Source of the DNA: Tricholomella constricta
Taxonomy: Eukaryota > Basidiomycota > Agaricomycetes > Agaricales > Lyophyllaceae
DNA length: 64,000 bases
NCBI GenBank assembly: GCA_013368375.1
Contig: JAACJP010000007.1
Span: 310,001 to 374,000 of the forward strand
Reading direction: 5' to 3'
This document shows positions 1 through 64,000 of this stretch, piece by piece. Under the pieces are notes generated by a model. That model was given only the letters and a program-made list of their open reading frames with translations. It was not told the DNA's origin and ran no database searches. The position numbers and the translations under genes are program-made. Every line of letters begins with the position of its first letter. The first letter of the stretch is position 1.

Positions 1-1707
1 TCGACGAGGGCGCGACGCAGAGCACCATCCGCGATGAACATGTCGGACGCGAAGGCGGTATGCGTGAGGTCAAGGGCTAGGACAGTTTTCAGAAAGAGGG
101 AAAGAGAAAACAAAGGGAATGGAAGAGAACTCACCATCGACGCGAAGGCGAAGGTCCAAAGCATGACCACGCCAAAAGTCCCGGACCTCCTGCAAATGGA
201 CAACGTGCCCCTGTAAACCAGCGACCTCATCCTCAAAACCCGCAACCTGCATCCGCAGATCCTCGACCTCAATGTCACGATCGACATCGACGACCTCCAC
301 GGCACGCGATGTCTGCGCCTGCAGATGAAGAAGACGTTCACGCTCGTCGGCGAGTTGGGATAGGACTCCGTGAAAACGACCTTTGTGGCGTTCACCCTCG
401 GCCTCGAGACGCTCGACCTGGGATGAAAGGGCCTGAGCACGCGCGACCTCCTGGTCGTAGAGACGCTGGAGACGGAGGAACGCCTCCGGTGAAGGAACAG
501 AAGGAGCAGGGGTAGCGAGGGGGGACGACAACAACATGGAGGGAGGGCAAGACTGTAGAGCTGGAAGAGCTGGCGTTGGAGAATTCGAAACAGACGAGCC
601 CTTTAAAAAGAGAGGCTCGACAGGGGGAGTATCGGGGGACACCGCGCGCGTAGCGCCCGACAAAGGAGGGGCCAAAAGAGGAGAAGTCGGCGCCGCGGGA
701 GAAAGGGAAGGGGAACGAGACACGGACGAAGGCCGCCTCCCCAGCCCCTGCAGACCAGATCGCCCACCCCCACGACTAACAGACACTAATTTTCGACCCT
801 GCCCTCGGGTACCTCGAAAAATGGCGCGTGGAGGCGAAACACGGCTAACGCTCATGGCGGCCTCATCACCAGAAGACGAAGTCAGGGAAAGGACCTCCGC
901 AGAGGGCACGGAGACAAGGGAGTTTCGAAAAGAAGGCGGCGCCACACGCAAGACGCGACGGATGGCGTCGAAGGACATCGCGACACCAGTACGAGAAAAA
1001 GTGAACCCTTCGACACGGGATTGAAGCCACGCCAAGGGGATGCCCAACTGCCTAGCCGCCACTTCTAGGCCATGATCGAGCGAAAGCGAGCACAAGGAGT
1101 GCGCCGCACGACAATCAACACAAGGCAGGGTCCCGCGAAGACGGACCTCCTGAAATTGACAAGGCTGCTGACGCCCCCGACAACGATCGCACTAACGAAG
1201 AACCCAAAACGGAATCAGCTAAAGCGATCGACTCGATCACAGAAGGAGGGCGACACTTACCGGCGCATGCGCCTCACACCATGCCAAGGAGGGAGGAACC
1301 CGCACAGCGGTACGCAACACCTCCGCCAAAATCGCATCCGTCAACAACGACCCCCAGGATAAGGAGGTGGCCGCCGGACGCGATACAGGATCACTAGCCA
1401 GTTCAAACTCGGCCTCAGGAGTGACGGAACGAGGACGCCGGATTTGTCGAGATCGGTTAGGAAGACGGATGGTGAGACGAGGGACGGGGGGCGTAGAGGG
1501 AGCAGGGGAAGAGTCAGGGATCGTCGAAACGCCCCCATCGATAAGAGTGACGATCTCAGGCAGAGAGGAGGTGGGAGAAGCAGGTTGGGGCACGCCCAAG
1601 AACGCGACGCGCGCTCGATCTTCAGCGGACAAGCGCGCCAATTCCTCATCGTGTAAAATTCGGGCAGCGGAGGCAGAGGACGCGGAATCTTGGTGGGACC
1701 TCGACAT
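1..1707 (-). CDS. Antisense Zn2Cys6/coiled-coil protein of element A0 (3' end outside window)
   Basis: Function unknown. On the minus strand I infer exon 1 1707-1261 (149 codons), intron 1260-1192 (GTAAGT...TTAG, 69 nt), exon 2 1191-135, intron 134-77 (GTGAGT...CTAG, 58 nt) and exon 3 from 76 to the window edge. Exon 2 opens with a perfect Zn(II)2Cys6 spacing, C-x2-C-x6-C-x12-C-x2-C-x6-C, starting CDRCR and with exactly six cysteines in the cluster. A Ser/Pro-rich linker and a long coiled coil follow, ending near VDG at the second donor. Both introns keep the frame. The protein is clearly diverged from the copy at 9078-11074 yet has the same exon phases and domains, which argues for real coding. 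It lies antisense to the retroelement, between pol and the 3' LTR. DNA binding is inferred from the cluster only. Confidence 0.72.
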
Positions 1708-1811
1708 GAAGAGAAGTGAGGATTGGAAGAGGAAAAAACAACTGGAATTTTCTCTATTCGGTCTCCGAGATCCTCAAAACACCCACAAGGACCCACAAAC
1801 AATCTAGACCG

Positions 1812-1828
1812 CACGTGCCCCTCACGTG
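1812..1828. promoter_or_regulatory. Paired CACGTG motifs upstream of the antisense gene (A0)
   Basis: Two CACGTG hexamers at 1812-1817 and 1823-1828, 11 bp apart, sit about 105 bp upstream of the antisense ATG at 1707. The same pair with the same spacing occurs at the equivalent place in the other three A copies. They are E-box (bHLH-type) sequences; a promoter role for the antisense gene is inferred. Confidence 0.4.
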
Positions 1829-1915
1829 ACCACGCACACGCGAGAACAAAAACACAAAAAACTTTACTCTCCTTGCATTCGAAAAGCTGCCCCGCGTCTC
1901 AGTGGCTCGACGCTT

Positions 1916-1925
1916 GAAGAGGGGG
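1916..1925 (+). other. Polypurine tract of A0
   Basis: GAAGAGGGGG followed by TAA and then the TG of the LTR at 1929. This is the usual plus-strand primer position immediately 5' of a 3' LTR. Confidence 0.75.
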
Positions 1926-1928
1926 TAA

Positions 1929-2287
1929 TGTCACGACCGTCCCTAATCGACCACCCCTAAACTACCCACCTTCTACGCTTTCCCACGCACGTCCGCGGTA
2001 CATATATGACACCACTTTCTTCTTTGACACCTTACCTCGATATTGCTTATTGTTACGACTAGTCTCTGTTCTCGGTTTCTTTTCCACTCTCAATCTATTC
2101 TGTTTCTTTCACTCGTATCTCTTGAGCTTCACACGTTCTCGTAAACGCTCTCGTGAACGCCTTCGTCGACGCTCACGACCTCCGGATATCCTATTCGAAG
2201 GCCGTCTTCCTCAACGAACGTCAGGCCTGTCCGCTTCGGTGGTTCCAGAACACTTCTGTAACCGGCGTGCTACACAGAGTCCTAACA
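1929..2287 (+). repeat. LTR1 (359 bp): 3' LTR of A0
   Basis: Starts TGTCACGA, ends TCCTAACA, preceded by a PPT. It contains a TATA-like ACATATATGA and a segment ACCTCGATATTG near the predicted transcription start. It is the same length as LTR2 and LTR4 but visibly diverged from them, so it belongs to A0 rather than being the partner of LTR2. It carries the conserved CCGCTTCGG at 2231-2239. Confidence 0.85.
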
Positions 2288-4415
2288 CGACCCCCAAAGC
2301 GCGGGACGTTCCTTCCACATGCCAATTCAGGAGCCCGTTCCCTCCAGAATCAAAACTAGATTCGAAGAACCTCCACGAGCGACAAGCACGGTCAATACGC
2401 AGACAGCTTCGGCTCTACTCAGGAGAATGAACCAAGGGAACGCTCCCCCCAGCCAAGAAGGGTTCGAACCCACCGTCACACCAGGGACAGACGCTCGAAG
2501 AGCTCCGACGTTCGGGTTCTGGGGAGCCCACAATTTACAAAGAATCCCCGAAGAGAACCCCCCTGTCGAAGGACCGTTTTCCAGGCCAAATTCGGGTTTT
2601 CAGGGCCCACAGAGGACCTTCGCAAACCAAGAAGGAGTACCTCCGAGGGAACCTGAGAACATTCCCCTACCTCCGTCGGAACGGGGAATCCCAACGCCAC
2701 TGTCGTACGCCCACAGCTACGAACTACGCGAAGAAAACTCGGAAAGAAGAGAGGGAGCACCCCCTAGGGCACGAGAAGACTGGCGCCAAACACCACCTCA
2801 TCTGGCAAATCAGAACAGGAGGTCACCGCAAGGCCCACGCCCAATCTCCCCAAGAGAACGACGTGGAATCGGAGCGGACCCCGGCCCCGGTCAAAACGTA
2901 AATATCCTCGACGGAAGGCAAGGGACCCAACAACAATTCCCCCAGTTCGAACAATACAGAACTGGCTACAACCCCGGACCAGCCCCACCCATACCCGGCG
3001 GACGACCGAACCCCCAGTACAACGGACCACCTCCACAGCCCCAACCACCTCCGGGATCTTCGGGACCACCTACCCCGAGAGGAACTCAATGGGGAAACGG
3101 CCCCGGAGGACCAGGAGGGGGAGGAGGAGGTTATTGGGGAAACGGCCCCGGAGGAACAGGAGGTCCTGGAGGAGGGGGAGGTCACGGAGGATACGGACCA
3201 CCACAAGGACCAGGAGGCCCGGGAGGCCACGGAGGTCCCGGAGGGGGAGGAGGAGGCCACGGAGGAGGAGGAGGAGGAGGCCCACCCGGAAATCCGGGAG
3301 GAGGCCAATTCGCAAACCCACAACGACCCCCACCTCCACCGCAACAGCTCTTAGGCCCAAACCAAAACCTGACCCCGGAACAGTACCGACACCTCCTAAA
3401 CCTGGAATCGAAAATCGACATCAGGAAACCGGACCCCTTCACTGGAAAAGAACCGAGGAGATGGAAAACCTTCGTCACGGAATGCCTAGTAACGTTTCAA
3501 GCCAAGGCGATCACCTACGAACAGGATCACCTGAAGGTGTCATTCGCGAGCTCCTACTTAAAGGACGGAGCTATGGACTACTTTCGGCTGCAACTCACGT
3601 ACAACCCCCAACACCCAATGTTCACGAATTGGGAAGGATTCGTACACGAATTAGGATCACGCTTCGGAATACCGAACTCGAGAGTGGAAGCCGAGAACAA
3701 CATTTCACGACTGAAAATGAAGGAATGGGAAAAGTTCACAGCATTCATCATCAAGTTCGAACAAGAAGCGTACGAAACAGGCTGGAACTGGGTAGCACTA
3801 CAGTTCACACTCCGGAAAGCGCTCCCCCAGCGAATCCTTAACGTCCTGGCCATCGCACCAAGCCCCGAAACCTACGAAGGTTACCGAGATCTGGTCACTC
3901 AAATCGATCGGAGGTACTGGGAACATCGCATAGAAAATCCAGAGTCCTACAAACCCCTCTGGGCGAATAATGCGAACACCCCCAACACCTCCGCACAACC
4001 TCCGATGGGACCTTCGGCCGGACCCGCAAGCCGCACGACGCCGCAAACGGCTCAAGGGAACAGGAACGCACGCTTGAACGCCGAAAGTCATGATCAGGAC
4101 CCGGACTCAGGTAGGGAAGGTAAGGCGCAAGACCAGGAAATCGCATGGGACGACGAGGAGGCCCTACAAGCCAACAACTTTGGTTTCAAGAAGTCAACAC
4201 GCCCCTGGGTGAAGATTGACGAAGACGTAAAGCAACAACGAATTCGAGACAAGGCCTGCATCCTATGCGGTGACCTGGAACACTGGATGCGCGACTGCCC
4301 AACAGCAAACGCCATGGGCAGAGCCACCTACCTCATCGGCGACGACATCTTCGAATTCCATCACAAGACAGAAGAGGGAAACGCGGGGGCGATTCAGGAC
4401 TTGCCCGGGCTCTGA
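2288..4415 (+). pseudogene. gag: Gag, 5'-truncated (A1)
   Basis: Structural capsid/nucleocapsid polyprotein of a Ty3/gypsy element. The frame is open from 2289 (DPQSAGRSFH then Met at 2319) to TGA 4413-4415, about 708 residues against 954 in A2 and A3. The missing N-terminal ~246 codons end exactly at the LTR1 junction. Present are a Pro/Arg-rich region, a Gly-rich tract (about 3090-3310), a retrotransposon gag domain (about 3380-3930) and one CCHC zinc knuckle ([15 protein letters not shown]-x2-C-x4-H-x4-C) near 4257-4298. Without the N-terminus and a 5' LTR promoter this copy should not give normal Gag. Confidence 0.85.
3090..3315 (+). repeat. (GGA)n/Gly-rich low-complexity tract inside gag (A1)
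   Basis: Runs of GGAGGAGG and GGGGGAGGAGG encode Gly-Pro-Gly repeats. The same tract is at about 24557-24783 in A2 and 45212-45438 in A3. The purine-rich sense strand could form G-quadruplexes; its Pro-rich antisense reading frames are shadows. Confidence 0.7.
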
Positions 4416-4420
4416 ATCGC
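4376..4420 (+). promoter_or_regulatory. Predicted -1 ribosomal frameshift signal, gag to pol (A1)
   Basis: Slippery heptamer GGGAAAC (4376-4382) is in the 0 frame as G GGA AAC. A 6-nt spacer follows, then a perfect 9-bp stem GCGATTCAG (4389-4397) / CTGAATCGC (4412-4420) with a 14-nt loop; the gag stop (4413-4415) is inside the stem. After a -1 shift the frame is open into the protease. In A1 the first possible pol ATG position (4450) is ACG, so pol depends on frameshifting. It is identical in A2 and A3. Confidence 0.75.
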
Positions 4421-7400
4421 GAAGACCTAAAACCGGACCTTGACACTAAACTACGCGCAACGGCATTATCGACAACGGACACCCGCACAGTAACTCTCTC
4501 CTCCCATTCGTCACTGGCATTCCTAATACACCTCACGCCAAACGGAGGAGGAGAAGACCCCGAAAACACGCTCATTGACAGCGGAGCTACCGACAACTTC
4601 ATGGACTCCGTCATGGCGACATCACGTGGGCTCCACCTTGAGGAGCTCAACCCCCCAATAAACCTCTGCCTATTCGACGGAGAACTCTCCGCATCAGGCA
4701 AAATCACACACTATACCACCAACGACGTCAAATTCAGTGACGGCACCACTCAGAGGATAAGATTCCTCATAACGAAACTCCACGAGACAGCGACGATAGT
4801 ACTGGGACTATCATGGCTGAAGGAGGTCAATCCCCACATAAATTGGAAAGACCTCTGCATCACGCTACGACGGGGGTCAAACGGCAAAATCGAAGGATCA
4901 CTACCGGACCTCCGAAGGAAAAAGGAAGTCGCTCCAACAACAACAGACACAGGAGCTCAACGCTTACCCTCGCGGTCGGCTCGCTCCTTCACGATCGAAG
5001 TACAGTTGGAGGGATCTGCAACGCGTCTACGGGCACTTATTGATAGTGGGGCGGCGGGCAACTTCATAACAAAATCCTCGTGTACGAAGCCGGAACCTCT
5101 CGCCAACCCCATGACCCTACAACTGTTCGACGGAAACCCCAGCGGAGGCGGAGCCATTTCACACCATAGTCCCGAAACGATCAAACTCGAGAACGGACTA
5201 GAGTATAAGGTCGACCTCCTCATAACACAGTTACATCCAGCCACACCATTAGTGCTCGGATTACCTTGGTTACGGGAAGCAAATCCGGACATCGACTGGC
5301 GGGAAATGTCCATGACCATGGAACAAGGAGCAGGACTAGCCGCGATATCGCTTTCCCAGAAGACGCAATGGGGAACCGTGACCCTTGAGGAGGAGGAAGA
5401 CGTCGAAGCTCCGAAACCAGCCAACCCCCTTTCGGAAAAACAACCCCTCCTCAGGGACCTCCTGGACGACGACAACGATCAGAACGACACCTCCAGCGAC
5501 AACATGAAGGAGGAAGATACCCGCCCAAACACTAACGAACCCCAAGAGGAAGTACCAACACCGACAACCGAGTCGCCAGAGGAGGTAACGGGACGGAAAC
5601 ACACCCGAAAACCACCTCCACCCAACTACTTCCCTCCAAACGTTCCGAGGTCCAAATTCAAACCCCACCCCAAACGGAAACCCGCAACGTCCCCAACGAC
5701 AGAAACACAGGAAGAAGAGGAAACCAACCCGGAAACGGAGGTCGAAGACGAAACCGGAGAGAGAGAAGAGGATGTCGAAACACAAAGCATCCGCCTGATC
5801 GGAGCGGCGCCATTCGCGAACCTCATCAGGGACGGAGCCACAGCGTTCCAACTACACATCTCCCCCACCGAACAGGAAGAACACCTCCATACCAATAACA
5901 CCTCCGACGACGAACCCAAGCAACCAAAGACAGAAAAGGAAATCTTTGAGGAAGTCGTACCTCCGGAGTACAGGGACTTTGAAGACGTATTCTCAGCGGG
6001 CGAAGCGAAAACCATCCCCCCACACCGACCTTACGATCACACAGTGGAACTCGACGAAAACACTACCCCTCCTTTCGGAAAGATATACAACATGTCCGAA
6101 CTGGAGTTGAAAGCATTGAAGGATTACATCGACGAGATGCTCGGTAAAGGGTTCATCCGACCTTCGAGTTCGTCAGCGGGAGCTCCGGTACTGTTCGCAA
6201 AGAAGAAGGACGGATCACTCCGGCTATGCGTGGACTATAGAGGACTAAATCGGATCACCAAGAAGAACCGTTACCCTCTACCCCTGATCGGAGACCTCAT
6301 AGACCGACTTCAAAAAGCAAAAGTATACTCGAAGATCGACCTCCGAGTGGGCTACAACAACGTCCGCATAGCTCCGGGACACGAATGGAAGACAGCCTTC
6401 CGCACTCGCTATGGACTTTTCGAATACCTGGTAATGCCCTTCGGCATGACAAACTCACCCGCGACGTTCCAACACTTCATGAACGACATCTTCCACGACA
6501 TGAACGACGTGTTCGTAGTGATCTATCTCGACGACATTCTGGTTTTCTCGGAGACCTTAGAGGAACATCACGGACACGTTCGGAAAGTCCTCGAGAGGCT
6601 CCGGAAACACAACCTTCATGCGAAACCGGAGAAATGTACGTTTCACACTACGGAGATCGAATATCTAGGCGTCATCGTATCCCCCCGGCGGAGTAAAGAT
6701 GGATCCAGGAAAAGTCGACGCGATCCGGAAGTGGCCTAGACCGACGAAGGTCAAAGAACTCCAATCCTTCCTAGGCTTTGCAAACTTCTATCGGCGGTTT
6801 ATCGACAATTACTCGGGCATAACGAAGAGGTTAAATAAACTCACGCAAAAGGACACAATCTGGAAATGGGATTCCGAATGCGAAGGAGTCTTCGAGCTAT
6901 TGAAGAAAGCATTCTCCTCCGCACCCATCCTACGACACTTCGATCCTCAACTACCGGTGATACTAGAGTGCGATGCCTCCGACTTCGCCATAGTGGGGAT
7001 CATCTCCCAATTTGACGAGACATCACAAGACTTACGTCCGGTCGCCTTCTACGCGAGAACTATGATAGACGCGGAGCTCAACTACGACATCTATGACAAG
7101 GAGCTCCTAGCAATCGTGGAAGCGTTTAAACAATGGAGGGCCTACCTTGAGGGATCTCCCCACCGCATTCAAGTGTACTCCGACCACAACAACCTACAGT
7201 ACTTCTCCACGACCAAACAACTCAGTCGCAGACAAGCACGATGGTCGGAATGCCTGGCGAACTTCGACTTCCAGATAAACTATCGACCCGGAAGACTGGG
7301 AGCGAAGCCAGATGCCCTTACGCGAAGAGCGGACGTGTATCCAAAGAAGGGTTTCGAGCAGGATCACAACTCCTTCAACAACCGCATCATCATACCCCCC

Positions 7401-8873
7401 GAACGATTGAACGCGGCCCTAATACTGAACGAGGAGCTCCTACTAAACAATGTCTGGAACGCACCCCGAGACGATTTCTTCGAAAGGCATGCACCCAAAC
7501 CCGGAGAAGAGACCTCCGCATTCTCCCTATCCGATGATCACAAACTACTCCTTCGCGACGGAAGAATCTATGTACCAGACCATTCCAGATTACGACTCGA
7601 CATCCTACAGCAACACCACGATCACAAACTGCGCGGACATCCAGGGATCAGAAAGACCACACAACTCATCATGAGGACTTATTTCTGGCCCGGATTACGG
7701 AAGGAGGTCACTCGATACGTCCGAAGCTGTCATACCTGTAAAAGAGCGAAGGTCCCACGCCATAGCCCATACGGATTATTGAAACCACTCCAGATTGGGC
7801 GAAGGGCGTGGGCCTCCATATCCATGGACCACATCGTAGAATTACCGGAATCGGATGGGTACGACGCCATACTGGTCATAGTATGCCGCCTCACCAAGCA
7901 AGGCATCTTCATACCCTGTCACACAACGGACACAGCAAAGGAACTTGCTCAGCTATTCTTGGAACATGTCTTCTCCAAGCACGGACTGCCCGATGACATC
8001 ATCTCCAACAGAGGCACCCTCTTCGTCTCCCGTTTCTGGAGCTCGCTATGTAAAGCCCTGGACATCAAATCGAACCTTTCGACCGCGTATCACCCGGAGA
8101 CCGACGGCCAGACGGAACAAGTAAATCAGACACTGGAACAATACCTTCGGATGTACGTGAACTATCTCCAGACCAACTGGCGAACACAGCTCCCTCTGGC
8201 GGAATTCACGTATAACAATACGACCCATTCGACCACGGGAGTTTCCCCTTTCTTTGCGAACAAGGGTTATCACCCCCGCTTGACAATCTCTATAAAAGAT
8301 ATACCGGCGAAAGAAGCCCAGGAGGTAGCCGTAGACCTCCGGACCCTCCAGGACTACCTCCGCAAAGAAATAGAGATCGCAAACGAAGCCTACAAACGAT
8401 TCGCGGACAAGAAGCGGGACCCTACACCAGACTGGGCTGTAGGAACGGAGGTATGGCTCGACTGCGGGAACATATGCCCCTCCAAAAAGCTAGACCACCG
8501 GAGACTGGGCCCCTTCAAAATCCTGCAGAAGATTTCCAGCCATGCGTATCGACTGGAACTACCTCCGACACTGAAAGGGATTCACAACGTATTCCACGTC
8601 AAGTTACTCGAGAAGCACGAACACGAGAATTTCCCTGGACGATCAAAACCACCTCCGCAGACGATCAAAGTCGAGGGCGAAGAACACTACGAAGTGGGAC
8701 AAATCCTAGATTCCCGAACATGAGGGAAACACGTCCTCTACTTGGTACGATGGGAAGGGTACGGCCCCGAAGACGATACCTGGGAACCAGCGGAGAATAT
8801 GGAGGGAGCAAAAGACATGGCCCTCGAATTCCACCGACTTTTCCCAAGAAAGCCACGGGACCCCACGATTTAA
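4382..8873 (+). pseudogene. pol: Pol (PR-PR-RT-RH-IN-chromodomain), inactivated (A1)
   Basis: Reverse transcription and integration polyprotein in the -1 frame after gag. Two successive aspartic protease-like domains have DSGA motifs at 4577 and 5042. An acidic Pro/Glu-rich linker (about 5390-5900) follows, then RT with IYLDD (YLDD 6524-6535), RNase H (CDAS near 6970; YDKELLAI; YSDH), the integrase HHCC zinc region (about 7613-7745) and the integrase core. Lesions: six Cs at 6681-6686 where A2/A3 have five, shifting the frame after RT; the second integrase catalytic Asp is Asn (SNRG, codon 8007-8009); TGA 8721-8723 cuts off the chromodomain, whose frame is otherwise open to TAA at 8871-8873. 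The first Asp (SMDHI, 7827) and the Glu (8115) are kept. This is the only copy in the window that keeps the RT N-terminal segment deleted in A2 and A3. Confidence 0.88.
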
Positions 8874-9077
8874 AACGACTCGACGAACACTCATGCACAT
8901 CACGAAAAATTATGCAAATCCATTTCAAGAAGACAAACTGTGTTATATGTATTCGTACCTCCTGGACAACAACATTACGAAAGAGAAACGATACCAAGAA
9001 AAAAATAAACGAACTTCAGGTGTAAATATTTGGCAAAAGGAAATGAAGGAAGTCCAAGACACCGCGAAAAAGACTGT

Positions 9078-11074
9078 CTACTCGATGCGACGACGCTTGG
9101 AGGGACCTGCACTGGCAGAGGAACCGTCCTCGCGCCCAACCCCCACCTCCCCAACCACCCCTACCTCCAGAGGAAGCATCGACGCGATGTCCTGCTCGTC
9201 GTTGGCGATCAATTGAGACTGAGACACAAACCCCGCAAGGGCGTCTTCACGAGTGAGAAATGGACGATGAAGAGCAAGGAAATGCTCGAAGGCGGGAAAA
9301 GGGGACTCGGGATCGACGGGAGGGCGAAAAAGCTCGCGGAGAGAATGCTGCTCAAGAATCTGATGAGCGGCGTCGACGATACCCCGGACCGGCGACGCCT
9401 CCATCTCGACGAGGGCGCGACGCAGAGCGCCATCCGCAACAAACATATCGGATGCGAAAGCAACACGCGCAAGCTCAAGGGCTACAACAAATTCCGGAGG
9501 TGAAAAAAGAGAACGAAAGAAGACAAAAGAAAGACTCACCATCGGTGCGAACGCGAAGGTCCAAGGCATGACCACGCCAATAGTCCCGAACCTCCTGGAG
9601 ATGGACGACGTGCCCCTTCAGACCCGCAACCTCATCCTCAAGACCCGCAACCTCCATCCGCAGATCCTCGACCTCGGCGTCACGATCGACGTCGACGACC
9701 TCCACGGCACTCGATGCCTGCGCCTGCAGATGAAGGAAACGTTCACGCTCGTCGGCGAGTTCGGCTAGGACTCCACGAAAACGACCCTTGTTGCGTTCGC
9801 CCTCGGCCTGGAGACGCTCTACCTGGAGGGACAAAGCCTGCGCACGCGCGACCTCCTGGTCATAGAGGCGCCGAAGACGGAGGTGCTCCTCAGGCGAAGG
9901 AGCAAGAGGGGCAGGAGCAGCGGGGGGGGACGACATCAACATAGCAGGAGGGGAAGCCTGGTGCAGAACCGGTGAGGGAGAGACCGATTCAGACGAACTC
10001 TTTAAAAAGAGAGGCTCCGAGGGCCCGACGATGGGAGAATCCGGAGAAGCGGCACGCATGGCGGCCCCAAGACGACGAACAGGGAAAGGGGAAACCGAGC
10101 TATCGGAGGGGGGAGGAGAATAACCAGGCATAGGCGAAGGGCGCGCCTCCGGAACAGACAAGCGCGCACCCCCACGACCGACAGGCACAGACCTTCGTCC
10201 CTGACCTCGCGTACCACGGAAAATAGCACGAGGAGGGGGAGCAGGAGGAAGTGAAACGGCACCAGTCCCTACAACGGACGAAGAGGCGGCGGGAAGAGGA
10301 GGCGGGATTGGCAAACGCAGGGCGCGACGGATGCTGGTAAAAGACATCGCAACGCCAGGGCGGGAGAAAGTAAAACCCTCGGCGCGAGAGCGAAGCCACT
10401 CCAACGGAATTCCCAACTGCCTAGCTGCCACCTCTAGGCCATGGTCCAACGAAAGCGAGCACAGGGAATGCGCTGCACAACACTCAACACAGGGCAGGGT
10501 CCCGCGAAGACAAACCTCCTGAAATCGACAAGACAGCCGATGCGTCCGACACCGATCACACTAACGAAGACCCCAAAAAGGAATCAGCTGAAACGCTGGA
10601 CTCGATTGCAGAAGAAGGGCGACATACCGGCTCATGCGCCTCACACCACGCCAAGGAGGGAGGAACCCGCACAGCGGTACGCAACACCTCCGCCAAAATT
10701 GCATCAGTGAAGAGGGGCCCCCACGACAACGAAGTCGCCGCCGGACGCGACACAGGGTCACTAGCAAACTCGAAATCGGCCTCGGGAGTGGTGGAACGAG
10801 GGCGACGGATCTGTTGGGATCGAATGGGCAGGCAGATGATCAGACGAGGGACAGGAGGTGGGAGAGGAACGGGGGACGACTCGGGGACCGCCCCGTCACT
10901 CCCATCGAGAAGGGTGGCAATCCCAGGGAGAGAGGGCGCCGGGGAAACGGGTTGAGGCGCGTCTAAGGACGCGACGCGCGACCGATCTTCGTCGATCAAA
11001 GGCGCCACGTCCGGATCTCGCAAAGCGGGGGCATTAGGAGGAGGAGACGCGACACGGGGCATAGGAGGCGACAT
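9078..11074 (-). CDS. Antisense Zn2Cys6/coiled-coil protein, intact (A1)
   Basis: Unknown function; the best reading is a nuclear, possibly DNA-binding protein. Exons on the minus strand: 11074-10628, 10560-9540, 9481-9078, total 1872 nt or 623 residues plus stop. Introns: 10627-10561 (GTATGT...TTAG, 67 nt, phase 0) and 9539-9482 (GTGAGT...GTAG, 58 nt, phase 1). Residues 1-149 are Ser/Pro-rich with a conserved block before the first intron. Residues 150-183 are CDRCR...C with Cys at 150, 153, 160, 173, 176 and 183, the Zn2Cys6 spacing, plus extra Cys at 166 and 177. A Pro/Ser linker and a coiled coil (about 372-488) follow, and the C-terminus ends PSKRRRIE, an NLS-like patch. The start ATG lies 220 bp from the 3' LTR. 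It is fully open although pol of the same element is dead. Splicing is inferred from sequence. Confidence 0.78.
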
Positions 11075-11178
11075 GAGGTCGACAGAATGGAAACAGAAGA
11101 AGAAAAACGACCAAGTTTTTCTCCTTTTCGATCTCCGAGATCCTCAAAACACCCACAAGGACCCACAACCGAGGCCCT

Positions 11179-11195
11179 CACGTGCCCCTCACGTG
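11179..11195. promoter_or_regulatory. Paired CACGTG motifs upstream of the antisense gene (A1)
   Basis: CACGTG at 11179-11184 and 11190-11195, about 105 bp upstream of the antisense ATG; the spacing matches the other A copies. Confidence 0.4.
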
Positions 11196-11280
11196 ACCGC
11201 GCGCGCGCATCAAAAAGGAAAAACAAATGCCACACTCCCCGTATCCAAACATTTTTCCGCATCTCAGTGGCTCGACGCTT

Positions 11281-11290
11281 GAGGAGGGGG
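11281..11290 (+). other. Polypurine tract of A1
   Basis: GAGGAGGGGG then TAA, directly 5' of LTR2. Confidence 0.75.
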
Positions 11291-11293
11291 TAA

Positions 11294-11652
11294 TGTCACG
11301 AACGTCCCTAACGACCACCCCTAAAGTCACACCCACTACGCTTTCCCACGCACGTCCGCCGTACATATATGACACCACTTTCTTTTCGGACACCTTACCT
11401 CGATATTACCATTTGTTAAGACCAGTTCCTGTTCTCGTTCTCGTTTCTATCTCTCTTTCTCAAATATACTTGGCTTCACACCTGTATCACCTGAGCTCGT
11501 TCGATCGAATTAGCTCCGGTGAACTCCTTCGTCAACGCTCACGACCTCCGAATATCCTTTCGAAGGCCGTTTTCCTTGACGAACGTCAGGCCTGTCCGCT
11601 TCGGTGGTTCCAGAGTACATCTGTAACCGACGTGCTACGCAGAGTCCTAACA
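11294..11652 (+). repeat. LTR2 (359 bp): 3' LTR of A1
   Basis: TGTCACGA...TCCTAACA. TATA-like ACATATATGA at 11363-11372 is followed about 30 nt later by ACCTCGATATTA (11397-11408), the putative mRNA 5' end. CCGCTTCGG is at 11596-11604. LTR4 matches it across the stretches compared. The following bases (GCGCC) would be the 3' copy of A1's target duplication in B; the partner is outside the window. Confidence 0.88.
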
Positions 11653-14011
11653 GCGCCACCCAATAGACAGTTGGAACACCCCCAACTGCATTCATCTCCG
11701 ACACCGAATCCGTCACCAGCGGCAGATGTCATCTGCTACAAATGCGGAAAGAAAGGCCATTACTCGAGAGAATGTAAACAGAAACCGTACCCCGTGCGTG
11801 CTCAGATACGAGCAGCTCGGACTGCAGTTGATGAAGAGGACGATGATTCGGACATGGATCAGGAGGTTGAGGCTGATGACGAGAGTGGACATACCTCTGC
11901 TAATGAAGCGGATAATCCACCTGAGTCGTCGGTAGACAGCGACAGCGATGAACTCATTGAGGTCGATGTCTATGATAATGACTACTACTCCCGAGACAGC
12001 GAGACTGAAGTCCTGAGGGCGATAACGGAATTACCGTTGGATGAAACTCGCCAGGTAAAGATGCGCAAAGTACATCTTCGCGCATCGAAAGTAGCTAAGG
12101 CTCGCCCAGTGCATAAGCGCGACGACAAGGAGTGTCTGGCCACATATGTCAATGTAGGCGGACACGACGCATGGACACTATGGGACTCGGGTAGTACAAC
12201 TACGGGCGTAACCCCGGCATTCTCCCAGGTAGCGGGACTGCGCGTGTATCCGTTGGAAGCACCGATAACGCTGCAATTGGGAACGATTGGAAGTTGCTCG
12301 ACAGTGAACTTTGGGTCTGATGCGTTAGTTAAAACACGCGGATCTGAAGAAATGCTGTATGTCGATATAGCAAACTTTGACCGATATGATATGATTATTG
12401 GTACACCGTTTATGCGGAAGCATGGAGTTATACTTGATTTCGCGACGAATACAGTTGTGGTCAACGGTGTATCAACCGAAGCCACGAAGGTAGACCTCCG
12501 GGATACTGATGGACGGCTGTGCCGCTATCGTACCACGGATAAACCCCGGGATTGACTCCCACGAGTCACAGTAGAAGACGTTCCAGAGGAAGAGGTGCAC
12601 AAAATGCATAGTCTTCCGTCGGACGCGCCATGTCTACTGATGAGCGAGGAAGAGTATATAGATACTCTTCAGGGGGAGAAAGGGTCAACCGAGTATGAAA
12701 AGAAAGACAAAACACACAAAATGCAGCACAAAGAACCCAAATCTTCGCAAATCGATAATTTGGATAGCACTGAGGAGAAGGTAAAATTACCGGAACCACA
12801 AGTGTCGCCACAAGTGGCGCAGGAGAAACCCAAGTGAACATTTTGGGATCGACCTGTACCACATCCGCACGTCGATTGGGCGTACGATCCTCGAATGCCA
12901 TTTGAATGGAACGAGGTAATTGTGTCCATGCATGCATATACGCGAGTCCAAGCGCCTCAAGGCGAGATATATCGCGATGCGCGCCCAGACGAGATATCCG
13001 AACCGTCAGTATACGTCGGGACAATAGCTGGTAGTACTACAGGAAGTACGCCACAGTCACGGCAAGTACGACTGGAAGTACCAGATGAGACGGAAGAACG
13101 GATACAAGCCCTCCGCAATAGGTATGAGAAACCAACCGCGGAAGGGAAGCGACGAAAGAATGGGAATATAAAAATCAAGAGTAAACTCACTACTGAAGAT
13201 TATCCCCGCCTACGTCAGCAATGGCATGATGAATTCCAAGATATGGTGAACGGAACTCCTAACACGTTACCACCGTGGAGGGAAGTTAACCATGAGATTC
13301 ATTTAATCGATGAGAATGCACGGTATCACTATCACTTACCGCGGTGCCCAAATTCGCTGAGAGAAGAATTCCACGCGAAGATAAACCGCTATGTGGATGC
13401 TAAGTGGTGGGATCCACGGTCCGTCAGCCAAGCAGCCCCACTACTGTGCATACCGAAGAAAGATGGTTCGCTACGAACTGCACTAGATGCACGTCAACGA
13501 AACGATAACACCGTGAAAGACATGACACCACTACCCGATCAAGAAATTATTCGGGAAGATGTGGCACGGGCAAAGATTAGATCAAAAATTGATCTAACCG
13601 ACGCCTATGAGCAAGTGCGTATACGACCAGAGGATGTACATAAAACGGCCTTTGCAACTATCGCCGGCACCTATGTCAGCAATATAATGCAGATAGGTGA
13701 CTGCAACGCACCTGCCACATTCCAGAGACTTATGACATCAACCTTTCGCGATTTGATTGGTCGATTCATGCACGTCTACCTGGATGATGTCTTTATCTTT
13801 TCAGAATCGATAGAAGAGCATGAGAAACACCTACAAATAGTATTCGAGAGACTCAGAGCTGCTTCTTTGTATCTGAAATGGAAGAAATGCGAATTATACG
13901 CTGAACGCGTTGATTGCCTTGGACACATTATCGACGATCGCGGTATACACCCTGATGTCGATAAACTAAGCCGCATACGCGAATGGCGAACACCGCGATC
14001 ATATAATGATA
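11653..14011 (+). pseudogene. pol: B1 gag (3' end)-PR-RT, with two in-frame stops
   Basis: Single-frame Gag-Pol fragment. A CCHC knuckle CYKCGKKGHYSREC (11734-11775) is followed by a Glu/Asp-rich linker, an aspartic protease with WDSGS and IIGTPFM, then RT with IPKKDGSLR and VYLDD (YLDD 13777-13788). TGA at 12553-12555 and TGA at 12835-12837 interrupt one continuous frame; CGA is the likely original in at least the second. The gag N-terminus is missing because A1 abuts at 11652. RT stops at the D insertion; removing D and one 7-bp target copy restores the frame to the segment at 18820. Apparent coding upstream of 11653 is only read-through of LTR2. Confidence 0.85.
14005..14011 (+). other. 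Target site duplication, left of D1 (AATGATA)
   Basis: AATGATA at 14005-14011 and again at 18820-18826 flanks D1. One copy restores the RT reading frame of B, which fixes the element ends. Confidence 0.8.
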
Positions 14012-17000
14012 CAGGGCAGGGCACTACAATGTAATGTGACCAACGCTCTAGCGGGCCTATACAGTGTACCGTAGTTGACGCATCCAGCGGGTCCTCTGTG
14101 CTGTAGCGGACCTCTGTACAGTGTGTGGTTGTTAACGAAGTAGCGGACGCAATACACTGTATTGTGGTTTACTGCAGCAGTGGGCTCTCTATACCCACAG
14201 AGAGCCATGGGGCCTGTAGCCAAACCGTCCGGGTATATTGTACGGAATTCACGGCCGGATTCCGGGTCGCATAGTGCACGGAAACTCTGGCTGAATGTGC
14301 ACGGAAACTATGGCTGAATGTGCACGGAAACCACGTTCAAAACCCGGATTGAGTACTGGACAGAAACCACAGCAGCGGGTGCACGAAAATTCTGGCCGAT
14401 ATCTGGATCGGATTGTGCACGGGTAGCTCAGCAACAGTCCAGATCCGGATAGTGCAGGGGAAATGCATGGAAACTGTTGCACGAGCAGTTCCGAAATCAT
14501 GCCCGAAACCCGGATTGAGTACTGGACGGAAGCCACAGCAGCGGGTGCACGGAAATTCCAGCCGATATCCGGATCGGATTGTGGACGGGTAGCTCAGCAA
14601 CAGTCCGGATCCGGATAGTGCAGGGGAACTGCACGGAAACTGTTGCACGAGCAGTTCTGAAATCACGCCCGAAACCCGGATTGAGTGCTGCACGGAAAGG
14701 AAAGCAGCGGGTGCACAGAAATTCCGGCCGATATCCGGACCGGATTGTGCACGGGTAGTACAGCAACAATCCGGATCCGGATAGTGCAGGGGAACTGCAC
14801 GGGAATGGCACGAGCAGTTCCGAAATCTCGCCCGAAACCCGGATTGAGTACTACACGGAAACTAGAGCAGCGGGTGCATGGAAAATCTGGCTGAAGTCCG
14901 GATCGGATAGTGCACGGATAGAACGGAAACAATCCAGATCCGGATAGTGCAGGGGAACTGCACGGGAATGGCACGAGCAGTTCCGAAAATCACACCCGAA
15001 ACCCAGATTGAGTACTGGACGGAAAGTAAAGCAGCGGGTGCATGGAAATTCCGACCGATACCCGGACCGGATTGTGCACGGGTAGCTCAGCAACAGTCCG
15101 GATCTGGATAGTGCAGGGGACCTGCACTGAAACTGTTGCATGAGCAGTTTCGAAGTCATGCCCAAAACCCAGATTGAGTACTGCACGGAAAGTAAAGCAG
15201 CGGGTGCACAAAAATTCCGGCTGATATCTGGACCGGACTGTGCACGGGTAGTTCAGCAACAATCCGGATCCGGATAGTGCACGGAAACTCTGGCAGGATG
15301 TGCACAGAAACTACAGCTGAATGTGCACGGAAACTACATTCAAATCCTGGATTCAGATTGAGTACTGGACGGAAACCACAGCAGCGGGTGCACGAAAATT
15401 CCGGCCGATATCCGGATCGGATTGTGCACGGGGAGCTCAGCAACAGTCCGGATCCGGATAGTGCAGGGGAACTGCACGGAAACTGTTGCACGAGCAGTTC
15501 CGAAATCACGCCCGAAACCTGAATTGAGTACTGCACAGAAGGTAAAGCAGCAGGTGCACGAAAATTCCGGCCGATATCCAGATCGGATTGTGGACGGGTA
15601 GCTCAGCAACAGTCCGGATCTGGATAGTGCAGGGAAACTGCACGGAAACTGTTGCACGAGCAGTTCTGAAATCACACCCAAAACCCGGATTGAGTGCTGC
15701 ACGGAAAGTAAAGCAGCGGGTGCACAGAAATTATGGCTGAAGTCCGGATCGGATAGTGCACGGATAGTACAGAAACAATCCGGATTGGATAGTGCAGCAG
15801 AACTGCACGCAATGCACGAGCAGTTCTGAAATCTCACCCGAAACCCGGATTGAGTACTGCACGGAAACTAGAGCAGCAGGTGCATGCAAATTCCGGCCGA
15901 TATCCGGATCGGATTGTGAACGGGCAGCTCAGCAACAGTCCGGATCCGGATAGTGCAGGGAAACTGCACGGAAACTGTTGCACAAGCAGTTCCGAAATCA
16001 CGCCCGAAACCTGGATTGAGTACTGCACAGAAGGTAAAGCAGCAGGTGCACAGAAATTATGGCTGAAGTCCGGATCGGATAGTGCATGGATAGTACGGAA
16101 ACAATCCGGATTGGATAGTGCAGCGGAACTGCACGCAAATTGAGGCACAAGGTATGCAGAAATTGTGCCCAAAACCTGGATTGAGTACTGCACAGAAAGT
16201 AAAGCCGCGGGTGCGCGGAAATTCCGGCTGAAGTCCGGATCGGATAGTGCACGGATAGTACGGAAACAATCCGGATTGGATATTGCAGGAGAACTGCATG
16301 GAAACTGTTGCACGAGCAGTTCCGAAATCATGCCAGAAACCCGGATTGAGTGCTGCACGGAAAGTAAAGCAGTGTGTGCACAGCGATTCTGGCCAATATC
16401 CGGACCGGATAGTGTGCGGATAGTGCAGCAACAATCCGGATTGAATAGTGCAATAGAACTGCATGGAAAAGAGATACAGAAATCATGCCCAGAACTTAGA
16501 TTGTGTACCACACAGCAACTACAGCAGCAGTTGCATAGATACTCAAGCTGATATCCAGATTAGATAGTATATAGATGGTACAGCAACAACCTGACCAAGG
16601 CATCCAACAGTAGGTGCTCTGAAATTACAGTCAACATTAATGTCCATGGCTTCTATTCACTTTCCATTGTAAGTCTCAGCTTCTGTGCATTGTCTGTGCA
16701 TGCCTGTCCTGCTTTTGTTGACCCATTGCATGTTGGTACCATTACTTCCATGCGACTTCTGCATTCTATTTGCCATGATTCTTGGGAACTTCCATGCATT
16801 TAATGCTGCAGCTTTCAATACTTTTGTCCTGTGGGTTTGTGCTGTGCCATCCAGTTTCAATCCACTTTCTACTTCAGAACATTGTTTCTCTCAATTACAA
16901 TAGAAAATAACTGTGCAAACTTGGCAGGGATTGAGAGATGTTGCAGTAGAAGTGATCAGATAATGTTTCCGCAGTTTACCTACTGACCAGGCAGACTTAG

Positions 17001-18819
17001 CCAGTGTGCACAATTCATTATTGTGCATCACAATTGTGTGCAGAAACACCACACATTGAGGGCCTGAGATGGAAACCCACATTGGAAAGTAAAGTGAGTA
17101 TGGGAAGGGCAGCAAAAGGCCCCCTGCTGTAGGTTCTTTGTGCACTCTGTGCAAGAGATTCTGTGCACAATCCGAGTCAGCTCCCAGCTATTGTTTCTAT
17201 GCACCTTCTGTAGGTCCTGTGTGCTATCCAATCTGTGGTGTTGCTGTATTATTTGTGCACTATTCAATGCGGATATTAGTCAGAATTTCCTTGCACCTGC
17301 TGCTTTACTTTCCGTGCAGTACTCAATCCAGGATTTGAACGTAGTTTCCATGCACGTTCAGCCGTAGTTTCTGTGCACATCCTGCCAGAGATTCCGTGCA
17401 CTATCCGGATCTGGATTGTTGCTGAACTACCCGTGCACAGTCCGATCCGGACTTCAGCCAGATTTTCCATGCACCCACTGCTCTAGTTTCCGTGTAGTAC
17501 TCAATCCGGGTTTCGGGCGTGATTTCGGAACTGCTCGTGCAGTTCCCGTGCAGTTCCCCTGCACTATCCGGATCCGGATTGTTGCTGTACTACCCGTCCA
17601 CAATCCGATCCGGATATCAGCCAGAATTTCCGTGCACCTGCTGCTTTACTTTCTGTGCAGTACTCATTCCGGGTTTCGGGCGTGATTTTGGAACTGCTCG
17701 TGCCATTCCCGTGCAGTTCCCCTGCACTATCCGGATCTGGATTGTTTCCGTACTATCCGTGCACTATCCGATCCGGACTTCAGCCAGATTTTCCATGCAC
17801 CCGCTGCTCTAGTTTCCGTGTAGTACTCAATCCGGGTTTCGGGCGTGATTTCGGAACTGCTCGTGCTGTTCCCGTGCAGTTCCCCTGCATTATCCGGATC
17901 CGGATTGTTGCTGTACTACCCGTCCACAATCCGCTCCGGATATCGGCCAGAATTTCCGTGCACCTGCTGCTTTACTTTCTGTGCAGTACTCATTCCGGGT
18001 TTCGGGCGTGATTTTGGAACTGCTCGTGCCATTCCCGTGCAGTTCCCCTGCACTATCCGGATCTGGATTGTTTCCGTACTATCCGTGCACTATCCGATCC
18101 GGACTTCAGCCAGATTTTCCATGCACCCGCTGCTCTAGTTTCCGTGTAGTACTCAATCCGGGTTTCGGGCGTGATTTCGGAACTGCTCGTGCTGTTCCCG
18201 TGCAGTTCCCCTGCATTATCCGGATCCGGATTGTTGCTGTACTACCCGTCCACAATCCGCTCCGGATATCGGCCAGAATTTCCGTGCACCTGCTGCTTTA
18301 CTTTCCGTGCAGTACTCATTCCGGGTTTCGGGCGTGATTTTGGAACTGCTCGTGCCATTCCCGTGCAGTTCCCCTGCACTATCCGGATCCGGATTGTTGC
18401 TGTACAATGCGTGCACTATCCGATCCGGATATCGGCCGCAATTTCCGTGCACCCGCTGCTGTGGTTTCCGTCCAGTACTCAATCCGGCTTCTGAACGTGG
18501 TTTCCGTACACGTTCAGCCGTAGTTCCCGTGCACATCCTGCCAGAGTTTCCGTGCACTACCCAACCCGGAATCCGGCCGTGAATTCCGTACAATATACCC
18601 GGACGGTTTGGCCACAGGTCCCATGGCTGTCTGTGCGTGTAGAGAGCCCGCTGCTGCAGTAAATCACGATACAGTGTATTGAGTCCGCTACTTCGTTAAT
18701 AACCACACACTGTAAAGACGTCCGCTACAGCACAGAGGACCCGCTGCATGCGTCAACTACGGTACACTGTATAGGCCCGCTAGAGCGTTGGTCACATTAC
18801 AGTGTAGTGTCTGTATGTG
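14012..18819. mobile_element. Element D1: foldback-like non-autonomous DNA element (4808 bp)
   Basis: Ends CA...TG with imperfect terminal inverted repeats of roughly 250 bp (14012-14290 versus 18545-18819 reversed), including the shared CACTACA and GTAATGTGACC. Both arms are arrays of about 163-bp units (TCCGGATCCGG, GTGCAC, GCACGAGCAGTTCCGAAAT): left arm about 14290-16560, right arm about 17270-18545 in opposite orientation. A unique AT-richer centre (about 16560-17270) forms the loop. I find no credible transposase ORF; the long ORFs are translations of the repeats. The architecture resembles Drosophila FB elements, so it probably moves in trans. Superfamily unknown. Confidence 0.75.
17440..18390. 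repeat. 326-bp higher-order tandem repeat in the right arm of D1 (about 3 copies)
   Basis: The segment GATTTCGGAACTGCTCGTGC recurs at a 326-bp period (about 17521, 17847, 18173). Each 326-bp unit is a pair of about 163-bp subunits distinguished by TTGCTGTACTACC versus GTTTCCGTACTATCC. The D2 copy has one more unit. Confidence 0.8.
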
Positions 18820-21236
18820 AATGATATTCAGTGGTTCGTCGGACTAGTAAATTACTTGGGTAACTTCCTACCTGATATTACTGCGTATACGGGACCCCTC
18901 ATGTCCATGATGCAAAACAGGTTGCCGTTTCATTGGAGACCGATCCATGATCGGTGTTTTCAAATGATAAAACAAATATGTTGTAGGACACCAGTCATAC
19001 AGCCTATAGACGTTAAGAATAAAGACCCTATATGGCTTATATGCGATGCCTCGAAGACCGGCGTCGGAGCCATGTACGGCCAAGGACCCACTTGGCAGAC
19101 ATGTCGGCCCACTGGGTTCATGTCGAAGAAGTTCACGAGCGCTCAGCAAAATTATGCTGTACACGAGCTCGAAACTCTTGCGATTCTAGAAGCCCTATTA
19201 AAATGGGAAGATAAATTGGTTGGTTACAATATTCATGTAATCACAGACCACAAAGCGCTAGAGTTCTTCAAAACTCAAGTAAATCTGTCACCGCGTCAAA
19301 GACGCTGGAACGATTATATGTCTCGGTTCACCTTTGACATTACATATGTAAAAGGAGAACTGAACAAAGTAGCTGATTGCTTATCCCGCTACTTTGAAGG
19401 AGACGCACCTAATGAGGTGCAGAGCGTCAACGACTATGTACGCGCTGACGCGCGAATAGATCCAGACGGAGAGGATCTCCCACCTTCACGACTGCAAGAA
19501 GTGGCTGAACGAGTTATTGAAATTCGAGCCATGCAGGACGTGGAAGTGAGGCGTAGTCGCCGCCTCCAGGAACGGCGTGAGGATCGAGAAATCGAAGCCG
19601 CCATTCTGGAAGAGTTTCAGCAACCTACCGTACAGTCTGAATCCTCGACCGGTCAACAACCGGATGGGGCTCCTTCAGAACGCGAACAAACGTTGGGCGA
19701 GGCATTGTTTCAACAGCCCGCACCTGCGCTGCGTCCAGACCCACACCCACGGAATGGCGATGCTTCATTCCTGGAAGTAGTACGGAAAGGTTACAAAACC
19801 GATAAATTGTTCACGGTAATAATGGACAAACCCGGTGAATTCACGTATTTTACACACCGAGATGCGTTAATTTGGACAACGAATCCAGCCGGCGTAGAAG
19901 TTCTATGTGTTCCTCGTGATCGTAAATTGATCACTCAACTCATAGAACAAGCACATACGTCTGTTGGACACTTTGGAGCCCAGCGTACCACGGAATACCT
20001 CCGACGCTGGTACTGGTGGCCCACATTACCGCAGAAGTTCGCAAGTTCTGTCAAACTTGTGAGTCATGTCAGCGAGCCAAGGGTTTGAATCAAAAACCTG
20101 CTGGCAAAATACATCCGCTACCAGTGCCCATTAAACCATGGGACTCCATTGGAACGGACTTTATAGGCCCATTCCCTGAATCAAAAGGCTATAATTACCT
20201 GTGGGTTATTATGTGCCGCATGACGAGCATGGTGCATTTAATTCCAGTACATACGCGCATGACCGCGTCGGAATTGTCCTGGATATACATGCGCGAGATT
20301 GTTCATCTGTATGGTCTTCCTAGTTCTATCGTGAGCGATAGGGACTCGAAGTTCACCTCCAAATGGTGGCGAGAACTTCACAAGATCCTTGGATCGAAAC
20401 TGCTCATGTCCACATCATTTCATCCTCAAACGGATGGACAGACTGAGCGTGCAAACCACAGTATTGGACAAATATTCCGTACTGTGGTGCGCCACGACCA
20501 GAAAGACTGGGTCGATCGCGTAGATATGACCGAGTTCGCACTTAATGCGAGTATATCGGAGACAACCAAATACGCGCCATTCGAACTCAACAGCGGATAC
20601 ATGCCCTCCATGATCAAGGAAATTCGCAGTGATAATGTGATTCCTCGGGGTATTCGCCAGTTCGCAGAACAAGCCCTTTTGAATCTCGCGGAAGCCCACG
20701 ATGCTATTATCGAGGCCCGCGTATTCCAAGCGCTGAATGCGAATAAACGCCGGAGTGATGATCCTAAGATTAGCACTGGTGATTTAGTTTACCTATCTAC
20801 GAAGAACTTAAATCTTCCAAAGGGTAGAGCACGCAAGTTGTGCCCCAAGTTCGTGGGGCCTTATCGTGTCTTGAAGGCAGAGCCAGAAACATCAAATTAT
20901 ACGTTGGAACTGCCTTCCGCGCTTCAGCAGCGCCGCTTACACGCGAAGTTTCATGTGTCTGTGCTGAGACTGTATTACGCTACGGAGGACGCACTGTTCC
21001 CGAATCGAGCGCACCCAGAGCCTTACGACTTTGGTGCACCAGACGACCACGAGTGGTTCGTCGAGGAGATTCTGGGACATAGGTGGTCCGAGGGCGCCAT
21101 TGAATTTCAAGTTCGATGGTCCCTGGGGGACACTATGTGGGAGCCGCGTGAGCACTGCAAATCCCTGGCAGCTCTCGATAGATACCTCGAGCTCCAGGGG
21201 GTGAAGCGTATATCGCAGCTCGCAAAGCTGTGCTGA
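18820..21236 (+). pseudogene. pol: B1 RT end-RNase H-IN-chromodomain, one frameshift
   Basis: Continues B pol after D1. RNase H has ICDASKTG, HELETLAI and ITDHKAL. The integrase zinc region runs over the end of the first frame. A single missing base near 20010-20014 (TGGTGGCCCACATT) moves the frame to 20016-21236. The integrase core has IGTDFIG, VSDRDSKF and QTERANH, so D, D and E are all present. A C-terminal chromodomain (VEEILGHRW ... WSLGDTMWEPREH, about 21057-21210) marks a chromovirus. The frameshift is shared with B2. The stop at 21234-21236 is 141 bp before ORF3. Confidence 0.87.
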
Positions 21237-21377
21237 GGTGTGGCATGCAATGTGCGCCACACAGCCACAGCGTGGCTGGACTCGATCACTTCGATCGAGT
21301 GGAGCTCCGATCGGGGGAGCGAAAAATTTTCTCTCTGCCCCCTTGTGCACTACCACTATCACTAGAAATCGCACCTA

Positions 21378-22643
21378 ATGTCGTCTGGACAAGAATCACT
21401 GAGTTTTCGAGGAAACTCAAGAGGGGGAGGAACGCGTGGACGCCGCGGTCGCAATAACCGCAGCGCTACGAGTAATTCACCTCGCGTACAACATGCGCAA
21501 CAAACTACGCAACCGCAAAACCAAGCACAGTCTCCACTGTCGTTTGGATCGATAGCATACCAGCCAACAATGGTACCGAGCTATCAGCCGTTCAAAGGAC
21601 AGAATCCTTCCAACACAGGCGAGACGCCTGCTCCTGGACCCGCCGTTGAGCGCCTGCATGCTCCAATGGATGTCGATGGACATGGAGCAGGGCAACTCGA
21701 GCCTGGACAGCTGCCTGATGCTAAGAACAGAAGCGTCGAGATGGGACGCCCCTCACAACAGCGTGGTGGTAACAAACCACACCGCCCAAAGGGGGGTGAA
21801 CGAGCCGTTGAAGAGAAGGAAGGAAATCCCTCGAACTCTCACGGAAATACTCGAGGTACGCATGCTGCGCCACGCAACGCACCACATGCTAATATGGGAA
21901 CGAACCCAGACGGTATATTCAACCGCCTCGAGACCGTCGGAGTAGCACCCGACTTTGTAGTCGACTTTATCCATGATGGAATGGCAAGGGTCGTGATAGG
22001 ACAACTACTCGACACCATTGACCGCCTTCAACGAGAAGTTGACCAGCAAACTATGGCTAAACGCCACATCACCGAGGAGCTGCAACGCGCGCTACGTAAG
22101 CGCCCCGCATCGCTGAACGCGATGCCTTATACCGACAAGCGTAGTCGGACGCAGGGTCCTCAGACCGCACCCACATCGGTGCAGTCCATGGCGCCAGCGC
22201 AAGAAATAGGATCTGCGCCCACAAGCACCGCCAAAATACCTCTAGTGATCCCCACTATTGAGGTACCCTTCCTCTTGGCGTACCTCCGCACATTGATGCT
22301 GGACGTATTGTACTTACGATACGTCAGGCCTTTGCGGTGCCCGAGCAGATGCGCGTCGACGATGTACGATTGGTCGACGCTAGCTCGCCTGCCGATGAAC
22401 CGATGCAAGAGACTGTAGAGCCCTCTACCATCGGTACGCTGAAGGAGGAACCAGCAAGCGAAACCGCCGACGAGCGTAGCTTACGAATGAAGCACAACGC
22501 CTCAGTCCGCCGCAACCGCCTTGCTGCAGACCGAGAAGCCAACGAACGCTTGAAGTATAACTTCGAGACATTCGTCGGACGCATTCCAGATACTATTGGC
22601 GTACTACACATCAATGGTACTCCCCAACGCCACAACATGTTTG
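21378..22643 (+). pseudogene. B1 ORF3, N-terminal half, cut by A-family LTR3
   Basis: An extra sense ORF downstream of pol; I recognise no family. It starts MSSGQESLSF with an RGG-like basic patch (SRGGGTRGRRGRNN), then a Gln/Pro-rich region, a predicted helix (LLDTIDRLQREVDQQ) and a second basic helical segment (KHNASVRRNRLAADREANER). The frame changes between 22262 and 22340. A 65-nt GT-AG intron (22263-22327, GTACCC...CAG, phase 0) would join the two frames exactly, but the donor is poor, so a frameshift is the alternative. The ORF is cut at GTTTG 22639-22643 by LTR3; its C-terminal half survives only at 53439-54825. Confidence 0.6.
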
Positions 22644-22988
22644 TGTCACGACCGCCCCTAAACTCGCAATCACTTACGCTTTCCCACGCACGTCCACCGC
22701 ATATATGATGGCACCACTTCTTTTCAGACTCTTTACCTCGATATTACCATTTGTTACGACTAGTTCCCGTTCCCGTTTCTTATTCTCTCTTACTCTCTCG
22801 GTTTACTCGGCTCCGCAATTGTATCACTTGTGCTCATTCATTCGAATAAGCTCCGGTGAACACCCTCGTCAACGCTCACGACCTCCGATTACCCTATCGG
22901 AGCCCGTCTTCCTTGACGACGTCAGGCCTGTCCGCTTCGGTGGTCTCGGAATAACTCCGCAACCAGCGTGCTACGCAAGGTCCTAACA
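22644..22988 (+). repeat. LTR3 (345 bp): 5' LTR of A2
   Basis: TGTCACGACC...GGTCCTAACA. TATA-like CATATATGA near 22700-22708. ACCTCGATATTA at 22735-22746 is about 34 nt downstream of the TATA and is the exact complement of the PBS at 22989-23000. CCGCTTCGG at 22932-22940. It matches LTR5 where compared. Confidence 0.9.
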
Positions 22989-23000
22989 TAATATCGAGGT
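22989..23000 (+). other. Self-complementary primer-binding site (A2)
   Basis: TAATATCGAGGT starts at the first base after the LTR and is the perfect reverse complement of LTR positions 22735-22746. This is the arrangement of Tf1/sushi-group elements that prime minus-strand DNA with the 5' end of their own mRNA. Whether the transcript starts at 22735 is inferred from the TATA spacing. Confidence 0.7.
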
Positions 23001-23017
23001 CTCCCCACCCACCGGAC

Positions 23018-25882
23018 ATGTCCTCGACGATAGTGGAGCCCAACACCACAGTCCGCTATCAAAACTTCGAAGGTCCCTCTTTCACACAAAGAAGACCTTC
23101 ACCCCCACCTTTCGAAACCTCCCCTGCCTCAACAGGACACATGATGCAAGGGACCTTCGGAACCAACAGGTCCAGGCTGGAACACAACATTTTCCAACCA
23201 GGCCAACACGAGGGGGACTTTTCCTCAGCCAGTCAGGACCCTCGACGACCCCTACCCCGGACCCCCTCAAACGTATTCAACCCGTCCTACCAACTCGCCA
23301 CCCCCAACTATCCCCCCTTACCACCATCCGCAACGGCCTCCGGACCTCCGCCTTCAAGTAACCAGACTCCTGGGTCATACTACGAAAGGTTGAGGCACCC
23401 GGAGATGTTCCAGAGGAGGGATAGGGCTCGGGAGGAGGGACAGGGACACTTCGCTCGTCAACAAAACCCCTTCCTACACGGTTCAGACCACGAAAGAATA
23501 CTCTACGAGCTCCGCATGACTCGGGAAGAGTTTTCACGACAAGCGCACGAGCTCCTAGTCGAAACCATGGGGATGGATCATCAACCCCGAACACCGGAAC
23601 AATGGGCCAACCTTGTGTTGTCGACCATACAACTGCACGAAGCCCATCGATTACCCCCACAACTGACGGTGTTGCTACAAATGGGGGGAAACGAAAGAAG
23701 GTTACGCGCCCTGGCTGGAGAAATCCAGACGTCCAACGAGGGAAGAAGATTCTCCGACCCCCAAAGCGCGGGACGTTCCTTCCACATGCCAATTCAGGAG
23801 CCCGTTCCCTCCAGAATCGAAACTAGATTTGAAGAACCTCCACGAGCGACAAGCACGGTCAATACGCAGACAGCTTCGGCTCTACTCAGGAGGATGAACC
23901 AAGGGAACGCACCCCCCAGCCAAGAAGGGTTCGAACCCACCGTCACACCAGGGACAGACCCTCGAAGAGCTCCGACGTTCGGGTTCTGGGGAGCCCACAA
24001 CTTACAAAGAATCCCCGAAGAGAAACCCCCTGTCGAAGGACCGTTTTCCAGGCCAAATTCGGGTTTTCAGGGCCCACAGAAGACCTTCGCAAACCAAGAA
24101 GGAGTACCTCCGAGGGAACCTGAGAACATTCCCCTACCTCCGTCGGAACGGGGAATCCCAACGCCACTGTCGTACGCCCACAGCTACGAACTACGCGAAG
24201 AAAACTCGGAAAGAAGAGAGGGAGCACCCCCTAGGGCACGAGAAGACTGGCGCCAAACACCACCTCATCTGGCAAATCAGAACAGGAGGTCACCGCAAGG
24301 CCCACGCCCAATCTCCCCAAGAGAACGACGTGGAATCGGAGCGGACCCCGGCCCCGGTCAAAACGTAAACATCCTCGACGGAAGGCAAGGGACCCAACAA
24401 CAATTCCCCCAGTTCGAACAATACAGAACTGGCTACAACCCCGGACCAGCCCCACCCATACCCGGGGGACGACCGAACCCCCAGTACAACGGACCACCTC
24501 CACAGCCCCAACCACCTCCGGGATCTTCGGGACCACCTACCCCGAGAGGAACTCAATGGGGAAACGGCCCCGGAGGACCAGGAGGGGGAGGAGGAGGTTA
24601 TTGGGGAAACGGCCCCGGAGGAACAGGAGGTCCTGGAGGAGGGGGAGGTCACGGAGGATACGGACCACCACAAGGACCAGGAGGCCCGGGAGGCCACGGA
24701 GGTCCCGGAGGGGGAGGAGGAGGCCACGGAGGAGGAGGAGGAGGAGGCCCACCCGGAAATCCGGGAGGAGGCCAATTCGCAAACCCTCAACGACCCCCAC
24801 CTCCACCGCAACAGCTCTTAGGCCCAAACCAAAACCTGACCCCGGAACAGTACCGACACCTCCTAAACCTGGAATCGAAAATCGACATCAGGAAACCGGA
24901 CCCCTTCACTGGAAAAGAACCGAGGAGATGGAAAACCTTCGTCACGGAATGCCTAGTAACGTTTCAAGCCAAGGCGATCACCTACGAACAGGATCACCTG
25001 AAGGTGTCATTCGTGAGCTCCTACTTAAAGGACGGAGCTATGGACTACTTTCGGCTGCAACTCACGTACAACCCCCAACACCCAATGTTCACGAATTGGG
25101 AAGGATTCGTACACGAATTAGGATCACGCTTCGGAATACCGAACTCGAGAGTGGAAGCCGAGAACAACATTTCACGACTGAAAATGAAGGAATGGGAAAA
25201 GTTCACAGCATTCATCATCAAGTTCGAACAAGAAGCGTACGAAACAGGCTGGAACTGGGTAGCACTACAGTTCACACTCCGGAAAGCGCTCCCCCAGCGA
25301 ATCCTTAACGTCCTGGCCATCGCACCAAGCCCCGAAACCTACGAAGGTTACCGAGATCTGGTCACCCAAACCGACCGGAGGTACTGGGAACATCGCATAG
25401 AAAATCCAGAGTCCTACAAACCCCTCTGGGCGAATAATGCGAACACCTCCAACACCTCCGCACGACCTCCGATGGGACCTTCGGCCGGACCCGCAAGCCG
25501 CTCGACGCCGCAAACGGCTCAAGGGAACAGGAACGCACGCTTGAACGCCGAAAGTCATGATCAGGACCCGGACTCAGGTAAGGAAGGTAAGGCGCAAGGC
25601 CAAGAAATCGCATGGGATAACGAAGAGGCCCTACAAGCCAACAACTTCGGGTTCAAGAAGTCAACACGCCCCTGGGTGAAGATCGACGAAGACGTAAAGC
25701 AACAACGAATTCGAGACAAGGCCTGCATCCTATGCGGTGATCTGGAACACTGGATGCGCGACTGCCCAACAGCAAACACCATGGGCAGAGCCACCTATCT
25801 CATCGGCGACGATATCTTCGAATTCCATCACAAGACAGAAGAGGGAAACGCGGGGGCGATTCAGGACTTGCCCGGGCTCTGA
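23018..25882 (+). CDS. gag: Gag polyprotein, full length (A2)
   Basis: 954 residues from ATG 23018, 29 nt after the LTR, to TGA 25880-25882. The N-terminal ~500 residues are Pro/Arg/Gln-rich, with a helical patch around residues 150-250. Residues about 508-588 are the Gly-rich tract, about 620-800 the retrotransposon gag domain (begins near KIDIRKPDPFTG), and 903-916 a single CCHC knuckle (25724-25765). It should form the virus-like particle and package RNA. One private change, FVSSY for FASSY in A1/A3, is a CpG to TpG transition. The ORF is intact though pol behind it is not, so this copy could supply Gag in trans. Confidence 0.88.
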   Translation: MSSTIVEPNTTVRYQNFEGPSFTQRRPSPPPFETSPASTGHMMQGTFGTNRSRLEHNIFQPGQHEGDFSSASQDPRRPLPRTPSNVFNPSYQLATPNYPPLPPSATASGPPPSSNQTPGSYYERLRHPEMFQRRDRAREEGQGHFARQQNPFLHGSDHERILYELRMTREEFSRQAHELLVETMGMDHQPRTPEQWANLVLSTIQLHEAHRLPPQLTVLLQMGGNERRLRALAGEIQTSNEGRRFSDPQSAGRSFHMPIQEPVPSRIETRFEEPPRATSTVNTQTASALLRRMNQGNAPPSQEGFEPTVTPGTDPRRAPTFGFWGAHNLQRIPEEKPPVEGPFSRPNSGFQGPQKTFANQEGVPPREPENIPLPPSERGIPTPLSYAHSYELREENSERREGAPPRAREDWRQTPPHLANQNRRSPQGPRPISPRERRGIGADPGPGQNVNILDGRQGTQQQFPQFEQYRTGYNPGPAPPIPGGRPNPQYNGPPPQPQPPPGSSGPPTPRGTQWGNGPGGPGGGGGGYWGNGPGGTGGPGGGGGHGGYGPPQGPGGPGGHGGPGGGGGGHGGGGGGGPPGNPGGGQFANPQRPPPPPQQLLGPNQNLTPEQYRHLLNLESKIDIRKPDPFTGKEPRRWKTFVTECLVTFQAKAITYEQDHLKVSFVSSYLKDGAMDYFRLQLTYNPQHPMFTNWEGFVHELGSRFGIPNSRVEAENNISRLKMKEWEKFTAFIIKFEQEAYETGWNWVALQFTLRKALPQRILNVLAIAPSPETYEGYRDLVTQTDRRYWEHRIENPESYKPLWANNANTSNTSARPPMGPSAGPASRSTPQTAQGNRNARLNAESHDQDPDSGKEGKAQGQEIAWDNEEALQANNFGFKKSTRPWVKIDEDVKQQRIRDKACILCGDLEHWMRDCPTANTMGRATYLIGDDIFEFHHKTEEGNAGAIQDLPGL

Positions 25883-25887
25883 ATCGC
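25843..25887 (+). promoter_or_regulatory. Predicted -1 ribosomal frameshift signal, gag to pol (A2)
   Basis: GGGAAAC 25843-25849 in frame as G GGA AAC, spacer 25850-25855, stem GCGATTCAG 25856-25864 / CTGAATCGC 25879-25887, loop 14 nt. The -1 frame is open from 25849 through the protease. Confidence 0.77.
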
Positions 25888-28800
25888 GAAGATCTAAAAC
25901 CGGACCTTGACACTAAACTACGCGCAATGGCATTATCGACAACGGACACCCGCACAGTAACTCTCTCCTCCCATTCATCACTGGCATTTCTAATACACCT
26001 AACGCCAAACGGAGGAGGAGAAGACCCCGAAAACACGCTCATCGACAGCGGAGCTACCGACAACTTCATGGACTCCGTCATGGCGACATCACGTGGGCTC
26101 CACCTTGAGGAGCTCAACCCCCCAATAAACCTCTGCCTATTCGACGGAGAACCCTCCGCATCAGGCAAAATCACACACTATACCACCAACGACGTCAAAT
26201 TCAGTGACGGCACCACTCAGAGGATAAGATTCCTCATAACGAAACTCCACGAGACAGCGACGATAGTACTGGGACTATCATGGCTGAAGGAGGTCAATCC
26301 CCGCATAAATTGGAAAGACCTCTGCATCACGCTACGACGGGAGTCAAACGGCAAAATCGAAGGATCACTACCGGACCTCCGAAGGAAAAAGGAAATCGCT
26401 CCAACAACAACAAGCACAGGAGCTCAACGCTTACCCTCGCGGTCAGCTCGCTCCTTCACGATCGAAGTACAGTTAGAAGGATCCTCAACGCGACTACGGG
26501 CACTTATCGATAGTGGAGCGGCGGGAAATTTCATAGCACAATCCTCGTGTACGAAACCGAAACCTCTCGCCAGCCCCATGACCCTACAACTGTTCGACGG
26601 AAACCCCAGCGGAGGTGGAGCCATTTCACACCATAGTCCCGAAACAATCAAACTTGAGAACGGACTAGAGTATAAGGTCGACCTCCTCATAACACAATTA
26701 CATCCAGCCACACCAGTAGTGCTTGGATTACCTTGGTTACGGGAAGCAAATCCGGACATCGACTGGCGGGAAATGTCCATGACCATGGAACAAGGGGCAG
26801 GACTAGCCGCGATACCGCTTTCCCAGAAGACGCAATGGGGAACCGTGACCCTTGAGGAGGAGGAAGACGTCGAAGCTCCAAAACCAGCCAACCCCCTTTC
26901 GGAGAAACAACCCCTCCTCAGGGACCTCCTGGACGACGACAACGATCAGAACGACACCCCCAGCGACAACACGAAGGAGGAAGACACCCGCCCAAACACC
27001 AACGAACCCCAAGAGGAAGTACCAACACCGACAACCGAGTCGCCAGAGGAGGTAACGGGACGGAAACGCACCCGAAAACCACCCCCACCGAACTACTTCC
27101 CTCCAAACGTTCCGAGGTCCAAATTCAAACCCCACCCCAAACGGAAATCCGCAACGTCCCCAACGACAGAAACACAGGAAGAAGAGGAAACCAACCCGGA
27201 AACGGAGGTCGAAGACGAAACCGGAGAGAGAGAAGAGGATGTCGAAACACAAAGCATCCGCCTGATCGGAGCGGCGCCATTCGCGAACCTCATCAGGGAC
27301 GGAGCCACAGCGTTCCAACTACACATCTCCCCCACCGAACAGGAAGAACACCTCCATACCAATAACACCTCCGACGACGAACCCAAGCAACCAAAGACAG
27401 AAAAGGAAATCTTTGAGGAAGTATAGACCGACTTCAAAAAGCAAAAGTATACTCGAAGATCGACCTCCGAGTGGGCTACAACAACGTCCGCATAGCTCCG
27501 GGACACGAATGGAAGACAGCCTTCCGCACTCGCTATGGACTTTTCGAATACCTGGTAATGCCCTTCGGCATGACAAACTCACCCGCGACGTTCCAACACT
27601 TCATGAACGACATCTTTCACGACATGAACGACGTGTTCGTAGTGATCTATCTCGACGACATTCTGGTTTTCTCGGAGACCTTAGAGGAACATCACGGACA
27701 CGTTCGGAAAGTCCTCGAGAGGCTCCGGAAACACAACCTTCATGCGAAACCGGAGAAATGTACGTTTCACACTACGGAGATCGAATATCTAGGCGTCATC
27801 GTATCCCCCGGCGGAGTAAAGATGGATCCAGGAAAAGTCGACGCGATCTGGAAGTGGCCTAGACCGACGAAGGTCAAAGAACTCCAATCCTTCCTAGGCT
27901 TTGCAAACTTCTATCGGCGGTTTATCGACAATTACTCGGGCATAACGAAGAGGTTAAATAAACTCACGCAAAAGGACACAATCTGTAAATGGGATTCCGA
28001 ATGCGAAGGAGTCTTCGAGCTATTGAAGAAAGCATTCTCCTCCGCACCCATCCTACGACACTTCGATCCTCAACTACCGGTGATACTAGAGTGCGATGCC
28101 TCCGACTTCGCCATAGTGGGGATCATCTCCCAATTTGACGAGACATCACAAGACTTACGTCCGGTCGCCTTCTACGCGAGAACTATGATAGACGCGGAGC
28201 TCAACTACGACATCTATGACAAGGAGCTCCTAGCAATCGTGGAAGCGTTTAAACAATGGAGGGCCTACCTTGAGGGATCTCCCCACCGCATTCAAGTGTA
28301 CTCCGACCACAACAACCTACAGTACTTCTCCACGACCAAACAACTCAGTCGCAGACAAGCACGATGGTCGGAATGCCTGGCGAACTTCGACTTCCAGATA
28401 AACTATCGACCCGGAAGACTGGGAGCGAAGCCAGATGCCCTTACGCGAAGAGCGGACGTGTATCCAAAGAAGGGTTTCGAGCAGGATCACAACTCCTTCA
28501 ACAACCGCATCATCATACCCCCCGAACGATTGAACGCGGCCCTAATACTGAACGAGGAGCTCCTACTAAACAATGTCTGGAACGCACCCCGAGACGATTT
28601 CTTCGAAAGGCATGCACCCAAACCCGGAGAAGAGACCTCCGCATTCTCCCTATCCGATGATCACAAACTACTCCTTCGCGACGGAAGAATCTATGTACCA
28701 GACCATTCCAGATTACGACTCGACATCCTACAGCAACACCACGATCACAAACTGCGCGGACATCCAGGGATCAGAAAGACCACACAACTCATCATGAGGA

Positions 28801-29996
28801 CTTATTTCTGGCCCGGATTACGGAAGGAGGTCACTCGATACGTCCGAAGCTGTCATACCTGTAAAAGAGCGAAGGTCCCACGCCATAGCCCATACGGATT
28901 ATTGAAACCACTCCAGATTGGGCGAAGGGCGTGGGCCTCCATATCCATGGACCACATCGTAGAATTACCGGAATCGGATGGGTACGACGCCATACTGGTC
29001 GTAGTATGCCGCCTCACCAAGCAAGGCATCTTCATACCCTGTCACACAACGGACACAGCAAAGGAACTTGCTCAGCTATTCTTGGAACATGTCTTCTCCA
29101 AGCACGGACTGCCCGATGACATCATCTCCGACAGAGGCACCCTCTTCGTCTCCCGTTTCTGGAGCTCGCTATGTAAAGCCCTGGACATCAAATCGAACCT
29201 TTCGACCGCGTATCACCCGGAGACCGACGGCCAGACGGAACGAGTAAATCAGACACTGGAACAATACCTTCGGATGTACGTGAACTATCTCCAGACCAAC
29301 TGGCGAACACAGCTCCCTCTGGCGGAATTCACGTATAACAATACGACCCATTCGACCACGGGAGTTTCCCCTTTCTTTGCGAACAAGGGTTATCACCCCC
29401 GCTTGACAATCTCTATAAAAGATATACCGGCGAAAGAAGCCCAGGAGGTAGCCGTAGACCTCCGGACCCTCCAGGACTACCTCCGCAAAGAAATAGAGAT
29501 CGCAAACGAAGCCTACAAACGATTCGCGGACAAGAAGCGGGACCCTACACCAGACTGGGCTGTAGGAACGGAGGTATGGCTCGACTGCGGGAACATATGC
29601 CCCTCCAAAAAGCTAGACCACCGGAGACTGGGCCCCTTCAAAATCCTGCAGAAGATTTCCAGCCATGCGTATCGACTGGAACTACCTCCGACACTGAAAG
29701 GGATTCACAACGTATTCCACGTCAAGTTACTCGAGAAGCACGAACACGAGAATTTCCCTGGACGATCAAAACCACCTCCGCAGACGATCAAAGTCGAGGG
29801 CGAAGAACACTACGAAGTGGGACAAATCCTAGATTCCCGAACATGAGGGAAACACGTCCTCTACTTGGTATGATGGGAAGGGTACGGCCCCGAAGATGAT
29901 ACCTGGGAACCAGCGGAGAATATGGAGGGAGCAAAAGACATGGCCCTCGAATTCCACCGACTTTTCCCAAGAAAGCCACGGGACCCCACGATTTAA
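25849..29996 (+). pseudogene. pol: Pol, RT-deleted (A2)
   Basis: PR-PR part open to 27426 (first in-frame ATG 25927). A 343-bp deletion relative to A1 (A1 5956-6298) joins the linker to mid-RT at about 27422, removing the segment with the conserved VDYRGLN block and shifting the frame into an immediate TAG. The rest of RT (YLDD 27648-27659), RNase H and integrase is open 27471-29846. The integrase SDRG Asp is intact, unlike A1. TGA at 29844-29846 and a second TGA at 29871-29873 interrupt the chromodomain, whose frame ends at TAA 29994-29996. VDAIWKW for VDAIRKW is another CpG change. Full replication by this copy alone is not expected. Confidence 0.87.
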
Positions 29997-30200
29997 AACG
30001 ACTCGACGAACACTCATGCACATCACGAAAAATTATGCAAATCCATTTCAAGAAGACAAACTGTGTTATATGTATTCGTACCTCCTGGACAACAACATTA
30101 CGAAAGAGAAACGATACCAAGAAAAAAATAAACGAACTTCAGGTGTAAATATTTGGCAAAAGGAAATGAAGGAAGTCCAAGACACCGCGAAAAAGACTGT

Positions 30201-32197
30201 CTACTCGATGCGACGACGCTTGGAGGGACCTGCACTGGCAGAGGAACCGTCCTCGCGCCCAACCCCCACCTCCCCAACCACCCCTACCTCCAGAGGAAGC
30301 ATCGACGCGATGTCCTGCTCGTCGTTGGCGATCAATTGAGACTGAGACACAAACCCCGCAAGGGCGTCTTCACGAGTGAGAAATGGACGATGAAGAGCAA
30401 GGAAATGCTCGAAGGCGGGAAAAGGGGACTCGGGATCGACGGGAGGGCGAAAAAGCTCGCGGAGAGAATGCTGCTCAAGAATCTGATGAGCGGCGTCGAC
30501 GATACCCCGGACCGGCGACGCCTCCATCTCGACGAGGGCGCGACGCAGAGCGCCATCCGCAACAAACATATCGGATGCGAAAGCAACACGCGCAAGCTCA
30601 AGGGCTACAACAAATTCCGGAGGTGAAAAAAGAGAACGAAAGAAGACAAAAGAAAGACTCACCATCGGTGCGAACGCGAAGGTCCAAGGCATGACCACGC
30701 CAATAGTCCCGAACCTCCTGGAGATGGACGACGTGCCCCTTCAGACCCGCAACCTCATCCTCAAGACCCGCAACCTCCATCCGCAGATCCTCGACCTCGG
30801 CGTCACGATCGACGTCGACGACCTCCACGGCACTCGATGCCTGCGCCTGCAGATGAAGGAAACGTTCACGCTCGTCGGCGAGTTCGGCTAGGACTCCACG
30901 AAAACGACCCTTGTTGCGTTCGCCCTCGGCCTGGAGACGCTCTACCTGGAGGGACAAAGCCTGCGCACGCGCGACCTCCTGGTCATAGAGGCGCCGAAGA
31001 CGGAGGTGCTCCTCAGGCGAAGGAGCAAGAGGGGCAGGAGCAGCGGGGGGGGACGACATCAACATAGCAGGAGGGGAAGCCTGGTGCAGAACCGGTGAGG
31101 GAGAGACCGATTCAGACGAACTCTTTAAAAAGAGAGGCTCCGAGGGCCCGACGATGGGAGAATCCGGAGAAGCGGCACGCATGGCGGCCCCAAGACGACG
31201 AACAGGGAAAGGGGAAACCGAGCTATCGGAGGGGGGAGGAGAATAACCAGGCATAGGCGAAGGGCGCGCCTCCGGAACAGACAAGCGCGCACCCCCACGA
31301 CCGACAGGCACAGACCTTCGTCCCTGACCTCGCGTACCACGGAAAATAGCACGAGGAGGGGGAGCAGGAGGAAGTGAAACGGCACCAGTCCCTACAACGG
31401 ACGAAGAGGCGGCGGGAAGAGGAGGCGGGATTGGCAAACGCAGGGCGCGACGGATGCTGGTAAAAGACATCGCAACGCCAGGGCGGGAGAAAGTAAAACC
31501 CTCGGCGCGAGAGCGAAGCCACTCCAACGGAATTCCCAACTGCCTAGCTGCCACCTCTAGGCCATGGTCCAACGAAAGCGAGCACAGGGAATGCGCTGCA
31601 CAACACTCAACACAGGGCAGGGTCCCGCGAAGACAAACCTCCTGAAATCGACAAGACAGCCGATGCGTCCGACACCGATCACACTAACGAAGACCCCAAA
31701 AAGGAATCAGCTGAAACGCTGGACTCGATTGCAGAAGAAGGGCGACATACCGGCTCATGCGCCTCACACCACGCCAAGGAGGGAGGAACCCGCACAGCGG
31801 TACGCAACACCTCCGCCAAAATTGCATCAGTGAAGAGGGGCCCCCACGACAACGAAGTCGCCGCCGGACGCGACACAGGGTCACTAGCAAACTCGAAATC
31901 GGCCTCAGGAGTGGTGGAACGAGGGCGACGGATCTGTTGGGATCGAATGGGCAGGCAGATGATCAGACGAGGGACAGGAGGTGGGAGAGGAACGGGGGAC
32001 GACTCGGGGACCGCCCCGTCACTCCCATCGAGAAGGGTGGCAATCCCAGGGAGAGAGGGCGCCGGGGAAACGGGTTGAGGCGCGTCTAAGGACGCGACGC
32101 GCGACCGATCTTCGTCGATCAAAGGCGCCACGTCCGGATCTCGCAAAGCGGGGGCATTAGGAGGAGGAGACGCGACACGGGGCATAGGAGGCGACAT
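30201..32197 (-). CDS. Antisense Zn2Cys6/coiled-coil protein, intact (A2)
   Basis: Same 623-residue protein as at 9078-11074, shifted by 21,123 bp. Exons 32197-31751, 31683-30663, 30604-30201; introns 31750-31684 (67 nt) and 30662-30605 (58 nt). The two copies look identical in protein sequence; I noticed one silent base change in exon 1 (31908 region, CTCAGG for CTCGGG). Zn2Cys6-type cluster at residues 150-183, coiled coil about 372-488, C-terminal KRRR. Because A2 inherited its 3' half from A1 by recombination, this is a copy of the A1 gene and not independent evidence of conservation. Confidence 0.78.
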
Positions 32198-32301
32198 GAG
32201 GTCGACAGAATGGAAACAGAAGAAGAAAAACGACCAAGTTTTTCTCCTTTTCGATCTCCGAGATCCTCAAAACACCCACAAGGACCCACAACCGAGGCCC
32301 T

Positions 32302-32318
32302 CACGTGCCCCTCACGTG
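32302..32318. promoter_or_regulatory. Paired CACGTG motifs upstream of the antisense gene (A2)
   Basis: CACGTG at 32302-32307 and 32313-32318, about 105 bp upstream of the antisense ATG at 32197. Confidence 0.4.
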
Positions 32319-32403
32319 ACCGCGCGCGCGCATCAAAAAGGAAAAACAAATGCCACACTCCCCGTATCCAAACATTTTTCCGCATCTCAGTGGCTCGACG
32401 CTT

Positions 32404-32413
32404 GAGGAGGGGG
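32404..32413 (+). other. Polypurine tract of A2
   Basis: GAGGAGGGGG then TAA, directly 5' of LTR4. Confidence 0.75.
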
Positions 32414-32416
32414 TAA

Positions 32417-32775
32417 TGTCACGAACGTCCCTAACGACCACCCCTAAAGTCACACCCACTACGCTTTCCCACGCACGTCCGCCGTACATATATGACACCA
32501 CTTTCTTTTCGGACACCTTACCTCGATATTACCATTTGTTAAGACCAGTTCCTGTTCTCGTTCTCGTTTCTATCTCTCTTTCTCAAATATACTTGGCTTC
32601 ACACCTGTATCACCTGAGCTCGTTCGATCGAATTAGCTCCGGTGAACTCCTTCGTCAACGCTCACGACCTCCGAATATCCTTTCGAAGGCCGTTTTCCTT
32701 GACGAACGTCAGGCCTGTCCGCTTCGGTGGTTCCAGAGTACATCTGTAACCGACGTGCTACGCAGAGTCCTAACA
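32417..32775 (+). repeat. LTR4 (359 bp): 3' LTR of A2
   Basis: Same sequence type as LTR2, 21,123 bp downstream, and followed by the same truncated B zinc-knuckle segment. CCGCTTCGG at 32719-32727. It differs in length and sequence from LTR3 at the other end of A2. Confidence 0.88.
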
Positions 32776-35134
32776 GCGCCACCCAATAGACAGTTGGAAC
32801 ACCCCCAACTGCATTCATCTCCGACACCGAATCCGTCACCAGCGGCAGATGTCATCTGCTACAAATGCGGAAAGAAAGGCCATTACTCGAGAGAATGTAA
32901 ACAGAAACCGTACCCCGTGCGTGCTCAGATACGAGCAGCTCGGACTGCAGTTGATGAAGAGGACGATGATTCGGACATGGATCAGGAGGTTGAGGCTGAT
33001 GACGAGAGTGGACATACCTCTGCTAATGAAGCGGATAATCCACCTGAGTCGTCGGTAGACAGCGACAGCGATGAACTCATTGAGGTCGATGTCTATGATA
33101 ATGACTACTACTCCCGAGACAGCGAGACTGAAGTCCTGAGGGCGATAACGGAATTACCGTTGGATGAAACTCGCCAGGTAAAGATGCGCAAAGTACATCT
33201 TCGCGCATCGAAAGTAGCTAAGGCTCGCCCAGTGCATAAGCGCGACGACAAGGAGTGTCTGGCCACATATGTCAATGTAGGCGGACACGACGCATGGACA
33301 CTATGGGACTCGGGTAGTACAACTACGGGCGTAACCCCGGCATTCTCCCAGGTAGCGGGACTGCGCGTGTATCCGTTGGAAGCACCGATAACGCTGCAAT
33401 TGGGAACGATTGGAAGTTGCTCGACAGTGAACTTTGGGTCTGATGCGTTAGTTAAAACACGCGGATCTGAAGAAATGCTGTATGTCGATATAGCAAACTT
33501 TGACCGATATGATATGATTATTGGTACACCGTTTATGCGGAAGCATGGAGTTATACTTGATTTCGCGACGAATACAGTTGTGGTCAACGGTGTATCAACC
33601 GAAGCCACGAAGGTAGACCTCCGGGATACTGATGGACGGCTGTGCCGCTATCGTACCACGGATAAACCCCGGGATTGACTCCCACGAGTCACAGTAGAAG
33701 ACGTTCCGGAGGAAGAGGTGCACAAAATGCATAGTCTTCCGTCGGACGCGCCATGTCTACTGATGAGCGAGGAAGAGTATATAGATACTCTTCAGGGGGA
33801 GAAAGGGTCAACCGAGTATGAAAAGAAAGACAAAACACACAAAATGCAGCACAAAGAACCCAAATCTTCGCAAATCGATAATTTGGATAGCACTGAGGAG
33901 AAGGTAAAATTACCGGAACCACAAGTGTCGCCACAAGTGGCGCAGGAGAAACCCAAGTGAACATTTTGGGATCGACCTGTACCACATCCGCACGTCGATT
34001 GGGCGTACGATCCTCGAATGCCATTTGAATGGAACGAGGTAATTGTGTCCATGCATGCATATACGCGAGTCCAAGCGCCTCAAGGCGAGATATATCGCGA
34101 TGCGCGCCCAGACGAGATATCCGAACCGTCAGTATACGTCGGGACAATAGCTGGTAGTACTACAGGAAGTACGCCACAGTCACGGCAAGTACGACTGGAA
34201 GTACCAGATGAGACGGAAGAACGGATACAAGCCCTCCGCAATAGGTATGAGAAACCAACCGCGGAAGGGAAGCGACGAAAGAATGGGAATATAAAAATCA
34301 AGAGTAAACTCACTACTGAAGATTATCCCCGCCTACGTCAGCAATGGCATGATGAATTCCAAGATATGGTGAACGGAACTCCTAACACGTTACCACCGTG
34401 GAGGGAAGTTAACCATGAGATTCATTTAATCGATGAGAATGCACGGTATCACTATCACTTACCGCGGTGCCCAAATTCGCTGAGAGAAGAATTCCACGCG
34501 AAGATAAACCGCTATGTGGATGCTAAGTGGTGGGAGCCACGGTCCGTCAGCCAAGCAGCCCCACTACTGTGCATACCGAAGAAAGATGGTTCGCTACGAA
34601 CTGCACTAGATGCACGTCAACGAAACGATAACACCGTGAAAGACATGACACCACTACCCGATCAAGAAATTATTCGGGAAGATGTGGCACGGGCAAAGAT
34701 TAGATCAAAAATTGATCTAACCGACGCCTATGAGCAAGTGCGTATACGACCAGAGGATGTACATAAAACGGCCTTTGCAACTATCGCCGGCACCTATGTC
34801 AGCAATATAATGCAGATAGGTGACTGCAACGCACCTGCCACATTCCAGAGACTTATGACATCAACCTTTCGCGATTTGATTGGTCGATTCATGCACGTCT
34901 ACCTGGATGATGTCTTTATCTTTTCAGAATCGATAGAAGAGCATGAGAAACACCTACAAATAGTATTCGAGAGACTCAGAGCTGCTTCTTTGTATCTGAA
35001 ATGGAAGAAATGCGAATTATACGCTGAACGCGTTGATTGCCTTGGACACATTATCGACGATCGCGGTATACACCCTGATGTCGATAAACTAAGCCGCATA
35101 CGCGAATGGCGAACACCGCGATCATATAATGATA
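32776..35134 (+). pseudogene. pol: B2 gag (3' end)-PR-RT, with two in-frame stops
   Basis: Copy of the B1 segment at +21,123 bp: CCHC knuckle (32857-32898), protease WDSGS, RT with VYLDD (YLDD 34900-34911), and TGA at 33676-33678 and 33958-33960. Differences from B1 are few; one is GAG for GAT giving EPRSVS for DPRSVS near 34535. It is interrupted by D2 after the target copy AATGATA (35128-35134). It cannot encode active enzymes as it stands. Confidence 0.85.
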
Positions 35135-38100
35135 CAGGGCAGGGCACTACAATGTAATGTGACCAACGCTCTAGCGGGCCTATACAGTGTACCGTAGTTG
35201 ACGCATCCAGCGGGTCCTCTGTGCTGTAGCGGACCTCTGTACAGTGTGTGGTTGTTAACGAAGTAGCGGACGCAATACACTGTATTGTGGTTTACTGCAG
35301 CAGTGGGCTCTCTATACCCACAGAGAGCCATGGGGCCTGTAGCCAAACCGTCCGGGTATATTGTACGGAATTCACGGCCGGATTCCGGGTCGCATAGTGC
35401 ACGGAAACTCTGGCTGAATGTGCACGGAAACTATGGCTGAATGTGCACGGAAACCACGTTCAAAACCCGGATTGAGTACTGGACAGAAACCACAGCAGCG
35501 GGTGCACGAAAATTCTGGCCGATATCTGGATCGGATTGTGCACGGGTAGCTCAGCAACAGTCCAGATCCGGATAGTGCAGGGGAAATGCATGGAAACTGT
35601 TGCACGAGCAGTTCCGAAATCATGCCCGAAACCCGGATTGAGTACTGGACGGAAGCCACAGCAGCGGGTGCACGGAAATTCCAGCCGATATCCGGATCGG
35701 ATTGTGGACGGGTAGCTCAGCAACAGTCCGGATCCGGATAGTGCAGGGGAACTGCACGGAAACTGTTGCACGAGCAGTTCTGAAATCACGCCCGAAACCC
35801 GGATTGAGTGCTGCACGGAAAGGAAAGCAGCGGGTGCACAGAAATTCCGGCCGATATCCGGACCGGATTGTGCACGGGTAGTACAGCAACAATCCGGATC
35901 CGGATAGTGCAGGGGAACTGCACGGGAATGGCACGAGCAGTTCCGAAAATCACACCCGAAACCCGGATTGAGTACTGGACGGAAAGTAAAGCAGCGGGTG
36001 CATGGAAATTCCGACCGATACCCGGACCGGATTGTGCACGGGTAGCTCAGCAACAGTCCGGATCTGGATAGTCCGGATCGGATAGTGCACGGATAGTACA
36101 GAAACAATCCGGATTGGATAGTGCAGCAGAACTGCACGCAATGCACGAGCAGTTCTGAAATCTCACCCGAAACCCGGATTGAGTACTGCACGGAAACTAG
36201 AGCAGCAGGTGCATGCAAATTCCGGCCGATATCCGGATCGGATTGTGAACGGGCAGCTCAGCAACAGTCCGGATCCGGATAGTGCAGGGAAACTGCACGG
36301 AAACTGTTGCACAAGCAGTTCCGAAATCACGCCCGAAACCTGGATTGAGTACTGCACAGAAGGTAAAGCAGCAGGTGCACAGAAATTATGGCTGAAGTCC
36401 GGATCGGATAGTGCATGGATAGTACGGAAACAATCCGGATTGGATAGTGCAGCGGAACTGCACGCAAATTGAGGCACAAGGTATGCAGAAATTGTGCCCA
36501 AAACCTGGATTGAGTACTGCACAGAAAGTAAAGCCGCGGGTGCGCGGAAATTCCGGCTGAAGTCCGGATCGGATAGTGCACGGATAGTACGGAAACAATC
36601 CGGATTGGATATTGCAGGAGAACTGCATGGAAACTGTTGCACGAGCAGTTCCGAAATCATGCCAGAAACCCGGATTGAGTGCTGCACGGAAAGTAAAGCA
36701 GTGTGTGCACAGCGATTCTGGCCAATATCCGGACCGGATAGTGTGCGGATAGTGCAGCAACAATCCGGATTGAATAGTGCAATAGAACTGCATGGAAAAG
36801 AGATACAGAAATCATGCCCAGAACTTAGATTGTGTACCACACAGCAACTACAGCAGCAGTTGCATAGATACTCAAGCTGATATCCAGATTAGATAGTATA
36901 TAGATGGTACAGCAACAACCTGACCAAGGCATCCAACAGTAGGTGCTCTGAAATTACAGTCAACATTAATGTCCATGGCTTCTATTCACTTTCCATTGTA
37001 AGTCTCAGCTTCTGTGCATTGTCTGTGCATGCCTGTCCTGCTTTTGTTGACCCATTGCATGTTGGTACCATTACTTCCATGCGACTTCTGCATTCTATTT
37101 GCCATGATTCTTGGGAACTTCCATGCATTTAATGCTGCAGCTTTCAATACTTTTGTCCTGTGGGTTTGTGCTGTGCCATCCAGTTTCAATCCACTTTCTA
37201 CTTCAGAACATTGTTTCTCTCAATTACAATAGAAAATAACTGTGCAAACTTGGCAGGGATTGAGAGATGTTGCAGTAGAAGTGATCAGATAATGTTTCCG
37301 CAGTTTACCTACTGACCAGGCAGACTTAGCCAGTGTGCACAATTCATTATTGTGCATCACAATTGTGTGCAGAAACACCACACATTGAGGGCCTGAGATG
37401 GAAACCCACATTGGAAAGTAAAGTGAGTATGGGAAGGGCAGCAAAAGCCCCCCTGCTGTAGGTTCTTTGTGCACTCTGTGCAAGAGATTCTGTGCACAAT
37501 CCGAGTCAGCTCCCAGCTATTGTTTCTATGCACCTTCTGTAGGTCCTGTGTGCTATCCAATCTGTGGTGTTGCTGTATTATTTGTGCACTATTCAATGCG
37601 GATATTAGTCAGAATTTCCTTGCACCTGCTGCTTTACTTTCCGTGCAGTACTCAATCCAGGATTTGAACGTAGTTTCCATGCACGTTCAGCCGTAGTTTC
37701 TGTGCACATCCTGCCAGAGATTCCGTGCACTATCCGGATCTGGATTGTTGCTGAACTACCCGTGCACAGTCCGATCCGGACTTCAGCCAGATTTTCCATG
37801 CACCCACTGCTCTAGTTTCCGTGTAGTACTCAATCCGGGTTTCGGGCGTGATTTCCGAACTGCTCGTGCAGTTCCCGTGCAGTTCCCCTGCACTATCCGG
37901 ATCCGGATTGTTGCTGTACTACCCGTCCACAATCCGATCCGGATATCAGCCAGAATTTCCGTGCACCTGCTGCTTTACTTTCTGTGCAGTACTCATTCCG
38001 GGTTTCGGGCGTGATTTTGGAACTGCTCGTGCCATTCCCGTGCAGTTCCCCTGCACTATCCGGATCTGGATTGTTTCCGTACTATCCGTGCACTATCCGA

Positions 38101-39474
38101 TCCGGACTTCAGCCAGATTTTCCATGCACCCGCTGCTCTAGTTTCCGTGTAGTACTCAATCCGGGTTTCGGGCGTGATTTCGGAACTGCTCGTGCTGTTC
38201 CCGTGCAGTTCCCCTGCATTATCCGGATCCGGATTGTTGCTGTACTACCCGTCCACAATCCGCTCCGGATATCGGCCAGAATTTCCGTGCACCTGCTGCT
38301 TTACTTTCTGTGCAGTACTCATTCCGGGTTTCGGGCGTGATTTTGGAACTGCTCGTGCCATTCCCGTGCAGTTCCCCTGCACTATCCGGATCTGGATTGT
38401 TTCCGTACTATCCGTGCACTATCCGATCCGGACTTCAGCCAGATTTTCCATGCACCCGCTGCTCTAGTTTCCGTGTAGTACTCAATCCGGGTTTCGGGCG
38501 TGATTTCGGAACTGCTCGTGCTGTTCCCGTGCAGTTCCCCTGCATTATCCGGATCCGGATTGTTGCTGTACTACCCGTCCACAATCCGCTCCGGATATCG
38601 GCCAGAATTTCCGTGCACCTGCTGCTTTACTTTCTGTGCAGTACTCATTCCGGGTTTCGGGCGTGATTTTGGAACTGCTCGTGCCATTCCCGTGCAGTTC
38701 CCCTGCACTATCCGGATCTGGATTGTTTCCGTACTATCCGTGCACTATCCGATCCGGACTTCAGCCAGATTTTCCATGCACCCGCTGCTCTAGTTTCCGT
38801 GTAGTACTCAATCCGGGTTTCGGGCGTGATTTCGGAACTGCTCGTGCTGTTCCCGTGCAGTTCCCCTGCATTATCCGGATCCGGATTGTTGCTGTACTAC
38901 CCGTCCACAATCCGCTCCGGATATCGGCCAGAATTTCCGTGCACCTGCTGCTTTACTTTCCGTGCAGTACTCATTCCGGGTTTCGGGCGTGATTTTGGAA
39001 CTGCTCGTGCCATTCCCGTGCAGTTCCCCTGCACTATCCGGATCCGGATTGTTGCTGTACAATGCGTGCACTATCCGATCCGGATATCGGCCGCAATTTC
39101 CGTGCACCCGCTGCTGTGGTTTCCGTCCAGTACTCAATCCGGCTTCTGAACGTGGTTTCCGTACACGTTCAGCCGTAGTTCCCGTGCACATCCTGCCAGA
39201 GTTTCCGTGCACTACCCAACCCGGAATCCGGCCGTGAATTCCGTACAATATACCCGGACGGTTTGGCCACAGGTCCCATGGCTGTCTGTGCGTGTAGAGA
39301 GCCCGCTGCTGCAGTAAATCACGATACAGTGTATTGAGTCCGCTACTTCGTTAATAACCACACACTGTAAAGACGTCCGCTACAGCACAGAGGACCCGCT
39401 GCATGCGTCAACTACGGTACACTGTATAGGCCCGCTAGAGCGTTGGTCACATTACAGTGTAGTGTCTGTATGTG
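35135..39474. mobile_element. Element D2: foldback-like element (4340 bp)
   Basis: Same insertion as D1 with TSD AATGATA at 35128-35134 and 39475-39481. Relative to D1 the left arm has lost about 794 bp in two steps (about 163 and 631 bp, both between repeat units) and the right arm has gained one 326-bp unit. Left arm about 35413-36890, centre about 36890-37600, right arm about 37600-39200. No transposase ORF. Confidence 0.75.
37770..39045. repeat. 326-bp higher-order tandem repeat in the right arm of D2 (about 4 copies)
   Basis: The period is visible from identical blocks starting at 37848, 38174, 38500 and 38826. One unit more than D1. Confidence 0.8.
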
Positions 39475-41891
39475 AATGATATTCAGTGGTTCGTCGGACT
39501 AGTAAATTACTTGGGTAACTTCCTACCTGATATTACTGCGTATACGGGACCCCTCATGTCCATGATGCAAAACAGGTTGCCGTTTCATTGGAGACCGATC
39601 CATGATCGGTGTTTTCAAATGATAAAACAAATATGTTGTAGGACACCAGTCATACAGCCTATAGACGTTAAGAATAAAGACCCTATATGGCTTATATGCG
39701 ATGCCTCGAAGACCGGCGTCGGAGCCATGTACGGCCAAGGACCCACTTGGCAGACATGTCGGCCCACTGGGTTCATGTCGAAGAAGTTCACGAGCGCTCA
39801 GCAAAATTATGCTGTACACGAGCTCGAAACTCTTGCGATTCTAGAAGCCCTATTAAAATGGGAAGATAAATTGGTTGGTTACAATATTCATGTAATCACA
39901 GACCACAAAGCGCTAGAGTTCTTCAAAACTCAAGTAAATCTGTCACCGCGTCAAAGACGCTGGAACGATTATATGTCTCGGTTCACCTTTGACATTACAT
40001 ATGTAAAAGGAGAACTGAACAAAGTAGCTGATTGCTTATCCCGCTACTTTGAAGGAGACGCACCTAATGAGGTGCAGAGCGTCAACGACTATGTACGCGC
40101 TGACGCGCGAATAGATCCAGACGGAGAGGATCTCCCACCTTCACGACTGCAAGAAGTGGCTGAACGAGTTATTGAAATTCGAGCCATGCAGGACGTGGAA
40201 GTGAGGCGTAGTCGCCGCCTCCAGGAACGGCGTGAGGATCGAGAAATCGAAGCCGCCATTCTGGAAGAGTTTCAGCAACCTACCGTACAGTCTGAATCCT
40301 CGACCGGTCAACAACCGGATGGGGCTCCTTCAGAACGCGAACAAACGTTGGGCGAGGCATTGTTTCAACAGCCCGCACCTGCGCTGCGTCCAGACCCACA
40401 CCCACGGAATGGCGATGCTTCATTCCTGGAAGTAGTACGGAAAGGTTACAAAACCGATAAATTGTTCACGGTAATAATGGACAAACCCGGTGAATTCACG
40501 TATTTTACACACCGAGATGCGTTAATTTGGACAACGAATCCAGCCGGCGTAGAAGTTCTATGTGTTCCTCGTGATCGTAAATTGATCACTCAACTCATAG
40601 AACAAGCACATACGTCTGTTGGACACTTTGGAGCCCAGCGTACCACGGAATACCTCCGACGCTGGTACTGGTGGCCCACATTACCGCAGAAGTTCGCAAG
40701 TTCTGTCAAACTTGTGAGTCATGTCAGCGAGCCAAGGGTTTGAATCAAAAACCTGCTGGCAAAATACATCCGCTACCAGTGCCCATTAAACCATGGGACT
40801 CCATTGGAACGGACTTTATAGGCCCATTCCCTGAATCAAAAGGCTATAATTACCTGTGGGTTATTATGTGCCGCATGACGAGCATGGTGCATTTAATTCC
40901 AGTACATACGCGCATGACCGCGTCGGAATTGTCCTGGATATACATGCACGAGATTGTTCATCTGTATGGTCTTCCTAGTTCTATCGTGAGCGATAGGGAC
41001 TCGAAGTTCACCTCCAAATGGTGGCGAGAACTTCACAAGATCCTTGGATCGAAACTGCTCATGTCCACATCATTTCATCCTCAAACGGATGGACAGACTG
41101 AGCGTGCAAACCACAGTATTGGACAAATATTCCGTACTGTGGTGCGCCACGACCAGAAAGACTGGGTCGATCGCGTAGATATGACCGAGTTCGCACTTAA
41201 TGCGAGTATATCGGAGACAACCAAATACGCGCCATTCGAACTCAACAGCGGATACATGCCCTCCATGATCAAGGAAATTCGCAGTGATAATGTGATTCCT
41301 CGGGGTATTCGCCAGTTCGCAGAACAAGCCCTTTTGAATCTCGCGGAAGCCCACGATGCTATTATCGAGGCCCGCGTATTCCAAGCGCTGAATGCGAATA
41401 AACGCCGGAGTGATGATCCTAAGATTAGCACTGGTGATTTAGTTTACCTATCTACGAAGAACTTAAATCTTCCAAAGGGTAGAGCACGCAAGTTGTGCCC
41501 CAAGTTCGTGGGGCCTTATCGTGTCTTGAAGGCAGAGCCAGAAACATCAAATTATACGTTGGAACTGCCTTCCGCGCTTCAGCAGCGCCGCTTACACGCG
41601 AAGTTTCATGTGTCTGTGCTGAGACTGTATTACGCTACGGAGGACGCACTGTTCCCGAATCGAGCGCACCCAGAGCCTTACGACTTTGGTGCACCAGACG
41701 ACCACGAGTGGTTCGTCGAGGAGATTCTGGGACATAGGTGGTCCGAGGGCGCCATTGAATTTCAAGTTCGATGGTCCCTGGGGGACACTATGTGGGAGCC
41801 GCGTGAGCACTGCAAATCCCTGGCAGCTCTCGATAGATACCTCGAGCTCCAGGGGGTGAAGCGTATATCGCAGCTCGCAAAGCTGTGCTGA
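39475..41891 (+). pseudogene. pol: B2 RT end-RNase H-IN-chromodomain, one frameshift
   Basis: Copy of 18820-21236 at +20,655 bp. RNase H motifs, integrase D, D, E residues (IGTDFIG, VSDRD, QTERAN) and chromodomain are all present. The same one-base loss occurs near 40665-40669. The private change MHEIVH for MREIVH (near 40946) is CGC to CAC, again at a CpG. It ends at TGA 41889-41891. Confidence 0.87.
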
Positions 41892-42032
41892 GGTGTGGCA
41901 TGCAATGTGCGCCACACAGCCACAGCGTGGCTGGACTCGATCACTTCGATCGAGTGGAGCTCCGATCGGGGGAGCGAAAAATTTTCTCTCTGCCCCCTTG
42001 TGCACTACCACTATCACTAGAAATCGCACCTA

Positions 42033-43298
42033 ATGTCGTCTGGACAAGAATCACTGAGTTTTCGAGGAAACTCAAGAGGGGGAGGAACGCGTGGACGCCG
42101 CGGTCGCAATAACCGCAGCGCTACGAGTAATTCACCTCGCGTACAACATGCGCAACAAACTACGCAACCGCAAAACCAAGCACAGTCTCCACTGTCGTTT
42201 GGATCGATAGCATACCAGCCAACAATGGTACCGAGCTATCAGCCGTTCAAAGGACAGAATCCTTCCAACACAGGCGAGACGCCTGCTCCTGGACCCGCCG
42301 TTGAGCGCCTGCATGCTCCAATGGATGTCGATGGACATGGAGCAGGGCAACTCGAGCCTGGACAGCTGCCTGATGCTAAGAACAGAAGCGTCGAGATGGG
42401 ACGCCCCTCACAACAGCGTGGTGGTAACAAACCACACCGCCCAAAGGGGGGTGAACGAGCCGTTGAAGAGAAGGAAGGAAATCCCTCGAACTCTCACGGA
42501 AATACTCGAGGTACGCATGCTGCGCCACGCAACGCACCACATGCTAATATGGGAACGAACCCAGACGGTATATTCAACCGCCTCGAGACCGTCGGAGTAG
42601 CACCCGACTTTGTAGTCGACTTTATCCATGATGGAATGGCAAGGGTCGTGATAGGACAACTACTCGACACCATTGACCGCCTTCAACGAGAAGTTGACCA
42701 GCAAACTATGGCTAAACGCCACATCACCGAGGAGCTGCAACGCGCGCTACGTAAGCGCCCCGCATCGCTGAACGCGATGCCTTATACCGACAAGCGTAGT
42801 CGGACGCAGGGTCCTCAGACCGCACCCACATCGGTGCAGTCCATGGCGCCAGCGCAAGAAATAGGATCTGCGCCCACAAGCACCGCCAAAATACCTCTAG
42901 TGATCCCCACTATTGAGGTACCCTTCCTCTTGGCGTACCTCCGCACATTGATGCTGGACGTATTGTACTTACGATACGTCAGGCCTTTGCGGTGCCCGAG
43001 CAGATGCGCGTCGACGATGTACGATTGGTCGACGCTAGCTCGCTTGCCGATGAACCGATGCAAGAGACTGTAGAGCCCTCTACCATCGGTACGCTGAAGG
43101 AGGAACCAGCAAGCGAAACCGCCGACGAGCGTAGCTTACGAATGAAGCACAACGCCTCAGTCCGCCGCAACCGCCTTGCTGCAGACCGAGAAGCCAACGA
43201 ACGCTTGAAGTATAACTTCGAGACATTCGTCGGACGCATTCCAGATACTATTGGCGTACTACACATCAATGGTACTCCCCAACGCCACAACATGTTTG
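42033..43298 (+). pseudogene. B2 ORF3, N-terminal half, interrupted by A3
   Basis: Copy of 21378-22643. A candidate intron or frameshift lies at 42918-42982. The frame reaches ...NMF and the G of the target site GTTTG. It resumes in frame at 53444 on the other side of A3, so with 53439-54825 this is one interrupted gene of about 860 codons if the 65-nt intron is real. Function unknown; basic RGG-like N-terminus and helical segments as described for the first copy. Confidence 0.62.
43294..43298 (+). other. Target site duplication, left of A3 (GTTTG)
   Basis: GTTTG at 43294-43298 and 53439-53443 flanks A3 exactly outside LTR5 and LTR6. The 5-bp length is normal for Ty3/gypsy integrase. Confidence 0.85.
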
Positions 43299-43643
43299 TG
43301 TCACGACCGCCCCTAAACTCGCAATCACTTACGCTTTCCCACGCACGTCCACCGCATATATGATGGCACCACTTCTTTTCAGACTCTTTACCTCGATATT
43401 ACCATTTGTTACGACTAGTTCCCGTTCCCGTTTCTTATTCTCTCTTACTCTCTCGGTTTACTCGGCTCCGCAATTGTATCACTTGTGCTCATTCATTCGA
43501 ATAAGCTCCGGTGAACACCCTCGTCAACGCTCACGACCTCCGATTACCCTATCGGAGCCCGTCTTCCTTGACGACGTCAGGCCTGTCCGCTTCGGTGGTC
43601 TCGGAATAACTCCGCAACCAGCGTGCTACGCAAGGTCCTAACA
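43299..43643 (+). repeat. LTR5 (345 bp): 5' LTR of A3
   Basis: TGTCACGACC...GGTCCTAACA. Putative mRNA 5' end ACCTCGATATTA at 43390-43401; CCGCTTCGG at 43587-43595. One mismatch to LTR6. Confidence 0.92.
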
Positions 43644-43655
43644 TAATATCGAGGT
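43644..43655 (+). other. Self-complementary primer-binding site (A3)
   Basis: TAATATCGAGGT, directly after LTR5, is the perfect complement of 43390-43401. Same arrangement as A2. Confidence 0.7.
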
Positions 43656-43672
43656 CTCCCCACCCACCGGAC

Positions 43673-46537
43673 ATGTCCTCGACGATAGTGGAGCCCAACA
43701 CCACAGTCCGCTATCAAAACTTCGAAGGTCCCTCTTTCACACAAAGAAGACCTTCACCCCCACCTTTCGAAACCTCCCCTGCCTCAACAGGACACATGAT
43801 GCAAGGGACCTTCGGAACCAACAGGTCCAGGCTGGAACACAACATTTTCCAACCAGGCCAACACGAGGGGGACTTTTCCTCAGCCAGTCAGGACCCTCGA
43901 CGACCCCTACCCCGGACCCCCTCAAACGTATTCAACCCGTCCTACCAACTCGCCACCCCCAACTATCCCCCCTTACCACCATCCGCAACGGCCTCCGGAC
44001 CTCCGCCTTCAAGTAACCAGACTCCTGGGTCATACTACGAAAGGTTGAGGCACCCGGAGATGTTCCAGAGGAGGGATAGGGCTCGGGAGGAGGGACAGGG
44101 ACACTTCGCTCGTCAACAAAACCCCTTCCTACACGGTTCAGACCACGAAAGAATACTCTACGAGCTCCGCATGACTCGGGAAGAGTTTTCACGACAAGCG
44201 CACGAGCTCCTAGTCGAAACCATGGGGATGGATCATCAACCCCGAACACCGGAACAATGGGCCAACCTTGTGTTGTCGACCATACAACTGCACGAAGCCC
44301 ATCGATTACCCCCACAACTGACGGTGTTGCTACAAATGGGGGGAAACGAAAGAAGGTTACGCGCCCTGGCTGGAGAAATCCAGACGTCCAACGAGGGAAG
44401 AAGATTCTCCGACCCCCAAAGCGCGGGACGTTCCTTCCACATGCCAATTCAGGAGCCCGTTCCCTCCAGAATCGAAACTAGATTTGAAGAACCTCCACGA
44501 GCGACAAGCACGGTCAATACGCAGACAGCTTCGGCTCTACTCAGGAGGATGAACCAAGGGAACGCACCCCCCAGCCAAGAAGGGTTCGAACCCACCGTCA
44601 CACCAGGGACAGACCCTCGAAGAGCTCCGACGTTCGGGTTCTGGGGAGCCCACAACTTACAAAGAATCCCCGAAGAGAAACCCCCTGTCGAAGGACCGTT
44701 TTCCAGGCCAAATTCGGGTTTTCAGGGCCCACAGAAGACCTTCGCAAACCAAGAAGGAGTACCTCCGAGGGAACCTGAGAACATTCCCCTACCTCCGTCG
44801 GAACGGGGAATCCCAACGCCACTGTCGTACGCCCACAGCTACGAACTACGCGAAGAAAACTCGGAAAGAAGAGAGGGAGCACCCCCTAGGGCACGAGAAG
44901 ACTGGCGCCAAACACCACCTCATCTGGCAAATCAGAACAGGAGGTCACCGCAAGGCCCACGCCCAATCTCCCCAAGAGAACGACGTGGAATCGGAGCGGA
45001 CCCCGGCCCCGGTCAAAACGTAAACATCCTCGACGGAAGGCAAGGGACCCAACAACAATTCCCCCAGTTCGAACAATACAGAACTGGCTACAACCCCGGA
45101 CCAGCCCCACCCATACCCGGGGGACGACCGAACCCCCAGTACAACGGACCACCTCCACAGCCCCAACCACCTCCGGGATCTTCGGGACCACCTACCCCGA
45201 GAGGAACTCAATGGGGAAACGGCCCCGGAGGACCAGGAGGGGGAGGAGGAGGTTATTGGGGAAACGGCCCCGGAGGAACAGGAGGTCCTGGAGGAGGGGG
45301 AGGTCACGGAGGATACGGACCACCACAAGGACCAGGAGGCCCGGGAGGCCACGGAGGTCCCGGAGGGGGAGGAGGAGGCCACGGAGGAGGAGGAGGAGGA
45401 GGCCCACCCGGAAATCCGGGAGGAGGCCAATTCGCAAACCCACAACGACCCCCACCTCCACCGCAACAGCTCTTAGGCCCAAACCAAAACCTGACCCCGG
45501 AACAGTACCGACACCTCCTAAACCTGGAATCGAAAATCGACATCAGGAAACCGGACCCCTTCACTGGAAAAGAACCGAGGAGATGGAAAACCTTCGTCAC
45601 GGAATGCCTAGTAACGTTTCAAGCCAAGGCGATCACCTACGAACAGGATCACCTGAAGGTGTCATTCGCGAGCTCCTACTTAAAGGACGGAGCTATGGAC
45701 TACTTTCGGCTGCAACTCACGTACAACCCCCAACACCCAATGTTCACGAATTGGGAAGGATTCGTACACGAATTAGGATCACGCTTCGGAATACCGAACT
45801 CGAGAGTGGAAGCCGAGAACAACATTTCACGACTGAAAATGAAGGAATGGGAAAAGTTCACAGCATTCATCATCAAGTTCGAACAAGAAGCGTACGAAAC
45901 AGGCTGGAACTGGGTAGCACTACAGTTCACACTCCGGAAAGCGCTCCCCCAGCGAATCCTTAACGTCCTGGCCATCGCACCAAGCCCCGAAACCTACGAA
46001 GGTTACCGAGATCTGGTCACCCAAACCGACCGGAGGTACTGGGAACATCGCATAGAAAATCCAGAGTCCTACAAACCCCTCTGGGCGAATAATGCGAACA
46101 CCTCCAACACCTCCGCACGACCTCCGATGGGACCTTCGGCCGGACCCGCAAGCCGCTCGACGCCGCAAACGGCTCAAGGGAACAGGAACGCACGCTTGAA
46201 CGCCGAAAGTCATGATCAGGACCCGGACTCAGGTAAGGAAGGTAAGGCGCAAGGCCAAGAAATCGCATGGGATAACGAAGAGGCCCTACAAGCCAACAAC
46301 TTCGGGTTCAAGAAGTCAACACGCCCCTGGGTGAAGATCGACGAAGACGTAAAGCAACAACGAATTCGAGACAAGGCCTGCATCCTATGCGGTGATCTGG
46401 AACACTGGATGCGCGACTGCCCAACAGCAAACACCATGGGCAGAGCCACCTATCTCATCGGCGACGATATCTTCGAATTCCATCACAAGACAGAAGAGGG
46501 AAACGCGGGGGCGATTCAGGACTTGCCCGGGCTCTGA
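43673..46537 (+). CDS. gag: Gag polyprotein, full length (A3)
   Basis: 954 residues, ATG 43673 to TGA 46535-46537, with the same domain order as A2: Pro/Arg-rich N-terminus, Gly-rich tract (about 45212-45438), gag domain, CCHC knuckle (46379-46420). It keeps FASSY where A2 has FVSSY. TQTDRRYWEH is shared with A2 and differs from TQIDRRYWEH in A1, one of the marks that A2's 5' half came from A3. Fully open. Confidence 0.9.
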   Translation: MSSTIVEPNTTVRYQNFEGPSFTQRRPSPPPFETSPASTGHMMQGTFGTNRSRLEHNIFQPGQHEGDFSSASQDPRRPLPRTPSNVFNPSYQLATPNYPPLPPSATASGPPPSSNQTPGSYYERLRHPEMFQRRDRAREEGQGHFARQQNPFLHGSDHERILYELRMTREEFSRQAHELLVETMGMDHQPRTPEQWANLVLSTIQLHEAHRLPPQLTVLLQMGGNERRLRALAGEIQTSNEGRRFSDPQSAGRSFHMPIQEPVPSRIETRFEEPPRATSTVNTQTASALLRRMNQGNAPPSQEGFEPTVTPGTDPRRAPTFGFWGAHNLQRIPEEKPPVEGPFSRPNSGFQGPQKTFANQEGVPPREPENIPLPPSERGIPTPLSYAHSYELREENSERREGAPPRAREDWRQTPPHLANQNRRSPQGPRPISPRERRGIGADPGPGQNVNILDGRQGTQQQFPQFEQYRTGYNPGPAPPIPGGRPNPQYNGPPPQPQPPPGSSGPPTPRGTQWGNGPGGPGGGGGGYWGNGPGGTGGPGGGGGHGGYGPPQGPGGPGGHGGPGGGGGGHGGGGGGGPPGNPGGGQFANPQRPPPPPQQLLGPNQNLTPEQYRHLLNLESKIDIRKPDPFTGKEPRRWKTFVTECLVTFQAKAITYEQDHLKVSFASSYLKDGAMDYFRLQLTYNPQHPMFTNWEGFVHELGSRFGIPNSRVEAENNISRLKMKEWEKFTAFIIKFEQEAYETGWNWVALQFTLRKALPQRILNVLAIAPSPETYEGYRDLVTQTDRRYWEHRIENPESYKPLWANNANTSNTSARPPMGPSAGPASRSTPQTAQGNRNARLNAESHDQDPDSGKEGKAQGQEIAWDNEEALQANNFGFKKSTRPWVKIDEDVKQQRIRDKACILCGDLEHWMRDCPTANTMGRATYLIGDDIFEFHHKTEEGNAGAIQDLPGL

Positions 46538-46542
46538 ATCGC
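46498..46542 (+). promoter_or_regulatory. Predicted -1 ribosomal frameshift signal, gag to pol (A3)
   Basis: GGGAAAC 46498-46504, 6-nt spacer, stem 46511-46519 / 46534-46542, loop 14 nt; the gag stop lies inside the 3' stem strand. Confidence 0.77.
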
Positions 46543-49500
46543 GAAGATCTAAAACCGGACCTTGACACTAAACTACGCGCAATGGCATTATCGACAACGG
46601 ACACCCGCACAGTAACTCTCTCCTCCCATTCATCACTGGCATTTCTAATACACCTAACGCCAAACGGAGGAGGAGAAGACCCCGAAAACACGCTCATCGA
46701 CAGCGGAGCTACCGACAACTTCATGGACTCCGTCATGGCGACATCACGTGGGCTCCACCTTGAGGAGCTCAACCCCCCAATAAACCTCTGCCTATTCGAC
46801 GGAGAACCCTCCGCATCAGGCAAAATCACACACTATACCACCAACGACGTCAAATTCAGTGACGGCACCACTCAGAGGATAAGATTCCTCATAACGAAAC
46901 TCCACGAGACAGCGACGATAGTACTGGGACTATCATGGCTGAAGGAGGTCAATCCCCGCATAAATTGGAAAGACCTCTGCATCACGCTACGACGGGAGTC
47001 AAACGGCAAAATCGAAGGATCACTACCGGACCTCCGAAGGAAAAAGGAAATCGCTCCAACAACAACAAGCACAGGAGCTCAACGCTTACCCTCGCGGTCA
47101 GCTCGCTCCTTCACGATCGAAGTACAGTTAGAAGGATCCTCAACGCGACTACGGGCACTTATCGATAGTGGAGCGGCGGGAAATTTCATAGCACAATCCT
47201 CGTGTACGAAACCGAAACCTCTCGCCAGCCCCATGACCCTACAACTGTTCGACGGAAACCCCAGCGGAGGTGGAGCCATTTCACACCATAGTCCCGAAAC
47301 AATCAAACTTGAGAACGGACTAGAGTATAAGGTCGACCTCCTCATAACACAATTACATCCAGCCACACCAGTAGTGCTTGGATTACCTTGGTTACGGGAA
47401 GCAAATCCGGACATCGACTGGCGGGAAATGTCCATGACCATGGAACAAGGGGCAGGACTAGCCGCGATATCGCTTTCCCAGAAGACGCAATGGGGAACCG
47501 TGACCCTTGAGGAGGAGGAAGACGTCGAAGCTCCAAAACCAGCCAACCCCCTTTCGGAGAAACAACCCCTCCTCAGGGACCTCCTGGACGACGACAACGA
47601 TCAGAACGACACCCCCAGCGACAACACGAAGGAGGAAGACACCCGCCCAAACACCAACGAACCCCAAGAGGAAGTACCAACACCGACAACCGAGTCGCCA
47701 GAGGAGGTAACGGGACGGAAACGCACCCGAAAACCACCCCCACCGAACTACTTCCCTCCAAACGTTCCGAGGTCCAAATTCAAACCCCACCCCAAACGGA
47801 AATCCGCAACGTCCCCAACGACAGAAACACAGGAAGAAGAGGAAACCAACCCGGAAACGGAGGTCGAAGACGAAACCGGAGAGAGAGAAGAGGATGTCGA
47901 AACACAAAGCATCCGCCTGATCGGAGCGGCGCCATTCGCGAACCTCATCAGGGACGGAGCCACAGCGTTCCAACTACACATCTCCCCCACCGAACAGGAA
48001 GAACACCTCCATACCAATAACACCTCCGACGACGAACCCAAGCAACCAAAGACAGAAAAGGAAATCTTTGAGGAAGTATAGACCGACTTCAAAAAGCAAA
48101 AGTATACTCGAAGATCGACCTCCGAGTGGGCTACAACAACGTCCGCATAGCTCCGGGACACGAATGGAAGACAGCCTTCCGCACTCGCTATGGACTTTTC
48201 GAATACCTGGTAATGCCCTTCGGCATGACAAACTCACCCGCGACGTTCCAACACTTCATGAACGACATCTTTCACGACATGAACGACGTGTTCGTAGTGA
48301 TCTATCTCGACGACATTCTGGTTTTCTCGGAGACCTTAGAGGAACATCACGGACACGTTCGGAAAGTCCTCGAGAGGCTCCGGAAACACAACCTTCATGC
48401 GAAACCGGAGAAATGTACGTTTCACACTACGGAGATCGAATATCTAGGCGTCATCGTATCCCCCGGCGGAGTAAAGATGGATCCAGGAAAAGTCGACGCG
48501 ATCCGGAAGTGGCCTAGACCGACGAAGGTCAAAGAACTCCAATCCTTCCTAGGCTTTGCAAACTTCTATCGGCGGTTTATCGACAATTACTCGGGCATAA
48601 CGAAGAGGTTAAATAAACTCACGCAAAAGGACACAATCTGTAAATGGGATTCCGAATGCGAAGGAGTCTTCGAGCTATTGAAGAAAGCATTCTCCTCCGC
48701 ACCCATCCTACGACACTTCGATCCTCAACTACCGGTGATACTAGAGTGCGATGCCTCCGACTTCGCCATAGTGGGGATCATCTCCCAATTTGACGAGACA
48801 TCACAAGACTACGTCCGGTCGCCTTCTACGCGAGAACTATGATAGACGCGGAGCTCAACTACGACATCTATGACAAGGAGCTCCTAGCAATCGTGGAAGC
48901 GTTTAAACAATGGAGGGCCTACCTTGAGGGATCTCCCCACCGCATTCAAGTGTACTCCGACCACAACAACCTACAGTACTTCTCCACGACCAAACAACTC
49001 AGTCGCAGACAAGCACGATGGTCGGAATGCCTGGCGAACTTCGACTTCCAGATAAACTATCGACCCGGAAGACTGGGAGCGAAGCCAGATGCCCTTACGC
49101 GAAGAGCGGACGTGTATCCAAAGAAGGGTTTCGAGCAGGATCACAACTCCTTCAACAACCGCATCATCATACCCCCCGAACGATTGAACGCGGCCCTAAT
49201 ACTGAACGAGGAGCTCCTACTAAACAATGTCTGGAACGCACCCCGAGACGATTTCTTCGAAAGGCATGCACCCAAACCCGGAGAAGAGACCTCCGCATTC
49301 TCCCTATCCGATGATCACAAACTACTCCTTCGCGACGGAAGAATCTATGTACCAGACCATTCCAGATTACGACTCGACATCCTACAGCAACACCACGATC
49401 ACAAACTGCGCGGACATCCAGGGATCAGAAAGACCACACAACTCATCATGAGGACTTATTTCTGGCCCGGATTACGGAAGGAGGTCACTCGATACGTCCG

Positions 49501-50661
49501 AAGCTGTCATACCTGTAAAAGAGCGAAGGTCCCACGCCATAGCCCATACGGATTATTGAAACCACTCCAGATTGGGCGAAGGGCGTGGGCCTCCATATCC
49601 ATGGACCACATCGTAGAATTACCGGAATCGGATGGGTACGACGCCATACTGGTCGTAGTATGCCGCCTCACCAAGCAAGGCATCTTCATACCCTGTCACA
49701 CAACGGACACAGCAAAGGAACTTGCTCAGCTATTCTTGGAACATGTCTTCTCCAAGCACGGACTGCCCGATGACATCATCTCCGACAGAGGCACCCTCTT
49801 CGTCTCCCGTTTCTGGAGCTCGCTATGTAAAGCCCTGGACATCAAATCGAACCTTTCGACCGCGTATCACCCGGAGACCGACAGCCAGACGGAACAAGTA
49901 AATCAGACACTGGAACAGTACCTCCGGATATACGTGAACTACCTCCAGACCAACTGGCGAACACAGCTCCCACTGGCGGAATTCACGTATAACAATACGA
50001 CCCATTCGACCACGGGAGTCTCTCCTTTCTTTGCGAACAAGGGTTATCACCCCCGCCTGACAATCTCTATAAAAGACATACCGGCAAAGGAAGCCCAGGA
50101 GGTAGCCGTAGACCTCCGGACCCTCCAGGACTACCTCCGCCAAGAGATAGAGATCGCAAACGAAGCCTACAAACGATTCGCGGACAAGAAACGGGACCCT
50201 ACACCAGATTGGGCCGTAGGAACGGAGGTATGGCTCGATTGCCGGAACATCAAAACGAAACGCCCCTCCAAAAAGCTGGACCACCGGAGACTGGGCCCCT
50301 TCAAAATCCTGCAGAAGATCTCCAGCCACGCGTATCGACTGGAACTACCTCCGACACTGAAAGGGATTCACAATGTCTTCCACGTCAAGTTGCTCGAGAA
50401 ACATGAGCACGAGAATTTCCCCGGACGATCAAAACCACCTCCGCAGACGATCGAAGTCGAGGGCGAAGAACACTACGAAGTGGGACAGATCCTGGATTCC
50501 CGAACACGAGGGAAAAACACGTCCTCTACTTGGTACGATGGGAAGGGTACGGCCCCGAAGACGATACCTGGGAACCAGCGGAGAATATAGAAGGAGCAAA
50601 GGACATGGCCCTTGAATTCCACCGACTATTCCCAAGAAAACCACGGGACCCCACAATTTAA
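46504..50661 (+). pseudogene. pol: Pol, RT-deleted and frameshifted (A3)
   Basis: PR-PR and linker open to 48081. The same 343-bp deletion as A2 removes the RT N-terminal part and ends the frame. RT core and RNase H continue 48126-48842 (YLDD 48303-48314) until one T is missing at about 48810 (AAGACTACG for AAGACTTACG). RNase H end and integrase continue from 48839; D, D and E residues are present (SMDHI, SDRG, QTEQVN). The GPF/Y region keeps a longer form (CRNIKTKRPSKK) than A1/A2 (CGNICPSKK). Two extra As at 50513-50517 shift the frame in the chromodomain, which otherwise retains CGA where A1/A2 have TGA and ends at TAA 50659-50661. Confidence 0.87.
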
Positions 50662-50890
50662 AAAGACACTCGACGAACACTCACGCACACCAACACATCA
50701 CGAAAATTATGCAAATTTTCCCAAGACTAAACTCTACTATATGTATTCAACCACCAGCGCAACAATATCACACAAAGAAAAAATATCAAGGAAAAAGAAA
50801 AAAAAAAAAACAAACGAACGAACTCCGGACTGTAAATATTCAGCAAAAAAAAAAAAAAAACGCAGGCCAAGACGCTGCAGAAGGGACCGA

Positions 50891-52871
50891 CTACTCGATG
50901 CGACGACGCTTAGAGGGACCCGCACTGGAAGAAGAACCGCCCTCACAATCACCCCCCACCTCCCCAACCAACCCTATCTCCAGGGGACGCATCGACGCAA
51001 TGTCCTGCTCGTCGTCGGCGATCAACTGAGACTGAGATACGAACTACGCCAAGGCACCTTCGCGGGTAAGAGAAGGGCGATGAAGAGCAAGGAAATGCTC
51101 GAACGCGGGGAACGGCGACTCGGGATCGACGGGGGGGCGGAACAGCTCCAGGAGCGAGTGCCGCTCAAGAATCTTGTGGGCGCCATCGATGATACTTCGG
51201 ACTGGCGACGCCTCCAACTTGACGAGGGCGCGACGCAAAGCACCATCTGCGATATACATATCGGACGCGAAGGCGGTACGCGCAAGGTCGAGGGCTACGA
51301 AAAGTCTTAGAAACAAGAAGGAGAAAATGAAGGGAATCGAAACTCACCGTCAACGCGAGTGCGGAGGTCCAAGGCGTGACCACACCAATGATCCCTAACC
51401 TCCTGAAGGTGGACAACGTGCCCCTGCAAACCAGCAACCTCATCCTGAAGAACCGACACCTCCATCCGAAGATCCTCAACCTCCGCGTCACGATCGACGT
51501 CTACGACCTCCGAAGTCTGCGCCTGCAGATGAAGGAAACGCTCACGTTCATCGGTGAAGTCGGCCAATACGCCACGAAGATGGGACTTGGCACGCTGACC
51601 CTCGACCCGGAGAAGCTCGACTTGAACAGAGAGGGCCTGCGCGTGCGCGACCTCCTGGTCATAGAGACGTTGAAGACGGAGGTACTCCTCAGACGAGGGA
51701 GGGGAGGGAACCGGAGCAGCAGGGGGGGTCGAAATCAACATGGCGGGGGGGGGAAGAGGGCAAAACGGGTGAAGAAGAGCCTGACGAGGATGACCCTTTT
51801 AAAAAGAGAGGCTCCGAAGGGCCGGCGATGGGGGAATCCGGAGACTCGGTGCGCACAATGGGCCCAGAACGACGAACGGGGACAAGCGAAACCGAACTAT
51901 CGCGGGAGGAGGAGGGAGAAGGGCCAGGGATAGGCGAAGAGCGCACCTCCTGAACGGACAAGCGCGCACCCCTACGGCCAACAGGCACAGACTTTCGACC
52001 CTGGCCTCGCGTACCGCGAAAAAAGGCGCGAGGCGGGGGAGCACGAGGAGGAGGAACAGCACCGGACCCTTCAGGGGATGTGGAAACAACGGGAAGAGGA
52101 GGGGGGAGCGGTAAACGCAAGGCGCGACGGATGCTGGTAAAGGACATCGCAACGCCAGTGCGAGAGAAAGCAAAACCTTCCGCACGAGAGCACAACCACG
52201 CCAAGGGAATCCCCAACTGCCTAGCGGCCACTTCTAGGCCATGCTCCAACGAAAGTGAACACAGGGAGTGCGCCGCACGGCAGTCGACACAGGGCAGGGT
52301 CCCGCGAAGACGGACCTCCTGAAATCGACAGGACAGCCGACGCTCCCGACAACGATCACACTAACGAAGACCCCAAAATGGAATCAACAATCGATCGCAG
52401 AAAAAGGGCAACACTTACCGGTGCATGCGTCTCACACCACGCCAAGGAAGGGGGAACCCGCACAGCGGTACGCAAGATCTCCGCCAACAGCTCATCCGTC
52501 AAAAGGGACCTCCAGGACAACGAGGTCGCCGCCGGACGTGACACAGGATCGCTGGCCGGTTCGAACTCAACCTCTGGAGTGGAGGAACGAGGACGCCGGA
52601 TCTGTTGAGACCGAACCGGCAGACGGATGACCAGCCGATGATCGGGAATTGAGGGAGGTGCGGGAGAAGATTCGGGGACCGCCCCGACACTCCCATCGAC
52701 AAGTGTGACAATCCCAGGAAGAGAGGACGTTGGGGAAACGGGTCGGGGTACGCCAAGGAACGCCACACGCGCCCGATCTTCGACGGACAGATGCGCCAAC
52801 TCGGAATCGTGCAAAATCGTGCTAGGGTCAACGGAGGCGGGGGCCGCGATATCGGGATTGAAGGACGACAT
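50891..52871 (-). pseudogene. Antisense Zn2Cys6/coiled-coil gene, broken (A3)
   Basis: Exons by homology: 52871-52419 (151 codons), 52360-51348, 51294-50891. Introns 52418-52361 (GTAAGT...TTAG, 58 nt) and 51347-51295 (GTGAGT...GTAG, 53 nt). The cluster is intact: CDRCRERRLSC, then C-x2-C-x6-C, with six cysteines and no extras. Two lesions: a one-base length change in a run of nine Gs (51745-51753) shifts the frame before the coiled coil, and TAG at 51044-51046 replaces a GGG codon in the last exon. Past the TAG the frame stays open to the native end SKRRRIE and stop at 50891-50893. Start ATG 52871 is chosen over an upstream alternative because it matches the other copies. The G run may be a sequencing artefact. 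Confidence 0.75.
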
Positions 52872-52977
52872 GAGCAGGACGAAGAGAAGATGGAGGAGGA
52901 ACAAACAACCTAAGTTTTTTCTCTTTCGATCTCCGAGATCCTCAAAAACACCCACAAGGACCTACAACCGAGACCGA

Positions 52978-52994
52978 CACGTGCCCCTCACGTG
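52978..52994. promoter_or_regulatory. Paired CACGTG motifs upstream of the antisense gene (A3)
   Basis: CACGTG at 52978-52983 and 52989-52994, about 107 bp upstream of the antisense ATG at 52871. Confidence 0.4.
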
Positions 52995-53080
52995 ACCGCG
53001 CGCGACCCAGAAAGGAGAATAACCGCCACACCCCCCGTATTCGAACATTTCTTTTTCCGCGTCTCAGTGGCTCGACACTT

Positions 53081-53090
53081 GAGGAGGGGG
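53081..53090 (+). other. Polypurine tract of A3
   Basis: GAGGAGGGGG then TAA, directly 5' of LTR6. Confidence 0.78.
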
Positions 53091-53093
53091 TAA

Positions 53094-53438
53094 TGTCACG
53101 ACCGCCCCTAAACTCGCAATCACTTACGCTTTCCCACGCACGTCCATCGCATATATGATGGCACCACTTCTTTTCAGACTCTTTACCTCGATATTACCAT
53201 TTGTTACGACTAGTTCCCGTTCCCGTTTCTTATTCTCTCTTACTCTCTCGGTTTACTCGGCTCCGCAATTGTATCACTTGTGCTCATTCATTCGAATAAG
53301 CTCCGGTGAACACCCTCGTCAACGCTCACGACCTCCGATTACCCTATCGGAGCCCGTCTTCCTTGACGACGTCAGGCCTGTCCGCTTCGGTGGTCTCGGA
53401 ATAACTCCGCAACCAGCGTGCTACGCAAGGTCCTAACA
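53094..53438 (+). repeat. LTR6 (345 bp): 3' LTR of A3
   Basis: Matches LTR5 except one C to T in the CCACCGC segment. CCGCTTCGG at 53382-53390. Followed by the target copy GTTTG at 53439-53443. Confidence 0.92.
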
Positions 53439-54825
53439 GTTTGGTGGACTACTTCACCAACGCCTGTACTGGTCACCGTACAGTAATACAGTGTTTGCCT
53501 CTCAGAGTGCTAGTCGCGCTCTAGAATACGAATGTGAACACAAAACCGCATTCAATGCGACAGGCTCACCTTTGTACAAGTGTGCACCTCGCGGGTTCCC
53601 TATGTCCCCTCGAGACATCCGCAATCTGGTTCAGTTCCGTGACGATAACTTCAACATGGATACCGACCGTGTGGAAGCCCACTACCTACTCTGGGACTTC
53701 TATCGTATCGCTTCACGATACGCCGAACCCCACAGAGACCGGACTATGAAGTTTATCCTTCAACGAGAATACTTCGATCCGGCTCACAAACCATCGATAC
53801 GCGATGACGCTGCGTGGACACGACCTGTGTTACCACCGCCCGCTGGAGTATTGTCCACTTCAGCGCGCAACCCTCGAACCCGAGGTGCGGGTTTACCCAT
53901 ACCATCGGTATCGCAAGCCCTGGACTTCAACGTGTGGGGACAATATATTGTACACCACGGAAGGCCAGGCCTAGACAACGTATACAGCGGTCTAGTGATC
54001 GACTACAACTTCTCGATCCACTTCCGCACTGTGGTCGGGTATGCCCTTGGTCGCGCCATAAGCCCTACCTGAGCCGCATCTCGTGTCGCATTTATGCGCC
54101 TATACGCCATGATCATTGCTCGACCGAACCTCTATCGAGAAGCCGTGGAATCGTGGAATGCCATTCACCCATTGGAGCACATCCCCGACCACTTACCTTC
54201 TACGGCAAGCCTTGGTCGCTTAGCTCTTCCTGAGGAGCATGCCGCCAACTTAACCGAAACGGACGTAATCTGTACGCTTTTAGCCAATCGACTACCCGTC
54301 GCTTGGATTGATCACGCATATCCCTACGGCTTCCACTATTTGGATGCGCATTATACGGGAACTACAATTGATCGTACACTATACGACAATGTGGACGATG
54401 ATCGACTTGTTCGGCTATGTCGTTATGGGATACCCCCGGCCATTCCTCAATGGGATGGATGGCAACAGCCGACCCGCTATGATATCGCTAGACTCCACGT
54501 ACTACTTGACTGCGAGAAAGAGCGAGGACTGGACACTGCGCACGCTCGCGGCCTACACCTCGTAGGATACGACATCACGTCGATGAAGTTCATCACTGGA
54601 CGTGACCGCGAAGCTACTGTACTCTACGATGGCGATCTGGTGTTTAACGATACCACTGACCCATCTGCGCCACCGCCCACATTGGAAGGCCCGCCGCCTC
54701 CAACTATCGAGTCCACTACGTCGCCAGCGCCCTCTGCTCCACCTAATTCATCCGCACCACTGGTCCTTCTACCAGAGGCTAACGCTTCTGACGACCATGC
54801 GATGGATGTCGTAGACAAGGCTTAA
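53439..54825 (+). pseudogene. B ORF3, C-terminal half (after A3), one in-frame stop
   Basis: Continues ORF3 of B in the same frame after one copy of GTTTG is removed (…NMF then GGLLHQRLYWSPYSN). It runs to TAA 54823-54825, with TGA at 54070-54072 inside an otherwise single open frame (ISPT stop AASRVAF), probably a former CGA. Content: a globular-looking, Trp/Tyr-rich region (CAPRGFPMSPRDIRNLV; DRVEAHYLLWDFYRIA), then an acidic, Pro/Ser/Thr-rich C-terminus. I recognise no domain. Position between B pol and the B PPT/LTR makes it an accessory gene of the retrotransposon and not a host gene. Only one copy of this half is present. Confidence 0.62.
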
Positions 54826-54968
54826 CGACAACGTCGAGTGTACGCCACAGTCATGGCAGTCATCGAAATACATAAGCGATCCCTAATTAAGTGGGAGTTG
54901 TATACTCACGCTTTGTAATTATAATAATAACCATGCACATCCATCTGCTGAGATCATACATTGATCTC

Positions 54969-54977
54969 AAAGGGGGG
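54969..54977 (+). other. Polypurine tract of element B
   Basis: AAAGGGGGG, 2 nt before the TGTAACG start of the B LTR. Confidence 0.65.
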
Positions 54978-54979
54978 TG

Positions 54980-55213
54980 TGTAACGACGGCGCGTTACAA
55001 TATGTCTATATTGAGACGCGACCTGTTTGGCATTACCTTCTGGTAATGCACGACCATCTTTGTTATGCGTATATAAATGTCCTGTACAGTTTATGCTTAG
55101 ATAATCCTTTGCACCTTCACCCTGTACACGTACTTAGCAGAATCCCACAGATTGGTCTAGCTTAACGTGTCTGGTGTCTCGCAAGGATCCCCCAACCCCG
55201 TACAACCGTTACA
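54980..55213 (+). repeat. 3' LTR of element B (234 bp)
   Basis: Begins TGTAACGACGG and ends CCGTTACA; the terminal 7 bp TGTAACG/CGTTACA are a perfect inverted repeat. It is preceded by a PPT and contains TATATAAA at 55070-55077. It closes the retrotransposon block; the partner 5' LTR is expected upstream of the window. Confidence 0.7.
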
Positions 55214-56400
55214 AGAATTAAGAGCAAATTGGCAGAAAAGGAAGAAGATGGTGATGCCGACCAGGTGGTGGTGAAGAAGCTGTTCTGTGAGACAGTGTGG
55301 GTATTTGTTCAAGAGTACAGGTGGCCCGGGATAGATGGAGTGCCTGTCCTTGTATCAGATATCCTAAGTGATTCTCATACGGAGGTACCAGTCCAGCCGT
55401 TATGGGTGTCGTGGGTGGCGATGGGCTGTTAGCAAGTAAACTCGATAAGAACAAGTTATCATAAAAAAATACTGTAAGATCTATCACAGCAGTAAACCAG
55501 GCTCCAATTGCGGTGAGATAGGATGCCAGTAACAGCATATTTATAGTCAAGACATGGGACCGAGCTGGGAGAGAGTCTGCGACACGTGTGACGGCTCTCA
55601 TTTATTGCATCCTCGGGCTGGGTTCAAGAGCCCATTGGCTTGTTAGGGAGTTCACAGTATATATGATTATATCTCTCTTTACAATATAGCTTTGAATAGT
55701 GCAGTGGAAAACAAGTTTCGAGAATTTAGCCCTCAAAACGCGAATGTGGCTGCAACTAGGAACCCGGGCACCTACCTATCCACCTCAATGGGAGCATCGT
55801 GTTCCCGATTCACATCTCCTCTTGACTTGTCCGTTTCCTTTTCTTTCATCGCTTACGTATCATCACGGTCACGTGCCTCTGTCGTCTATTTCACGCGCAT
55901 TCGCACCCGGCCTGCCATCCTCAGTCGTTCTTGTTTTCACCACTGAGGATTGCCCGTACTCTAGATCGTCAGGCCATCATTCTGACCTTCTCGGAACACT
56001 GAGAATGTACGTATATTCCTTATTTCTATTGTTTACTCTATTCATCCAATATCTCCTAGTCCCTGTTCTTACCTTCTCGGAACTTCACTGAGGATTCCGT
56101 ATGCGAGCATCGCTGGTGATGCGCAAAGGCCACAACGCAACTCTAATGGCCATGTCTGACGAGCTTCTTTTTCGCTTGTGCAATAAAAAAAGATGTTCTT
56201 TCAGGCACTCTCGTGGGCTTGGACGGCATTTGCCTGATATTGTTACAGAAACCATTGATGCCTTCGGTGGCTAACGCATCATCAGATGGTTTCTGAATAC
56301 TGTGGCAGTGCAGAGCTGGATGGAGCGAAGCCCTATTTAAAGAGACTTACGGCGAGCTGGGATTCTCACCTTCAACCCCTGGATTGTGACCGACATCTTG
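55214..56400. other. Non-coding or unassigned host DNA
   Basis: No convincing gene. A minus-strand ORF of 127 codons (55601-55218) has a hydrophobic stretch near its N-terminus but no recognisable family and a Pro/His-rich end. Plus-strand ORFs between 55692 and 56091 look like chance. Confidence 0.4.
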
Positions 56401-57746
56401 ATGATGCTCTCACGGGAACTGAAGGCCGTTATACTCGAGTCAAAAATCATTCTCATCGGCGTCGTTGCAGGCCAACTCCTGACCACTCAGCCGCCGTTCC
56501 CCTTCTCACCTGGGTTCGACATCCAGAAAGTTGCCTCTCTCGCCGAATCCCGCCCCTCGCACACCTGGGAATACGGCGCTGCCGCACAAGCACTCCTCGA
56601 ACTTCACAACGCCCCTTTGTCCGTGTTCGGTGACGCGCCATTTCCAGTTCCGTGTGTGGAGAAAGAGGCAGTGAAGGGATTGGCTTACGCGGCAAGCAAA
56701 ATCACGTTCGGTTGCGAGGGCGCGAATGGGTTGTCGAACGACCATGAGGCGGTCGGCGATGCAGCAAGTCTGGGAGTCAGCCTTGTGATGCTGGGGAAGA
56801 AGGATCCACGGTACGCTCAAGCTGCGCAAGTAACGGTGGACTTCTTGATGAACTCTGCTCCACGGTATCCCAATGGCGCCATCTCGCAGCGGGTTTCCAC
56901 GCCAGAGTTGTGGTAAGTGTTCATTCCCGATTTGCCGCGCTTTTCCGTTGTGAACGTTCATCTAGGGCAGACTTTGTGTACATGGCACCACCATTTCTTG
57001 CATACTATGCGGCGGACAGCTCGAACGAAACTTTGCTACGCGAAAGCGTGGAACAGTGCCGGTACTACCGTGAGGTCCTTCAAGCCAACACTACGATGCC
57101 GTACAAAGGCGTGTGGGAGCGTATCATTGGACCCAAAAGTCAAGATGCGGGTCTGTGGTCCACAGGCAACGGATGGGCAGCTGCTGGAATGACGCGCGTC
57201 CTCGCCACCGTCATGAAAGCACCCATTGCCCAGAACGCGTCTTGGAAATTAGATGCCATCCAGGATCTGACGTTCTGGATCATGGAAATCCTCAACGGAG
57301 CCATGGCGTCGTCCCCGGATCGTGGCTTGCTGCGCAACTTCCTCAACGACACGGATTTAAAGGGCCATGGCTTCGGCGAGATTTCAGGCAGCTCGCTCTT
57401 AGCCTCCGTTGTCTATCGCATGGCGGTTCTTCAGCCCCAGGCATGCGGTGACAAATATGTTCGTTGGGCCGATGGGATTCGTGGCGTGCTAGCCGGCAAT
57501 GATGAGAACGGACAGCCGCATATCACCAAGGAGGGCGTAGCCACACCAGCCGTCAACCCTGCTGGTTGGCTAGACACGGAGCCATTTGTGAATGGAAGCC
57601 CTGAAGGACAGGCGTTCGTGGTGTTGATGTACGCTGCATGGCGGGACTGTGTGTTGGACGGCCACTGTTCATCACATTCGCCAGGGGTTAGCCGCAGAGT
57701 GGACAGGAGAAGACGTCGAGACCTGGATGACCACCGCTGGCGGTGA
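56401..57746 (+). CDS. GH105-like six-hairpin glycoside hydrolase, probably secreted
   Basis: Likely unsaturated glucuronyl/rhamnogalacturonyl-type hydrolase acting on polysaccharide fragments outside the cell. Exon 1 56401-56912, intron 56913-56965 (GTAAGT...CTAG, 53 nt), exon 2 56966-57746; the junction reads LWADFVYMAPPF, in frame, total 430 residues. Family features: SHTWEYGAAAQALLEL near the N-terminus, SLGVSLVML, ADFVYMAPPFLAYYA with a candidate catalytic Asp, WSTGNGWAAAGM, and SSLLASVVYRMAV. ATG 56401 precedes a hydrophobic segment (IILIGVVAGQLL) that could be a signal peptide, but an upstream exon is possible. The Arg-rich tail after MYAAWRDCVLDGHC is atypical and may reflect a missed intron or a frameshift near 57660. 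Substrate not determinable from sequence. Confidence 0.7.
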
Positions 57747-59218
57747 CATGGAGCTTTCTGGAAATTCAAGAAATGCATTTTTTGGGTTATCATCCCCCCA
57801 TAACCTGTGTTAGCGCTGGATTTCCTGCGTTACGATGAGCGTCTGTTGACTCGACGAAGGGTGACTCTTTGAGCTGCCTCGCTGTTCCACCCATGGTAAA
57901 AAAAACGGAAATCTGTTCCACAACAGTTACTACAATACCACCACAAAAACGTGTCAAGTTCCTCAAAGAGATGTTACATACTTCGCGCCGTTTATGGCTC
58001 CTCAGGTTCGCGGGACTTTGAATAATTGCCACTCCTAGCGTAACCCTACTACCGAAGATACGCGGCCACAATATTGTACCCCTACCCCGTGCAATACTCA
58101 ACCGCACCCGGGGTACCCCACATTTACTATTTAGCCGCGCTTTGCGGCGCCGGACACGCTCAAACTCGGTTGCTTGACGTATACACTTCGGAGTTAAAGC
58201 GAATCCTGAGCAATCCCTGGAGCCGTGTCACAAGGCTATGACATGCAATTCGACTATAAGATTCTGTTTTATGCATGGCATCCATGAATCCTACAGTTGC
58301 ATGAAAGTTGCGACCAAGCCATACTTTCATAATTTCATACATACCAAAGGTTCTGAAGAGTCGATGAAGATTGACCGCGGAGTTCACATGATGCTCGGCG
58401 CCAATGAGGACTCACATTGGAGGCTATAGTTAACGTCGCTCAATTGTTCTCAGGCTGCCCCAAATTTGCCCGACGCTTGGTTTCGAGTTGGTTTCGAGCT
58501 TCTAGTTGTGTCGTAGCGGCAAAGCTGCCAGTAGAATTTCCTTCCCTTTGAAGCAGTGGGAGATTTTCCGAGTGTAGAACAAAGAACGACCCTTGGGAGG
58601 AGATCTCGCCAAATATGATTTTATCGGCTTCCTTACAGAACCAAGTGGAGAAGGACGAAAATTAAGTGAGATCGACGTTGAAGGTGGGGTGGGCCTTAGT
58701 TTTGGCATTTTTTTGTCATGGTCGCGATGCCTACACTCGACAAGTGCTCGCGCGATCATGTTCGATCAGGGACTAGATATGTCGTTGAAAGACCCTTGCA
58801 CCAGCTGGACAGAACTGAGAACAACGGGGCAGAACGGGTTCTTCTGTTCAAGGATCGTTTGTGTGCTTCTCAACAGCCACAGCCAGCAATGCCTGGAGAG
58901 ATTGAGCTGCCACGGTTCCTGAAAGTCGTAAAAGTAAAGCTCTGGAGCATCGAAAGTCCGACGATATTCCGTGTCGTGTTGAGATACATCCGATAGGCTT
59001 CATCCAAAATTCGATGGTTAGAGATTCCGAAGGGGAGAACAGCAAGGGCAACAGAGCCTGTCAACGGTGGCCATTAGTAGGAAACGAAATTGAGTGGTGA
59101 GACGGGTGCTGCGCTCCGACTCGAAGCCCGGAATCTTTAACAGAGGCCACGTGATCCATTTCTACACGACGCGCTTGGCGATCGCGTTAACGCGGCCAGG
59201 GCCTTGATTCCGTCCACG
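57747..59218. other. Intergenic region
   Basis: About 1.5 kb with only short, unconvincing ORFs on both strands (for example 58107-57790 minus and 58593-58922 plus). I see no RNA gene or repeat. Confidence 0.4.
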
Positions 59219-60676
59219 ATGTCGACCCTACATCTACCAACATGCCACTATATGATCGCCACACAGCTCACACTGTTTGCATCCGACTTCATTCTCCCCA
59301 CCACCGCCTTTTTCCCCGCCTATTCCGACATCGACGATGGCACCGACAGTGATGGTCTCACCGACCACCCTCGTTTGCCTGAGAGGTTCGTTGCACCCGT
59401 CTGACGCCCAGCCTGGGAACTCATCCAGTTAATTTCAACAGTCCTAGGTGCACTTTTTCACAGCGTGGCGCTCGTAGCCACTGCCTTTCGCCTCATCCAT
59501 CGGCGACAGAGAAAACAATTCCATTGGGACGATATATTCGCACTCATAGCTGGTTGTTTCGACACAATCGTATTTGCCTGTTTTTGGACTCGTCTCATAC
59601 TTAACGGTATGTATTTTATTTTCTTGTTCGTGAACCGAGAATCGCTAATAGACTGATTTGATGTTGTGTGCCAAAGATAGAGCCCGTGCTGGTCACCCGA
59701 CTTCGAGGGCTTTGGGAGTGGCCATACACTTGATCATGTCCCTCACGTTTACCAGCACCCTTTGGTATGTCTTTTTTCTTCTTTTGACTATTTGTCTAGT
59801 CGCCTGATATCATGCAAAACATAGGTCAGTCCGAATAAGTATCATATGTAGTGTCCTCCGGATCATGCCCAGAGGACGGACACAGATCCTCCTACGATGC
59901 ATCATATCAGCTTTTGCGCTCACATGGGTTCTCTTGATCTTCTTCAAGTGCTGGATCTGTGGCAGCAATATGAACTGGGTCGGCGATTGTGTCCTCGGTC
60001 GGCCTTTCGGTATAGGAAGGTTAACCGGTGAGGCATTTTACTGCTTTCATCTATATCAGTGTTGATTCGTTTTGAAACCAGCGGTCGTTGTATCAAATGT
60101 CATCCTTGTCGGTCTCCCGACGTTCCTTCTGTGGCACACCTCTTTACCCAGACCGCTTCGACTCATGCTCCGCGCCATCTTTTCGACCAGCCTCCTCACG
60201 ACAGGTATAAGTGCTCTGCATTCCGTGTACGCAATGGGCGACAACAAGTATCTGGAAGGCTTCACAGCCCACTTCGAGGTAAACCTATTGCTATACTTGA
60301 CGAACCCCCGAAGCGTACTCATCTCCGGACATTCTGTGTTTCTCAGTCGGCGGTGACCTTGATGGTCTGTAACCTCCTGGTCCTGGTAACATTCATCTAC
60401 CGCCGTATCCGCAACGGCCGCGATCTTGATGACGAACTCACCGAGTATCTATCGACCGCACCGCCCAGAGACAATCGCAGGCTGACTACACGGATATCCT
60501 TTACCAACATCTCGTCACGAAGCCAGCCCACCTTCCTTTCGACATTGCGGCGGGGCTCGTCCGTGTTCCTCGAAGCCAATTCTTCGGCGAACGCCCCGGG
60601 CAACGACTCATGCCTCGAGTCATCTCTTAGCTCAGGGTGTACCTCAAAGGAGTCGTCTGTTACGAAAGCCCTTTGA
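59219..60676 (+). pseudogene. Seven-helix integral membrane protein with an in-frame stop at codon 62
   Basis: Resembles Agaricomycete multi-pass membrane proteins of unknown function. Exons 59219-59606, 59677-59764, 59825-60027, 60082-60278, 60347-60676; introns 70, 60, 54, 68 nt plus matching phases, all GT-AG. Total 402 codons including the stop. About seven hydrophobic helices: ISTVLGALFHSVALVA, IFALIAGCFDTIVFACFW, GVAIHLIMSLTFTSTLW, CIISAFALTWVLLIFF, VILVGLPTFLLW, IFSTSLLTTGISALHSV, LMVCNLLVLVTFIY, then RRIRNGRDLDDEL and a Ser/Thr-rich tail. TGA at 59402-59404 (APV stop RPAWELIQ) breaks exon 1; no plausible intron removes it (the only GT-AG pair nearby is about 26 nt). Four downstream splice junctions are preserved, so the stop may be recent, a rare allele, or a sequence error. 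Confidence 0.62.
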
Positions 60677-62064
60677 AACACCATCGTCGCCCCTACCACC
60701 ATTCCGAGTCGGCCTGGTGGCCTCCATGAGCTGCCTGACGCCACAACCACCATCGCCGTGCCACCATATGTATGAGATCGACCCTCTTCCGTGCTTTCGA
60801 CGCATGTCATCGGCACCCTTTCCCTCCTTTAACCTCTAAATTATACACATACCCTAGTTCCTTATTGCTTTTGCGCTGTCAGCACGTCCGTTTTCCCTTA
60901 TTGCTAAACCATAACTTGTATTTTTAGTTTAACGTTGCATAGCGTACATACTTACGGGTGTTGCGGCGTTCCGGCCTTGGTGTGCATGTGCTTTGCGCTC
61001 TGGACGTTTACCATCTCTTATATAAATCAGCGAATGTCATGGTGAACACGCGGAAACCTCGATGGATGCCATGGGATGGAGGTCTTGGACGTGTGGGTCC
61101 TTGACAGTTCGGCTGAATAGACTTGACGAATTATCAGATCGAAGTCGGTTCCGCATGTCTAGTTGAGCAGCGCTCCGGGGCATATGTATAGGTTGTAGTC
61201 TTGACGACGTTGTGTTTCTTGCCTCAAAATGTAAGGAAGCCATGGCTAGTCGCTCATTCATAGGGAAAATAATCCAGTTGATCCCCTAGGTTCGCAACCT
61301 AAGCTTTGAAAGGGGTGGGAACAGGTAAGTTCAGGTTTGCACGTCCATAAATAGTGCATCATGGGATCTTCGGTGTTCGGGAGCTAACAGGTCCAGAATT
61401 TGTCCGAGTTTCCATTCCCAGGGTGATCGGAGACTTCCTCAATGGCCCTCGACGTCGACTCCGATTTGTCGAGACCAAGTCGAGACATTTGCGTATCCCC
61501 TTCCGTTTTCCTCCGCACCAATCCGGAGGCGAAGAATCATCGGAACAATAGGAGAAAATACAAGTCCTGTGGACCCCGTTGACGTCTATTGCGGCCGCAA
61601 TCAGTCTAGCCAGAGTCCAGCTCAGGGAGAAAACGAATTGGAAGACGAGTAAAAAGTCCAAGGATAGCCCTGTGAACTGAACGTGGGAGATGGTAACATA
61701 AGCTGCCTATTTTGACCGAATAGTGGGCGTGCAACAATCCGTACATAGCAGCACCTTCACAGCACTTTGACAGTACTTTATAAGCCTCATTATCTCCTGG
61801 TTCCACAGCTTATCTCCTCGAGAGACTCGACTGCCGAGCCCCTGGTAGAATTGTGGCGTTGACGGCGGGTTCACTTCTAAATTCAAATTGGTCCAGAGCC
61901 TGCACTATAAATACCCGCGAGAAATCTGTGATCGCGCTTGCCTTCTTATTCCCCCACTCGTCTCACTCACTGTCGCCTGCGACGACGACGTTCCCTCACC
62001 CTGCAGCCCAACGGGCGACGAAGCTGACAGAATCTTAGCCGACACAGGGCCTGCTGGTTGAAGC
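60677..62064. other. Intergenic region with promoter of the UBL gene
   Basis: No convincing ORF; minus-strand ORFs near 61359-61806 are short and compositionally unremarkable. The right end carries a TATA box listed separately. Confidence 0.4.
61906..61913 (+). promoter_or_regulatory. TATA box of the UBL3-like gene
   Basis: TATAAATA about 150 bp upstream of ATG 62065, the only strong TATA in this upstream region, implying a 5' UTR of roughly 120 nt. Confidence 0.5.
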
Positions 62065-62958
62065 ATGGCATCGCTTGAACCCCCAACACGACCGTACGTT
62101 GCCATGGACGATTCAAGCCCGGTGGACTCTGCCAGCACAACCAAAACACATCTTGAGATGACAGAGGCGGGAACGAGCCCACGACTCATCGAGGCGCGGC
62201 CAGCGGAACCTATTGCACACGACCCGCCGCTTTTACCTCCAAACAACGAGGATGTGACCCCACAAGTAGGAGAGAAGGCGAATGATGCTGTTGAAATTCC
62301 AGGAACGGGAGCGGGAGAGGCACAGGTTCCGCAGACCCCGCAGGTCTTCATTACATTCCTTGTTATATCAGGGCGACGGAGGACGATGTCGTTTGAACCT
62401 GAGACAACGCTGGGCCGGGTGAAGGAGCTCGTGTGGAATGCTTGGCCTACAGGTGTGTTTGCAGTGAGATTTTACTTGAGCGTGACTCGCTGATGCCTGG
62501 AATACAGAGTGGGAGGACGAGCGCCCGTTTGCGCCATCTTACCTCCGTGTCTTGTACCTCGGGAAGATGCTCCAAGACGACGACACACTTGCTAGTGCGT
62601 TATCTTCATTCTATATCGCGTTTTTTCCCGAATCCCAGCATTGAAGAGCGCCCTATATGCAAATTTAACTCACAAGTCGTTCGAACAGAATTGAAATTCC
62701 CAGCACATACACTACAATCAACACCCGCACCCATGCCGACGATTGTGCATCTTTCTATCAGGCCACATGCTCTTCCCGGGGAGAAAGACTTAAAGAAGAA
62801 ACGGAACAGGAATAGGGCCAGCGATGGTAATTTTTTTGTCTCTTGGCAGGATTCAAGATCTAATGCACCACCTTGAACCAGGGAACACCCAGCCTTTCGC
62901 AGGTAGCGGAAGGGAGGAGACCACTGGGACGGGCTGCTGTGGCTGTATTATCTGTTGA
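62065..62958 (+). CDS. UBL3/MUB-like membrane-anchored ubiquitin-fold protein
   Basis: A ubiquitin-like protein that is not conjugated but tethered to membranes by prenylation, by analogy with UBL3/MUB. Exons 62065-62452, 62508-62594, 62689-62826, 62903-62958; introns 55, 94, 76 nt, GT-AG (the second donor is GTGCGT). Total 669 nt, 222 residues. The N-terminal ~90 residues are low-complexity Pro/Glu-rich; the UBL fold runs about 93-175 (VFITFLVISGRRRTMSF, TLGRVKELVWNAWP, then TEWEDERPF, SYLRVLYLGKMLQDDDTLA, TIVHLSIRPH), followed by a basic KKKRNRNR linker and the end GCCGCIIC. The final CIIC is a CAAX box with neighbouring cysteines suitable for palmitoylation. All junctions keep the frame and the last intron is needed to reach the CAAX end. 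Confidence 0.8.
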
Positions 62959-64000
62959 GCTTTTCTGGGTGTCCCAAGTGAGTTAATCGGCAATCTTTAC
63001 GTCCCTGCACGCCCATTAACGTATCCCCCTAATTCTGTTCAACCAGCCGCTGTTCCTCATCAACAAATCTCCTGCCAGTTGTCGCAATGCTTCTCGTCTT
63101 ATTTATTCTCGGTTCGGCATCTCTAAACCTCAGGACGCACCGCGGCGTCGTGATACACTCTCTCATCTCTTCACAACAAAATTACCGTCCCCTGTCATTA
63201 TCGGCGTTCACTATCTCGGCCTCTATATCGTTGTGGCCATCATATACAGACATCAGCCCGGCCTAAATCACTCACTCACTTTTGGCTCTCCTCGTATGTT
63301 CTCTACCTCCGTACCATAAATCATATTAAACTAATGTCTCGACTCCCATTTTGAACAGACCAGCAATTAAAAATTCTATCCACGTTTCGAGATGTCGGTA
63401 TAAATTCAAACGGACTCCGCCTGTCGTCACATCATCCTCTCCGCCTTATACGTTACCTCCCCTCTTCATTGCGATAATGCCAACGGTTACCCTCTTTCGA
63501 CGGCGTGCTTCTTTCTTCTGGTCAACATCTACTCACCCCAACGATACTTCATGTGATTTATGTCCCTTTTCTAAACTTGATCCTCTCTTCTTCTGACGGT
63601 GTTACTTACTTACGATATTCACTCCTTGGCACTTGCTGTCTCTCTGTATCTGCATTTGTACATTACCTCAAAACCCACTCCTTTTCACAACCCCGCTAAT
63701 GGCGGGCGCATGCATGCTCGCATGCTTTTCGGGTCAAGTAGAACACAGCTGCGCAACTAACTGTTCGTGTGTTCATGGTGGATGGTTGTTATGCTTCGTT
63801 CGTTCCCCGAATGAGGCTGACGTCAGTCCCATCTCGGACATGCAGAGGATGAGCTGTTCTATTTATATAGACATCACTTTCTTTACCAAGTACCGCCCGC
63901 GTTCGACCCCCGGCTGCGGTTTGATATATATCATCTACGTTAGAGACAAACTCTGACGAAACTGCATGAAACACTGCTCTACACTAGGTAAAAATATCTC
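62959..64000. other. 3' flank, no gene assigned
   Basis: Pyrimidine-rich, AT-richer sequence with short ORFs only (for example 63351-63596). Part may be the 3' UTR of the UBL gene. No tRNA or repeat seen. Confidence 0.4.

What the first reader, a model, noticed from the sequence alone, without database searches (positions are those of the whole stretch)
9078..11074. Chromovirus family carries a spliced antisense gene for a Zn2Cys6/coiled-coil protein
All four A copies carry, on the opposite strand between pol and the 3' LTR, the same three-exon gene. Splicing is needed to bring a Zn(II)2Cys6 pattern (C-x2-C-x6-C-x12-C-x2-C-x6-C) together with an upstream domain and a downstream coiled coil ending in KRRR. 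In A0 and A3 the cluster has exactly six cysteines. Donors (GTAAGT/GTATGT, GTGAGT) and acceptors match fungal rules and frames join exactly in three copies. An LTR retrotransposon encoding its own candidate zinc-cluster regulator in antisense is, as far as I know, not a standard part of fungal chromoviruses.
Basis: partly seen in the sequence, partly recalled or inferred. Interest (0 to 1): 0.92.

Follow-up and report, generated by a model that had tools for sequence, protein, structure and literature searches.

The report
Mushroom retrotransposon with reverse-strand zinc gene
A family of jumping DNA elements in a mushroom carries, on its opposite strand, an intron-containing gene for a protein with a zinc-cluster-like motif that natural selection has kept, and which may be a built-in regulator of the element.

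Summary
The genome is Tricholomella constricta, a mushroom. Its chromoviruses (chromodomain Ty3/gypsy elements) carry, antisense between pol and the 3' LTR, a three-exon gene for a 621-635 aa protein: core block, six-cysteine cluster (C-x2-C-x6-C-x12-C-x2-C-x6-C), linker, coiled coil, conserved C-terminal part, basic tail. In 63 of 63 copies examined the ATG and both GT..AG introns are kept; 47 of 63 are uninterrupted. Between four subfamilies dN/dS is 0.19-0.30. A 218-225 bp spacer before the ATG holds conserved blocks, possibly its promoter. A second gypsy-type family in this genome carries its own antisense six-Cys gene (dN/dS 0.14). GenBank holds the same product as a hypothetical protein; three word-limited searches found no homologue outside the species. 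Pfam Zn_clus matches the motif only below cut-off (at most 14.4 bits against 21; 5 of 8 pieces), so this is a zinc-cluster-like protein, not a filed PF00172 member. Antisense accessory ORFs at this place are known (Grande, Retand, Boty; HBZ in HTLV). A spliced zinc-cluster-like version in two fungal element families is a new variant. Regulation is inferred, not shown.

The parts
10628..11074 (-). A1 antisense gene exon 1 (start, variable N-term, conserved core block before the cluster)
   Evidence: core block dN/dS 0.15
10561..10627 (-). A1 intron 1 (GTATGT..TAG, phase 0, directly before the first Cys codon)
   Evidence: GT..AG kept in 63 of 63 copies
9540..10560 (-). A1 exon 2 (six-Cys cluster, Pro/Ser-rich linker, coiled coil)
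10459..10560 (-). six-Cys cluster C-x2-C-x6-C-x12-C-x2-C-x6-C
   Evidence: 47 of 47 uninterrupted copies; Pfam Zn_clus sub-threshold in some related copies
9482..9539 (-). A1 intron 2 (GTGAGT..TAG)
9078..9481 (-). A1 exon 3 (conserved C-terminal part, basic tail PSKRRRIE, stop)
11075..11293 (-). conserved spacer between gene ATG and 3' LTR; possible antisense promoter; also holds the PPT
   Evidence: 140 of 211 ungapped columns invariant in four subfamily representatives
11179..11198 (-). block GGTCACGTGAGGGGCACGTG, two CACGTG (E-box) motifs
   Evidence: exact in 54 of 58 copies
11130..11145 (-). block GAGGATCTCGGAGATC (holds the inverted repeat GATCTC-G-GAGATC)
   Evidence: 48 of 58 copies, not in A0; core 14-mer 90 genome hits, 0 in the reversed control
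11294..11652 (+). A1 3' LTR (TG..CA)
2288..8873 (+). A1 gag-pol (5' truncated at 2288, interrupted); chromodomain stretch at its end, with a stop at 8721-8723
   Evidence: uninterrupted relatives
30201..32197 (-). A2 copy of the antisense gene (99.95% to A1)
50891..52871 (-). A3 copy of the antisense gene (subfamily s2; frame broken in exon 2)
1..1707 (-). A0 copy of the antisense gene (subfamily s3; exons 1261-1707, 135-1191, exon 3 from 76 off the window start)
   Evidence: L041 holds it whole
43299..53438 (+). A3 element with both LTRs (43299-43643 and 53094-53438)

Best explanation
A chromovirus family carries its own accessory gene on the minus strand, tail-to-tail with pol. Shown by sequence: a spliced three-exon frame under purifying selection across four subfamilies, with conserved blocks in the spacer before its ATG. 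Inferred: the spacer (two E-boxes and a palindrome) is the gene's promoter; the transcript is spliced; the protein dimerises by its coiled coil, enters the nucleus by its basic tail, and binds DNA by the zinc cluster, most likely in the element's own spacer or LTR, so as to tune sense transcription, in the way HTLV HBZ works. Introns can persist because the sense genomic RNA that is reverse-transcribed carries them in reverse, where they are not spliced. A second gypsy-type family in the same genome has an analogous gene.
For: 63 of 63 copies keep ATG and splice sites; 47 of 63 uninterrupted. dN/dS 0.19-0.30 between subfamily representatives; six-frame control. Selection is strongest in the core, Zn, coiled-coil, C-terminal and tail parts (0.10-0.20) and loose in N-term and linker (0.45-0.49). 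Six Cys in 47 of 47. Tail with KRRR in 44 of 47. Spacer more conserved than fourfold sites: 140 of 211 against 82 of 232 columns invariant. The exon-2 start lies 600-900 bp inward of 76 of the 85 exact PPT/LTR ends checked, of 104 in the genome. Second family. A GenBank protein equals the spliced product of copy L009.
Confidence: 0.55

Rival explanations
1. The protein is an accessory factor of the replication cycle (capsid, pre-integration complex or chromatin tether) rather than a transcription regulator; the cysteine cluster binds nucleic acid or a partner.
For: Long coiled coil and a conserved C-terminal part under selection as strong as the cluster's; Pfam below cut-off; pol has a chromodomain. 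A role of antisense ORF proteins in retrotransposition is discussed in PMC7264820.
Against: Basic tail, Zn2Cys6 spacing and basic residues between Cys 2 and 3 fit a DNA binder; the protein is encoded apart from gag-pol on the other strand.
Confidence: 0.25
2. The antisense transcript itself (dsRNA or interference with sense RNA) is what matters.
For: Convergent transcription would overlap the sense RNA's 3' part; PMC7264820 discusses dsRNA.
Against: dN/dS 0.19-0.30, uninterrupted frames and conserved cysteines show selection on protein. An RNA role could be additional.
Confidence: 0.08
3. A host gene recently captured as a passenger, without function for the element.
For: Introns and a fungal-type motif look host-like; an origin by capture long ago is possible.
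Against: Present in four subfamilies with dS 0.55-0.85 and low dN/dS; the protein searches, within their limits, found only two T. constricta proteins.
Confidence: 0.07
4. Chance or mirror open frame in GC-rich DNA.
For: The window has many long stop-free frames.
Against: Frame-specific dN/dS, splice phases, exon length changes in multiples of three in uninterrupted copies.
Confidence: 0.01

Closest known systems
Plant antisense accessory ORFs between pol and 3' LTR (Grande gene23, RIRE2, Retand TRP28 ORFs, PvRetro13)
   Same: [quoted passage not shown] Grande product nuclear, Retand TRP28 predicted to bind DNA (PMC7264820, parts 1-2 read; PMC11963269, passages)
   Different: Plant elements (Retand is non-chromovirus); other domains; no six-Cys cluster named in what I read; protein sequences not compared here
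Boty of Botrytis cinerea and Sclerotinia (antisense ORF)
   Same: Fungal LTR element with an antisense ORF between pol and 3' LTR (PMC7264820)
   Different: Its protein was not compared here; what I read of the review says nothing of a zinc cluster or introns for it
HTLV-1 HBZ / HTLV-2 APH-2
   Same: Antisense proteins with spliced transcripts, nuclear, acting on 5' LTR transcription or on Tax and CREB (PMC10186651, passages)
   Different: bZIP (HBZ) or no bZIP (APH-2), no zinc cluster named; promoter within the 3' LTR, here possibly a spacer beside the LTR; function here not shown; sequences not compared
Fungal Zn2Cys6 transcription factors (Gal4, Put3, Ppr1; recalled except for the hits)
   Same: Six-Cys spacing, basic residues between Cys 2 and 3, coiled coil further on
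   Different: Pfam score below cut-off; cluster internal (residue 150) behind a conserved extra block; encoded by a retrotransposon

Membership tests
Ty3/gypsy chromovirus | pol order PR-RT-RNaseH-IN with C-terminal chromodomain | tested here: met
   protease, RVT_1, RT_RNaseH, Integrase_H2C2, Chromo PF00385 49-50 bits in two of two uninterrupted 1535-aa pol ORFs tested (s1, s3); A1 has a stop inside this stretch
Ty3/gypsy chromovirus | LTRs TG..CA, PPT, PBS | tested here: met
   LTR 345-359 bp, GAGGAGGGGG before the 3' LTR, PBS with a 12-nt complement inside the LTR (Tf1-like self-priming, recalled kind)
[quoted passage not shown]
   76 of 85 checked PPT/LTR ends have the exon-2 start 600-900 bp inward, same strand
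Antisense accessory ORF class (aORF-3R) | antisense transcript and nuclear protein | not testable with these tools
   no RNA or protein data held
Zn2Cys6 fungal binuclear cluster family (PF00172) | six-Cys spacing C-x2-C-x6-C-x5-12-C-x2-C-x6-8-C (recalled) | tested here: met
   47 of 47 uninterrupted copies, also the PROSITE-like pattern as I recall it
Zn2Cys6 fungal binuclear cluster family (PF00172) | Pfam gathering score 21 bits | tested here: not met
   11.8-14.4 bits in 5 of 8 cluster-bearing queries, no match listed in the other 3 (A1 spliced, window 70-1191, L041 exon 2)
Zn2Cys6 fungal binuclear cluster family (PF00172) | fold of two CxxC-helix halves around two zinc ions | tested here: inconclusive
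   [not shown]
HBZ-like antisense regulators | bZIP domain homologous to HBZ | not tested
   named as an analogy only; no HBZ sequence was compared

The most novel reading that the evidence does not exclude
Fungal LTR retrotransposons have more than once taken up zinc-cluster DNA-binding proteins as spliced antisense genes, each with its own promoter next to the 3' LTR, to regulate their own transcription: a fungal counterpart of HBZ, with the antisense orientation allowing introns to survive retrotransposition.
Probability: 0.4. Interest if true: 0.85.

Novelty: new variant of a known kind. Interest (0 to 1): 0.7.

Why it matters
It would show that antisense regulatory genes are not peculiar to deltaretroviruses and some plant elements, and that fungal elements recruit a typical fungal DNA-binding motif for this. 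The gene is short and multicopy in a mushroom, so the open question of what antisense accessory genes do becomes testable by RNA-seq and DNA-binding assays. It also offers an explanation of how introns can persist in a retrotransposon.

Tried and rejected
Rejected: chance open frame; recent passenger capture (dS 0.55-0.85 with low dN/dS). Led nowhere: full-length AlphaFold model (pLDDT 38.5, in the main a coiled coil) and its Foldseek search; Foldseek of the zinc piece listed no zinc-cluster protein, which excludes nothing; PDB sequence searches gave no hit or chance-level hits, PUT3 at E 0.7 among them for family 1, ferredoxins from E 0.1 for family 2, AtzG at E 0.21 and LEU3 at E 6.8 for a joint profile. 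Three protein-database searches found no homologue outside T. constricta; two of them (9, 36) scored only about 8000 candidates that share most words, all three need shared 5-residue words, and annotation pipelines often mask transposons (recalled), so absence elsewhere is not shown. The PF00172 search of the genome did not pick up this gene at E <= 0.01. Paper searches for a fungal antisense zinc gene gave none on point (open-licence library only; most listings were not opened). L070 was a chance pattern hit in a non-LTR-type RT ORF. Rfam: no match in the window.

Limits of counts: the 60 fetched copies were picked by me, 20 from each of the lists (46, 42 and 41 rows); fragmented rows and some full-length rows were left out, so 47 of 63 is not a genome-wide fraction. 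dN/dS used only uninterrupted copies in family 1. pol and gag were compared for s1, s3 and s4 only. The spacer was measured in 58 of 63 copies; L009, L036, L037, L045 and L060 did not show the border string. One search used 85 of 104 PPT ends (I stopped at contig C55) and 100 of 121 exon-2 hits (the listing was cut). The pattern demands an intron end right before the first Cys, so the shared intron position of families 1 and 2 is built into how family 2 was found.

Full report
SOURCE. The window is G000:C7:310001-374000. A GenBank protein of Tricholomella constricta (P0001, D9615_008569) is letter for letter the spliced product of one fetched copy, L009, on a contig of the same length as C28 (618,120), so the genome is that mushroom. 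NCBI calls it a hypothetical protein; UniRef names it after a Zn(2)-C6 fungal-type domain. The exons of that GenBank model were not seen, only its product.

OBSERVATION. On the minus strand the exons 11074-10628, 10560-9540 and 9481-9078 join to a 623-aa frame. I examined 63 copies: 60 fetched plus A1, A2 and A3 of the window; A0 is L041. They fall in four subfamilies (22 s1, 21 s2, 7 s3, 12 s4, and one intermediate, L048). All 63 keep the ATG and GT..AG at both introns; 47 of 63 have a full uninterrupted frame (18, 14, 7 and 8 of s1-s4). In the subfamily representatives exon lengths differ by multiples of three (exon 1 447, 453; exon 2 1021, 1012, 1057, 1042; exon 3 always 404), while intron lengths vary freely (67, 58, 69, 70; 58, 53, 58, 52).

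SELECTION. Between subfamily representatives dS is 0.55-0.85 and dN 0.11-0.20, dN/dS 0.19-0.30. By exon, the coding frame gives 0.10-0.42; four of the other five frames give 0.84 or more; the one mirror frame gives 0.17-0.59, above the coding frame in 18 of 18 comparisons. Within subfamilies the ratio is 0.35-0.74, as expected if young copies drift after insertion. By part: N-terminus 0.45, core before the cluster 0.15, Zn cluster 0.14, after it 0.14, linker 0.49, coiled coil 0.20, exon 3 0.14, tail 0.10. As a yardstick, pol gives 0.06-0.10 and gag 0.11-0.18, so the antisense gene is less constrained than these. pol and gag of s1, s3, s4 have lower dS (whole pol 0.17-0.23, gag 0.09-0.22; first two quarters of pol 0.03-0.14, last two 0.20-0.41), so the 3' end of the element has a deeper history than the 5' part, as expected if 3' modules are exchanged by recombination (the recombination is inference). 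In the window, A2 is 99.6-100% identical to A3 up to about 29,150, then 91-96% to about 29,900, then 77-87%.

ELEMENT. Relatives with uninterrupted gag and a 1535-aa pol ORF exist (3 of 8 upstream stretches fetched: L061, L063, L065); pol of L061 and L063 has protease, RT, RNase H, integrase and chromodomain. LTRs are 345-359 bp, TG..CA; a G-rich PPT adjoins the 3' LTR; the PBS complements 12 nt inside the LTR. The antisense gene stands tail-to-tail with pol. Between its ATG and the LTR are 218-225 bp in the 58 of 63 copies where the border could be found. There 140 of 211 ungapped columns are invariant in four subfamilies, against 82 of 232 fourfold sites, 36 of 56 in intron 1, 18 of 49 in intron 2 and 238 of 335 in the LTR. 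Invariant blocks of 10 or more: a 26-nt block next to the PPT, GGTCACGTGAGGGGCACGTG (exact in 54 of 58 copies) and GAGGATCTCGGAGA; the longer GAGGATCTCGGAGATC is in 48 of 58 and not in A0. The first block may serve priming; the other two lie away from it, and I read them as antisense promoter parts, though the LTR and intron 1 are about as conserved. Genome-wide the exon-2 start pattern has 121 hits, 0 in the reversed control; of the 100 listed, 8 are family 2, 3 a non-LTR RT ORF and 1 was not examined. Of 85 exact PPT/LTR ends checked (104 in all), 76 have it 600-900 bp inward.

SECOND FAMILY. One class of pattern hits led to L069: an integrase-type ORF on one strand and, antisense beyond its end, a split gene with CDRCRKQGVSCPQNPERGPCLRCQAQRKGC preceded by a basic exon. 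The neighbouring pol ORF L072 has RNase H and H2C2 integrase domains; the integrase piece in L069 itself is sub-threshold, and LTRs were not delimited. There are 10 near-identical places (one partial) and 4 of a 69% subfamily. Between L069 and L071 the zinc exon has dS 1.56, dN 0.217, dN/dS 0.139; the mirror frame gives 0.205 and the other four 1.8-1.9; the basic exon gives 0.29. BLASTP with family 1 is significant only in the cluster (15 of 41 columns, E 5e-4 for this one comparison), so common descent of the two genes is open.

MECHANISM. See Best explanation. Shown: gene, splicing signals, selection on protein, conserved spacer blocks, position. Inferred: transcription, nuclear entry, zinc and DNA binding, regulation. 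That introns persist because they lie reversed in the genomic RNA follows from how LTR elements replicate (established knowledge), and was not tested.

KNOWN KIND. Antisense ORFs between pol and the 3' LTR are reviewed in PMC7264820 (parts 1 and 2 of 3 read), which also names fungal Boty; Retand elements carry TRP28 antisense ORFs predicted to bind DNA (PMC11963269, passages); HBZ is antisense, with spliced forms, nuclear, and lowers 5' LTR transcription (PMC10186651, passages). A mussel Steamer-like element with an antisense mRNA appears in a listing (PMC10974842, title and start of abstract). I found no paper on an antisense zinc-cluster gene in a fungal element. Verdict: real, selected, a new variant of a known kind; function unproven.

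Noticed in passing
22644-32775 versus 43299-53438: The A2 element has LTRs only 82% alike and is 99.6-100% identical to A3 up to about 29,150, then less, then 77-87%: a chimera of two subfamilies.
   Followed up: partly
14022-18809 and 35145-39464: A gypsy-like element (B) is split by arrays of about 163-166 bp tandem repeats in inverted halves; units of 20.7-21.1 kb are repeated in tandem in the window.
   Followed up: no
about 27422 and 48077: A2 and A3 lack 343 bp of pol that relatives have; A1 seems to have it, judged by its translation.
   Followed up: partly
43390-43401 and 43644-43655: PBS complements a 12-nt stretch in the LTR shortly after a TATA-like site: Tf1-like self-priming (recalled kind).
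   Followed up: partly
L073:105-776: Family 2 has a further antisense open stretch upstream of its zinc gene with a basic motif; its DNA has relatives at 69-81% elsewhere in the genome.
   Followed up: no
P0002: GenBank model D9615_009035 joins a stretch with a Copia-type RT domain to the antisense zinc gene; probably a gene-prediction merger.
   Followed up: no
G000:C2:457348, C7:695931, C24:655266 and others: Hits with TAGTGTGATCGATGTCG, several with the palindrome block about 590 bp before them, suggest a further subfamily of the antisense gene that was not fetched.
   Followed up: no
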